64,000 nt of DNA, taken from the NCBI RefSeq assembly GCF_039555335.1, contig NC_092628.1:95987782-96051781 (forward strand), in the 5' to 3' direction. Shown here piece after piece: positions 1 through 64,000 of the stretch. A program made the translations under genes and the position numbers. Position 1 is the stretch's first letter; the number at the start of each line of letters is the position of its first letter. The stretch is from Amphiura filiformis (Eukaryota; Echinodermata; Ophiuroidea; Amphilepidida; Amphiuridae). The notes under the pieces were generated by a model, which saw only the letters and a program-made list of their open reading frames with translations, made no database searches and was not told the origin of the DNA.

Positions 1-520
1 TAAATGTTGACCTTACCCACCAAGTTTCATGCCCATATGATAGTTTTTACTAATTTGACCTCAGATGACCCCTGGTGACCCCAAAATGACCTTCCAAAAA
101 TTTGGCCCTAAATGTTGACTGTACCCACTAAGTTTCATGCCTATCCAACAGTTTTTACTAATTTGACCTCAGATGACCCCTAGTGACCCCAAAATGACCC
201 TCCAAAATTTTGGCTCTATATGTTGATTATGTTTACCAAGTTTCCTGCCCATGTGACTGTTTGTACTAATTTGACCTCAGATGACCCCTGAATGACCTTG
301 GATGACCCCGAAATTACCTTCCAAATATTTGACTCTAAATATTGACTGTACCCACCAAATTTCATGCCCATACGACTTTTTACTAATTTGACCTCAGATG
401 ACCCCTGGATGACCCCAAAATGACCTTCCAAAAATTTGTATCTAAATGGTGACTGCACCCACCAAGTTTCATGCCCATACAACAGTTTTTGCTAATTTGA
501 CCTCAGATGACCCCTGGATG
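1..520. repeat. ~108-bp imperfect tandem repeat, about five units
   Basis: The phrase TTTGACCTCAGATGACC recurs at about 54, 162, 270, 387 and 496, giving units of 108, 108, 117 and 109 bp. Each unit also carries an AAGTTTCATGCCCAT-like segment and a CAAAATGACCTTCCAAA-like segment. The array is cut by the left window edge. It lies in the part of prominin copy A where the next exon (the counterpart of exon 7) would be expected, so it is probably intronic. Confidence 0.85.
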
Positions 521-860
521 ACCTCAGGTGACCTTGACCCCCTAACCAATACAAACATGTTCTGCCTGGGGTCAAGATGCACCCACCCACCAAGTTTGAG
601 TAATGTGCGACCCCTAGTCTCTGAGAAAAGAGGTAAATAAGGAAATGACCTCAAATGACCTTTTACCTAAGTATATGACCTTGAACCTCACCCAAAAAAA
701 AGTAGCCAGAGTTTCTGACCATGACCCACCTATCCTGAAAATCTGAAGTCAATCCGTCCATCCATGCCAGAGATATAGCCTCCGGACGAAAGGACGGCAG
801 GAAGGACGGAAGCACGGACATTGCAAAAACAGTATGCCTCGCGGTGGAGGCATAAAAACT
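521..860. repeat. Diverged, non-tandem end of the same repeat, with a terminal hairpin
   Basis: After the array the sequence keeps the GACCT-rich style but loses the period. It ends in a purine-rich GGACGG segment (780-820) and a short hairpin at about 832-853, with 8-bp arms TATGCCTC and GAGGCATA. This looks like the terminus of an interspersed element containing the tandem units. I do not recognise the family. Confidence 0.5.
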
Positions 861-1668
861 AAATAATTTCTACAACAAGTTTCATGCATAATGCTACTAT
901 GAAATTTAAAAGAACAGAAGAAAAAAAAGAGAACCTCCTTACAAATAATCAAATAGCCAAATGGTACAGAAAACATCAATATTTGAGTCCATTCTTTTAG
1001 TCAAGCAGAATTTTGGCTCATATTATGGGCAAGTTTAGTAGTATCCGAGTTCATTCAGTCTGCACAGAGTATGTCTTGTTGCTAATAACTGTCCCAAAAT
1101 AAAACTGGCTCTTACGCTGAACAATATATGAGATATAGGTAGGGGCGTAGCCAGCTGTTTTGGTCGGGGGCAAAATAAAATTTGGGGGGGCACAGACAAA
1201 AAAATTACAGTTGCCTCATACAATATATAGAGACTGCGTGTCTTCAAGCTTTAAAAAAAGGCCTTATTGGGATGATGTGCACGCGTACCTTGCCCCTTTT
1301 CTTTTCCTTTGCCCTCCTGATTTTCTCTTTCATTTTTAAGGGGCACTTTTTTCTTTAATTTTTTGTCAGGGGGGACTCTGCCCCCCCCATGTACTGGATA
1401 TAGGCAATATATATATGGTCAAACAGAGAGAAAACATTTTTAAAGTAGGGTGTCAATTTAAATGTACCATTAGAGCACATGCTGGTGGCCTTTTGGGTGG
1501 TCTTAACTCAAAAAGTTTGAAAATGGCAGTTATTGGCTTTTGAATCGGAAATCTTCAACTGTCAAAAAACCAAGATACAACAACAACAACAAACGTCATG
1601 CCATCATTACTCACTGATGATGTAGGCGGTTTGAAATTCTTGACATATATATCAACTTGTCAACTTAC
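861..1668. other. Intronic sequence of prominin copy A, no gene seen
   Basis: No exon could be recognised. Between about 1,140 and 1,400 there are fragments resembling GGGGCGTAGCCA and GGGGGCA-rich ends of interspersed elements. The next prominin exon expected from copy B (185 nt, Cys-containing extracellular loop) is not present, so this intron runs past the window edge. Confidence 0.5.
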
Positions 1669-1764
1669 TATTAATTAACTTTTCAAGCTCATTAAACAAT
1701 GACTGGACTTTGACCTCCTCCAATAAATAAGTCTGAATTGGTTCTGCAATTAGTGTGCCTGCAT
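1669..1764 (-). CDS. Prominin copy A exon 6
   Basis: 96 nt, phase 1 to 1, acceptor CAG and donor GTAAGT. It encodes a loop segment (AGTLIAEPIQTYLLEEVKVQ...) aligned with copy B exon 6 (VGMLIAAPVEDYLLEEVQVQ). It is the last copy A exon visible before the left window edge. Confidence 0.8.
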
Positions 1765-4700
1765 CTGTGTAGAAAACAAAAGAAATAATTAGTATATGCA
1801 GAAAGCCTCACCTCTAGATAGTTGCAGTCTTTCAAAGGTACTCACATTATTGATGTCATATTTTTTTAGCCTATTTCTCTGGTCTGTTAAATAGTTAAAT
1901 GAAACATGCAGAACACAGATATTGAGTATTTCACAACTTTTTTTCATTGGTAGATAAATTGTCATCAAACATTTGATTTCATCTCAAGTTAATATCATAA
2001 TCCAATAATAATCATAGAAGGGGTTCAGTGGTTACCAAGTTGATCTTATGAGCTAGTTTGCAATGTTTCTATGTTCCAGTGAATGATGCATAAGCATCTT
2101 CCCTGGTAAGTGTGGATAGGCCATGCTAGTTATCCATATTAATACCTCACTTATATTCAAAAGCAGCAACAGTAAACCAATTAAGTTAAATAAACGTAAA
2201 TTATAAATATTATATGGACTCACTTTCTAGATCCACTAGTGTCAAGTTTTCTGCATATTTATATTCATCTTGCAAGATATGCCCAGCTTGCTGTAAAGAA
2301 ACAAAAGAGATGCTAAATACCTCATGGTTTTGCATAATACAAAATATTGAACTGATATCTACTAAATTTGCCCATGATGCATATCTTCTAGTACATTACC
2401 TGACAGCTTATGATGTTTTTCTCATCACTGGGCAAATTGGGAAATTTGCTTCAGCATGTGTTTTGAACTTTTATAGAATCAGAGATAAATACACCTTTTA
2501 ATAGAGTCTAAAGCCCGATCCTGACTCCACTTCGCAGCTCGATGCGATGCTTTTCAAACATCGCGCGATGAATTTAAAATGTACATTTTAATTTCATTGC
2601 GCGGTGTTGTGATGTCTTAAAACGTGTCAGCATTCTGCCGACCTTGATTTTCCAGCAGCCAATCAGAAGCGTGCACGGCTGCGATATCGCAGCGCGATGC
2701 AAAAAAGTTGAACATTGTTCAACTCCATCGCGGCCCGAAATTTCCACCGCGCGATGAGAATTTTCACCGCTGAGCTCGTAAAAACCTGGCTCAGATTACA
2801 GTTTTTATAGCATCACTTCGCGCTGCGATGTGGAGTCAGGATCGGGCTTAAGAGTCTATTAATGAGCATTGCGCACAAAACTATTTGAATTCATTAATTC
2901 TTGATAGTACTTACTGCAATAGTGCCATTGATAAATGTCTGTAGATCCTGTAGGATATCCAATGAGGTTTGGAAAGATGAGTCTTTGGCAGTAGTCATAA
3001 ATTTATTGGACGTATCCATGCACACCACACCAGCACTACAAATGGAGAAATGACATGACTTGTAACATCATGCAATAGTGTATCATTGATACGAATGTAC
3101 ATACAAATTACAATTCTTGCTGTGGACTAATTTCTTTTCCTCAAAATTGCAAAACATTTGTGGAAATTTACCAAAAAGTGGTGCAGCACTTAATTAAATG
3201 GGGACAATGCAAAACTACTTACCATAACACAGCTAATGAGGACGCCAGACAAACACTAAGACAGATCTGCTTGCAGCATAAATTAGAGTTTTCTTGTTCA
3301 CGTTTACCTCCGCAGTTATCACAGCAACGACAACAAAAGAAGATGAGAGCAATCCATGGCAACAGGAGGAAAAACAGGATACCAATGATGAGGCAGATGA
3401 TGATGCCTATAAAGCTCTCCATGCCCTATGTAGAAAAGATAACACATTGTATTATATTCTACTCACAGTATCTACCTTACTTGAATTGCAGACCCTGTCT
3501 TGAGACCAATTTTGATTCGATTTGATTTGATTTGTTTTGGGTTTTAACAACACTGGATAACCCAAGAAAGCCTCTATTGAAGCTTATTTCCATTGGGGTC
3601 CATTTGAACACCGGGACGGGTTGGGAACAGTCAGGGGTTAACACCCTACTCTTTTGAAAACTGGCTGGGAGATACATGTACAGGTATGGCTCTCTGCAAA
3701 CGGGACCGACGGTTTAACGTCCCCTCCGAAGGACGGAGTACTTTCATGATTCATTTACCCAATTCTAAATGAACCATGGGGAGAGTGGAAGTCTGAATTT
3801 AATCTATCTACAGAGGTTGCCAATTAATTTCAGATTTTTTTTTCCAAGTCAATATCCCAGCAAACGCCACCGCCGGGAATTGAACCCTGGGACCTCATGC
3901 ACTAAAGGCAAGTACCCTAACCATTGCACCACACACTCCCCATGAACAGGCTTAACCTTAATAGGCTTCACCTGATGTACTCATGTTTCTTGAGTTCAGG
4001 CCAAAAAGTGTGTCTGAAACTTGTTCTTATGTTACATATTTTGGGAACTATACATGATCTGTTTAGCTGAAAATGCCAATGCTTACTTTCTTTAGAATAT
4101 CTGGATCAATCCATGCATTATTCTTCACATTGCTAAGGTATATTTAAAAAGATCACAAAACTCAAGAGAAAAAAGATTTATGCTGATGCCCTTAATTCAC
4201 AGTACCTTTTCATTGTAAGTCTTCTTGATATTAAAGTCATTGAAGTTCTTAAGTTAGGGCCAAAATTTGGAACCAAAATGTTTCATCTGCATGATAGAAC
4301 TGTGACACACTGATCCTGATCTTAAGTAATGGCATGTCCTATGGAATTACACCTAGAATTTCTCAGTACTACTTTATGCATTTACCTACCAATAGAACTT
4401 CATCCATTACATCTGGAGGGTTTGTCTCAAGATCTGCCTTGGTAAGCTCTATTAGATGTACGATGTAATCTAGGAAAAAGAGAACAAGTCATTGGGTATA
4501 TAGTTGGTGAATAGATGAATTAGGTTTTTAAGTTTTGTTTGTCAGGTTTAGCAATATTATAATCTTATTAACTTTCCTGGGAAACTGGAAAGTGGACAAG
4601 GGGTCAGAGGCCTGCCCTGAGGTTGGTGTTTAACAAGTATGAAACAAGTTATCAAAACGGCAAAAGTAAAACGTGACATCCGGTGTAAATATTATTGATT

Positions 4701-5303
4701 GATTTATTTATTTATAACATTTGGCGAAATGCCAGGCAAAACCCAATATTGACAAACAATAAATTGAAGGGATGCCTATACATGAATAACATCAAAAACT
4801 TACATAGAGAGTAAATAAACACACAAAAATGTACCAAAACATGCCAAACAGACAAAAGAAGCAAAGCAAATAGCAGGGAAAATACACAAAGGTACTGGCT
4901 AAAAAAGGTAGGATTGGACAGCTAATTTGAAGGCCTGAAGGGATAAAATGATACATAATTATTACTTTTAAATATTACTTATGAGGATATTTAAGTTGGA
5001 AAGATAACTTATTATTCACCTGATGTTATTACAAATATTATTCGTTTTTCAAAACCTTACCTATAGGAAATCCCTTTGGCTGTAGAAAATCCACCCAGCC
5101 AGTTGACATATCTGCCAGTGTTGCTGGTCTGTGTCCATCCTTCTTGTATTGTTCAGGATCCACAACAAATGATCCAAGTGAAGGAAGAGGGTCCCATATA
5201 ATTGACCCATTAGAACTCTTAGATGGCTCCCCTGGCAAGTCTTGCCAGATAATTCTATTACCAATAGGGTAAATAACACCAAGACCATGTGGCCGAGTTT
5301 CAT
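1669..5303 (-). CDS. Prominin-like gene, copy A (5' part: coding exons 1-6; continues past left edge)
   Basis: Six exons could be placed: 5303-5061, 4469-4390, 3425-3223, 3035-2915, 2290-2224 and 1764-1669. From exon 2 on, lengths (80, 203, 121, 67, 96 nt) and phases match copy B, except that exon 2 is 9 nt longer. The product would start with a signal peptide, then a short extracellular segment, transmembrane helix 1 with the family's CCRCC-x2-CGG motif, helix 2 and the beginning of the first large extracellular loop. Prominins are five-pass, cholesterol-binding glycoproteins of microvilli, cilia and other membrane protrusions. Exon 1 carries a one-base frameshift relative to copy B between the signal peptide and the mature protein. 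Copy A may therefore be a pseudogene, may use another first exon, or may contain a sequencing error. Exons 2-6 are otherwise open with good splice sites. Confidence 0.85.
2224..2290 (-). CDS. Prominin copy A exon 5
   Basis: 67 nt, phase 0 to 1, acceptor CAG and donor GTGAGT. It encodes QAGHILQDEYKYAENLTLVD then LE, paralogous to QLSHILEDEYEYVEDLALDD in copy B. It contributes to the first extracellular loop. Confidence 0.8.
2510..2850. mobile_element. 341-bp non-autonomous inverted-repeat element with 7-bp target duplication
   Basis: The termini AAGCCCGATCCTGACTCCAC and its inverse complement near 2,830 are matching inverted repeats. AGAGTCT flanks both ends (2503-2509 and 2851-2857). The inside is much richer in GC and CGATG words than the surrounding intron. 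No coding capacity. It sits in the intron between copy A exons 4 and 5. Confidence 0.75.
2915..3035 (-). CDS. Prominin copy A exon 4
   Basis: 121 nt with acceptor TAG and donor GTAAGT, phase 2 to 0. It encodes the end of helix 2 and the start of the extracellular loop (AGVVCMDTSNKFMTTAKDSS...). Copy B exon 4 has AGAVCIDFSNTFMTRAKDTS at the same place and the same length. Confidence 0.85.
3223..3425 (-). CDS. Prominin copy A exon 3 (transmembrane helix 1 and CCRCC motif)
   Basis: 203 nt, phase 0 to 2, donor GTAAGT. It encodes GMESFIGIIICLIIGILFFL, then the first membrane helix, the cysteine motif CCRCCDNCGG, a short cytoplasmic loop (KREQENSNLCC) and the start of helix 2. It is almost identical to copy B exon 3 (36,259-36,461); the two proteins differ by Asn versus Ser in the loop. 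This is the most diagnostic prominin segment in copy A. Confidence 0.92.
3512..3941 (-). mobile_element. tRNA-headed SINE (about 430 bp)
   Basis: On the minus strand from about 3941 there is an A-box-like TGGTGCAATGG and a B-box-like GGTTCAATTCC about 40 nt later, the internal polymerase III promoter of a tRNA-derived SINE. A body of about 300 bp follows, with a core around 3,715-3,745 (GGGGACGTTAAACCGTCGGT). The 3' tail is a CAAAT-type microsatellite near 3,512-3,535. It lies in the intron between copy A exons 2 and 3. Confidence 0.75.
4390..4469 (-). CDS. Prominin copy A exon 2
   Basis: Acceptor TAG before 4469 and donor GTAGGT after 4390. It encodes DYIVHLIELTKADLETNPPD followed by VMDEVLL, aligned with copy B exon 2 (DYAVHLIEMIKGEQEPDVIE). 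It enters in phase 1 and leaves in phase 0. It is three codons longer than the copy B exon. Confidence 0.8.
4690..4960. repeat. Interspersed-repeat fragment with TTTA-rich end
   Basis: A GATTGATTTATTTATTTATAA run (4,694-4,715) borders a segment containing ATTTGGCGAAATGCC. Read on the minus strand this looks like the 3' tail of a retroelement. No protein similarity was seen; the assignment is weak. Confidence 0.3.
5061..5303 (-). CDS. Prominin copy A exon 1 (signal peptide; frameshifted)
   Basis: The ATG at 5303 opens a hydrophobic leader (MKLGHMVLVLF...) ending in TCQG, as in copy B. The mature N-terminus (EPSKSSNGSIIWDPLPSLG, about 5230-5175) is in another frame. Copy B has five G and then T at the junction where copy A has four G and then A, a net loss of one base near 5,229. 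The exon ends at 5061 with donor GTAAGG in phase 1, as in copy B. A possible alternative is an upstream leader exon joined to an internal acceptor near 5,250. Confidence 0.8.
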   Translation of the reverse strand: MKLGHMVLVLFTLLVIELSGKTCQGSHLRVLMGQLYGTLFLHLDHLLWILNNTRRMDTDQQHWQICQLAGWIFYSQRDFL

Positions 5304-7884
5304 TTTGCTTGCAGCCGACTACTTATTCGATGTCTATGCGATCATGTAGTAGTTTAGACTGGTGAAGTTACGCTGTAATTTACAAAGCAAAATAATATTA
5401 TTATAGAGTATAGGTATATATAGCATAGAATGTACAGTATGCCACCACTATAATACTCACAGAGCTGTAGCCTCATTGGTGCAGAGTATGGTGGGGGGGC
5501 ATGCCCCTGTTAAACTTAACATTGTGTCGGGAAAATCCCATTAAAAATTGCCAAGGAATGACTGGTGACTCCCAATGGAATGGCTCATGCTCATTCATAC
5601 AGGAAAAAACATTGTTATAAAGGGATGCCTGCCATAAAGGTGTATAACATACCATATATTTTTCAACCAAAGATCTGTTATTTGTGTAGAATATACATTA
5701 TTCATCATGACAACTACTTTTAAGATTTAGACAGACTACCTCTAGTCAGTTTATAGCCAATATTTACCAAGACGTTTGTACAAATAGTCAGTGTGCTATG
5801 CCAAGTATCACCCAACCACAAAAGTTTTGGCAAAATGTCACCCTAAAAAGCTACAATTTGGCCAAATATTTACCCAGACTTAGGCGGCCCATAAAACATT
5901 CTCTAATATTGAGGCCTTGCGGTATTAAAATTGTAACAATTGTACTTTCAAACATAGTTGAAAAGAGAAGAGAAACACTCACCTGGTGGCTACAATTCAT
6001 GTAAACAAACACGATGAACATTGACGGTCATAATACAAGAGCTGCTAATAATAATCCAAGAAATGTGCATGATGCATCACAAGGTGTACACTGATGACAT
6101 ATACCAAGAATGGTGATTCATGTTTGTTGAATTCATCTTCACCTTATGACGACAACATCATTTGCATACTGACATGGGTTCACAAAACCAGCAACATGTC
6201 AATAGTCAATACCAATTATAGGTTTTTGATAGTTTTTGTAGCTATCATACTTTGATGATAGATTTAAACAATTCATCAATGGTTCATAGATTAGCATTAA
6301 TGCAATCATGCGTAATAAAGCAATGAATTCCGTCAATGAATGAAGATATAGCCACTATATTAAATATTTTTATGCATTGATAAGTAATAATATGGGTACC
6401 GCATCCGCATCCTAACTTTCAGAATGTTGATAATTTGTTATGTTATGTATCTTTCCAATCTTATCAGGTAATTTATCTCAAAAGAAGATATATTTACCAA
6501 CAAGTTCCTGGTTTTGTACGTACAAGTCGCATTTTGTGTGATGGAATATTTGCACAGGGATTGTATCTTAGTTACAGCATGTGTAACTAGTAACTGAGTA
6601 ACAGAATGGTGGGTTTTTTAAGAGTAAGTTTTGCCAGATTTCCCAAGTTTTATCAAATTTCCATGACACTAACACATCCATTGTATCAGTATTCTAAAAT
6701 AAGTAGCAATTCAGCCCATAAACATGTTAAAACTATATCTTTTGAATGCAGCATAAACTCTATAGAAATAAGAACTAGAATCACTCACAAAATATTTGTA
6801 ATGTATTGCAGTATTTATACATTATTGTTAAAGGAGAAGCCCCAGGATTGCCATTTTGTTTACCCAATACACCTAAAATTAAAGGACCATTCATTAATTT
6901 GCTCATCCGGAGGATTGTACAAATCATGAAAATTAAGATTTTGGCACCTTTGTTGGTGTCATAGATGTGTCCGCTAGTCCTTAAGCTAAAAGCTGTGTAT
7001 TAAAGACAAAATAAGACATTTTATGCGAAATTGTAATTTAAGTAGAGAAATTAACATGTATTTGAATGGGGCAGATTCAACTGTGTCAATACAGCTTTCC
7101 TAATTTTTTACCAAATTTTTCATTTCAAAAATACCTAATGGCAATTTTAATGACTTATCCTTCACATGTATGCAATTTATATACACTTATTTGCACTTTC
7201 GCTGGGATCACAGAATGGGCCTTTAATGTCCAAATTAAAGGGCATTTCGTGATCCACAGCCTCATCCCCCACTTTTCCCAAAAAAGTTGAGATTTTTACA
7301 CCACTGGATACCTCTGGCTACATAATGTTTATGTACCAAATATTTCTTGCAGATTAATTCGTTTAGCAAAATATCGCTAAATTCAATTTCGTTCTGGTGC
7401 ACCAGAACGAAATTACAACACATTGTCTATGGAGCAGTGTAATACACATAATCATGCATAACTCGCAAACGCAAAATCTGAATCAACTGAAATTTTGGAA
7501 ATAAGCTTTTTTCGTGGATATCTACTGAAAAATGTCATAAAAAGAGGATGCTAGGATCACAAAATCCTCCTTTAATCCAATATTTTACTAATCAATCTTT
7601 GTATCTGTTCTACTTTACACCAAAATGACAAGTTTTAAAATGCAACTGATTTGTCAAGTAATCTTGAATAAGCTTTAGGTAAAGTCTCATTTGCTAATGG
7701 CCATCAAAACTATCCTGTCAGGTTTTCAATCCAAAGTAGCCCAACTGGGCTGTAAAACCAACTGCAATGGCAATCCTGACCTTTGGACAGCTCAAGTGTA
7801 AATACCCCACTACTAATGAATCAAAATTAACTGCTCAATTCTTAATGTAAATAGAGGGCTTGAGCTTAAGAACTGGTTACATAA
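5304..7884. other. Intergenic spacer 5' of prominin copy A
   Basis: No gene recognised. Short open frames (for example 6,606-6,929) have no family resemblance and AT-rich composition. The interval should contain the copy A promoter, but I cannot mark it. Weak repeat-like segments occur around 6,830-7,570, including a perfect palindrome at 7,385-7,414. Confidence 0.5.
7385..7414. repeat. Perfect 30-bp palindrome
   Basis: The left half AATTTCGTTCTGGTG is followed directly by its exact inverse complement, with no spacer. It lies inside a longer low-copy-looking repeat segment (about 7,195-7,575). Confidence 0.9.
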
Positions 7885-7885
7885 A

Positions 7886-8302
7886 TTAACAAATTTATTT
7901 GCTATAAATGTTTATTTATCTTTATAATTAACAAATTTATTTGCTATAAATGTTTATTTATCTTTATAATTAACAAATTTATTTGCTATAAATGTTTATT
8001 TATCTTTATAATTAACAAATTTATTTGCTATAAATGTTTATTTATCTTTATAATTAACAAATTTATTTGCTATAAATGTTTATTTATCTTTATAATTAAC
8101 AAATTTATTTGCTATAAATGATTATTTATCTTTATAATTAACAAATTTATTTGCTATAAATGATTATTTATCTTTATAATTAACAAATTTATTTGCTATA
8201 AATGATTATTTATCTTCATAATTAACAAATCTATTTGCTATAAATGATTATTTATCTTCATAATTAACAAATCTATTTGCTATAAATGATTATTAATCTT
8301 TA
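7886..8302. repeat. 42-bp tandem array, about ten units
   Basis: TTAAC recurs at 7886, 7928, 7970 and on at exactly 42-bp spacing to about 8,264. Units contain AACAAATTTATTTGCTATAA. The first five units read ATGTTTATTTA and the later ones ATGATTATTTA; the last few add TCTTCATAA and a T-to-C change, so variants are ordered along the array. AT-rich minisatellite. Confidence 0.95.
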
Positions 8303-8585
8303 TTTGGTAATTAGATGTTCATCTCTAATAGCAATAACAGATCCATGTATCATGGTATATCTTCAATTATAGTGAAATTATATTTATTCAATATGATATC
8401 AGCGACTGTTTAGCCTGGGCTTTTTAGACTTGGGGAAAAAACATATATCAAAGAGTGATTTCAAACAGCTTTAGAAAAAAGAAAAAGTTGATAGAACATT
8501 TACGGTACAAATCCAGCAATCTGATTGTGTCAGGTAATTGAAACAGACATCAGTCATTTAATTTGGTTAACTTTTGACATTAATT

Positions 8586-8770
8586 GGGCTATTCCATTTG
8601 TAATCCATAAACCCTGTATGGAAGACATGACCTTAATCTCCTACAAAGGGGGTGTAAATTTCAAGTGTAGTCATCCATTCAGGTAACCCCATTTGAAATT
8701 CACGCTCCCTGTGTGGAAGATTAAGGTCATGTCTTCCATAGGGGTGTATGGATTTCAACTGGAATAGCAC
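8586..8770. mobile_element. Palindromic MITE, family 'GGGCTATTCCA', copy 1
   Basis: About 185 bp with near-perfect inverted arms; the left arm starts GGGCTATTCCA and contains GGAAGACATGACCTTAATCT. The right arm is its inverse complement and ends in GGAATAGCAC. Three related copies occur at 18,301-18,483, 24,853-25,036 and 59,013-59,187. No coding sequence. Confidence 0.85.
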
Positions 8771-9088
8771 ATTTGCAAAGACAGTAAACACTCTCCTGCT
8801 TGATACTAGTCCGATGAGTAGGACCTTTTTTTCCAAGTTACCAGACTATACTCAGCTTAGATCACTATCTCATATGGCGCAAGAAAGGCAAATCGCAAAA
8901 GTCCAGAGTATAGTTGGTAACTAAGAAAACAAACAGGTCCTACTCGTCAGACTACTCTATACATCTAAAATAAAATAAATAAAAATGTACACCACTGTCT
9001 GTCTCTCTCTTAACAGTGGCTGACTGGACTGACAGCCACTTCCCCCTACTTTACCCTATCAAATACAGATTTGGGTATCAGGTGAAAG

Positions 9089-9251
9089 CAACGTTCGAAA
9101 TAGGGCCGGTCAGCCGGCCATTGGCCTGTAACTTTTTGGCCTGGCCGGTAACTTGTCTGACTGGCATCTAGTTGCCGGCCCAGCTGGCCGGTAACTTTTT
9201 AAGGTCAAGCCCGGCTGGCATGTAACTTTTTGAGGCATATTTCGAACACTG
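9089..9251. mobile_element. 163-bp hAT-like MITE with 8-bp target duplication
   Basis: Inverted ends contain GTTCGAAATA and TATTTCGAAC, flanked on both sides by GGTGAAAG (9081-9088 and 9252-9259). The inside repeats GCCGG and GTAACTTTTT words. The flanking sequence is itself a repeat seen uninterrupted at 36,540-36,600, so the empty target is visible in this window. Confidence 0.85.
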
Positions 9252-10107
9252 GGTGAAAGTGCATATTTTTCTCATACCTGACTTTAGGCTTTAAATATGA
9301 GAATCCAAACCACATCCAAAGTAATTCAACCAAAAAAACTCAGAATAAGAATGTTTGGTTGATGGGCTCAAAGTGAGGTAGAAATTATCATGTTTTAGAA
9401 TTGAACCACATACCTTTTGCAATATTAGACCAGACCATGAGTTACAATATGCAAAATGAGATCAGATCATTTTATAAATTTTGTCTGGTTTCATATATAC
9501 AACCATCAATTTATTTATACAATTAATAGCAAAAAAGAAAAACTTTATATATTCCCAAAATACTTCTTTAAAATTGCACACAAATATAAAATAATTCCCT
9601 TTTTACATATATCTAGCATTATATATATTACATATACATGGAATCAAACCAAAATTTTGATGACATTTAAAAAATGAAAGTGCTTTTATTAGGAGGCTGA
9701 CCCCCTCCCTCACTCCCTCCCTCCCTGAGACCCCTTCCTGAAATGTAAGTGTGAAATGTAGCAAATGTCAACCCGAAAGATCAACTTTGACCAATTTTTA
9801 TCATAATCTAACTTTTTGACTCCCCAAAGGAATTTCATTTCTAGGACATCGTCAAACTTTTAGTTTCTTCCCTAAGGCACTCTTATGAGTTCATAAAGAC
9901 AATGTGCATTTTTAGTACATACATACTGCAGCTTGAGTTAAGTCATTGAGTGTATATTATGCCTACTCACTAATTATGCTAGTTGGTGTAGGCCCTATAT
10001 ATACATCTAAAGTCTGCACAAAAAGTAACACAGCTGTTATAAATACGCCTATAGCTTCAGAACTAATAATTTTTTTCACGATATTTCAACATAGAGAGAA
10101 GCATGAT

Positions 10108-10404
10108 TTATTTATGCGCATTTTGATACCCCATTTGTCAAATGTCATTCAAGATTAACAACGCAGTAGTGCTTTTAAAGAAAAATACCTAAATTTAAAA
10201 GTTGCAATTTACAGCGATCAATGGTTTTTATGCCATCACTGTAGCACATAGCTGCACGTAAAGCCCGCCATTATCTTCGCGCTTACTTCAAATCAATACA
10301 AATAGCTGCAACTTTTAAATTCGGGTATATTTGTTTCAAAACACTGCTGTATTGTTAATATTGAACAAAACTAAACAAATTGGGTATCAAAATGCGCGTT
10401 AAAT
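10108..10404. repeat. Imperfect inverted-repeat element, about 300 bp
   Basis: TTATGCGCATTTTGATACCC near 10,112 reappears inverted near 10,381-10,400. Inner segments (AGTAGTGCTTTT / AAAACACTGCT; TTTAAAAGTTGCA / TGCAACTTTTAAA) also pair. Probably a MITE-like element; no target duplication identified. Confidence 0.6.
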
Positions 10405-10495
10405 TATCCTGTATTGTGCCGAGGCTAGACGTTGTGCCTGTGCGTAGCGTGCTATAAATCACTGCGCTTTTTAAAAATTTATTTATTTATTAACA

Positions 10496-10605
10496 AGTCG
10501 CTCGGACAAGAACAAATTTTTAGGGTCGTTTGTTGAAATTTTTCATTTTTTTCTTTAAAATTTTTTTAAAACTTCCATAAAAATTTGTTCTTGTCAGAGC
10601 AACTC
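10496..10605. repeat. 110-bp inverted-repeat element
   Basis: CGGACAAGAACAAATTTTT and its near inverse complement (AAAATTTGTTCTTGTCAGAG) enclose a T-rich spacer. Small MITE-like element in the copy A/copy B spacer. Confidence 0.6.
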
Positions 10606-11489
10606 CTTAATAGGCACATAATGTGTATTATTGATTTTTTTCAATATTAGGACAAAATATTCTGTCCTTTGCAGACTCTCTTGACTGTTTTCTATAAATA
10701 TTATCAAAATTCATTCACACAGCATGAGGTTTTGTCATCTCAGTACCTCATGATGCACTGCCATATTTAGGATATCTCTTCTTCAGTGCTTAAAAAAAAA
10801 AGTCTGCCAACTTATTATGTTGATGTTTTGATCATTTGTGCTCTAGATCATAGTTTCATATGCTATTGTTGACTTATTTTACTGTGAAAGTTCTTAATTT
10901 TAGAAAATTAGTAATTGTTTCATTTAAAACTGTGCAATAGGCAATAAGTCAGGAAAAGTATTTGGGGACTTGAGCCCCCTTCCCCAGATCCAACAATTTA
11001 AAACATGTACAATAAACCATGGGGCTACCTATAGAGTGGCAGACCACAAACCAACCCTACAATATAATAATCTGAGTACTTGTTTCACCAACATTATTTG
11101 ACACACTAACCTGCTTGGCTGTATTTACACTAAACTGTTTGGCTGTATTTTCTTATGCTCTTAATCCAATGATACATTTACACATAGACTTCAGTACACT
11201 GAAGATATGCCCAAATTAACACATGCAAGCAGAATCATTTTACTGAAACCACCTGCAAGTAACAATTAATATCTTATTAAGCAATTTTAAGCATAGATAT
11301 GAAAACACACAAAAAAAAAGTATATTCTGTCGCTTCGGTCCGTGATGGTGCGACTCACGGTCAAGTGAAAAAAGTCCTTGGTTTAATCTTTTGTTGATGA
11401 TTTCTGTCATTGGTGTTGTGTGTATTTCGATCGCAAATAGTCAGTGCAATCAAACAAGTTTCTAAGTTTTCAGAGTGGAAGTTACTTGA

Positions 11490-11495
11490 TTTATT
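11490..11495 (-). terminator. Candidate polyadenylation signal AATAAA for prominin copy B
   Basis: AATAAA on the minus strand about 312 nt beyond the proposed stop codon of copy B. Such hexamers are common in AT-rich DNA, so this is only a candidate. Confidence 0.3.
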
Positions 11496-11806
11496 GTTAA
11501 ATATAGTGAAAAACTGACAATTAAAATCCATGGTCGAGTGTTGGTTTTTCCGAAATTGAATTTGGACATCGATATGTAGCCTCCTTCACAGCCGGTTTCT
11601 GTTGTTCATAACAAACCATGAGCCACATGAAGCTTGGGCCCAAGCTACTAGAAGTAGCCCGGATGTTGGACCAAAAGAATATACTTATAACATATGAAAC
11701 ATCTGACTACTGTTCCAATAAATTAAAAGGGTAATAACAGTCAATTGCATCTCCAAGTAAGTTGATGCTGATGTATATTTCAATGTTTTTAACTGATCTC
11801 CTGCCC

Positions 11807-12332
11807 TCATAACCATCTTTGTCTTTCAGCAAATTCCTTAACAGCTGAAAAAAGCAAGAAGTAAAAACAAAATTGTTGTGATTCTCAGATTGTGTTTCAC
11901 TGTTAAGGGGATGGTTAATGCTAGCCTTATTGGCCTTTCTACAGGTGGATGGACCTTTGGCTTTAAGTTTCAGTTTAGTTTATTTCACCATGATGAAGAT
12001 GAGAAGATCAGAAGAAGATTGGCTGTAAGTAGACATTGTCCAATTTTAACCCATCATGTGACTTGTTATGTTTGTGTCAACCATATACCAAAAAAAGTTT
12101 ATTGGCATTATTTGTTTCATGGTAGGGAGAATACCCACATTAACTCTATAACACTTTTTTTTTTCACAATCAGAAATGGAACAACAGGTGTACCCATAAA
12201 TGTGAAAACAGGTTGACACCTACAGAACATATCACTTACCTTCTTCATATGAAGGCGGTGGATGTGGCGGTGGATGTGGCGGTGGGTGTGTTGGGCGTGT
12301 AGGTGGCGCTTGAGATGGTGCACTCGGCGACA
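11807..12332 (-). CDS. Prominin copy B exons 20-21 (proline-rich tail and stop)
   Basis: Exon 20 (12332-12240, 93 nt) encodes a Pro/His/Thr-rich segment with repeated HPPP units ending PPPSYEE. Exon 21 (11844-11807) completes EEAVKEFAERQRWL and a TGA at 11809-11807. Phases join (1 to 1 to 0), and the last acceptor has a long pyrimidine tract. PPxY is the ligand motif of WW domains such as those of NEDD4-type ubiquitin ligases. The short last exon is the less certain part. Confidence 0.78.
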
Positions 12333-12799
12333 CTGAAAAAAATTGTAAAGATAAAGATAATGAGTGATTTGCAGACTTGATTTTTATTTTTATTTGTACA
12401 TAATATATACTCCATGTTTGTGATGTTGACAATCATCCAGGAAATGGAATCAAAATGAATTGCTTAAATTAATATGTACTGTATTTAAGCTAATTTGGGC
12501 CCTTTACCTAATAAGCCCCCTACAGATTTTTTTAGTATGACAACTAAGTGCTTTTCAATAAAGTAAAATGTAATGCCTGAGATATGTTTCGTTAGATGGT
12601 GTGAACAAAAATGTGGTAAAAAGAGGAAACCACCACCGAAAGCATAATCCTATGGGGCATTGTTACACACATTTTTGCTTCTCATATACATGTATCAAAA
12701 ATACTGGAACAATACAAGTCAAAATTTGGAAACAGGTAATTTTAATTGTAGGCCTTAATGTAGGATACAGAACAGAATATGCAAATCTGCTCACCCACA

Positions 12800-12832
<33 letters not shown>

Positions 12833-15800
12833 TTAAAAAACCAAATTAAAATCTTACCATTTGAATGAGTTGTTTGTAAATTGACCATTTCCTGATCATC
12901 ATGTTGGTAATCATAATAATCTTGGCAAGCCTGGTTATCATAGTTATCTAGCTGTTGACTTCTTATTGTATCTGTGTGAGGACGGCTAATATAGCTCCCT
13001 GGACGGCCTAGCATGTCGGGAGTGGCACGTTCTTCAGGAATCGTATACATGATACGTAGGTACTTGGCTAATTTAACCGCAAATATTAGACTGATTATCA
13101 TCCACACAGTGCACCAGCCAAGCGAGAACCACACAGTATTCTATAAACAAAAGGAATAATAAACACAATTTGAGATTTGGATGAGAACCATTAGATAATC
13201 CTGTCCTTTGCAGTGGCGTAACTCCTATGGGCTCTGGGGGGCCGCGCCCCCGGGCACCCGGGCTAAGGGGCACCCAAACCTGGATAGCCTTTGACACGAT
13301 AATACTTTGTTATAGGAAAGAAGTGGAAACCTTTACCCACCATGCATAGAATTACTCTTCATTTGGGTGCCCTTCAACACAAAAATTTTTTCGCAAGCTT
13401 AGCAAGCATTGAAACATAAATTGGCATTTTAAAGACCTAAATTCAACTTGATTTAATACCAAATTAGTGGTATTTTTGCACGTCTGCACGCAATTGTTTT
13501 AGGAAGAGGGGGTATTTTGTATTCTTGCCCCTGATCGCCACAATCACTAGCTACGTCACTGCAGCTAGTAGCTGCTAGTGATGAGTCTTCAAAAGTAAAG
13601 ACATTGGAGAATATGAAAACATTTTGTTTTATTAACATGCACTGCATTAGCTTGTATTGAAACATGAAATAAATTTAATCTGAAACACTATTTGTAAGTT
13701 ATTCGGTAGGCCTATACATGTATGCCTTTCAATACCAAAATTGATTAGCTCTGCACCATGCACACCCTTAGTTAGGGGCACCCGAACTACTTTCACCCCG
13801 GGCATCCTGTCCCAAAGTTACGCCACTGGTCCTTTGAAGGGGTAATTATATCTTTTCTCATTAATAGTCAATCACACTTTAAAAAAAATTAATCACTGAA
13901 GCAAATGTGTCCAACACATACATTTTGTGCAACACAATCAGTGAAATGGGTAGTATCAAAGACCACAAGATGTCACTAAGAAATGTTCCAATTTTTAAAT
14001 CTGGTGATAAGAATAATGTAAACAATTACAGGCCAATATCTGTCTTACCAATTATTTCAAAGATTATTGAAAGAACTGTTCATCACCAATTATATGATTA
14101 TCTTTGTAGTAGAAATATCCTTTCGGATTCTCAATCTGGTTTTAGATCCAATCAGTGAAATGGGTAGTATCAAAGACCACAAGATGTCACTAAGAAATGT
14201 TTCAATTTGGATCAGAAACCTTGTTCAATCTGGAAATAGGTTGTCCCAGATTTTAACCAGTTTATAAGCCCCCTCATCCTTATTCAAGATGTTTGAAGTA
14301 CTCATGAAACCAATAAGTAATCTTATCTGATTCTTGGTCATGAATTGGGCAAACAAGAGTTCAATGAGATCGTCTAAACCAGACAAGGGGTATAATTACT
14401 GAAATCAACTTTCAGAAAAAGCGAACCAGAGGACAAGATTCCTGATTAGAATCCAATGAAATGTTTGTGAATGAGATCGGATCTGCATGAGAACCGTTTC
14501 ATTTTTACTCCATGGGCATTACTTACTTTCTTTCAGCTCTCCTCATTGGTTAATCACATGATATAATCATCTGAGTAATTAATAAAAATACACCTTTCTG
14601 ATATCTTAGCAATTGTAAGCTTAATCCCCTTCAGGCCTACTGACTATTCTTACCACATCTCTGATTGGTTCAGTACATGATATAATAACAGCCCAATTGT
14701 AACCAATCAAAAAATAGTTTTTAGACGTCGATAATTTGGCTAGTAGTACCCATGGGGTTAATGATGATGATGATGATGATGATGACGATGACGATGACGA
14801 TGACGATGATGTAACATGATGAAACTATGGAAAGAGGAGAAAAGAAGTAGTATTTAAATTCCCTACACGTTTTTCAGGTACTAAAAACTTTCTAGCCGTA
14901 CATACCAGTGAGTCAAGGTCGTAATGACATACAACATTAACAGCTGCATCATATATGGCTCGTATTGGGTGACATCTACCAAATTCATCTGAAAACTGAA
15001 AGGAAATAATATTGAAAATTACATACAATTCCATTTTTTTTTTTTTTTGAAAAAAGACTGAGATCGCATATATGTGAATATGCGACTCTTTAAGTTCTCA
15101 CTATCCAGGGTGCGGACTGACCCTGCGCCTCCAACTGCAGTCATTGTTTATAATGTGTTTTTATGTTGTAGTTACACACATGCATATTGCTCATGTGAAT
15201 GTCCTTGTTTGCCAGGGTTTACAAACACACACCTCAGGTATTCACTGTTCCACAGGGACTGTCCTGGATGCTAAATTTCTTTTTGTAACCATAATGGGCT
15301 GCTGTTGGCAGACGGAAGGTGTTGATGAAAAAATAATTTGGGTGATCAATGGACTAATATTTTACTTTGCTTATGTACGGTGGTGAAAGAAAAAATGGAA
15401 AATTGTGTTTAAAAAAGTGAAACCAATATACATAAAATTAGTTGTTTTTCACAGTTGCTCGCACCTGATATCCTTTTTTTTTGCTCTTCACTCTTTCAAA
15501 CCATAGAAAAAAAATTGGGGCAACCATTCACAACTTCTATAGGCAAAAAATATTTCTGTCGTTACATTTACAAGTTGTGCCCCCCCCTCCACCGGTTCCC
15601 AAATCCTGGCTATGCCACTGTACATATGCAAACTCCCTCCCCACATATCCACCCCCTGACAGAGACACACCCCAACACATAATTTCTTTTGAATTTTCTT
15701 CATATTGAATAGAGATGAAGGTACATATCAACTATGCCTAATTAAATCCAATACCTGTTCTATGGCTACATCAATAAACTGATCCAGGTATCCTATTATG

Positions 15801-18800
15801 ACATCAATGTAATCCTCAACAGATTTATCCAATTCAGCTTCAAGGGCTTGTGTATCTGATAAACCAATCTCTACTACAAGTCCTGCCTTACTTGTCTCAT
15901 TCACATCCCTATCAAGTAGAGGTATGAGAGCCTGAATATGATGTGTCAGAGAGCATAGATGCCTGTTGTAGTGATACAAACAGAAAGAAATCAGGGTTAC
16001 AGTATATAATTTTCAAAAGAACAGGGATAAATCCAGGGTCTACATTCTGGAAAGTATTTTATTTATTTTGAGGTGCAAATCCAGATTTTGGGATATCTTA
16101 AATGAAAAATGTATTCTGTAAGCACTCCTAAGATTATACAAGAAATGCAATCTATATTTATTTATTCTTTCTTTATCCAGGGTAACCTCTTCAGTATCTT
16201 GTACTGATCTCCAAGAAGGCCCAGCACTTACAATTACAAAATATACAATACTTAATAAATAACATATGATAATCAAAACAAAGCTTATACTTTATTTTCA
16301 AGGAAACAAGGAAAACATTAATATAACAACAAAACCCAAAAAACAGTGGTATAAAATGGATCTGAAAATACACATACCAGACTAAAGATTAAACTATCTC
16401 TCTTGATCTCTCTCTCTCCCTCACCCCTCTTTCTGACTCTCCCTGACTATAGTTCTAATTCCTCCATTCCTCAAGAAAACTAGTTTCATTTCAAAGCTTT
16501 TTATGCTTTGTTTTTGGTTAAAGCCATAATGTATGATTCTTTCAAACAAGATTTTTTGCTATGCTTGTATAATATTTACGGATGTCCCAACTTACACCTA
16601 AATGGAATCAGCCAAATTTGATGTGTTTGTAGGTTAATAGAGCAAGTCATATTAATCCTTCCTGACAGTTATAACTATAATAATATTTCAACCTTTTGGG
16701 TAAATACTAACAAATTAAAATTTGATGGAAATCATACATTATGGATTTAAATTGACATCAAGTCTGTAAAGGCAATAAGATAGCATAGCATATCAGTTTA
16801 TCCTTACCATGCTGTGTTCTGTTGGTAATACTACAGACTGTTGTATATCTTGCATATCATATGCAGCTTGCCTCAACTCAGTTGCAACATCAGGCTGTAT
16901 AGAACATAACAAAAACATACTAATACTCGTACTATGTTTGAAGAAAAAAGAAACAGTGGCAAGTAATAATTTCATAAGTGGATTTCAGTAACATTTACAA
17001 CTACTTAAAAAATATAATGCATTGTAAATTTGATTTCACAATTATTAGAACTCAAGTGCCCCCAGAAAGAGGTTAAAAAAGTTATATTGCCCTTAAAGTG
17101 CCACAATCGGGGTTGACCATTATTTTTTGTTGTTGTTGCATTTTTGGCCAGTTTGAGTAAATAAATTAGGAACATTCTCCATAAAATACAACATAAACAA
17201 TAATTTAAATGTTTAACCAGGCTTGATTTTAGAATGTATCAGACCTGTATGATACAAATTACAAACAGGAAAAACATTTTGTGAATTTTATACCAAATTA
17301 TTTCCACTCATTTCCACCAGTTTACTTTTGAGAAAAATGCATGATCACAATTTCAGAAACCCTATCCGAGAATCACTGGCTGCTGATTTAGCAGTTTACA
17401 ATGAGAATGCTGAAAAATGTGTGCAGCACTGGCTGAAACACATTTAATCTTGTGCTGTGGACACACTAAGAAGAAGACTGGCTGAATTTTTCAAACCCCT
17501 TTTCGAAAGTCCCGGGACCGCAGCTGGTTTCATGTTTTATGAATGAGCTTGGTTACTTGACCACTATTTATACCAAGTGACACCGTTGTGCACACAAGTA
17601 ATTTTCATAGATGAAGAAATCAATCCCAGGAATTGATCTTACATTATTATCTGCAGCCGTGTCCAGCTCTATGGAGTAAGCTGACAAATCATCTGTTAAC
17701 AGATCTTCTTGTAACTGCAGATGAAACAAATGAATAAAAGAAAGGATTAGTTTAGACATCAACATCTAATATAAATTATTTAAATAACACAAATCGCTGT
17801 ACCAGTGCAAGCACCTTTGTCATAAGTAACATTAAGGGCTAAATTGAGTTATTAATGGATAATGAATATTACATAAATGCAGCTATGTTACAAGTCTTAG
17901 AAGCAATTAACCCTAATGCCAAAAAATCTTACAAATTCTAGAACTACCAAAATTGAAAGATTTTGTAAGATTTTTTGCATATCACTTTATCACATCTTGT
18001 AAGATTTTGTGGTGTAAGCAGTGAGTACCTGTAAGATTTTGTAAGATTTTTTGTTCATGAACTTAACTGTGTACATTTTGGTAGTGTAAGATTTTGTAAG
18101 ATTTATATGTGTTTTACTTTTCTACTGTAAGATTTTGAAGGATTTTGTTTCATTTTTAATTAAAATATTAATTAAATAATTGAAACATTATAAAATAATA
18201 AACAGATTGAAACACAAAAATGCTTCTCCTGAAATTAAAGGTCACTTACAATGTTATTGCACTGACACAACAAAATATATAAAAAGAAGTCTACATTTTT
18301 AGTTCAAATCCATACATCCCCTGTGGAAGACATGACCCTAATCTCTGCCTGCTAACACAGGGGTTGTAGATATCAAATGGAGTCACCCATTCAGGTAAGC
18401 CCATTTGAAATTCACACTCCCTGTGTGGGAGAGTAAAGGTATGTCTTCCATAGGGGTGTACTGATTTGAACTGGAATAGCCCATTTTCCCCAAAGTTTTT
18501 ACTATTCACTGGATATGATTTCAAGGAGTCCTCCCGGATACTTTTTGAGATACAAAGTCACCTAGAAACTCAGTCGGCTCAAATTGTGATATTTTCTGGG
18601 AGACCACCAGACATCCTGGTAAATGGGCATGGTAATCCAGAAATGTCTTGCTAACAGGAGACTTTGGGAAACTTCTCAAGATGGGCTGAAAAGGTTGCTG
18701 GAGGTCTTCAGGCTCTTTGCTATGAGTAGCGTGCAAAATTTCAGCAAAATACAAACAATATATAGCGACCCTCCCACGGTAACATTATATGGATGAGTCT

Positions 18801-21800
18801 GGCACTATCCAATTTACATATTTTCTTTACCTTGCTCTCCACAATTTTAAGCTATTTGAAACCACTCAAAGGTGTTCACCATTTTCCTTTCTTATTTTTT
18901 TTTTCAATTTCATCCCCCATTTCATGGCACATCTTTTGTTCGTTTAAAAAAAATCAACTTACCAGTGTTTCCATGGCATCAAAATCAACCTTATCTAATT
19001 GGATCTGATCTACAGAATATTGAAGCAATGGTCCAAGATTATCTGGTACTAAATCACTCAAATCAACATCCCCTATGTCTATCTCATCTATCAGTTTAGC
19101 TGTCTGGTTTCTTAGCTCTGGTATAAGCTGTAAAAATAACATAACATAATAAGTCACCAAATTATGATATAAAACTGTCATGGATTTCAGGAACACTCTT
19201 TCACAAAAAGAAACAAACTCTGTAGCATAAACAAGAAGGGGGTGGGTACTGCTTCCTAAATCCCAACAAAATATATCAACGTGATTGCCAGAAGAACAAC
19301 ATATACCCCAGGACTATCTGCAGAATATTGAAGCAATGGTCCAAGATTGTCTGGTATAAATTCCCTGAAATAAACATCACCTATGTCAATCTCATCTAAC
19401 TGCAAGCAGCAGGAGGTGGAAGGGATGGGAGGAGCCCAGAGGGGCACTCACTGAGTGAATTGCTACACATCAACAGCCACAGGCCTTAGGACATGACCAT
19501 ACAGTCTACTCTGAAGTACAAAGTACCGACGCGGACGCACACATTGTGCCGACCTTGAAGGCACGCATACCTGCAGCAGAGAGGCAGCACTTCGCACTGT
19601 TTACGCGCTGTATATGTGTGCATTGTCACTTTGTGCTTCAGAGTGGACAAACTGTAGATGTTTAGAGTTGGTTATTTTGCAGCGTGATTTGAAAGTAAAA
19701 AATTGAATGGTGATATTTGCCCAATTTATGTTTTGTGTATTTTTGTGTTCTTGTGGCAGAAATTGAAGGTCTAAAGTAAAAGTCAATACTTTGCTATATG
19801 CCATTTAGGGCAGCTGTTGCATATATCACTTCATTTAGGGGTACAAATTTGATTGTGTGCAGTATATCACTTAGAGGGTGTATTTTAAAGGTTGTCAGAC
19901 TCAGAACATGGGTTGGAATCACTTGTGGGTGACAGTGAGGAGAAAAAAGAATGGGAGGAGAAAAGGAGGAGGAAAAGAAAACCACATTACAGGTTAAAAT
20001 CACTCGTGCTCAGACCAGGAAGGATAATAGGCGCTTGAATACATTTTTCTTATTTCAAATAACCACTGATGGTAAATTTAACACCACTTGACATAAGATA
20101 TGATTCTCTTCTTACCTTTTTCAAATCATTGACATTGATAATGTGCTCCAGTTGTAATGTGTTGTAGATAGTAGAATTCTGCTCACAGTCTTCCAGAATA
20201 GATGTAAATGTTAGAGGAATAGAAGAATTACCCAGGATGAGATCCCCTAGCCAGTAGCCTTCTGATATCAAGTCTGGTTTGTCTATTGTCTGTCATATGA
20301 TAAAAAATTAAATCACTGCAGTTCCAATTTAGGCTGTTAAGTCAGTATGCACAAAAGTGTTTTGAAGTTGGACAAACAGTTAAAGCTGGGTGTAACTTTA
20401 CAGACAGTCTAAGGTTATTTAGACTAGGGGTTAAAATTAAAATATTGTGCATATGTCTAAGTTTAGAGCACAATGGGGGCACCATGTGCAGGAGGAATGA
20501 AGTTTAGGGAGAGAAACAATTTGAAAAATTGCCCAAAATAGTTGTTTTGTTTGACAGGGGCACAAATCTAGCCCAAATGGGTTTTTTTTGGTAAACTTCC
20601 CATACTCTTGCATTGTGGTGCTACCAGTAGACCAGGTCTGAAGTCAAAACAGAGCAACCATTTAAACCTATAATTTTATGTGGCAATGTGGTTCAGTGCA
20701 AGCTCATCCCTTTCTATGGAATACCATATTACAACAGTGTGTAGAGCAGCATATGCGTCCATTAGAAACATAGGTCGTGATCAGTAGACATGTAAACAGG
20801 AGATTGCTGAAATGATGGTACATGCCTTCATAACATCCAAGATAGACATTGGCAACTCTCTGTTGCATGGCATCACAAAGACCAAACTGCACAGACTACA
20901 GAGAATTCAAAACATTGCTGCCAGACTTATAACATACACAAAACTACGTGAGCACATTACACCTGTTTTACATGACTTGCATTGGCTACCAGTTGAACAA
21001 AGAATCACATTTAAAATAGCCTTATTTGTCTACAAGATCTTGTATATATCAGCTCCAGCATATTTAAATGAACTTGTAGAAATGTATTCACCAACTCGTA
21101 ACCTCCGTTCTACTACAAAAGAACTTCTTCAAGAAACAGTTGCCAGAAACCAGTGGGGCAGCAGATCATTTCATGTTTCAGCTGCAAACATTTGGAACAA
21201 TCTGCCATTTTCGGTTCGCTCTGCCAAGAGCTTGTTTAGTTTCAAAACAAATTTGAAAACACATTTGTTCCAAAATGCTTTTAATTGACTCTTTGCATAT
21301 CATGAACTATACAACACTGATGAACTGTTATAATATGTTTGTATCATTGTACATTGGTTGTTTTTTGCAAAGCGCCATGAGCGTCTCTCGATGGATACCG
21401 GCGCTTTATTAAGTGTACATTATTATTATTATTATTATTTATATATTTTCTTCTTCATGAAATACTTTGAATGCTGTTGAAGTAAATCAGTGTCTAAAAA
21501 TTCCAGATCAATTTCTTCCTATCTTTAAACACATACCTCATTTATGAGTTTGAGATTTTTGAGTGGTTTGCATGTCAATGTAGTAGGAGCCAGGCTGGCA
21601 AAGATGGTTGATGTTAGTAGCATCAGTAGCGGGGTTAGTAGGAATGTTAGTACTACTCCACTGTAAAAACAGAAGAATCAGTAGTGGGGTTACTCAGTCA
21701 ATACAAACATTTTTTTTAAATGTTATAATTGTGCTATAAACATGTTTGTACATGTTCCTCATTCCTCTTACTAAATAAAAATACAGTGTACAAACTGTAT

Positions 21801-24800
21801 TCTATAGTAAATTGATGTGCATAGATCATTATTGGCTGTTGTATGTACCCCAAGTCCCCATTGTTTGTGACATATTGTCCATTTGTGCATTTGACGAGCT
21901 TTGTTGCAAAACCCCTTACATCCACTTGAGCAATTTTGAGAAAACATCAAATAATCATCAAAAAAAGTACTGATATAGGGTTTGCAGCAAAAGCAGTTTT
22001 TCGGCGGGATGCTTGGGTAGGATGCAAAAACTGCTTTTGTTGAAAAACCCCTTATATCAGTGATTTTAATGATGATTTTTTGATGTGTTCTCAAAGTTGC
22101 TCAAGTGGATGTAAAGGGTTTTGCAACAAACCGCTTCATTTGTACATTCAATAGTTTTGTAGATGAAAGTACAGTGATTAACTTACACCATAAGGAAGTT
22201 TCCACAGCAGTTAGAGCTGATTGATCTGTATCTTGGGTCCACATTTTTGGCGAAGATAGATCCCATGATGAGTCCAACAGCAAATACACCAAAGATAAAA
22301 AAACAAGCCAGAGATAGAGCAAGCATGGTAAAATCCCTGCAGGAGAATTAACATACAAAAGTATATTAGTATATAAAAAAATACAGAGTCTTTGTTTTAC
22401 TTTTTAAGTTCTTTGTGAAATTCAGGGGAAAGGGAAGAGGGTGGGGCACTCAGGACAAACTCAATTGTAATGATGTAAGTGCACAAAACTACAAATTATG
22501 TGTCCTTTTTTTAGCTATAATCAGTGTGCATCCACATGAAGGTTATCAAATTTGCCAATTTTTGGGATAGGAAGAATGTTTTAGAAGCCATCATGAGAGT
22601 GATGTTTTAACTATTTTAATGACACCTTCCAATTAATAAAATAACACTGAATTTCTTGAAGGACTTTCCTTGTTAAGGGTTGTTTTGTAAATCCTTGGGC
22701 TATGAATTTTAAGATGTCATATAATCATTGGTATGTTTTCTTTCCTTTCTTTCTTTTTTTAAGTTCAAACTTGACATTTCTTTTTTAATTTACTACATAA
22801 ATCATACAAAAATTCCTTGTTAGGATATTTTAAAGATAAAGTGCATCCTCCACTTCTTTGTTTTGATTCCTTTAAAAGGTTTTTATTCATTTCATATTTA
22901 ATGATTTACAAAGACTCGTCAAAATATTGTTAAGCACTTGGATATAGTTTGTATTACCTGTAGATGATATAGTCATTGGAATCATCAAGCCTGCCCTTCA
23001 TAAACACCTCATACTCATCTAGAGTATCTAGTATCTGAGTGTCAAATAAAATACATGATTCACTTACATCTAAAGCTCATAATTATGTTTATTACATACA
23101 ACAAATTGTACTAATTCTACCTAATCATACTTGAGTTCAATCCCCTCGCGAGTCCTTTTTTTTTGCTCTTTCCATTTACTGTCAATTGTTTGCCCAAGAT
23201 TCGTTAAAAGTCATTTAATTATGCTACATTTAACATTATCAGGATTATTTCTCCATGCTACATGTACATATCTATATCATTTATTTCATTCAGTAATTGC
23301 CAAGAAGCTCTATTCAGAATGACATGAGGTCATCAAGGGTGTAAGGTCCAGTTAGTTCAACTTCAATCGGTAAGCCGCTGGACTCTGGTGTGCGAGTGCT
23401 TGACGGTACACCTCTTGCAGTGTAATTTTCTGTTCTGAAGGAAAATTCGCTAGCTTGAAATTCCCCTGGACAAGGAACTTGTTGCTTATTGTCAGTCTAC
23501 CAGTACAAAAATCTGGAAGTTGATTCTGGTTGCGATGGTTATATATAGGCTGATTAGGGTTCTGCATCTGTATAGCTGTGCACCCCTGAATGATGCTAAA
23601 TGGTTTATAAAGTAGGTCTATAGTCTATATATCTACCCCGAGTCACCGGCACTAGCGTGTTCAGCGTGTGCTGCGTTGGCTTAATGTGGTATATCTTGTG
23701 TGTACATATGCCGCACATTGATTGCGCGAGTAACAGTATGTATATGCAACAAGTATCGCTAAGCTAACGCAAAAATAGTGCCAGTGACTCAAGGGAGATA
23801 TACAGACTATAGGGCCAGAGTGTGCCAAGGTTTCTGGGTTTGTGCCTGTGCATAGTGCACTACAAATCACTATACTTTATTTTTAGATATACTCACCGCT
23901 ACTAATTGATCATTGGCTCCTGTGTATATCTCATCAATACTGTCACTTGTAGAGCTAATAACATCCTCTATATCATTGATAGGTTCTTCAGCTGCACTGT
24001 TAATATCACTCTCAATCTGGTCAAGAGCTTCCAGACCCTAAGTAATGTGTCAAAACAAAGCAAGGTAGTTTACTTGAGCTCTTTCTTTCCAGATAATCAT
24101 TGGAAATAATGATAATAAAAGAAATGTGCAAATGACAAACAACAGGCCGGATTTTGTTACCTTGTTGTCTAGTTTAATTGTAACACTGGGGTTAACTGTT
24201 CACTCTATACATACCTTGTTATATAGACTGCTAATATTTGCTATTGCTGTATCAGACCCACTTATTTGATCATCTAAAACTGGAAGCTGAAAGAAAGATA
24301 TATCATAATATTCTTTATATTTAAATTATGTATAAATCTAAAATTGATGATGAAAATTGATAATGAAGAATATATTATCATGCTTTATTGACTTTTATGC
24401 AGAGAAAGCAGATACAGAATGGAGAATGGTACATGGATGAAATATCCCAGGCAGTAATAAGAAGGTCGCCGGTTTGAATCCGGCCAGATCCACTGGTTTT
24501 TTTTGTGTTTTTTTTTCAATGTTTATGTGCGCTGGCTGCTCTGGGTAAAGATTAAAATTTGTTCATCCTATCAACCCAGAGAACTAAGTATGTAATTTCA
24601 TCCCAGGCAGTACTTTTGTCTTTTCAACCACTGAGTATTTTTTGCATGTTCATCAACTCATCACCTATCAATAAAGATAATTTGCTCTAGAATAAACATA
24701 AAGAGCAAATAAAATCATTTATATTTGTTTATCATTGTTGATGTAGCTTGCAAAACTGCGTAAATACTGAAGTGGGTCCTGATTAGTGACACAAAGTGAC

Positions 24801-27800
24801 TCTACCATGAAATATATTGGCACCTCATTCACTCAACAATCCATATTGTATTGGGATATTCCACTTGAAATAAATACACCCTTATGGAAGACATGACGTT
24901 AATCTTGCACACAGGGAGTGTGAATTTTAAATGGGGTGACCTGAATGGGTGACTCAATTTGAAATTTACACCCCCTGTGTGGGAAAATAAGGTAATGTCT
25001 TCCATAAGGGTGTATGGATTTCAACTAGAATAGCCCAGATCCCAGATACATAGGATGCGAGCATTGACAAGTGAGAAAGGGCTATGTTGAGAACTGTATT
25101 TTTGTTTATAATGATATTAGTATCTGAAATATATGATGCAGAGTTCATTTCATCAAAATTTGTGACTTACTGAATTAAAATCAATATTAATTGTTAGATC
25201 CTGATTTGGTGGTACACACCCAGCACACGTTGCATTGATGTTATCTAACCTCTCCGACACATCCTCTAGCTCAGTCCTAAGAGTTTCTCCTTGTTGGATC
25301 AGGATTGTTCCAGATTCATTCATACGTAGCAGAGTAACATGTGTATCATTCAAATCTGTGTTACAAAACAAATACTAATTTATTTATTGCTCAGTCCAAA
25401 TGACCATACATATTACAGGGTTGTGCCACAAATGTGTCTCATTGTTGGGCCTTTGGTATAAAAAAAAATTGCTTCTTTGGTAAATTTTCGTCTAAACTTT
25501 TATTTTCAAAAGATTTCAATCCATTTTGGCCAAAAATAGCAGCTTTTAATTTCATACAGCCAAAAAAATCTCCCAAATGCAAAATCTAGGTCTATAGGGC
25601 CCATAGAACAGGATTTTTGGTCACCTGATGTGCCATTTCCACTGCAACTAAACCTGATGATATATATTCTATGGCTTATATACATATGCACATCAAAATT
25701 CAGTTTGTGAATTTTGCCATTTTTAACTCACCATGGATAAGTTTTTCAAACTCATCAAATAGAGCTTGCACTTGAACTTCCTCTAATAGATAATCTTCAA
25801 CAGGTGCAGCTATTAGCATGCCTACATCTAAGAGAAAGATACAAGCAACAAATAAAATTGGGTCACTTTCTGGGTCATGATGCTTTGCTCTATAAGCAAT
25901 ACCAAAATACAAACATACCGTACTGACGCGAGTATAGTCCCACCCAAATGCATTGAATTTGAATGCATTTGAAATTATTAATAGAGTATGACATGAATAC
26001 AAATTATCAATTTTCATATTAAAAATAGGTCAATCATGAATGATCCTAGCATTTAGGTCTAGGTCCTGGGACACTCCAAAGCCGAAAAAATAAATAACTT
26101 CAATTCCTAAAATGTTGTCACAATATAATATAACACACAACTTTAAGATTATAAAAAAAACATAGGTGGAGTTAGATTGGTCCAACATAAAAAAATATGG
26201 GCAACTAAGTAGACACAAACTACTTTTGCTGATCTGATGATGATGCAATTGAATAAGCCAATCAGAACCATTTTAGAGCAGTTATTCATAATATATCAAA
26301 TTTAAACAACCTTTTTCTTTTCTTCCTTAAAAGTATTCAATGTGGGCAGTAAATTTAGGGTAGGTTTGGTTACGCCACCCCAAACATTTTGTAAAATAAA
26401 ACATAATTGAGCAGTACTAACTAAACAACTTCAAAAGGAAGCAATTGGTAACATAGTTTTGTGCGGTGTTTTTGTTTTGCATCAACTATCTGGTGCTTAA
26501 TATTTTGCTTATTTCTCCGACGTCCGTGTTTTGTAGATATATAGCGCTTTTCGTTTGTATTTTTTCTCTACAATCCTGCATTGCTTTTTTCACCTGAAGA
26601 AGGGCTAGGCCCGATACCGGTTATGTAATTGAAATATATTCACGGCAATTCTGTCACTTGTAAACGCAAATCAACTTATGGCATTTCAAAGATATTTTGA
26701 AAAGAAAAACATTATGGTTTGTGGTACTCACTTTGTAGGTCATCAAGAGCAAGATCTTCCACATATTCATACTCATCTTCTAAAATGTGACTTAGTTGCT
26801 GTGATATGCAAATAATGTTAAAAACAAAATGGCTAGAATACTTAATAATGATATCAGTAGAAGCAGGCATCTGTTGAAACCATGATAATTTTGAACAGCA
26901 CAGAAAAAAAGCAATACATCCATTTTGTGAGTGGGTGTCTGGGCAATATACAAAAGGTGCGATTGATGCCAGCACCGTCAGGTCGCTCCTGCATCGTCGG
27001 TCTAATTTTAACCGATTTTCGCCGTTTTTACTGCATTTTAGTGTACATTATTTTTACTGTGGACTGTTTTATGTGCATGGAACGTCAAAATGTTTGTGTT
27101 GCCGAGATATCGTTCTTCATTTTTCCATATTTTGTGGACGATTTCTGTACTATATTTACTGGATGTTAGCGTTGAATGGGTACGTACACATAGAACACGT
27201 AGTAACTTTACTGGTTTGTTGATCAATACCACTGAATCGATCGACAATCATCATGAGAATAATACAAAGAGCAACATTGAGCGTATTAGTTTCAGCCGTG
27301 ATTATTTGCTTTCATTTAGAACATCTCCACCCGGTACTGAATTATACATTGATTGTGGTATGACTGAGAACCTATGCACGCATCTTGCTGATTTGAATAT
27401 ACTCAAGCGATCATGCCCTTTTCATGAACGACCCAAACCACCCAGCCGTAAAGTTAAGAATAAACGCTGGAAGAAGAGAGGAAAGGGACGAAAAAGTCAG
27501 AAACAACAGATTTATTCAATCCCTGTTATTCAGAACTGGTTTGAACTTGAACAACTTACGCGGTTTGCCCAAACACAATGAAAAACTTCTTAATCTTCGC
27601 TTATGGAATGCAAGATCTGCATGCAACAAAACTATTCAAATTTTTGACAACATAGTAGACAATGATGCTGATGTATTTGTAATTACAGAAACATGGCTAG
27701 CTGAGAATGACCGTGTTGTGATTGGGGAATTGCTCCCACAAGGGTATTCATTCATGAATTTCCCTAGGAAACTCGATCCGCATGGTGGCATTGGGATCAT

Positions 27801-30800
27801 ATACAAGTCTAATCTTAATATTCAAAAAGCTCCAACTGACATTGATACGCCATCTTTTGAACATGCATCTGTCATAATTAAGAAACTTGGCATTAGACTT
27901 ATCCTAGTGTATCGCCCCCCTCCGTCGAAAGAAAATGGCCTTAAAGTGCCGCAATTTCTTGAGGAGTTCGATGCATTCATCAACGAAATTAGCATGGCCC
28001 CTGTAAAGACTTTACTATTAGGCGACTTTAACATCCATGTCGACCTCCCATCCAAACCTGATTCTGCTCGATTCCTAGAATCACTCGCTGAAAATGGTTT
28101 CCAACAGCATGTTCATCAGTCTACTCATAAGGACGGACACACTTTGGACCTGATCATATCTCGCAATGAAGAAAATCTTGTAACTAAGTGCCAAGTCTTG
28201 CCAACGCTAGGATCTGATCATGAACTTATTAACTGTGCAATAAATTGTGAGAAACCCCAACCTATGAAAGTTTCAAGTAATGTTAGAAATATAAAGGGGA
28301 TTGATAGTGTTTCATTTGCTAATGACCTTGCATCAAGTTTGAGCGACCTGGACTTTGGTGAGGACTCTGCTGAGGAGATGCTTGGGAAGTTTGACTCTTC
28401 TATTCTAGGTGTGTTGAACACCCATGCACCTCCGCGGCAGAGTGCTCGCAGTATCAAGCCCACGTCGCCCTGGTTTGATGAAACAATCAGAGATGCTAGA
28501 CGTAACGTAGACAATGTGAAAGAAAGTGGTTAAAAAGTAAGAACCAATGTGATCATGATGACTATGTTGAACAAACTAAGGTTACTAGTAAACTCATACA
28601 ACATGCCAAGGAAAACTATTATCAAGAACAACTTGAGAATTCAAGCAATAAGAACATGTTTGTGACTCTGAACAAACTCTTGAACAATGTTACTAAACAA
28701 CTTCCTGACTTTGATAATTTGAATGAAATGTGCAATTCATTTGCCAGATTCTTTGTTGAAAAGGTTTCTAAAATCAGGCAGGATCTTGATAGTGTACCTA
28801 GTGCTCTTCCAGATTGCAAACCTTTAGAGTACTGTCAGAATCTTTTAAGCAAAAATGTTTCTTTGTCTTCATTTAACCAGGTCACTGTTGAAGAGGTGTG
28901 TAAAATCATATCATCTATGCCACCCAAATCATGTGCTTTAGATACCATTCCTCTGTGGTTGTTTAAAGAGAACGTTGAATTGTTGTGTAAACCGTTAACA
29001 TCTATAATTAATGTGTCTTTAAGTACAGGTGTCTTTCCATCTAAGCTCCGTGAGGCGATTGTATCCCCCTCTTGAAGAAGCCTTCCCTCGACAAAGAGGT
29101 TTTAAAGAATTTCCGCCCAGTGTCAAATATAAGCTATGTGTCTAAGTTAATGGAGAAGGTGGGTGTGTAGGCAGATTAAAGACCATCTCAATTCCCACGA
29201 CCTCCTAGAACCATTCCAATCCACGTACAGAGAACTGCATTGCACAGAAACTGCTCTCCTTCGTGTTAGAACTGATATACTAAGATCTATGGACGAAAAT
29301 AATGCTGTTGCGGTTGTATTACTCGATTTATCCGCCGCATTCGATGCGGTAGACCATGCCATCCTATTGAATCGGCTTAAGCACACCTATGGAATATGTG
29401 GCACAGCCTTGGCATGGATATCATCTTATCTTCAAAATCGTTCTTTTCGCAGATCCGTCCGGAGATGCTTCATCTAGCAATCACGCTCTCCATTATGGGA
29501 TTCCACAGGGCTCTGTGGTTGGCCCGCTCTTCTTCGTTTTGTATACATGTTGTCTTGGTGCTATCATTCAGAAGTACAAGATCAAGTACCATATGTATGC
29601 CGATGATGTGCAGCTTTATTTACCGTTTAATGCTAAATCCGAAAGTGATATCAAATTTGCCATTGACAAACTCTCTTCTTGTATTAAGGAGGCACACAGG
29701 ATCACTGAAGTGTTACATGGCCAAAATTGAGTTTTCATCACTAATGTCATCTTCACACCCTATTTTATCTTGTCATTAATAGATTTTAAAGAAATCTTAA
29801 AATTTGAACCATAAGAAAAGCTATTTTAAAGACCCTTTTTCATTAAAAATTTGTCAAAATGCAAAAGCAAATAACATCATTGTTTTCCCGCAATAGATCG
29901 CGTTCGCGAAATGCGTACTTCGGCGTACAGCTAGCAAAAACACGCACACAAGGTAAACTGGATGGGCGGGTGATTGCTGATTCAGGCGCTGGAGTCGCCA
30001 ATCGCGATCACTACCGTATTTTATCGTATTGATCTCTTCCAAGGTATAGGTAAAGCTTGCACCATTGCATTGCGAAACTGCGGGCCGACAGACCACCACC
30101 GTCCCGGCCCAGAATCAGTAGGCCTACTCGTTAAATTTCGCCAAAAAAAAAAGTGCTGGTAGTGGTATAAATTTTACGGTCTTTTTTTTATATGGACATA
30201 AATAGTGATTTTTTTTGTTTATGTTTTGTTTTTCAAGTTTCATTCTGAAAATTTATCTGTAAGAAGTAGTTACCCGTAAGAAGCCCTGTAATGATGACGC
30301 AATCTGGTAGATATGATAGAAAACGTAGGCCCTAAATATTTTGCTAATAGGCTAGACTTAGCCCGTATAGTACATCATTAGGCTTATTATTTTATGTTTA
30401 AAAATTTGTTTTGTTTTATTTCATTCATTCATTCATTCATTCATTCATTCATTCATTCATTTCATTGTTATTATTTGATTTACCAAGTTGGTGTAGTTGG
30501 ACAAGAAACGATAGGCATATATATTTTATGCAGTCCCAGCCTTGGTTAGGGGGCCTCTGCGGTCGTTCAGTTTCGTCTTAATTTTGAAGACCATAAAAAA
30601 TAGGCAAGCAGTTACTACCGGTAGGCCTATATTAAATACCTAAGGCCCTGAATAATGTTTCAAAGTTTATTAAAACACGGATTTAAGATTCATTTTCAAA
30701 CGTTCTCTATACTCCTGATTGACCGTAACGCAATGTCAAAAAACGTTGACATTTCAATACAATCATATCGATCATCTAGGCACAGGCCTACAACTGTAAG

Positions 30801-33800
30801 TCAAAAATTTCGATATTTGATCAATGATCGGCATAGCGAGCACGCGTTTATGAAAGCATTTTCGTGAATGTTTTAATGCTAAATAATTTCAAACGAAAAC
30901 ATAATCGAAAAACGCAAATTGCGTGCTTTTTCATAACCCATTTAACTACATTTCCATTAGTAGGCCTATTAGGTCTACCATGCCATGATTGCGATAAAAG
31001 CTTTTGGTTTTACAACACTTTTTGCGAATGTTTTGGCCGCATGTCTTTTTATTTGCAATGTTTGTCTGGCTTTCAACTTTCACGTTTATAATGTTTTCTG
31101 CATATTTTAAAAGGTAAACTGCTTTAAAGCATTTTTCGTGAATGTTTTCATGCAATGTTTAAAAACGCTCTTTACAGCATGATGCCTATTATATAGGCTA
31201 CTGTATAATCATACAGGGTCGTAAAACCACACTCTAATTTAAGCCATAAGTTTTCCGTTTTCTACTTTTGAAATTCGGTTTTGTTAGGCTATATGTCAAT
31301 TTCCGTGTATTTTCGTTTTCTTGTGACCTCTCCGTGTTTTGCCCGTGTAACATATAGGCCTAGCCATACTTTTTGTCCGTTTTACAATAAGTTTATTCAA
31401 GACATATTTAATACAACTTTTACCCCACTTTTTACACGTTTATTTGATTGAAAACAACAACAGACACACTTTTTAAAATTTTTTTGTTGTATTTTTATTC
31501 ACTTTTTATGCGGTACAAAATATTTTATAACTTTATTGTGGCTTTAGGCCTATAATAGGACTATGACTTTTATGCGTGTTTGATATTCCGTAAAAGGTGT
31601 AGGCCTATATAATAACGGACTTTAAAATGCATAACTTTGGCGCGGACGGGCCGCTGTGGTGCTTGTCAAGCACCAATGCAAAAAAAGCCATTTCCATTTG
31701 AGAAAGTTTATTACCAAAAAGAAAAAGCAACGAGTAGTAACAACATCATGTTTGCGGTTCAGAAAAGGACAATGGACATAAAATAATTGCTTGTCAGTTA
31801 TTCTATGCTATTTTTAATGTTCTGATGTCAGCAATTTTAATACAGAGCATGATCTTTTTTTTATACGGAACATGACAAAATTGTGCTTAAATAAACATGG
31901 TTTCGTTTGCGGCAACACGACCATGCACTGTGCAACGTATTCGCGTATTAACCAGTCTGTCTGTCCGCGCGCCCAGTCGCTCCTCAAACGCCGACGCGAC
32001 GCCGCGGCCTTGCCAGACGCTCTGCTGCACCATGGAAACAAGACTGAAGTAAATAAAATGGCTACTCCATGTGGATAAACATCTGCCGAATGTGCACGGA
32101 TAATTTTGTCATATTGTATATTTTACCTTCTAAATCACCAAAAAAATGCCAATCTGCTGCAGTTGGACGCCCCGTCTCATTTTCTAACTTGACCAAACGT
32201 CACAAATCACCGGATTATTTATTTATGGAATAATCTTCAAAAATGGACCTAAAATCCGCTGTATTTTTCTAAATCGCGATTTTCGGCAAGTTCATTTTTG
32301 ACCACTTTTAACCATTTTTGGTCCGTCATAGCGTCTAAATGAAGCATCTCTGAGGTAAGTTTTTAAGTCAAACGTTTAGATATGATCAAATTCTAGAAAG
32401 TGTTTTTTTATTTTTTTAAATTAGGGCCTAGAACTTTTTTTATCACCCATGATTCAAAAATTTGAACACGGGTCTCACGTTTTTACTGATTTTTTGCCTA
32501 TATTTTAAAAACTAAGCAAAATTTCAAAAAATAAAAAACACTTTCTTGATTTATTTGTCAAAATTAATAAAATTCATGTTTTATAGTTTTGATTTTCAAA
32601 TAAATTTTTATGGCGGACCAAAATTTTTGGTCAAAAAACCGCTTTTTGGGATTTTTTCAAAATTGTACTTTTTGACCCAAAACTGACATTTTAAATGGAT
32701 TTATGAGCTCATTTCCTTTCATAAAATGTATACTTTTATATACTTTACATAAATACTTTTCGAGTTATGAGGTGAATAATAATGGATAATTAGTGATCCT
32801 GTGTGCCACCTTAATGAAATCAGTGATTGGATGACTAGAAATAAGCTCAAACTTAACAGTGAAAAAACCGAGTTCTTTATAGCATCGTCTAACTATAACA
32901 TCAAATATATCAAGGACATCTGCATTAATATTGGTGGCAGCACTATATTGCAATCTCTTGTTATCAAAAACCTTGGTGTTGTCTTTGATCAGACGATGTC
33001 AATGACAGGACATGTGAAACACACGGCGAAGTCCATCAATTTCCACCTCCGTAACATCTACAGGATCCGTCGGTACATCACTGTTGATAGCTGCCACAAA
33101 CTTGTCCGCTCACTGATTTTATCCAGACTTGACTATTCAAATGCTATGATGTATGGCATCACATCCAAAGATCTGAAGAAACTTCAATCTCTGCAAAATA
33201 GGGCGGCGCGGATTGTGTTTAGATTGGATAGGAGACATTCATCAGCTCCATTGCTCAGAGAACTCCATTGGCTGCCTCTTGAATCCCGGATAGTTTTCAA
33301 ACTCATGCTGCTGGCTTATAAAGGTATCCATGGACTACTGCCGTCTTATCTCACCGAGTATCTCATTCCTTATGTTCCATCTAGAGAGAATTTGAGATCT
33401 GGTGACGACAAGTTACGTCTTGCCATACCACGCACAAAACAAACACTTGGGGACAAAGCCTTCACGGCAGCTGCACCGCGCCTTTGGAACTCTCTGCCCA
33501 TTCACATCCGCCAACTCCCTTCCATCCATAGATTCAAGAAATCGCTCAAAACCCATCTTTTTCCAACATGTTAATTTTCTACTTGCCTCTTGATAGTGAG
33601 CTTGTCACCTGTTTATATATGTTTTTTTGCATGTGTATATATTTAATTGTTGCTTAACAGTGTATGCAATGTTTTTAGTATGTGTAATGTAAGTTGTAAT
33701 TTAAGATGTAATTTTTAAAGTCTCTTTGTACAGCGCCTTGATCTCATTGATAAGGCGCTTCATAAATGCTGTTTAATAATAATAAAAGGTGCAATCAACA

Positions 33801-36800
33801 AATTCCAGTGCAGATATGTATAATGAGGTACTTTAAAATAAGCCTTTAACTTTGAGAAACTAAATTTATCAATACCTGGAATCACAAATTGTTTGCATTG
33901 ACCTCATTGATTTATGATCAAACAGCCACAAGCCCCAAATGTGCAATATGATTTACATGGTGGTAAACAACTTAACACTACACCCATGATTGATTCACAC
34001 ACAGATTTAGTCATTGGTGCATTGGATCTGATAACATTCAACCCATTCTCTGTAAGCTACACTGGTAGCCTGTGTAGAAGCGAAAACTAAATTCAAGTTT
34101 CTATTCTACTAATGGTATACAAATCCTACAATGGACTTGCATCTGCTTACTACATTGATGACCTGCTGACTGCATAATCCCAGCACACACACTAAGGTCA
34201 AGCACACAAGGATTGCTACAAACCCCTACTGCAGCTCGTAAATCAAGAACAACTTATGTAAATAGGACCTTTTCTATTGCAACACCAATTGCAAGAGAAT
34301 GGAATAGCATCAGACAATTGCTAAATTTACTTTATTATTGTTATTACTCACTCCAGAACTGCCAGTAGTAAACATCTGGAGATCATCAAGCACATCAAAT
34401 GAGGTTTGGAAGGATGTGTCTTTTGCTCTTGTCATGAAGGTGTTGGAAAAATCTATACAAACAGCACCAGCACTGCAGTGACAATAAGAAGAACAAGAAT
34501 AAAACCTTATTTGAAATAAACATGAACAATTTTCCTTCAATTACAATATTCACATTCTCTACTGTGAACCCATTTGAATTTTTGTTTTTTCGATGAACAT
34601 TATGTAATTTATACACATACATCCAGTTTATGGCTATGATGGTAAAATATACCAATCCGATGATAGAAACATGTATTTGGCAATATCACAAGCTTTTATG
34701 GTACAAACCAGGGATGTAAAGGGGCAACATATCCATTTCCTGAAAATCCATCTGGTCCTTGAACAGGTGGCTGAGGGCTTGCGTGGGGTACTGAACATTT
34801 AGGGGGTTTGTCCGAAGAATAGGCTGCAGGGTATCACACCCCTCCTAAAAAAGTTTTTTGGCTCTTTTTATGACAAATTGTGATGTGATTAAGCAAAATG
34901 AGTCGGATGTCAGGAATATTGATTTTGAGATATAGCTAATAATAGTATTCAACTTCCTTTGTATTTTATTTTTCTGAACAACAATAAAATGGCCATATCT
35001 CTGGAAGCGTACATCAAATTATGATAGGGTTTTCAGCAAAATAAAGCTCAAAGATTGGCTCATGTAATAAAATTAAAAATTGAATTTTAGTTTTGATCGA
35101 CATCAGACTCATTTTGCTTGATCGCATCACAATTATCATCACCCAATTCCGCAAATGCACATTTTTTTTACATTTCTGAATTCCTTTTTAGCCAAATTTC
35201 CGGAATTCTGGTAATTTCTGGAAGATTTGCATTCCTGGTACAAACCATTTTTCAAGATGGTACACTACCATGTCACAAATATACAGTAATCATTTATTTT
35301 TAGACTCATCTACAGACTCTGATCATTTGATGCACACAAGTAGATGCACTAAATTATAATTCTGTTCAACTGGACTTATGGGCTATGGTATCATGTCATA
35401 TCCATGATGCATCATCAGGCCTACTGATCTTGAATTGGCTCTGTATTCTTGACCTGTGACGTCACGGCGGTAGAAGTGACGTCATATTGGAGTCGTCAAG
35501 GAATTTTCATGATGGTTGGTTCATAACACTTGGACAAGTTGTATTGTAGTCCCCCTCCGCGATTCAAAGTTGGCTCCTCCCTGCGAACATATATTGCTTC
35601 TTTCATACCACCTATGTTCTTTGAAGTTGTGATTGGCTGCTTTGAAGTGTGTGTATACCGAGGAATCAATAAGCCCTGTACGTTGAACTGGGGCGATAAT
35701 GTTGTTGGCATATTCGCTTGTGGAGAGGCTGTCTTGTCTCTCCTATGTAGTAGTCCACACAGTCTGAATCCTGGCAAATGATCATATAAACAATATTGCT
35801 TTGTTTGCGTTGAGGAATCTTGTCCTTGGGGTGGACAACTTCTGTCTCAGAGTGTTACACGGTTTTAATGAGACTGGGATCTGGTGTTGTCCAATGATCC
35901 TCTTTAACTTCTCAGAGACATCCGAGACATAAGGGATGGTGATACGTAACTTAAGAGTGCTCGTAGAGGTGGTGGAAGCTTGAATAAATTATGATGGAGT
36001 CTTTTATGCGGTTTAAAGGCTTTTTGGAACGTCCAGTCCTTGTATCGGCAAGTACTTTGTATCCGCAAGTACCTAGGAAAATTCCTGAACGACTCCAGTG
36101 TGATGTCACTTCTACCACTGTGACGTCACAGGTCAAGAATACAGAGCCAATTCAAGATCAGTAGGCCTAATGATGCGTCATGGATAAGATGTGATACCGT
36201 AGCCATCTAAAACAATAAGTCCAGTTGAACAGAATTACCGGTTCATTAGTTTACTTACCATAACACAGCTAATGAGGATGCCAGGCAAACACTAAGACAG
36301 ATCTGTTTGCAGCATAAACTAGAGTTTTCTTGTTCACGTTTACCTCCACAGTTATCACAGCAACGACAACAAAAGAAGATGAGAGCAATCCATGGCAACA
36401 GGAGGAAGAACAGGATACCAATGATGAGGCAGATGATGATGCCTATAAAGCTCTCCATGCCCTAGTATGAAATGTAAAAAATGTTCAGGAAGATTAATTA
36501 AAGGTGGATAACCTGGTTGACAACCTCATCCCCCCACTTTATCCCATCAAAATGCAGATTTTGGTATCAGGTGAAAGCTCATATTTTTCTCATTAACATA
36601 CTGAAATTAGGTGTTCCAAATCGGTATATTTCCGGAGAAATCATCAAAAAACTGTTGAATTAGTCTCAATTTTGTGGAATACCACGTTTGAGACTAATTC
36701 AACAGTTTTTTGATCATATCTTCGGAAATACACCAATTTGGAACTCCTAATTTCAATATGTTAATGAGAAAAATAAGATCTCTCATTTGATATTTATTAC

Positions 36801-37914
36801 ATGACCATGATGATTATCATTAATAAAAACACTGTAGACTATCAAAATCACGCTGTATAAAATGTCAGTAATTCCATAAGGAATTAGTCACATTTACAAA
36901 GAACATTTCCACTTCAGGCTTTAGCAGATAAAAGCACCCAGTCAGCATAATAATGAAGTCTGAAATAAGCAATGAGATTAGACCCAAAGAGCAACTTAAA
37001 ATTGCCCTGTGTGTAATGGTAAATCCAAAATTTAGGTTTGTCGCTCATGGATGGCAAATACAGCATACATCCGACTTTTATCTGCTAAAGCCTGAAGTGG
37101 AATAATAATTAGCATCTTTATGCTTGGGTATTACAAAGTTTGCGCATGTTGCAATTAATATGCATTTTTAGCACAATGTGTTACACATAGAATGCAAACA
37201 ACCACACTTCAAATCCAAGTTTGCCAGGTACATATGAAATATTCTGAACATACACTATTTGCTCTCCATGCACGACATGCAAACATGGTGAAGTCGGTAC
37301 TCTTTGGTTCTACCTCAATGGAAATAACTTACCAAAAATATCTCCTCTATGACATCTGGCTCTTGCTCTCCTTTTATCATTTCAATCAAGTGCACAGCAT
37401 AATCTATAAAGTAAAAACATCACCATACCTCTCCATAAGAATTTATAAACTCGAAAATAAAAATGACAATGTTGTATGTGTTGTTATTGCTGTATTTTTT
37501 TATTGTGTAGGCCTATATTTTTTTGGTTTTTTTTAGTATTGCAACTCATGATGTTGTGGAAGGGAACATAGGATATGTGGCCGAAATAAATGCATCCTAT
37601 GATATCCTAGAATAAGTCATGGATTTTTACAATTATGAGTAAAATGGGCAAAACAAGAAAAAAAATCTTCTAAGCTTACCTATTGGAAATCCCTGTGGCT
37701 GTACAATATCCACCCAACCACTTGCCATATTTGCCAGTGTTGCCGGTCTGTTTCCATCCGTCTTGTATAGATCTGGTTCCACAACAAATGATCCAAGCGA
37801 AGGAAGAGGGTCCCAAGTAATTGACCCATTAGGACTCTTGGATGGCACCCCCTGACATGTTTGGTAAGATACCACACACAGGAGTAAAGACAGTGATAGA
37901 GATGTCACTTTCAT
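11807..37914 (-). CDS. Prominin-like five-pass membrane protein, copy B (complete, 21 coding exons)
   Basis: Exons: 37914-37680, 37403-37333, 36461-36259, 34472-34352, 26798-26732, 25827-25732, 25355-25171, 24286-24215, 24037-23897, 23034-22958, 22336-22187, 21660-21537, 20289-20116, 19127-18963, 17714-17643, 16894-16808, 15931-15755, 14995-14906, 13140-12858, 12332-12240, 11844-11807. All have AG/GT borders and every phase joins, giving 2,721 nt, 906 residues plus stop (human PROM1 is 865). Signal peptide about 1-22; helix 1 about 107-134 with CCRCC; helix 2 about 152-176; loop 1; helices 3 and 4 about 424-452 and 465-500; loop 2 with a prominin-like LTFxxxLEDCEQN segment; helix 5 about 773-795 with the family signature LIFAVKLAKY; a cytoplasmic tail of about 110 residues ending in PPPSYEEAV. 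Family role: shaping cholesterol-rich membrane protrusions. The exon 16/17 join is the least certain, since an upstream acceptor near 15,962 would be out of phase. Confidence 0.93.
12802..12830. repeat. Poly(A) run on the plus strand
   Basis: An uninterrupted run of 29 A, 28 bp from the donor of prominin exon 19. Length is likely polymorphic. Confidence 0.9.
12858..14995 (-). CDS. Prominin copy B exons 18-19 (end of loop 2, helix 5, start of tail)
   Basis: Exon 18 (14995-14906) encodes FSDEFGRCHPIRAIYDAAVN then VVCHYDLDSL, with the two cysteines of the vertebrate loop end. Exon 19 (13140-12858, 283 nt) encodes NTVWFSLGWCTVWMIISLIF then AVKLAKYLRIM, the fifth helix with its conserved AVKLAKY juncture. 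A Tyr- and Asp-rich cytoplasmic tail follows (QACQDYYDYQHDDQEM). The intron between them holds a hAT-like element and an RT fragment. Confidence 0.93.
13211..13828. mobile_element. 618-bp hAT-like non-autonomous element with 8-bp target duplication
   Basis: Ends CAGTGGCGTAACT and AGTTACGCCACTG are exact inverted repeats, flanked by GTCCTTTG on both sides (13203-13210 and 13829-13836). GGGGCACCC-type blocks occur near both ends in inverted arrangement. No transposase. It lies in the intron between prominin exons 18 and 19. Confidence 0.88.
13935..14208 (+). mobile_element. Reverse-transcriptase fragment between 53-bp direct repeats
   Basis: From about 13,988 to 14,148 the plus strand reads VPIFKSGDKNNVNNYRPISV, LPIISKIIERTVHHQLYDYL and on to QSGFRSN, the N-terminal RT palm/finger segment of a CR1/Jockey-like LINE. 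Identical 53-bp sequences (13935-13987 and 14149-14201, beginning CAATCAGTGAAATGGG) flank it. Both ends of the LINE are missing. Confidence 0.8.
14761..14810. repeat. GAT/GAC trinucleotide microsatellite
   Basis: About 50 bp of GATGAT passing into GACGAT units, in the intron downstream of prominin exon 18. Confidence 0.95.
15440..15640. repeat. Fragment of an interspersed element with CAGTGGCATAGCC end
   Basis: On the minus strand near 15,620-15,590 the sequence reads CAGTGGCATAGCCAGGATTT followed by a G-rich run, a common terminus of hAT-like elements. The other end was not found. Confidence 0.4.
15755..15931 (-). CDS. Prominin copy B exon 17
   Basis: 177 nt, phase 0 to 0. Encodes ALIPLLDRDVNETSKAGLVV and, later, VEDYIDVIIGYLDQFIDVAI, resembling the vertebrate GYFEHYLQWIEFSISE segment before helix 5. 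The acceptor at 15932 was chosen because it keeps frame. A stronger-looking acceptor near 15,962 would add SLTHHIQ-like residues but needs a different upstream phase, so a small exon could be missing here. Confidence 0.78.
16518..16750. mobile_element. TTAA-flanked MITE, family 'TTAAAGYCATAATGTA', copy 1
   Basis: Begins TTAAAGCCATAATGTATGAT and ends with the near inverse (ATCATACATTATGGATTTAA). TTAA at both ends is the piggyBac-type target. It shares CACCTAAATGGAATCAGCCA with copies at 62,536-62,912 and 63,740 to the right edge; a shorter piece lies at 60,228-60,375. Confidence 0.75.
16808..17714 (-). CDS. Prominin copy B exons 15-16
   Basis: Exon 15 (17714-17643, 72 nt) encodes LQEDLLTDDLSAYSIELDTA then ADNN. 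Exon 16 (16894-16808, 87 nt) encodes PDVATELRQAAYDMQDIQQS then VVLPTEHSM, resembling the vertebrate [22 protein letters not shown] segment. Both are phase 0 with GTAAG donors. A TTAA-flanked MITE (16,518-16,750) ends just downstream of exon 16. Confidence 0.88.
17920..18150. repeat. Cluster of GTAAGATTTT words
   Basis: The word GTAAGATTTT or a close variant occurs about nine times on the plus strand, with one inverted copy (AAAATCTTAC) at the left. ACCAAAAT / ATTTTGGT also pair. Likely a small repetitive element in the intron between prominin exons 14 and 15. Confidence 0.6.
18301..18483. mobile_element. Palindromic MITE, family 'GGGCTATTCCA', copy 2
   Basis: Contains GGAAGACATGACCCTAATCT on the left and its inverted partner on the right, ending CTGGAATAGCCCA. 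The outer left end is eroded. Intron of prominin copy B. Confidence 0.8.
18963..19127 (-). CDS. Prominin copy B exon 14
   Basis: 165 nt, phase 0 to 0, with strong acceptor and GTAAGT donor. Encodes LIPELRNQTAKLIDEIDIGD, VDLSDLVPDNLGPLLQYSVD and onward, an amphipathic ectodomain segment. A partial duplicate lies 180 bp upstream at 19,307-19,399. Confidence 0.87.
19307..19399 (-). other. Duplicate of prominin exon 14: candidate alternative exon or exon relic
   Basis: 93 nt open in phase 0 to 0, encoding LDEIDIGDVYFREFIPDNLG then PLLQYSADSPG. Roughly 80% identical by eye to the middle of exon 14. It is preceded by a very strong polypyrimidine tract and CAG, and followed by GTATAT. Inclusion would add 31 residues in frame. 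It may be a cassette exon or a decaying duplicate. Confidence 0.6.
19500..19655. repeat. Short inverted repeat
   Basis: CTACTCTGAAGTACAAAGTA near 19,503 pairs imperfectly with ACTTTGTGCTTCAGAGTGGA near 19,628. Weak MITE-like candidate upstream of exon 14. Confidence 0.4.
20116..20289 (-). CDS. Prominin copy B exon 13 (start of second extracellular loop)
   Basis: 174 nt, phase 0 to 0. Encodes GYWLGDLILGNSSIPLTFTS, then ILEDCEQNSTIYNTLQLEHI. The order W-x-L, LTF, DC, N-x-x-x-Y-x-TL-x-L corresponds closely to the vertebrate prominin loop 2. Two sequons (NSS, NST). Confidence 0.93.
20690..21440 (+). mobile_element. 5'-truncated CR1-like LINE (RT C-terminus and 3' end)
   Basis: The plus strand reads AAYASIRNIGR, then an open frame (20,812-21,288): LHGITKTKLHRLQRIQNIAA, HDLHWLPVEQRITFKIALFV and a final WNNLPFSVRSAKSLFSFKTN before a stop. 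This is the C-terminal end of CR1/L2-type LINE ORF2. The 3' UTR has a hairpin-like GCGCC...GGCGC segment and ends in an ATT microsatellite (21,421-21,440). It lies antisense in the intron between prominin exons 12 and 13. Confidence 0.88.
21537..22336 (-). CDS. Prominin copy B exons 11-12 (helices 3 and 4)
   Basis: Exon 11 (22336-22187, 150 nt) carries helix 3 (MLALSLACFFIFGVFAVGLI) and the short cytoplasmic loop with NCCGNF. Two donors are possible; only GTAAGT after 22187 keeps frame with exon 12. Exon 12 (21660-21537, 124 nt) carries helix 4 (VVLTFLLTPLLMLLTSTIFA) and the start of loop 2 with a conserved Cys. A 230-bp palindromic MITE begins 57 bp past the exon 11 donor side. Confidence 0.9.
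21901..22130. mobile_element. 230-bp palindromic MITE
   Basis: Arms of about 100 bp: TTGTTGCAAAACCCCTTACA at the left and its near inverse complement ending TTTTGCAACAAA at the right, around a short loop. It ends 57 bp from prominin exon 11. Confidence 0.8.
22958..24286 (-). CDS. Prominin copy B exons 8-10 (first extracellular loop, distal part)
   Basis: Exon 8 (24286-24215) encodes LPVLDDQISGSDTAIANISS; exon 9 (24037-23897) encodes GLEALDQIESDINSAAEEPI and onward, acidic and helical; exon 10 (23034-22958) encodes ILDTLDEYEVFMKGRLDDSN, like the prominin segment just before helix 3 (TLEEYDSY in vertebrates). Exon 10 ends in phase 2 with GTAATA. Confidence 0.85.
23610..23822. repeat. Inverted-repeat element, about 210 bp
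   Basis: TCTATAGTCTATATATCTAC with GAGTCACCGGCACTA on the left pairs with AGTGCCAGTGACTC and ATATACAGACTATAG on the right. MITE-like, in the intron between prominin exons 9 and 10. Confidence 0.6.
24435..24510 (+). repeat. Possible tRNA-derived SINE fragment
   Basis: Contains the B-box-like word GGTTTGAATCC within a short paired stem (GCCGGTTTGAATCCGGC), then a T-rich run. No convincing A box, so this is a weak call. Confidence 0.35.
24853..25036. mobile_element. Palindromic MITE, family 'GGGCTATTCCA', copy 3
   Basis: GGGATATTCCA at the left and AGAATAGCCCA at the right frame the family's GGAAGACATGAC arms. Intron between prominin exons 7 and 8. Confidence 0.82.
25171..26798 (-). CDS. Prominin copy B exons 5-7 (first extracellular loop, proximal part)
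   Basis: Exon 5 (26798-26732) encodes QLSHILEDEYEYVEDLALDD; exon 6 (25827-25732) encodes VGMLIAAPVEDYLLEEVQVQ and more; exon 7 (25355-25171) encodes a 62-residue stretch containing NDT, NES and NAT glycosylation sequons and the cysteine pair CAGC. The heptad-like Leu/Ile pattern fits the long helices of the prominin ectodomain. Phases 0-1, 1-1, 1-0. Copy A exons 5 and 6 match the first two. Confidence 0.87.
26530..26680 (+). repeat. Retroelement 3'-end fragment
   Basis: CCTGAAGAAGGGCTAGGCCC followed by GATACCGGTT resembles the sequence downstream of the GIY-YIG domain in Penelope-like or related elements. No coding part is visible. Confidence 0.35.
27090..27581 (+). pseudogene. LINE upstream ORF region
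   Basis: An open frame of 163 codons with a basic C-terminal part (KKRGKGRKSQKQQ). It contains FSRDYLLSFRTSPPGTELYI, which I take to be the region preceding the endonuclease in this LINE type. It ends where the endonuclease frame takes over, so a frameshift or an ORF1/ORF2 overlap separates them. Confidence 0.6.
27424..28533 (+). pseudogene. LINE apurinic/apyrimidinic-type endonuclease domain
   Basis: 369 codons. Motifs in order: LWNARSACNK, DVFVITETWL, GGIGIIYKS, ILVYRPP, LLLGDFNIH and a final SDHELI, the catalytic series of the exonuclease-endonuclease-phosphatase fold used by LINEs to nick target DNA. This is the best preserved part of the element. The frame breaks near 28,530, before the RT. 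Confidence 0.92.
28540..29730 (+). pseudogene. LINE reverse transcriptase, N-terminal and central part (frameshifted)
   Basis: Open pieces at 28,656-29,075, 29,163-29,477 and 29,389-29,730. They contain FRPVSNISYVSKLMEKV near 29,110, VVLLDLSAAFDAVDHAILLN, GIPQGSVVGPLFFVLY and the catalytic YADD within YHMYADDVQLYL near 29,600. At least two frameshifts. The coding match stops at the TTAA at 29,684; the last residues of the open frame belong to the inserted element. Confidence 0.9.
29684..32814. mobile_element. 3.1-kb TTAA-flanked (piggyBac-type) DNA element, no transposase seen
   Basis: The element is 29,688-32,810 with TTAA on both sides (29,684-29,687; 32,811-32,814). The left terminus is GGAGGCACACAGGATCACT; the right terminus inverted is GGTGGCACACAGGATCACT, 18 of 19 identical. 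Removing it with one TTAA rejoins the LINE RT in frame. The inside has no recognisable transposase: it holds a CATT microsatellite (30,421-30,461), many taggcctat words and a GC-rich, CpG-containing block (about 31,637-32,080). TTAA target plus short inverted ends suggests a non-autonomous piggyBac-superfamily element. Confidence 0.9.
30421..30461. repeat. ATTC tetranucleotide microsatellite
   Basis: About ten TCAT/ATTC units in a row, inside the TTAA-flanked element. Confidence 0.95.
32815..33574 (+). pseudogene. LINE reverse transcriptase, C-terminal part
   Basis: Continues the RT after the insertion: EISDWMTRNKLKLNSEKTEF, NLGVVFDQTMSMTGHV, LQSLQNRAARIVFRLDRR, LRELHWLPLESRIVFKLMLL and WNSLPIHIRQLPSIHRFKKS before TAA. 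Uninterrupted for about 253 codons, so this part is much better kept than the middle of the RT. Confidence 0.92.
34030..34320 (+). mobile_element. Degenerate C-terminal RT remnant of another CR1-like LINE
   Basis: Pieces such as LRSSTQGLLQTPTAARKSRT and TYVNRTFSIATPIAREWNSI are readable after frame changes and match the end of CR1-like ORF2. Both ends are eroded. It stops just before prominin exon 4. Confidence 0.6.
34352..34472 (-). CDS. Prominin copy B exon 4
   Basis: 121 nt, phase 2 to 0, acceptor CAG, donor GTGAGT. Encodes the end of helix 2 and the start of loop 1 (AGAVCIDFSNTFMTRAKDTS...). The intron that follows is about 7.5 kb and holds the nested LINE and TTAA element. Confidence 0.88.
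35357..36236 (-). mobile_element. Penelope-like remnant: GIY-YIG segment between inverted repeats
   Basis: On the minus strand, 35,945 down to 35,496, broken frames read TIPYVSDVSEKLKRIIG, DYYIGETRQPLHKRI and KEAIYVRREEPTLNRGGGLQ then YNLSKCY. This is the GIY-YIG endonuclease module at the C-terminus of Penelope-like elements. Arms of about 155 bp (35,357-35,508 and 36,076-36,236) are inverted copies containing GACCTGTGACGTCAC. At least three frameshifts. I saw no hammerhead ribozyme core in the arms. Confidence 0.72.
36259..36461 (-). CDS. Prominin copy B exon 3 (helix 1, CCRCCxxCGG, start of helix 2)
   Basis: 203 nt, phase 0 to 2. Residues about 103-170. Contains GILFFLLLPWIALIFFCCRC, the conserved first membrane helix and cysteine cluster shared by all prominins, then a short Lys/Arg/Glu-rich cytoplasmic loop and cysteine-rich helix 2. 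The donor GTAAGT at 36258 is only about 16 bp from the end of a Penelope-like inverted repeat (35,357-36,236). Confidence 0.95.
36540..36780. repeat. Long hairpin repeat (about 80-bp arms)
   Basis: TTTTTCTCATTAACATACTG to TTGAATTAGTCTCAA on the left is mirrored at 36,690-36,774 around a short loop. The left flank (GATTTTGGTATCAGGTGAAA) also occurs around 9,070, where another MITE has inserted into it. Confidence 0.85.
36909..37100. mobile_element. 192-bp MITE with 27-bp inverted ends
   Basis: Starts CCACTTCAGGCTTTAGCAGA and ends with the exact inverse complement. Non-coding; lies in the intron between prominin exons 2 and 3. Confidence 0.85.
37333..37403 (-). CDS. Prominin copy B exon 2
   Basis: 71 nt, phase 1 to 0, donor GTAAGT. 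Encodes DYAVHLIEMIKGEQEPDVIE then EIFL, the extracellular segment just before helix 1. Paralogous to copy A 4390-4469. Confidence 0.85.
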
Positions 37915-38008
37915 TTTGACTTATTTTATGTCCAGGGATGTTGAAGTGTAAACAGAAGTGATTGGTTTTGGTTGCATCTGAAGCATCTTCCGCAACATCA
38001 ATATTGAT
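37680..38008 (-). CDS. Prominin copy B exon 1 (5' UTR end, signal peptide, mature N-terminus)
   Basis: Coding starts at 37914 (MKVTSLSLSLLLCVVSYQTC, QG), a typical cleavable signal peptide. The mature start follows (VPSKSPNGSITWDPLPSLGS) and the exon leaves in phase 1 with GTAAGC after 37680. A CAG acceptor with a T-rich tract ends at 38009, so the exon probably begins at 38008 with about 94 nt of 5' UTR and a further non-coding exon upstream. That upstream exon was not located. Confidence 0.85.
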
Positions 38009-38400
38009 CTGAAGGACAAAAATAATCATTAGTTTATTTTGCAATACTTAAAAAGTTTTTGTGATATAGTAAGATAGAGAGTTCCCGTGTTTTGGGTTAC
38101 CCGCCATCTTGGAGGGAAACCTAAACTCCGTTTACAATTTTCAGAATACCAACACTCGCGCAATAATTAGCAAATGTTATTTTGTAGAATGTAGCACCAA
38201 TAGCGTCATTGACCAAATCAAAGGAATGAGTAATACGGCGGTGCGAATCACGTTATAAACACTATTGTAGTCCGTTCCGCTTGAAAACACGGGAACTCTC
38301 TATACCTGTCATGTATTAATAAAAATATGCGCAACTTGCAAATATATGTAGTAGAACAAAATTAATTAAACTAATAATATAATAATAAAAACCAAAGTAT
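38009..38400 (-). promoter_or_regulatory. Region upstream of prominin copy B first coding exon, with a TA-flanked MITE
   Basis: A MITE at about 38,077-38,300 has ends AGAGAGTTCCCGTGTTTT and its exact inverse, flanked by TA (Tc1/mariner-type target). Its left arm contains CCGCCATCTTG (38,101-38,111), matching the core recognition word of the zinc-finger factor YY1. Whether this is promoter or a 5' intron depends on the unplaced first exon. Confidence 0.45.
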
Positions 38401-38999
38401 GATTTAATTGATTCAAGTCTATTTATTAATGTGATGTTCACATTTCTTTTTCAATTACTAGACACATGGTTGCACTAAAGACACTATCTGTGATTCATTA
38501 AATCAGAAAATTAGGTTTTACCATTTTTGTAATGGGTACAGGTATGCTGAACCACCGTGCAAGTGATAAGCCCGAACATGACCTAGTAAAGATGAAACAT
38601 GTTGGAGGAGTTTGTCCATACAGACACTTGTAGTTACAATGGAGCTTCATATTTATCAATACACAAATTTTCTTCCTGTTTACATGCATCATATGACAAA
38701 AAAATGTTGTTGAAAATCATTTTAATGACTTCAGTCTTCAGTCAATTCACTTACCCTTCGCTTTTATGCCGCTTCTGAAAAACGACATTTTTGTACTCCT
38801 TTTGCAGGGATCCTGATTGTATTTGTGCCCTTAAGAGTTTCAGTTAATTTCATTGATATTAATAGATTGTTACCAAATTTGTGATCAAATGTGATCTGTC
38901 TGGATGCACCCCTGTAAGGTATGAGGATTTGAACTTTCCTAACCAATAGTTCAAATTTGTTACCATCATTTATTATGTCTAGACTGGTTATTTTGACTG

Positions 39000-39103
39000 T
39001 TTCACCTCAAGTTGGGTAGTGATGTCAGTGCTTTTACATGGATTAGGTTAGCTCTTAAAGATGCAAAATACGCACCTACATCACTACCAAACTCCAGGTG
39101 AAA
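39000..39103. repeat. Small inverted-repeat element
   Basis: TTTCACCTCAAGTTGGGTAG at the left pairs with CTACCAAACTCCAGGTGAAA-like sequence at the right. A related left end (TTCACCTCAAGTTTGGTAGT) occurs at 53,230. Confidence 0.7.
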
Positions 39104-42000
39104 TACAAGAAGTTTACTTTGAATGAGAATTGAAATCAGTTCAACTCATGTGACAGCAGCTCAACTCCAGTGACAGAAAAGCTTTCATGTGCACATGAGT
39201 CACAACCCAAAACATACACAAAACTATACATGTTGATCAGTTCTGTCAAACCAGCCAACAAAATAAACCAAGTTTCTGAAACAATTATGGTAGTACAATA
39301 ATATGGGTGCAAAATGCACTTGAAAAACAGTTAATATGATGCAATTGAACACCATACATGTACTTACCACTTTGAATTGGTTGTCACTCTAATCCCTGTT
39401 TCTCCTATTCATTTAGATGTAGGATTGCACACAACATGGTCATCACCACCGGCACACAAATAATCCATGTAGCACATCTTGTTATCTTGATCCGGTTTAA
39501 TACAATTAAATAATATCAACTTTGTACTGTTGTTTACCCAATTACTAATCATATTTGGATAACACTGCACTGTCAATGTTTCTTATATTTGAACTTGCCT
39601 AATTCCCCTACACAGTCCAAAGATTTTCAAGTTGACAATGATTTTCTATGCAGAGATGTATTGACCTTTGATATAGCTTTTCTTTTTTTGTATAGCTGCA
39701 CTGAATGTGATACGGAATATACTTTAATTTGGATAAATTTGTTAAAAAATGAACAGAAATTTGCACCCATTTAAAAGTTTGGTAATGTGTTATATATTGT
39801 TATGTCTAAACAAGGAGACCTTTGAACAAAAATACAGTTGCAGAGAAGATTGCCATCATAATGTAAATATACTTGGTATCATATGTAAATAGTTTCACAA
39901 CTTGGCCAACTAATTAATAGCCTTTGACCCAGACTTCCTAAATGGATTAGAGCGGGGGTTGATTCGAGTGGGGGTTGCATTTGCAGATGATCTTATTAAT
40001 ACCTCCTTGATTGGTTCAAAATTGGACACAATCAGGGTTCGATTTACTTTGAAAAATGTGTATAGCAATTTGTTTGCAAAAACCTTATTTAGGTGATTTT
40101 CTTATAATATTAGTATATACATTGTAAAAATTGCTATACAAGCTGAAATTTGTGTAGCAGGTTGTCCAAAATGGGGAGCATTTTGCTCCACGACACAAGT
40201 TAAATCGAACCCTGGACACAATATTCATTTTGGCCAATTGGCAGGTAGTTCTCATGGGGTTATTCACAAACAAGAAATTTCAATACTGTTCAAATATCCT
40301 GCTTTTAAGAGTTCAGAATCAGCTGAACTAGGCATGAATTTATCATTTTTATAGACTTATTTTCTATTTTCAAAGAAAATACACATCTGGTAACTTTGTG
40401 GTTCTTGGAAAATGTTTGTGACTTCAGGTGACTAAGGGTGTCATAATGATAATGCAATACACTTTTTTTCACATGTTTGAAATTGTCCAAAAAACTGCAA
40501 AAACTTTCACTCAAATTATAGTAAATGTGTCAGAATATTGTAAGTTTTTTAGTCCTTGCAGCTTAAAATGGGGTAAAGAGTATTATTATTGATAGTTTGA
40601 CTTAATCTAAAGAACAAAGTTAACAATATCAGCTATATCATCAGGTTCGCATGACAGGGCATACACGATACACAACAAATACACAGAAATTGATAACAAT
40701 ATCTTAATTCTGCAAATATCAAATTTATTTAATAAAAATGATACCATTCTGCCAAAGTATCAATTGCAATTCAGTGGTAAAAACAAATAACAGAGCAAAA
40801 TACATACTTTACACTCTACAAAATTCATTCTGTACAAAATTATTAACAAAGTAAAATAATGCTACAAATGTACATCAAGACGATGTAAAAATATTTAGTC
40901 ACTAAGTACGTAATATGAACAAATATAATTCAAAATTGGAGGAAATTAAGTATATCGTTTTGCTTTATTTCATCAAGCTTATCAGATTCAAGATTAAGAA
41001 CACACATTATTTTTCTGCAATTGTGAGGAACTCATAGTTAAAAAATATCCAAGCACATATTATTAACACAGAACAAAAAGAGAATTCTTAACCTGACTGA
41101 ATAATGTCGTCTGCATCACATACACTGGCGTATCTCAAAAGGCAGCCTTGTGTGATTGTTTTCATTATATAATTGTCAATTGTGATGAGATACATTGTAA
41201 AATTAACTTTATATATTAATATTGAGGTGTTATCACAGTATTACAATCTGATGCCCATTCATTAAAGAGAGAACCATGCTGAAATATCGAATAACAATAT
41301 GAAATACAATGAAAATGAAAATCAAACAAGGCAGCCTTTTGATAAGAGCATTGAAATTGATATAAACATGCTAAGAATTTTGTTAGCTACAATTTGAAAC
41401 CTATTTGTGTAAAAAGAATTCTTTCACCATATTGTGAGAAATGGTGTGATTAGAAAAGTTGTAGCATTATACTGTTGAAAAGATCCGTTTTGGTATCAAC
41501 TACGCACAATGGTCTCCAAATTGAAAAGACCGGCATACAGGTTCTTCACATAAATAAAACATCTCAGGCTATAAAGCAATTTTACACTGCATAATCTGAT
41601 TAAAGTTGCAACTTTCCAAATGAACCGAAATTGTTAAAATCTGGACAATTTGGAATTTAGTAAAACACATTTGAGATATCAAATTCAAGCTAAGAAAATT
41701 CTTTGCACTTTCATATCAATTTCAATTTTTTTTAATCAATTGAGTTAAGAAGTATGACCACTCAACAAGTGTGAACCTTCTTTTTGTGTCATGTTTATAT
41801 AGTAGACCTGGTGTCAGAGAGATTTGGACATTTTGAATTATGTGCCAACCAAAGCCATTGTAACTGAATTGTTGTCGTACAATTTGATTGTGTATTATGA
41901 CGTTCAAACCATTTTTATGGCATCAGTACTGCTAAATGCTGTAGATTGCACTTCATATAAAAATTTTGATAGTACACAAATCAATAATAAAATTTGATTG
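39104..42000. other. Intergenic sequence, no gene seen
   Basis: AT-rich spacer with only short, unrecognisable open frames. One clear element, at 40,033-40,214, is listed separately. Confidence 0.5.
40033..40214. mobile_element. 182-bp hAT-like MITE with 8-bp target duplication
   Basis: Ends CAGGGTTCGATTTA and TAAATCGAACCCTG are exact inverted repeats, flanked on both sides by GACACAAT (40025-40032 and 40215-40222). Confidence 0.9.
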
Positions 42001-42036
42001 TTCACAATGCCTTAAAATACTTAAAACACTTAAAAC

Positions 42037-42300
42037 AGGGTTCCCACAGATTTCAACTTCAACCTTGCACGACTTTTTGAAAACCATATCACAAAATGTC
42101 AGACTACTGATAGACAACATACATATAAAATTAGATTCCAATCCCCCATCAAGCCAACCTTCAACTTTTTTTAAATTTTCACTTTCTTTTGTAGTTCCAA
42201 TTCCATGACATTTTCATGACTAAAAAAAAATCATGACCTTTACATTTTCCTGAAAATGCATGACCAAAATTTCAAAACTTTGCCAGACTCTGTAAACTCT
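42037..42300. repeat. Interspersed repeat rich in CATGAC words
   Basis: Starts CAGGGTTCCCACAGATTTC and continues with several TTTTCATGAC / ATGACC words, a style typical of a widespread hAT-like MITE. The right end is not clear. Confidence 0.4.
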
Positions 42301-42649
42301 AATGTTGACTGTGCATACATGTACATTTCTCATCTCCACAAAAGGGAGTTTCACGCTTCATGCGACTTGCCAACCAAATATTGCAAGTTACACTAGGAAA
42401 TCAGTACACAGACCCTGAACTTGATCTTTAAAAATGTTAAGATTATCTTGTGTTGCAAGTTAACCAAGGTGCATAGGATGGCAGGAGCTGTATTTTTCCA
42501 GTTTTACCCATTGAACTAAAAAACTGTGGTGTACTTCTTAATACATTGATCTTATAAAAATGAGGCAAGGAAACCAATAATCACATCTTCAATTAAGGCC
42601 AGAATATGGGGAAACACATTCGTCCATTAAGATGTTTTATTTTGCAAAT

Positions 42650-43094
42650 TATATCTAATTTTGTAAATTAATCAGCTTTCTAAAAGCTTTTTGCAGCATA
42701 TGGTACACATTTGGAACCAGCTCCCTAGTATTATCAGATCTACAAATTATGTTACTTCATGTAAGCAACAAATTTTGGAGTTTTACCAGTCCAATTTGCT
42801 CGCACCTTTGATGCAACTTGTGTTTGCACTTGGACCTCTTTTTGTAATTGTCCAAATTGCAGGCAAACTTAACTTAACCTGCATTTTCCCCCCTGTGATT
42901 TATTTTTCCCGTCCCTTATTTTTGGATTTGGTGGGGCGGTCTTAGAGGTGCATAGCCTCTGTTCGCTCCAGCCATTCAATGGACTATTTAAAAAAAATGT
43001 GTTCCTTTTATGATATTGTGTATTTTTGATGTATCTTATGTGCAATATAATATTATTGTAATTCTGTGCCAGTGATAAAGGGTAATAAATAAAT
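42650..43094 (+). mobile_element. 5'-truncated LINE 3' end
   Basis: The plus strand reads VHIWNQLPSIIRSTNYVTSC KQQILEFY-like residues, the usual C-terminal end of a LINE RT (WNxLP, then SFKxxLxxFY). It runs on to a tail with GGTAATAAATAAATAATA at about 43,080-43,098. Too short to classify. Confidence 0.45.
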
Positions 43095-43304
43095 AATACT
43101 AGAACTAAAATTTTGCAACTCACTTTGCTACGTTGCATTACTTTGCTACGTCACTTTGCATGGGACCCGACATTGCGAGACATGCCTCATCATCCGACGT
43201 CACAACATTTGACATCAAACCATCATCAATCAGATGCCTGATGAAGTCCTATGTTTTCAGACGCAACGTAGCAAAGAGAGTTGCAAAATTTTAGTTCCAG
43301 TATT
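43095..43304. repeat. 210-bp inverted-repeat element
   Basis: AGAACTAAAATTTTGCAACT at the left pairs with AGTTGCAAAATTTTAGTTCC at the right; inner GCTACGTTGC / GCAACGTAGC also pair. It adjoins the LINE tail. Confidence 0.75.
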
Positions 43305-44705
43305 AGATCAGGAAGGTCTCTACTACCTTCATGATTGGATTTAATGTACAAAATAATGTTTTAAACTACTGGATGAATAATCTACACTTAAATCTGATAA
43401 AATACAACTTTTTAATATTTCCTCCAAAAAAAGTCATGTGGCTCAAAAAAAAAAGTTGAAATAAATTAGCGGGAAATATGACTCAGGAATGCGCAAATGT
43501 GAAATATTCTTATTATGTGTTCGCATTCGGTATGTTGTTGTGTGTAAACAAAACAAAGATTTGCAGTCAAAATGCCATCCAGATTTTCAAATTATTTTGG
43601 CGCAATAAAAGCACACATTTTGGATTCATTGGTGCCAAAAGGTGCAAATTAAGACCATGCACCAGATGAAAGCATGAAAGTCTTACTGTTTTAAAATATA
43701 AGGAGGTTTTGTGAATAATTTTGATATTTTTTACCTAAAAACATTGATTTCTCAGAGTTCATTTTTGGCAACATTGCACTCTTTTTGTGACCTGTTAAAT
43801 GCAAGCAAATGTTTTTTTTTTGTGCATTATCGTTTAGAGCACATCAAAGTCTGTGGAAGGTTTTCTCACGTTTTCAAAATATTTGTTTTAAACAAAAATA
43901 TACACCATCATATGCAATTTTTGGCTGATCAGATTGGCAAAATTGTTTTTTTCACATGTCTTTTTTCAATATTTCAAAAAACAAGGCGAATTTCCATAAA
44001 ATAAAAACTTTTCCTAATTTCACATCTCTGCTTTCTGAAAAGCTAACTGAATTTTTTTTACTCCGGCCTGATTTTTATGAATGTTGTTACGAACAATGTG
44101 GGCAAATAAATTGTATTTTTGTGATTTTTTCAAAAAATTTACATTTTGTTTAAATCTGACATTACCAAGGGATTTCTTGATTCGCTTCCATTCCAAAAAT
44201 GTATAGTTTTATGCACTTTGAACTTAAACTTCAGAAATAATGAAGTTGGAAAAGGTCCAAGTTTTCCCTTACTCTCCCCAAGGCCAAATATATATCAAAA
44301 TGAAAAGTTTTGGGTATCCACCCATGTGGCAGAAATGATATCCCTTATATCAACAAGCCTTAGGGTCTTCTTTATAGAGCCTATACCATTCCTTTTCTGT
44401 GTGAGTTTAATTTGTCTCAATATTTGATTGCAAATACTACCTTAAGATTGAACATTAACCGTTTGACTTAACTCTATGCTAAAACTTTCTAAGAATGTAG
44501 ATTCAGATGTTTAAATACTGACTTTTTTTAGCATTAGCAAATCCTATGCAAATTAATTGTTACACCTACAATTCAAGAAATTTCTCTTTTTGAATTTGTT
44601 TTTGAGTAAAAACTTTCACTTGCACATCATCAATTGCAGTATACCATATATTATGATCAAAATGAATTAAATCTCCTGTATCTTGTGGCAAGAACTCCCA
44701 TGGCA
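43305..44705. other. Intergenic sequence, no gene seen
   Basis: Short open frames at 43,478-43,669, 43,711-44,004 and 44,146-44,427 are AT-rich with no recognisable family; I regard them as chance. Confidence 0.5.
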
Positions 44706-45539
44706 ATTAGTACAGGAGCAGCAACCTCAAAAAAATGACTTCGTTCATCCCCCACTACATACAAGGTTTGACACCATAGGTAGTTAGTATGGACCCTCTA
44801 GATCACTGCTAGGTAGGTAGTGGACTCAAATTGTGGTATCACTTTTTTTTTACAGGTCATTTTATGTATGGACGATAATCGCATAAAATCACAAAAATAG
44901 GACAAAATTAAGGGGTAGGGGAGATATAAACTCCAAGAACTCAACTTTTACTCATTATTTTGAATTCATTTTGGTATCAATATGTAGCTAAATGATTTTC
45001 CTAACTTTCTAGTATTATTTTTAAACAAAAACAGGTTTCATTTGAGCATATTTGGAAGTATATAGTCCATAAATGAGTGGTAATCTGATTTTTAAAACCA
45101 TATGTGTAAAGTTTGACATTGGCCTCAAATCTCACAACTATAGCACTTTATATTTTCAAAATTGATTCAGTTTCCATTTTTATTTTTTTATTTAAATTTT
45201 AATGTTTTATTTTGTTTTTGATGGTAAGGATATCAAGGGGAACATTATTGTATCGGTTCCAATCATTATAATACGTATGAGTTCGTTGGGGTGTCTGTGG
45301 GACGAGGTGTGTGTGGGTGCTGGGTGTACATAGGGTATGTGTGGGGGTGAGGGGCTGAATGTGTGTGTACATGTCTTAATATGCCACTACACTGCACCAA
45401 CTTCCATTTACAAAATCCGTTAAGTTTCCATTGATGTAATATTTTGAATATTTATGTGTAGGACGTGAGTAACCACCGGGAAAAAGACAAAAAAATGTTT
45501 AAAAAAAACCAACAAAAACTGATGTTGATTTCCCTCGTA

Positions 45540-47850
45540 TAAGAGCATAACATAGAAAAATATTAAGGGGTAGGGGAAAATAAATCATCAGAACTCAATA
45601 TTTACTCATGATATTGACTTCATCTTGGTATTAATTCTATTTAATTCAATTCAATATGTATATCTAATTGATTGTTCTAACTTTTTAGTATTATTTTAAA
45701 GCAAAGCGACCATTAGTTGTCAGGTAGATACACAGAAACTGTGAGAAAAGGGCACGTTTTCTATGTCTAACAGCGTAAATATGACAATATGAAGGGGTAG
45801 GGGAAATATAAACTGCCATAACTCAACTTTTACTCATGAAAATGAATTCATCTTGGTATCAAAATGTATCTAAGTGATTGTTCTAACTTTCTAGTATCAT
45901 TTTAAAGCAAAGCAACCATTAGTTGTCAGACAGATATACAGAAACTGTGAGGAAAAGGTCAATTTTCTATGTCTAACAGCGTGAAGATGACAATATTACG
46001 GGGTAGGTGAAATGTAAACTGTCATAACTCAACTTTTACTCATGAAATTGAATTCATCTTGGTATCAAAATGTATCCAAGTTATTGGTCTAGCTTTCTAG
46101 TATTATTTTAAAGCAAAGCGACCATTATTTGTCAGGCAGATATACAGAAACTGTGAGGAAAAGGTACATTTCCTATGTCTAACAGCGTAAAATGACAACA
46201 TTAAGGGGTAGGGGAAATTTGTAACTGCTATAACTCAACTTTTACTCATGAAAATGAATTCATCTTGGTATCAAAATGTATCTAAGTGATTGTTCTAACT
46301 TTCTAGTATTATTTTAAAGCAAAGCGACCATTATTTGTCAGGTAGATACACAGTATTTGTGAGGAAAAGGTAACTATTCTATGTCTAACAGCATAAATAA
46401 ATATGACAATATTAAGGGGTAGGGAAATATAAACTGCCACAACTCAACTTTTACTCATGAAAATGAATTCATCTTGGTATCAAAATGTATTTAGGTGATT
46501 GTTCTAACTTTCTAGTATTATTTCAAAGCAAAGCGATCATTAGTTGTCAGGTAGATACACAGTAACTGTGAGGAAAAGGTAAATATTCTATGTCTAACAG
46601 CTTAAATGTGACAATATTAAGGGGTAGAGGACATATAAACTGCCATAACTCAACATTTACTCATGAGAATGAATTCATCTTGGTATCAAAATGTATCTAA
46701 TTGGTTGTTCTAACTTTCTAGTATTATTTCAAAGCAAAGCGATCATTAGTTGTCAGGAAGATACACAGTAACTGTGAGGAAAAGGTAAATATTCTATGTC
46801 TAACAGCTTAAATGTGACAATATTAAGGGGTAGAGGACATATAAACTGCCATAACTCAACATTTACTCATGAGAATGAATTCATCTTGGTATCAAAATGT
46901 ATCTAATTGGTTGTTCAAACTTTCTAGTATTATTATAAAGCAAAGCAACCATTATTTGTCAGGCAGATATACAGAAACTGTGAGGAAAAGGTCAATTTTC
47001 TATGTCTAACAGCGTAAAATGACAATATTAAGGGGTAGGGGAAATTTATAACTGCCATAACTCAACTTTTACTCATGAAAATGAATTCATCTTGGTATCA
47101 AAATGTATCTAATTGGTTGTTCTAACTTTCTAGTATTATTATAAAGCAAAGCAACCATTATTTGTCAGGCAGATATACAGAAACTGTGAGGAAAGGTAAA
47201 TTTTCTATGTCTAACAGCGTAAAATGACAATATTAAGGGGTAGGGGAAATTTATAACTGCCATAACTCAACTTTTACTCATGAAAATGAATTCATCTTGG
47301 CATCAGAATGTATCTGATTGGCTGTTCTAACTTTCTATAAACAAAGCGATCATTAGTTGCCAGGTAGATACACAGAAACTGTCAGAAGGGACCGTTCACA
47401 AACACTTGTAAGGGGAGGGGCCTGATGCAAAAAAAATTTCATCATAAAAAATTTCGGGCCCCCCTTTACAGACCTCAAAATTTTAGGGTCCCTTTTGACA
47501 TGAAAATTATGGGTCAACCCCATAGAAAATCATATAAACTCAATTTTTCCAGGAAAATTTTTGGTCATTTTTTCAGCCCCCCCTTAGGAGGTACCAAAAA
47601 TTTCAGACCCCTTTTTGCATCAGCCCCCCTTACAACGGTCCCTAAATATGACAATATCAAGGGGTAGGGGGAATATAAACTCCCATAACTCAACTTTTAC
47701 TCGTGATAATGAATTCATCTAACGTTCTAGTATCATTAGTTGTTATGTAGATACAAAGGAAATGTGAGAAAAAACTTCCATGTGTAACAGTGTCAAATAT
47801 GGTAATATTTAAGGGTAGGGGAAATATTACCATAACTCAACTTTGGCTGC
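45540..47850 (+). repeat. Left arm array, ~206-bp tandem repeat
   Basis: CTATGTCTAACAGCGTAAA recurs at about 45761, 45967, 46173, 46379, 46588, 46794, 47000 and 47205. Each unit also has AAGGGGTAGGGGAAATATAA, AACTCAACTTTTACTCATGA and TTCATCTTGGTATCAAAATG. Two neighbouring units near 46,600-46,900 are almost identical, suggesting recent unequal exchange. A MITE interrupts the array at 47,386-47,643. Confidence 0.93.
47386..47643. mobile_element. ~257-bp MITE inserted in the left array
   Basis: Ends GGGACCGTT and AACGGTCCC are inverted repeats, followed inward by GTAAGGGG and CTGATGCAAAAA on both sides. The array resumes on the far side with AATATGACAATATCAAGGGG. Confidence 0.8.
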
Positions 47851-48150
47851 ATTAACTGTGAAGGGGAACACGGGAATACAAATCGTTGCACCAAAATTTG
47901 AATGTAGTATACGATTGAGGTTTCTTCGTTAATTGGTGCAATTGGACCATTTTTAAAATTTGACCTTTATTTATGATATTTTTGATATATTCGACGTTAT
48001 AACCCCTGAACTAAGCTTCAGAGAACTATGACAATTGTCTTCTTTTAAATTCTTAGCGATGAGAGGAACAATTTGAGATTACAACATTACAACATGATAG
48101 GATCATTTTTAGTATTGGCCCCATTATGACCTTCAACCCTCGTGGGAAAC
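47850..48150. other. Central spacer of the fold-back structure
   Basis: About 300 bp between the two arrays without the repeat unit and without an open frame of note. Confidence 0.6.
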
Positions 48151-51130
48151 TTAATTGCTTTTAAAATAATGCCAGAAAATGAGAACAATCAAATAGCTAC
48201 ATATTGATACCAAAATGGAATTCATTTTCGTCAGTGAAACTTGTGTTTTGGTGATTTGTATGTCCCCTTACCCCTTAATATTGTCATATTTTACGCTGTT
48301 AGACATTAAATATTAACATTTTCATACATTTTATGTCTATCTACCAGACAGCTAATGACTTAATTGCTTTTAAAATAATACTAGAAAGTTAGAACTATCA
48401 AATAGCTACATATTGATACCAAAAATAATTCATTTTCATCAGTAAAACTTGAGTTTGGGTGATTTGTATGTCCCCTTGCCCCTTAATATTGTCATATTTT
48501 ACGCTGTTAGACATTGAATATTAAAATTTCCATACATTTTATGTCTATCTATCAGACAGCTAATGACTTAATTGCTTTTAAAATAATACTAGAAGGTTAG
48601 AACTATCAAATAGCTACATATTGATACCAAAATGAATTCATTTTCATCAGTAAAACTTGAGTTTTGGTGATTTGTATGTCCCCTTACCCCTTAATATTGT
48701 CATATTTTACGCTGTTAGACATGGAATATCAACATTTTTCTCATATTGTATGTTTACCTACCTGACAACTAATGGTTTAATTGCTTTTAAAATAATGCCA
48801 GAAAATGAGAACAATCAAATAGCTACATATTGATACCAAAATGAATTCATTTTCATCAGTAAAACTTGAGTTTGGGTGGTTTGTATGTCCCCTTACCCCT
48901 TAATATTGTCATATTTTAAGCTGTTAGACATGGAATATCAACATTTTTCTCATATTGTATGTTTAACTACCTGACAACTAATGGTTTAATTGCTTTTAAA
49001 ATAATGCCAGAAAATGAGAACAATCAAATAGCTACATATTGATACCAAAATGAATTAATTTTAATCAGTAAAACTTGAGTTTGGGTGATTTGTATGTCCC
49101 CTTACCCCTTAATATTGTCATATTTTACGCTGTTAGACATGGAATATCAACATTTTCCTCATATTGTATGTTTAACTACCTGACAACTAATGGTTTAATT
49201 GCTTTTAAAATAATGCCAGAAAATGAGAACAATCAAATAGCTACATATTGATACCAAAATGAAATCATTTTCATCAGTAAAACTTGAGTTTGGGTGGTTT
49301 GTATGTCCCCTTACCCCTTAATATTGTCATATTTTACGCCGTTAGACATGGAATATCAACATTTTTCTCATATTGTATGTTTAACTACCTGACAACTAAT
49401 GGTTTAATTGCTTTTAAAATAATGCCAGAAAATGAGAACAATCAAATAGCTACATATTGATACCAAAATGAATTAATTTTAATCAGTAAAACTTGAGTTC
49501 GGGTGATTTGTATGTCCCCTTACCCCTTAATATTGTCATATTTTACGCTGTTAGACATGGAATATCAACATTTTTCTCATATTGTATGTTTAACTACCTG
49601 ACAACTAATGGTTTAATTGCTTTTAAAATAATGCCAGAAAATGAGAACAATCAAATAGCTACATATTGATACCAAAATGAATTAATTTTAATCAGTAAAA
49701 CTTGAGTTTGGGTGATTTGGATGTCCTCGTACCCCTTAATATTGTCATATTTTACGCTGTTAGACATGGAATATCAACATTTTCCTCATATTGTATGTTT
49801 AACTACCTGACAACTAATGGTTTAATTGCTTTTAAAATAATGCCAGAAAATGAGAACAATCAAATAGCTACATATTGATACCATTGATACCAAAATGAAT
49901 TCATTTTCATCAGTAAAACTTGAGTTTGGGTGGTTTGTATGTCCCTTACCCCTTAATATTGTCATATTTTACGCTGTTAGACATGGAATATCAACATTTT
50001 TCTCATATTGCATGTTTAACTACCTGACAACTAATGGTTTAATTGCTTTTAAAATACTGCCAGAAAATGAGAACAATCAAATAGCTACATATTGATAACA
50101 AAATGAATTCATTTTCATCAGTAAAACTTGAGTTTGGGTGGTTTGTATGTCCCCTTACCCCTTAATATTGTCATATTTTACGCTGAACAGTTGTCAGGTA
50201 GTTAAACATACAATATGAGAAAAATGTTGATATTCTATGTCTAACAGCGTAAAATATGACAATATTAAAGGGTAAGGGGACATTCATACCTTACCCCTTA
50301 ATATTGTCATATTTTACGCTGTTAGACATGGAATATTAACATGTTCGTACATTTTATGTCTATCTACCTCACAACTAATGGTTTAATTGCTTTTAAATAA
50401 TACTAGAAAATGAGAACAATCAAATAGCTACATATTGATACCAAAATGAATTCATTTTCATCAGTAAAACTTGAGTTTTGGTGATTTGAATGTCCCCTAC
50501 ACCTTAATATTGTCATATTTTACGGTACTACACATGAAAAATTGACATTTTTAAAACATTTTATGTCTTTCCCGCTAACAATTAATGGTTATTTTGCTTT
50601 AAAAGATTACAACAACCAAATAGCTATAAATTAATGCCAAAATGAATGAATTATAATGAATAAATGTCGAGTTACGTTGGTTTGTACGTCCCCTAACCTT
50701 TAATATTGTCAAATTTTACGCTGTTACACATTGGAAAATTAACATTTTTATCATATTTTATGTCTATCTTATGGTTTTTCTGTTAAAAATAATACTGGAA
50801 AGTTAGAGCAATCAATTAGCTACATGTTGATACCAAAATGAATTCATTATTATGAGTAAAGGTTGAGTTATGGTGGTTTTTATTTCCCCTACCCTTAATA
50901 ATGCCATATTTGACATGGTTATACATAGAAAAGTAACCTTTTCTCACATTTTATGGCTATCTACCTGACAATTAATGTTTGCTTTGCTTTAAAATAATAC
51001 TAACACGTTTGAACAATCAATTAGCTACATATTAATTCCAAAATGAATTCATTATCATGAGTTGAAGTTGAGTAATGATGGTTTATATTTCCCCTACCCC
51101 TTAATATTGTTATATACACACGCTGCTACA
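48150..51130 (-). repeat. Right arm array, ~209-bp tandem repeat in inverse orientation
   Basis: TTACGCTGTTAGACAT recurs at about 48291, 48499, 48707, 48916, 49125, 49334, 49543, 49752, 49969 and 50178, mostly at 209-bp steps, then in more diverged units to about 51,130. It is the inverse complement of the left array (CCCCTTAATATTGTCATATT against AATATGACAATATTAAGGGG). Central units are nearly identical to one another; outer ones diverge. Confidence 0.93.
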
Positions 51131-52337
51131 TGTGGAAAAGTAACTATTTGTTTACATTTTCAGTCTATTTTCCTGACAAACAGCGGTTGATCTCACCCCA
51201 CACATATAAATATTCAAAATATTACATGAATGGCAACTTACCAAACAAATTTTGTTAATAGAACTTATATAGTTCAGCCGAGTGACATATTAAGACATGT
51301 AAAACACCCCAACCCTGAACCCTATACACACCCCAAGCACCCACCCCACATACCCAACCCCACCTACCCCAAACCCACACAACACAAACCAACATGCAAG
51401 CAAACATGCACATACATAAATATTTGAACCAGAACATCAAAGTTTGCCTAGATATGCTTGATATTAAAAACAAAATTAAAAAATGGAAACTTAATTAATT
51501 TTGAAAATAGAAATTGACACAATAGTGAAATTTGAAGCCAATGTCACAAAAACACCCACCCTACGCATTGTTCTGAAAAATCTGATTTTTCACTAGTGTA
51601 TGGACTGGCCACTTCAAATCATGATCAAATGAAACCTAGGTTTGCTTTCAAATAATACTAAGCAGTTAGAACAATCAATTAGCTACATATTCATACCAAA
51701 ATAAATTCATTATTATGAGTAAAGGTTGAGTTCTTGGAGTTTATATTTCCCCTACCCCTTAATTTTGTCCTATTTTGGTGATTTTATGCGATTATCGTCC
51801 ATACATAAAATGACCTGTAAAAAAAAAAGTGATACCACAATTTGAGTCCACTACCTACCTAGCAGTGATCTAGAGGGTCCATACTAACTACCTATGGTGT
51901 CAAACCTTGTATGTAGTGGGGGATGAACCAAGTCCTTATTTAGGCCCCCTGTGGGATCTTGCTCCTGGACTAAATGGACAAATGGTAGAAATAAACTGCC
52001 ACATTTACGCTGAACATAGTTATCTGAAAGCTGTATGCATTTGTCATAAACATACTTTGTATTTGTAGGTAAAACAGTAGTGTAATCATGAATATATTGT
52101 TTCTGCATAGCCAGTTCTTTAGTTACAATAGAAATAAACCAGTTAAACAATTAAATTAAATTACATTTGTGGATTTATAGTGCACGATACACACTCACAA
52201 GCCTGTGCACACTTAACATATTTTCGCTGAACACTGAGACACACCATTAAACAATTCAGTAGTGCAGGGCGATATATTCAAATATTGTATTCATCTATTG
52301 CTATGGTAGTTAATCCGATTATTAACCCTAACCCAAC

Positions 52338-52620
52338 TAGGACTCACTAAAGCTCACTATTAAAACCGCTCTGCGTGCATGGATTCCACGGGACTTGATG
52401 ACGCAATCAGACCAAGTCATATATACCCAGGGAATCGTTGGCGGGCCAACGTCACCTGTGTAGCTACATGCTGGGGATCTTCTGCGTGGCATGCGAGGGG
52501 TCCGAGGGTCGAATCCCGGGGGTGCCAGGTGACTTTCTTCTTCATCGTCTCTCCTTTTTCGTTCCTTCTTTCCCTTCCGATAACACAAAAACCACGGGTA
52601 GGGTTAGGGTTAAGTCACTT
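52338..52620 (+). repeat. Possible SINE-like fragment with B-box-like word
   Basis: GCATGCGAGGGGTCCGAGGG then TCGAATCCCGGG includes a B-box-like GGTCGAATCCC. Downstream is pyrimidine-rich, followed by GGTAGGGTTAGGGTTAAG. No clear A box. Confidence 0.35.
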
Positions 52621-52777
52621 CTACAGCGAATAGTGCCGACATAAAAGCTGGGTCTAAAATGGCCAAAAAACTCATCATACAACTGAAACAATACTAAAAA
52701 GTGAATAAATAATAAAATAATTGCACATTACTATTGAGCCACCACTTGCTTTGCTTATTACACCAGCTGTGTTGACA

Positions 52778-52833
52778 TCAGATATTGCCTTCCCATATGT
52801 CATGAGTCTGCTGTCTGTCAGCTCGCTTCTTAT
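52778..52833 (-). CDS. R3HCC1-like terminal exon
   Basis: Acceptor TAG before 52833; encodes DKKRADRQQTHDIWEGNI and TGA at 52780-52778. The DIWEG ending matches the family C-terminus, which fixes the 3' end of the gene. No AATAAA was found close downstream. Confidence 0.88.
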
Positions 52834-55800
52834 CTATAATAACAAAGAAACAAGCAAATCATATCACAAACATTGAGTACACACTACATCACCATGGTCA
52901 CTGCAATATTAGCTAATGGACATTCTTTTTGCTGCTGAGCCATAGTTCAGGTACATAATCCATAAATGGCATATACAGTATGCATTCTCCTATATATCAA
53001 ATTCATTGGAATATGATGGAGATATAATCTGCAACACCAACCTTCCTCTTACAACCAGAAAATGCTGCAAATTCCTTCAAGGACATCACTGGTCACCTCT
53101 ACATGATCCCATTCCAAAGATCTCTACAGGAGCTTCTCTAGACTCAAACATTAGAGAAACAGTACATTCTCTCAGGGCCAGATTTGATTGAACATAGATG
53201 TCCTTACAACATCTTTGTCTATTCAATGGTTCACCTCAAGTTTGGTAGTGATGTTCATACATATTTCGCATGTCACAGTATCAAAACGCACATGCAAAGT
53301 TAATCGAGCAGAGTGTACATGCACTCATACAAGGGTGGTTTGTCGAACTTGAAGCGAACAAATGTATACATCTCCCAACATAATCCACATTTGAAAAGTG
53401 TGGTATTTTGTCTTGGTATGTAAGCTTGATAGCCACTACAAATTTCAACAACGACAACTAAAGAATCATTATACTGTTCTGACTGTCTGGTATTTGCAGA
53501 CAGGTATATTGGAAAAGTTACCTTTAGCTTCTCTCAGTTTCCGTCTTTCTGTCTCTCGCTGTTCTCTTGTGACCTTAGTCCTTAGCCCAAGAGCACCACT
53601 TATGAGTCGTCTGGCTGCCACAGCTGTTGTGTCTGGTTTAGCTTTATAAGGTTTCAGGAACTCAATGGATTTTTTTGCTTTCATTTTGGATTCTCTTGTT
53701 GCCAGAGCCAACGGACGGGTACGGAACATGGGGTTCATAAGACCTAATGCATCTTGAGCTGTGAATGTATTGAATGAAAGTAACAGAGTTGTTAGATTTT
53801 GGTACCAACAGTAAAGTTAAAGTTTTCTTGATTTCCACTCTTTTTGCTACACAAATTTCTACCAAACTTTTCAAAGTTTTCATATTTGTAATATTGAATA
53901 AGCTTCCACATAGCCCATAACCCAGTACTGTACCTGTGTTTGCGAATAGTAGTCTCCATACTGTATACTCCGCAAACATGCTAAGCATAGGCCTATGAAG
54001 GATTTTAATACCTGTAACTATCGGCATATGCATGCACCCTTCATAAAATCTTATTTGACATTGTCATGCTTGTATTTTTGTCTTGTTTTACATGATATGG
54101 GAGTAAAAATCTACTTGAACCTGAAGTGTGGTTGAATCTTTTGGCAGTGGGCTCTGCATCAAATGAATGAACGACAACACGGACTGAGCTAAAACTTCAC
54201 TTTACAAAAATAAATGTGAAAGCCTTAAACTACACCAAGACTTTGAAATGTTAACTGAGTGTTTTCCAGGAGAAGGAAAGTTGTTACAAAGTGTACAAGC
54301 AATTAATCTGCTTTTAAATGACTGGATGTGATTGGGAATAATGTTTTGATTTACACCCTGTTTGTAAAAAATAACACAAAAAAACCCTGCATAGCCCAAG
54401 AAGTAAAACAAAAACAAAAATACATAGCGCTTAGGTTTTTGGCTAAAGAAAGCTACCTGTAAGACAAACTTTTTTAATTTGTCTTAGTGTTAACAACTTA
54501 CCAACTAGAGGTGTTGCGAATATGGCCAAAGCATGTGTGTCATCAACCCACTTGATATCAAAACCTTTATTCCTGAAGAGAAACCAGTCAATAAGAAATA
54601 CAATTATTTTAAATCTACAATTTGCATCGAAGCACAATCCATTAATGGTACCGAATGATTTATAAAAAAATGTAATTTTCTTGAATTCTTTTGAAATGAA
54701 CATTATCGCACTCCCTGTTCAAGAAAATTGGCAGTGTAGACAAGGTCATGAACATATACTTTCATAATCCGCTAGGCACTAACACTAATGAATTCAAGAG
54801 AATGTAGATAGGGATGCAGATACTTACTTGAAATCTGAGAATGACATGACAAGGTCAGGTGTCTTGAAATCTGCTGGGAAATCATACACTTCTATCACAT
54901 GTTCAAAGGCTGTGAAGAAAAATAAAAGAGTGTCAGAATCCCTTATACATATATCATTCAACATATATTTAGTACAATTTTTACGACTTTGATAACCCTG
55001 CCTGTGATATGCGACATGTTCTGTCAAAATTAGATGGAATTGGGCACCTACATGTTACTGGTTACAGAGTTTTCTGCCTACTTCATGCCTATTTCAAACA
55101 AAAGCATCGAACATGTGTCTTGTACCATAATGCAGTCAGGGTGCTAAAATAAAATTCTATAATGCTTGAAGGCAAAAGAAATCTGTCAAATTTGTTGATT
55201 CAGAACCAAACAAGAATATCCGATATAGTTTAAATAAGCAACATGTCAGCGCCCAGTTCCGCTAAATTAAATCCGAGGCCCTGACAATTTTGTGTTAGCG
55301 AGGTTCTACTGTATAATTAATCTTCAAGTAATGGTGTCAGTGTACATAAAATGACGAGGGTTCATCTACAAGCTTTCCATCAAGCATGTCGTCCTAATTA
55401 TTGTATCATTTGTATGTCTTTGTAGCTATACTAACCTGAATAGTCCATATTATCTTTGGGTTGCCAGTTGTAATAATCATGCTTGGGCTTCTTCAAAGAA
55501 ACTTTCACTTTACCAATTCCTTCTGCAAGCTGTGGGAACAACAACAACGTAATAAATGTAATATAATGTGGTATCAACAAGAAATGTGCAGTCTTCATTC
55601 ATAATCGATAAGGACACCAACAAGCAGACTAGATGGATACGCGAAGCACTTTGGATCAGAAAGAGGGGCACCCAGACAATCAACCGTGACAAGGGCATCT
55701 ACTCTCTAAATCACATATGTATGATCCGCTGTTAAGAACTGTGCACCCGAGGAATGAGAAATTTCGCGGGAGAGTAGGCGGATCATCGCATTACTGAAGA

Positions 55801-58800
55801 AGTCACCCGACCTGGATGACGAAACTGTCTAAACAGTGAGTAGAACTTGGATTTGTCCACATACATTGACAACTTTATACTACTACCACTGTTTCATACC
55901 TATTTAGGAGGTAATTGTGTTTGCTAAAACCCTTATAAAAGTAGATCCAATTTTGTTATAATGAGATGGAACTAACAACAATATTAAGACTCATTATTAG
56001 GGATATTGATATGTCAGATCTCTATTTAGAACCAATCAAAGTATAGGTGGCTAGGTAATATTTACCTCTTGTTCTTCCTCAGGTTTTAGACTCTCCCCTT
56101 TGTCATCAAACAATGCATCCCAGGAATCTTCACCATCACCATCTCCTCCTCCTTTCTCCTCAGCATCCATTGCATCATCCTGAGATGATGAGGACTTCTC
56201 CACATCCCCATCAGCTGCATAATCAGAGGATGACGACCCATAATCCTCACTCTCTCTATGCGTCAATGCATCGTGAAAGATATCATCTTGTTTTTGCTCA
56301 TTTGTTGCTGTTTCAATATTAACATTATCTTCAGTTTTAGCATCAATATTGACAGTATTAGTATCATTAACTGTAACTGATTCTGAATCACCAACATGTT
56401 CATCTGTATCATTTGTACTCTCAGCATCATGCACGTCACAAATGTCTCCTTTATCTTGCTCTTCACAAATCTCACTACCAGACTCAATTACCTGAGATGA
56501 ATTCGGGACACCAATCTTTTCTGATGCTACATCAGCCCTTACATCTGCAGTTGAAATATTTGCTTTTTCTGTCATAGTTCTTTCTTCCTCACTTTCATTA
56601 TCAAGTGCCATATTAGTTGCTGCATCTGCACTGGTAATGGTATCATCAACCCTACACTTGTCTGCAGAGATGTTCCTATCAATTTCATTTGGTTGATGAT
56701 CACTATCCCCACCTAAAATCACATCTGCAGCATTTGGTTCTTTGTTTATATCCACTTGGTCATGGCTTATTGAATTCTCCTCATCTACCTTTACATTATC
56801 CCCTTTCTCCTCTTCCTCCCATTCCATTACTCCTCTACTATCCTGTTCTTTATCCTCTATTGTACCTGAGATATCTTTGTCCTCTTCATCAATGCAAATT
56901 TCTGATCTATGATCATCTATAGATACAACTGTTTGCTCAACAGCAATATCATTAGAAACCTCCATACCGTGTGTACTATGTTGGACACTGGTGTCTACCC
57001 TGTCCACATTTGCACAGGGGTTCAACGTTTGATCAATTTCATGATCATGAGCAACAACTACAGACTCAGATGTATCCCCATTATCGACCATCTGTGCTTC
57101 AGTAACTCCAGGATCAACTTTGTCGCATACAACATCAGTCATTTCACATTCATTTTGCTCCAGTTTTGTTATTGCACTGTCATCTTGCATCACAGGTTCA
57201 CTAATTGAAGTAACTGTTTGAACTGTACTGTTTCTAGAAACATCATGTAACTCTACCTCAACATGCTTGAGTTCATTAGCTTTGTTTTCCTGAGATGTAT
57301 CAATTTGGTCCTGGTAATCACCTTTGGGTTTGATAGAAATACCTCTATCTTCAACTTCATTTCTACACTCTGAGTTTATTTCAACCATTTCATTTTGTTC
57401 CATCTGTGGCAATTCTGTACATAGCTTAGGCTCTTCCAAGTGTACACCTACAGCCAAACCACTCTTATTAGTTTCCTCATCATCATTTCTTGACTGTGAT
57501 GAGGACTGACTTGATAACTGTTCAATCTCTTTGTTCGCAGATTGCCTTTTGGCAGCACTGCCATCCCTATCTCTACTCCCAGCTTCATATCTATTTTCAG
57601 TGTGTCTTACATCATCAGTCCTGTCTAGTGTACCTCTTGAAGTGTGTCTCTCACCTGTATCTTCCATATATTTATCACCTTTATGTCTAAGCTCATCTGT
57701 CCTGCTTGACACCTTCTGAGACATGTCTTCCTGATGGCTTTTAGAGATCCGCTGTTGTCTTTGATCGCTGATGATGCGCTTCTTTTCAGGAGGTTCTCTT
57801 GGATTGGCAGCCCGTTGTGATTCTTTCTTGACTGGTTCGGACTTGGTGTTTTCTGCTTGTCTTCTAGCCTTTGGCACATAGAGTTGTTGCGCCTGTCTTC
57901 TGGCACGAGGAACATAGACTTCTTGGGCTGCACGTCTTGGTTTTCTGAGAAAGACAAAAACATTCACAGTTTGAAGTGCTCCGTCATGTTTGAAATACTT
58001 GGGAAGAATTATTCTCTATGCCAGCATACCAGATACAAAACATTATGCATGATTTTGTAGATTTTACAAAACAAAGTGATTCAAAGATCACAAGTGTCAC
58101 CTGTTTTGAATCCTTTACTTTGATGAAATAATTCTTTCAAATTAATCTTTTTCATTTTGGGGTAGGAAGTGACTTATTACACGGTCCATGGTACAATTGC
58201 TTATGTTCCCAAGAGCTAGACAAGTCTCCATTCAGGGGACACAAAAACTGAAATCATGAAACTTCAACCCTTTTATTAGCTAGTTCTTTTAATAATTTTT
58301 TGCAGATTTCCTGTTACAAATTAAGTGTTTTGCTAACCATCCAGCGCATATTATTTTACACAAGGTCCTTTGAACACGTTTGACATCGTGCGAGTATACG
58401 CGATGGTTAACACTTAAAAGGATCTTTGCAAAGTATTGTAACATAATAATCAATGGCTTCAATTCCTACCTGGACTTCTCAGCAGCTCTCATTCCTGTGC
58501 CATCTGCCTGTTGTTTTGATGTTTCTTTCTTGATTCCACTTCTCCATCCTCTGTCTTCCTCCCATCTCCTTTCATCTTCTCTCCTCCTCTCTTCTTGTAT
58601 CCGTTTCCTTGTTTCTTCCTCAATCCTTCTAGCATCCTCCTGTTTATCATCTTTCCTCCTTGCATCTCTTGGATGATCCGATGACCTTTGACCCCTACTC
58701 CTATCCTTGTCAACCTGTTTGTTTCCTGGTGGATTATCCAATGAACTTTGACCCCTATCTTTGTCAACTGGTTTGTTTCCTGGTGTTGGGCTTTCTCTTG

Positions 58801-60116
58801 TTCGTGTCCTCCATCCCCTTCCTCTTCCTCGTGGAGGTGGCTTGTCCTCATCTCTATGTGGACTGTGAACCTTAGACTTCTTCCAATCTTGGTTATCAAT
58901 TTTGTATTGTTTGCTATCTGGATCAATTTCCTCCTGACCTGTATCAGTCATTGTCCTACAAATAACAAAAAAGTAACATATCCTCTGATGTAAAACTGTT
59001 CTGGCTCACTATAGGCTGTTCCAATTGAAATCTATACACCCCCTATAGAAGACATGACCTTAATTTTCCACACAAGGAGTGTTAATTTCAAATGAAGTTA
59101 GTTACCTGAATAGGTGGCTCCATTTGAAATTCTTGCCTGGGTCATATCTCCCATAGAGGCTGCATGGATTTCAACTGGAATAGCCCAATGTCACCACATA
59201 TTTGTGGGACAAAGATTTGAAGAATGTTGTGAAAGAAGTACTCACAAGTTAAATAATAGAATTACCTTGGACCTACACTCAAATATTACAAAAATGACAT
59301 AATTATACTGACCAATATGAACTTTTCCACGGCCATGCGAAAGATGGATTTTTAATGTCACACAAAAGAAAAGATCTGCCAAATTTGCAACGGATCTGCT
59401 TCCCAACCTTCAGCGCATTCAACGCTACGATATGTCAATGACAGATACTGAGATAGACATTGACATTCATACACACAAAAATAAATATTTGCAAATTGCA
59501 ATTAAAACTCATGTTTTTGAACGATTCTGAACTTTATCAAATCTCACCAGTCCTCCAAGATTTTCCTGAAAATGCTGGTATAAAATATTTTATAAAATCC
59601 CTTTCCCTTGACGGATTTTAACGGGGTTTGAAACCACTTCCAGCATGGAAATCGTACATTCTCATTGTGTATTCAAGTAATTTTAGAAGCTATGCATTGT
59701 GGGTAATAATTCACACATAGTAAAGGTCACGATAAATTGAAGCTGAGAGTCGAATTTTCCGAATGCTGATTGGTTGCTTGTATCACTGTCAGTGATCTGT
59801 GCACGCACAGTACGGAATGATTTTTCCTATGGGTAAAATACACTGTGTACAGTATGTAAACTTTCCAAATTAGTCATACTCTCATCTCTCTCTCATCTCT
59901 GATAAAATCAGAGCGAGAGAGATAAAGTGCTGCCCTACCTGTACACACTGCATGCTTCCATTGTCAACTAACCTAAGGCGGGCGGGACAGACAACAGTTC
60001 TTCTGTCGTCCCCTTGCCCTATAGAGAAGCTGGCTAGTGCTGGGAAATCTTCCACTGCCTTGTGTATTAGAAAACGATGATGGCTGGTAACTGGTGGGAA
60101 CAACAGCACACTATCA
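52778..60116 (-). CDS. R3H and coiled-coil domain protein, R3HCC1/R3HCC1L family (5' exon missing)
   Basis: Eight exons: 60116-59973, 58955-58470, 57944-56066, 55529-55436, 54909-54828, 54572-54502, 53758-53522, 52833-52778; all phases join and give 1,016 residues from the first visible codon to TGA. Order: R3H domain (single-stranded nucleic-acid binding), charged coiled coil, two YVPxARR motifs, about 560 acidic low-complexity residues ending ...SWDALFDDKGESLKPEEE, then a C-terminal RRM-like region with GFDIKWVDDTHALAIFATPL, nearly identical to the vertebrate protein, and a basic helical end closing in DIWEGN. Vertebrate members are poorly characterised; an RNA-linked role is inference. The entering phase 2 at 60116 shows that at least one coding exon lies upstream, and I could not find it among the repeats to 64,000. 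Confidence 0.92.
53522..53758 (-). CDS. R3HCC1-like exon 7 (basic helical C-terminus)
   Basis: 237 nt, phase 1 to 1. Encodes AQDALGLMNPMFRTRPLALA, TRESKMKAKKSIEFLKPYKA and ARRLISGALGLRTKVTREQR and onward. The ARRLxxxALGxR and EFLxPxKxxPxT patterns are shared with vertebrate R3HCC1L. Confidence 0.9.
54502..55529 (-). CDS. R3HCC1-like exons 4-6 (RRM-like region)
   Basis: Exon 55529-55436 encodes LAEGIGKVKVSLKKPKHDYY and more; exon 54909-54828 encodes FEHVIEVYDFPADFKTPDLV MSFSDF; exon 54572-54502 encodes NKGFDIKWVDDTHALAIFAT. The beta-strand pattern (HVIEVYDFP, then FDIKWVDDTHALAIF) is that of a degenerate RRM. Donors are GTTAGT, GTAAGT and GTAAGT. Confidence 0.92.
55590..55860 (+). mobile_element. 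Penelope-like GIY-YIG 3' fragment
   Basis: The plus strand reads TNKQTRWIREALWIRKRGTQ then TINRDKGIYSLNHIYDPLL, the last part of a GIY-YIG endonuclease module. It is followed by TGAAGAAGTCACCCGACCTG and GATGACGAAAC, the usual 3'-flank style of these elements. Antisense in the intron between R3HCC1-like exons 3 and 4. Confidence 0.7.
56066..57944 (-). CDS. R3HCC1-like large exon: YVPxARR motifs and acidic low-complexity region
   Basis: 1,879 nt, phase 2 to 0. It opens KPRRAAQEVYVPRARRQAQQ then LYVPKARRQAE, two copies of a motif of which vertebrate R3HCC1L has one at its N-terminus. Then about 560 residues rich in Asp, Glu, Ser, Thr, Val and Asn, probably disordered, ending DSWDALFDDKGESLKPEEE, a conserved family landmark. 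Several large reading frames on the opposite strand are shadows of this exon. Confidence 0.9.
58470..58955 (-). CDS. R3HCC1-like exon: charged linker and coiled coil
   Basis: 486 nt, phase 2 to 2. Contains PPPRGRGRGWRTRTR (an RG-rich patch), two imperfect repeats around GNKPVDKDRGQSSLDNP and GNKQVDKDRSRGQRSSDHP, then a Glu/Arg-rich helix (ARRIEEETRKRIQEERRRED) likely to form a coiled coil. Confidence 0.88.
59013..59187. mobile_element. Palindromic MITE, family 'GGGCTATTCCA', copy 4
   Basis: GGCTGTTCCAATTGAAATCT at the left and CAACTGGAATAGCCCA at the right; inner arms contain AGAAGACATGACCTTAATTT. The most diverged of the four copies. Confidence 0.78.
59973..60116 (-). CDS. R3HCC1-like exon with the R3H domain
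   Basis: 144 nt, phase 2 to 2, acceptor TAG and donor GTTAGT. Encodes DSVLLFPPVTSHHRFLIHKA, VEDFPALASFSIGQGDDRRT and VVCPARL. The R-x3-H signature is RFLIH; LLFPP and RRTVVC are family hallmarks. Confidence 0.9.
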
Positions 60117-60227
60117 CTACAATGGAAAAACAAAAGAATAACATGTGAAAGTTGTCATCAGGTCTCATACATGCACAGTATTTGCCCTAACTAACAAAAT
60201 GGGTGCTAAAGTCAGTCACTCTCACTA

Positions 60228-60375
60228 TTAAAGCCATGATGTACAATTTCCGTCTAATTTTAATTTGGTTATCTTTACCCAAAATGCTGAAATAATATTA
60301 GTAATAATTGCTGGGAAGGCTTTCTGTCCAAATAACAAGAGAAATTAAGTGAAAGAAACCCTACTGGCAGTGGTC
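60228..60375. mobile_element. Partial copy of the TTAA-flanked MITE
   Basis: Starts TTAAAGCCATGATGTACAAT; the following AAAATGCTGAAATAATATTA and GGCTTTCTGTCC match the right half of the 62.5-kb copy in inverse orientation. The far end is missing. Confidence 0.6.
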
Positions 60376-60411
60376 GATTTACAAAATAAAATTTACATGC
60401 ACCAGTGCATG

Positions 60412-61034
60412 TACGAGGGGGTATCCAAAAGTTTTTGACATCACACAGAAGTGAAAGAGCTATACCAATAAAATTTTGTCAGTGTAATCACTGGTCCTTA
60501 TGTACATTATGGTCCAAAAATGGTCTCGTAAGTATGTTTACTTTCTTTACAGGTGGCGCTAGATGGACAGTAGGCGCATAACCTGCAAGATGGTGAAAAT
60601 TGAGGCATGCAGCGTGATTAAGTTCCTGCATTTGAAGGGTTAGGCCTACAATGCTCAGAAAATCTATGATGAAATGAAAGCAATCTATACGGTGATGATT
60701 GCCATTCATATGGCACTATATATATTTGCTTTTTGAAAAAGGAATTTCCAAACTGGCCACATGTCCCTCACAGATGAGCCAAGAAGTGGACCTCCATCAC
60801 TTATGGATGATGCGGCCACAGTGAAAAAACTCTAGAAAGTGGAGGATCTTATCATGAAACGGTTATGCGCCTACTTCCCATCTAGCGCCACCTGTGAAGA
60901 AAGTAAACATACTTATGAGACCATTTTTGGACCATAATGTACTTATAAGGACCAGTGATTACACTGACAAAATTACATCGGTATAGCTCTTTCACTTCTG
61001 GGTGATGTCAAAAACTTTTGGATACCCCCTCGTA
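60412..61034. mobile_element. Palindromic mariner-like remnant (about 620 bp) with TA target
   Basis: Ends CGAGGGGGTATCCAAAAG and its inverse complement, flanked by TA. Arms of about 170 bp include GTACATTATGGTCCAAAAAT and GTGGCGCTAGATGG and are mirrored on the right. Between them the plus strand keeps pieces of mariner transposase (VIKFLHLKG near 60,620; LTDEPRSGPPS near 60,765) with stops and deletions. Dead and internally deleted. Confidence 0.85.
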
Positions 61035-61868
61035 CATGTAGAATGAAAATTTTACATGCACTAAAATTAAACTCAGACTTGTTTAAGTTCTTTATGCTAT
61101 GTCTTACAAATATGAGACAAAATACCATTAAAACATCACTTGTAGACTATGCCATAGTCGATTTTTGATAAATAAAAATTTGTTTTTTAATCATGATGAA
61201 CGCATTCAGTTGAACTCGAAATTATACTGATATTTATTACATTAAAATACTAGTAAATGGTTATGAAAAAGTTAATATAATTATATTAGTGACGGTAGCC
61301 TTACCCCTAACAGTAGCGTATACGTAGGCTTATTGAATGCAACATATTATAATGGCACTTCAATACTAACCAATTCTGATGTTAGAATCTACCAGTTTAA
61401 TAATCACGAAAGCCTGAGTTAAAAATCGACTATGAACATTGCATTTTTAACAGGACTTTGACTGGGGACTTAGTCCCTAACACACACTGTCAATCATACT
61501 TTTTTATCAATTCAATTTAACCGCAAGGACAAAGCCTGTACGTACAAGACGCACTCATGCACCTAGTACACAAAGCACCCCAGAGTTGAGTACGATGTAG
61601 TAATCAATGGTAATGGCACGTGTCCGGAGGATTAAAACCATAACGAGATCTGGGTGACCAATCATAAGCCAGATCCATTTAAAGATGCATTACATCATGG
61701 CCAATTTTAGTAGGCCAGAAATCCGACAATCACATCCATAGACAACCGTGTTAAACTTGTTAACCGCAATCGAAAGTAAGTAGTCCACTTAGGAAGCCAA
61801 CAAACAGAGGGAGTACGGTGACTAAAAAGATCAGATGTGAAAATCTATCAATTGTGCACACATTTAAT
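61035..61868. other. No gene seen
   Basis: AT-rich sequence upstream of the R3HCC1-like gene without recognisable exon or repeat structure. Confidence 0.4.
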
Positions 61869-62538
61869 TAAGGGATCCAAAATGAGCGTTTATTATGCGT
61901 TTAGACAGTATTTTTTGTGGGACATGAGAGCACCTCAGACCTATCGAATTGCATTCTGAATACTGAAGCATGTCTTTCTGATATCAAATAATTTTCATTT
62001 TTTAAAATCACAATATAATACAAATTTTATGACAAATTATAAAAATTTGATATTTTTCAAATTTTGATATATAACAGTCCTCGAAGTTAATTATATAAAT
62101 CTAATGATATATTCTTAAAGTGTATGTAGCAGGGAGGAAAAGCCGACGGTCAATTGAAAATTTTGACCTTTCATATTGAAGATATGGATAATTTTTCCCA
62201 AAAAGACCTAATTTTTGTTGGTGTTTTGGGAAAAAAAATCCATATCTTCAATACGAAAGGTCAAAATTTTCAATTGATCATCGACTTTTCATCCCACCTA
62301 CATACACTTTAAGTATAAATCATCAGATTTATAAAGTTTACTTCAAGTACTGTTAAATATCAAAAATATCAATTTTAATGATTTGCCATAAAATGTGTAT
62401 TAAATTGCGAATTTCAAAAAATCAAAATTATTTGATATCAGAATGACATTCTTCGTATTCAGAATGCAATTTGATATGTCTGATGTGCTCTAATGTCCCA
62501 AAATAAATACTGTCCAAACGTTCATACCCCAGCCCTTA
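61869..62538. mobile_element. ~670-bp palindromic element
   Basis: Arms of about 310 bp: CGTTTATTATGCGTTTAGAC and TTTCTGATATCAAATAATTT on the left return inverted on the right (AAATTATTTGATATCAGAAT; ACTGTCCAAACGTTCATACC). The centre contains TATTGAAGATATGGAT / ATCCATATCTTCAATA. No coding sequence. Confidence 0.85.
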
Positions 62539-62912
62539 AAGTCATAATGTACGATCTTATAATATGAATTTGGTTAATTTTTTTCAAACCTGATTTTTTG
62601 GCATATTTGTAATGTTTACACATGTCACAACTTGCACCTAAATGGAATCAGCCAAATTTGTTGTGTTTGTAGGTAAACAGAGCAAAGTTAGACATAAAGT
62701 CATAATTCAAGAAATTATGACTTTATGTCCATATAAAGTTCTGCGTGTTAAGCGGCCAAAATAACAAGCAGTGTTTCTTTCACGTTACCTCGTTATTTCA
62801 GCTCAAAATGGACAGAAACCATTCCCGATCATTATTACTAGTATTATTTCAGCATTTTGAGTATATAATGACAAATTTAAAATTTGAAGGAAATCGTACA
62901 TTAAGCCTTTAA
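62536..62912. mobile_element. TTAA-flanked MITE, copy 2 (complete)
   Basis: TTAAAGTCATAATGTACGAT at the left and ATCGTACATTAAGCCTTTAA at the right. It has an internal 37-bp hairpin around ATAAAGTCATAATTCAAG (62,688-62,728). The first about 260 bp are nearly identical to the copy at the right window edge. It directly abuts the palindromic element to its left. Confidence 0.85.
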
Positions 62913-63739
62913 ATCAAGAGTACAAATGTATGGGCAAGTGGACTATGGAGAAGTCTATATGGGGTAGGCCCTACTGAGCATGCGCAAATCGTAAAAACGT
63001 GTAGAATAGAAACTCTGTGGTATCTCATATTCTCATATCGTGTAAATGGTATGCTTAGCCCGAGTCGCTCGGCCTACGTCAAACAAAATCACCATGCGTA
63101 GCTTTTGAAAAACGAGAGGATTCGCCATACTATCACAGCAATTTTTGACACAAAGATATAGGGATGATGGCGCTGTGTAGCGCTGGGCAGAATGGAATAG
63201 CAATTTTATTTGTTTTACCTCATTTGCTTCAAAATTTCATGATGGGGATATCATGATAATGATAATGACTAATGTTTGTTTGTTTGTTTAAACGGTCGCT
63301 CCGTGTGGAGACACGCTTGGCCGGGTCCTGATGGGACGATAATTTTGCCTTTTTGGACACTAAAATGCATTTGATCCTTAATTTTGTTTAATGTTTCAAC
63401 CAAGTCTTAAAATAGCAAGCACACTAACTTGAATAAGGTGGGTACCAATTTATATACCATTGTCGTTGACCAAATGTTGAAGAAATTTTTTGAATATCTG
63501 ACCTGCGCAACTCGTTAAGTGTGTATTTCCCATGACCATGTATACAAAATGGCGTATGCCAGTCATTAGAGTACCGTACACAGCGTATCGTAGGACTGGC
63601 GACGAGTCTAGACCAGTCCAGGCTCAAACAAAATGAGAAGTGAAAACTTTTAACAGTTTGTGGAAGAAAATAAACTTGTATCTATCATGTCTATTCAATA
63701 TTCTAGAAATCACACATAGCTGTCGCCATCCCGGGGCCC
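62913..63739. other. No gene seen
   Basis: Contains short open frames only (for example minus strand 63,424-63,627) without recognisable similarity. The missing first exon of the R3HCC1-like gene could lie here or beyond the window, but I could not identify it. Confidence 0.4.
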
Positions 63740-64000
63740 TTAAAGTCATAATGTACAATCTTATAATATGAATTTGGTTAATTTTTTCAAACCTGATTTT
63801 TTGGCATATTTGTAATGTTTACACATGTCACAACTTGCACCTAAATGGAATCAGCCAAATTTGTTGTGTTTGTAGGTAAACAGAGCAAAGTTCGACATAA
63901 AGTCATAATTCAAGAAATTATGACTTTATGTCCGCCCATAGAAGTTCTGCGTGTTAAACGGCCAAAATAACAAGCAGTGTTTCTTTCACGTTACCTCGTT
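63740..64000. mobile_element. TTAA-flanked MITE, copy 3 (cut by right edge)
   Basis: Starts TTAAAGTCATAATGTACAAT and follows the 62.5-kb copy with few differences for 260 bp, including the internal hairpin, until the window ends. Confidence 0.85.

Follow-up and report, generated by a model that had tools for sequence, protein, structure and literature searches.

A mirrored 7.27-kb unit in Amphiura filiformis is probably a non-autonomous fold-back transposon with separately homogenised tandem arrays in its arms

The 64-kb stretch of Amphiura filiformis DNA analysed here (the window) contains a mirrored unit of 7.27 kb (44707-51973), which is composed of two inverted arms around a centre of about 310 bp. 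Each arm consists of an outer flank of ~850 bp followed by a tandem array, with 206-bp units on the left and 209-bp units on the right, and the two arrays run in opposite orientation and meet at the centre (Table 1). We consider it likely that this unit is a non-autonomous fold-back DNA transposon that was moved in trans. The unit has the long inverted ends, built partly of tandem repeats, that characterize fold-back elements. The matched ends, the mirrored flanks, the presence of an array unit within the flanks and the small, geneless-looking centre all argue for an element of the fold-back type rather than a satellite block. The sequence-only reading of this DNA had already preferred a mobile fold-back over a plain satellite, and the anatomy agrees with it, while the mobility is what we infer.

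Table 1. Parts of the mirrored unit and the adjoining candidate target duplications (positions in the window).
Feature	Position	Strand	Remarks
Candidate left target duplication ATGGCAA	44700..44706	+	
Left terminus	44707..44735	+	TTAGTaCAGGAGCA, 13/14 against the right terminus, followed by poorly matching bases
Left outer flank, best conserved part	44736..44961	+	218/226 identical to the inverted right flank
Diverged array unit in left flank	44854..45102	+	83% to the left-array consensus over 219 aligned positions
Left inner flank with G-rich tract (about 45280-45360)	45031..45558	+	77-79% to the right flank, many gaps
Left tandem array	45559..47387	+	period 206 bp, 9 units, the last cut by the insert
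Nested insert, about 255 bp	47388..47642	+	ends GGGACCGTT...AACGGTCCC; takes the place of part of an array unit
Decayed remains of left-array units	47643..47840	+	
Centre, about 310 bp	47841..48150	.	no clear array or flank match; no domain recognised in the 2 ORFs scanned
Right inner tandem array	48151..50185	-	period 209 bp, two alternating unit types
Inverted patch in right array	50186..50290	+	95-96% to the seven middle right units, opposite orientation
Right outer diverged array units	50291..51108	-	periods of about 195-206 bp
Right outer flank with C-rich tract (about 51300-51390) and diverged array unit	51109..51940	-	mirrors the left flank
Right terminus	51941..51973	-	...TGCTCCTGgACTAA
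Candidate right target duplication ATGGACAA	51974..51981	+	one-base indel against the left copy

The fold-back structure that had been proposed for 44706-51975 is confirmed by the mirrored flanks and the inverted arrays, with the boundaries now refined to 44707-51973. The flanks, which had been described as inverted outer ends of several hundred bp, reach a global alignment score of 864 when one is inverted, compared to at most 103.5 in 60 random pairs from the window, and the mirrored G-rich and C-rich tracts noted before both lie inside the aligned flanks. The direct array on the left and its inverted counterpart on the right are likewise present, around a centre that is slightly larger than the 300 bp given earlier. 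Tandem Repeats Finder reports the left array at 45661-47337 (period 206, 8.1 copies), the right inner array at 48151-50185 (period 209, 9.7 copies) and the diverged right array at 50296-51168 (period 196, 4.4 copies). The GC skew is positive across the left arm and negative across the right arm, a change of sign that is expected of mirrored arms. The left array is interrupted by the nested insert, which has inverted ends and no evident target duplication and would be a later addition that did not belong to the original element. The earlier description did not include this insert, the inverted patch or the diverged array unit within each flank.

The outermost bases of the unit, TTAGTaCAGGAGCA on the left and the inverse of TTAGTcCAGGAGCA on the right, agree at 13 of 14 positions, and this match sits directly outside the best-conserved part of the flanks. 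When 400 random pairs of stretches of 75 bp were compared, only 2 contained a match of 13 bases anywhere. Just inside the termini (about 44707-44735), 24 of the 29 aligned bases match, with 12 gap columns, and the last 30 bp are less alike between the arms than the next 226 bp. This weighs against the transposon reading, since it is in these last 30 bp that a transposase should need the likeness most. The search for target duplications that had been suggested as a check gave a mixed result. An imperfect pair of 7-8 bp, ATGGCAA and ATGGACAA, adjoins both ends, but no exact direct repeat of at least 5 bp brackets the unit and there is no in-register duplication with up to one substitution at 44707/51973. 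A near match of this kind arises by chance in 0.6% of 50,000 random placements when the ends are fixed, and in 4.9% of 4,000 placements if the ends are allowed a shift of 4 bases. The pair is at most a hint of a target duplication. Since the last 30 bp and the target duplication are no longer exact, the present copy may be old or immobile now.

The two flanks align almost up to the first array unit, and for the inner flank by itself the score is 303.5, where 100 random pairs reach no more than 73.5. Going inward, the identity between the arms changes from 218/226 (44736-44961) to 57/69, 141/184 and 219/278, with many gaps. With sites treated as independent, the outer part differs from each of the two innermost parts at Fisher p values of 8e-10 and 9e-10. 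An inverted duplication of uniform age would not yield such uneven divergence, while ends that were kept alike over rounds of transposition would. Gene conversion between the outer ends could also keep them alike without transposition. Provided that mutations have accumulated evenly since insertion, the 3.5% divergence at the ends is an upper bound on the age of the present copy. The inner divergence would be older than this copy, and hence the source element would already have carried unlike inner arms while its ends were still alike. Like ends together with unlike inner arms are what selection under repeated transposition would give.

The array units record a separate history of the two arms. 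Mean identity within an arm is 90.2% for eight left units (excluding the flank unit 44904, the first array unit 45559 and the decayed unit 47653) and 93.8% for nine inner right units (excluding the four outer units, the flank unit 51766, the cut unit 48282 and the inverted patch), whereas the mean between the arms is 78.9%. In the right arm, seven units ending at 48907-50169 form a near-identical block (96-99%), and the four outer units are 74-83% alike among themselves. The units ending at 48698 and 48490, closer to the centre, are a separate subtype, 96% like each other and 87-89% like the seven-unit block. In the left arm, the outermost array unit shares 82-86% identity with each of the other eight. 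The earlier description of nearly identical inner and diverged outer units therefore fits the right arm, apart from the subtype of its two innermost units, and fits the left arm less well. Three linked sites divide the seven middle right units into two types, and the order of these units from outside to inside is A A B B A B A. The left unit 46819 is a mosaic, with a first part that is 100% identical to 46613 and a remainder that is 97-98% identical to 47024. Both the order of the A and B units and this mosaic are marks of unequal exchange or conversion. Thus, the homogenisation suggested by the sequence-only reading is supported by the identities, by the mosaic unit and by the tree described below, and it acts within each arm, not between the arms.

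A tree of 25 of the 27 pieces, leaving out the decayed unit and the inverted patch, unites 11 right units as a clade (100/98), groups the nine left units more weakly (89/89) and pairs the units inside the two flanks with each other (96/91). The units of an arm do not form a single clade in either case (2 changes each), as the two flank units group together and one of the outer right units is placed next to the left group. The pairing of the flank units means that the flank unit predates the arm-specific arrays. The array unit in both flanks is 83% identical to the left consensus over 178-219 aligned positions, with local scores of 198 and 199, whereas none of 200 random segments scored above 45. 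A weaker match (score 56) was found where the right flank borders the array, in or beside the stretch from its G-rich tract to the array, and local alignment gave no other clear match to the array unit elsewhere in the flanks. The occurrence of a diverged array unit in each flank makes it probable that the flank was the source of the arrays and that the two arms developed theirs independently. Across 21 full units the best-conserved parts lie around AATATTAAGGGGTAGGGG, ATTCATTTTGGTATCAATAT and TCCATGTCTAACAGCGTAAA, and a role of these parts as binding sites would be a guess.

A possible course of events can be proposed from these features. A transposase from a relative elsewhere would bind the matched outer ends and move the unit in a cut-and-paste manner. 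Duplication of a subterminal flank piece would have given rise to a tandem array, and each arm would then have expanded and homogenised its array separately, by unequal exchange or conversion. By analogy with Galileo and Tetris, the extra array units may have acted as additional binding sites for the transposase.

The window holds 54 ORFs of at least 90 amino acids, only one of which (47368-47667) lies inside the element, mostly within the nested insert. A Pfam search with 10 of the 34 ORFs of at least 45 amino acids that overlap 44700-51980 recognised no transposase. Two sub-threshold matches to Rhamnogal_lyase in array units (E 0.16 and 0.19) were taken as chance. Scans of the window for tRNAs and Rfam families returned 0 hits each. 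No other copy of the element was found by blastn (E 1e-3) in the window outside the interval, and exact patterns of outer flank and array unit gave 0 matches in viral_contigs and 0 in genome_contigs, collections that are mainly viral and prokaryotic and poor for a eukaryotic repeat.

Several superfamilies were considered for the element. A Helitron-type element with central arrays was set aside, as this unit has inverted arrays and its ends consist of long inverted repeats. The ends of the hAT superfamily read CAGG and so do those of this unit; hAT was set aside because there is no 8-bp duplication. At the boundaries scanned, no exact match of at least 5 bp lies outside CAGGAGC, nor does a match of 7-10 bp with a single mismatch. 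For Mutator, the most common home of fold-backs according to PMC4079207, target duplications of 8-11 bp are given in PMC6446971, and the candidate duplication here is imperfect and 7-8 bp long. No Mutator-related transposase domain was recognised in the 10 of 34 ORFs searched, which is expected of a non-autonomous copy and thus remains compatible with Mutator. For the P superfamily, to which Galileo belongs, the exact 7-mer target duplication is absent and no P-type transposase was recognised in the same 10 of 34 ORFs. Hence, neither target duplication nor transposase supports a choice of superfamily here, be it Mutator or another.

Three other explanations have to be weighed against the transposon. 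The unit might be a chimeric copy, with arms from two element copies that were joined by ectopic recombination, so that the site would be the breakpoint of an inversion or rearrangement. The inner arms indeed differ by about 21%, and the sequences that flank the ends match inexactly. PMC3573991 describes 12 Galileo copies in D. mojavensis with strongly diverged arms and unlike 7-bp flanks that were read as chimeric. However, the flanking sequences yield a candidate duplication that is alike at about 7 of 8 positions, and independent array growth in a single element accounts equally well for the difference between the arms. Moreover, the array-free parts of the flanks are diverged too and give no sign of two subfamilies, whose definition needs more copies. 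We therefore regard a chimera as unlikely. We give the same low probability to the more specific idea of a recombinant fold-back at a breakpoint, whose arms would be nurseries of 206- and 209-bp satellite families from one transposon flank.

It is quite unlikely, in our estimate, that the unit arose when a satellite block was duplicated in inverted orientation together with the sequence flanking it, and was never a transposon. Such an origin would suit the satellite-like arrays, the lack of recognised coding sequence and a window without a second copy, but three observations speak against it: the arms have diverged very unevenly, little at the outer ends and strongly further in, the ends terminate near matched 14-mers, and the array unit belongs to the flank. 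An assembly artefact, from a fold-back read or a mis-joined satellite, seems very improbable indeed: arrays are difficult to assemble and fold-back read artefacts are on record (PMC12870357), but a fold-back would make near-identical arms, and here the arms are too different, with flanks at 77-79% inward, periods of 206 against 209, 79% identity between arrays of different make-up, and 0 N in the whole window. The copy number within the near-identical right block could be misassembled.

Fold-back elements of the kind that we propose here are already described from flies and beetles. The comparisons with Tetris, Galileo and Rehavkus-1_TC were made by description only, and we claim a likeness of plan, not kinship. 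The TU elements of sea urchin have much shorter repeats, of about 15 bp. They are fold-back elements as well (Lieberman et al. 1983, as cited in PMC4079207). A close description is that of Tetris from Drosophila virilis and D. americana, a non-autonomous fold-back for which the authors suggest a Mutator affiliation. According to PMC4079207, Tetris has an outer flank of up to 866 bp, followed by AT-rich tandem repeats of about 220 bp and a non-coding middle; repeat numbers are unequal, and flank and repeat have 37 bp in common at about 80%. The order of the parts is alike in both elements and their sizes nearly so, and both have sequence that is common to flank and repeat. However, the common stretch is far longer here (178-219 aligned positions at 83%), the arrays exceed the 3-4 units named for one Tetris copy, no inner domain is defined and an exact 8-10 bp target duplication is absent.

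A similar plan is found in Galileo subfamily F of Drosophila mojavensis, a P superfamily element with direct repeats of about 210 bp inside its inverted ends (PMC3573991). Here too, the repeat number differs between the two ends of one copy and expansion takes place within each end, but there are two or three repeats instead of about nine. According to the same paper, most Galileo copies have 7-bp target duplications and transposase copies are known, and in one subfamily the repeats hold secondary transposase binding sites. Rehavkus-1_TC from Tribolium castaneum is a 9.5-kb element whose inverted termini contain short arrays of a satellite unit of 164 bp, mostly with five and eight monomers (PMC10218199). 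The Rehavkus group differs in its PHD-finger transposase and 9-bp target duplications (PMC6446971), neither of which is seen here. The Mutator-type elements Tm1 from root-knot nematodes and Muta1 from a mosquito likewise have composite inverted ends with internal repeats, but those of Muta1 are 12 bp long, and both elements have 8-10 bp target duplications and transposase-bearing members (PMC3169594 and PMC5225508).

The locus is of interest as a layered record of a transposon end turning into satellite DNA: a single flank unit, diverged early units and homogenised blocks are present twice, in mirror image. The principle is already in print for Tetris, whose authors propose such a path from transposon end to satellite, as well as a role of the extra repeats as binding sites (PMC4079207). 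If more copies exist, a comparison of their left and right arrays would test whether homogenisation is confined to the arms and whether units escape to free satellite.

The remainder of the window contains further repeats and traces of coding sequence. A reading of the window in terms of neighbouring genes was unproductive in Pfam and PDB searches. Among 10 gene- or LINE-like ORFs of the window, Pfam gave two families above the cut-off, both endonuclease and both in one ORF, and two weak matches. The ORF in question (27397-28530) is LINE-like and carries the endonuclease domain PF03372 (E 6e-14) together with PF14529, and a weak, sub-threshold reverse transcriptase match lies at 32783-33571. 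An exon-like ORF on the minus strand with a signal-peptide-like start occurs in two copies that are 85.5% alike (5053-5251 and 37672-37871); it gave no Pfam family at E 0.1, and the PDB matches of the second copy had E 0.6 or worse. A repeat of roughly 190 bp, with mutually inverted halves, is present in four copies (8582-8771, 18297-18486, 24850-25037 and 59011-59189) and resembles a hairpin-type miniature transposon. Tandem arrays occur at the start of the window (1-535, units of about 108 bp) and at 7884-8303, where a 42-bp AT-rich unit is found in ten near-perfect copies (98% matches). Two direct repeats are each 97% alike, one of 213 bp with copies 33 kb apart (3216-3428 and 36252-36464), and one of 266 columns with a short internal palindrome (62532-62794 and 63736-64000), the second copy of which runs to the end of the window.
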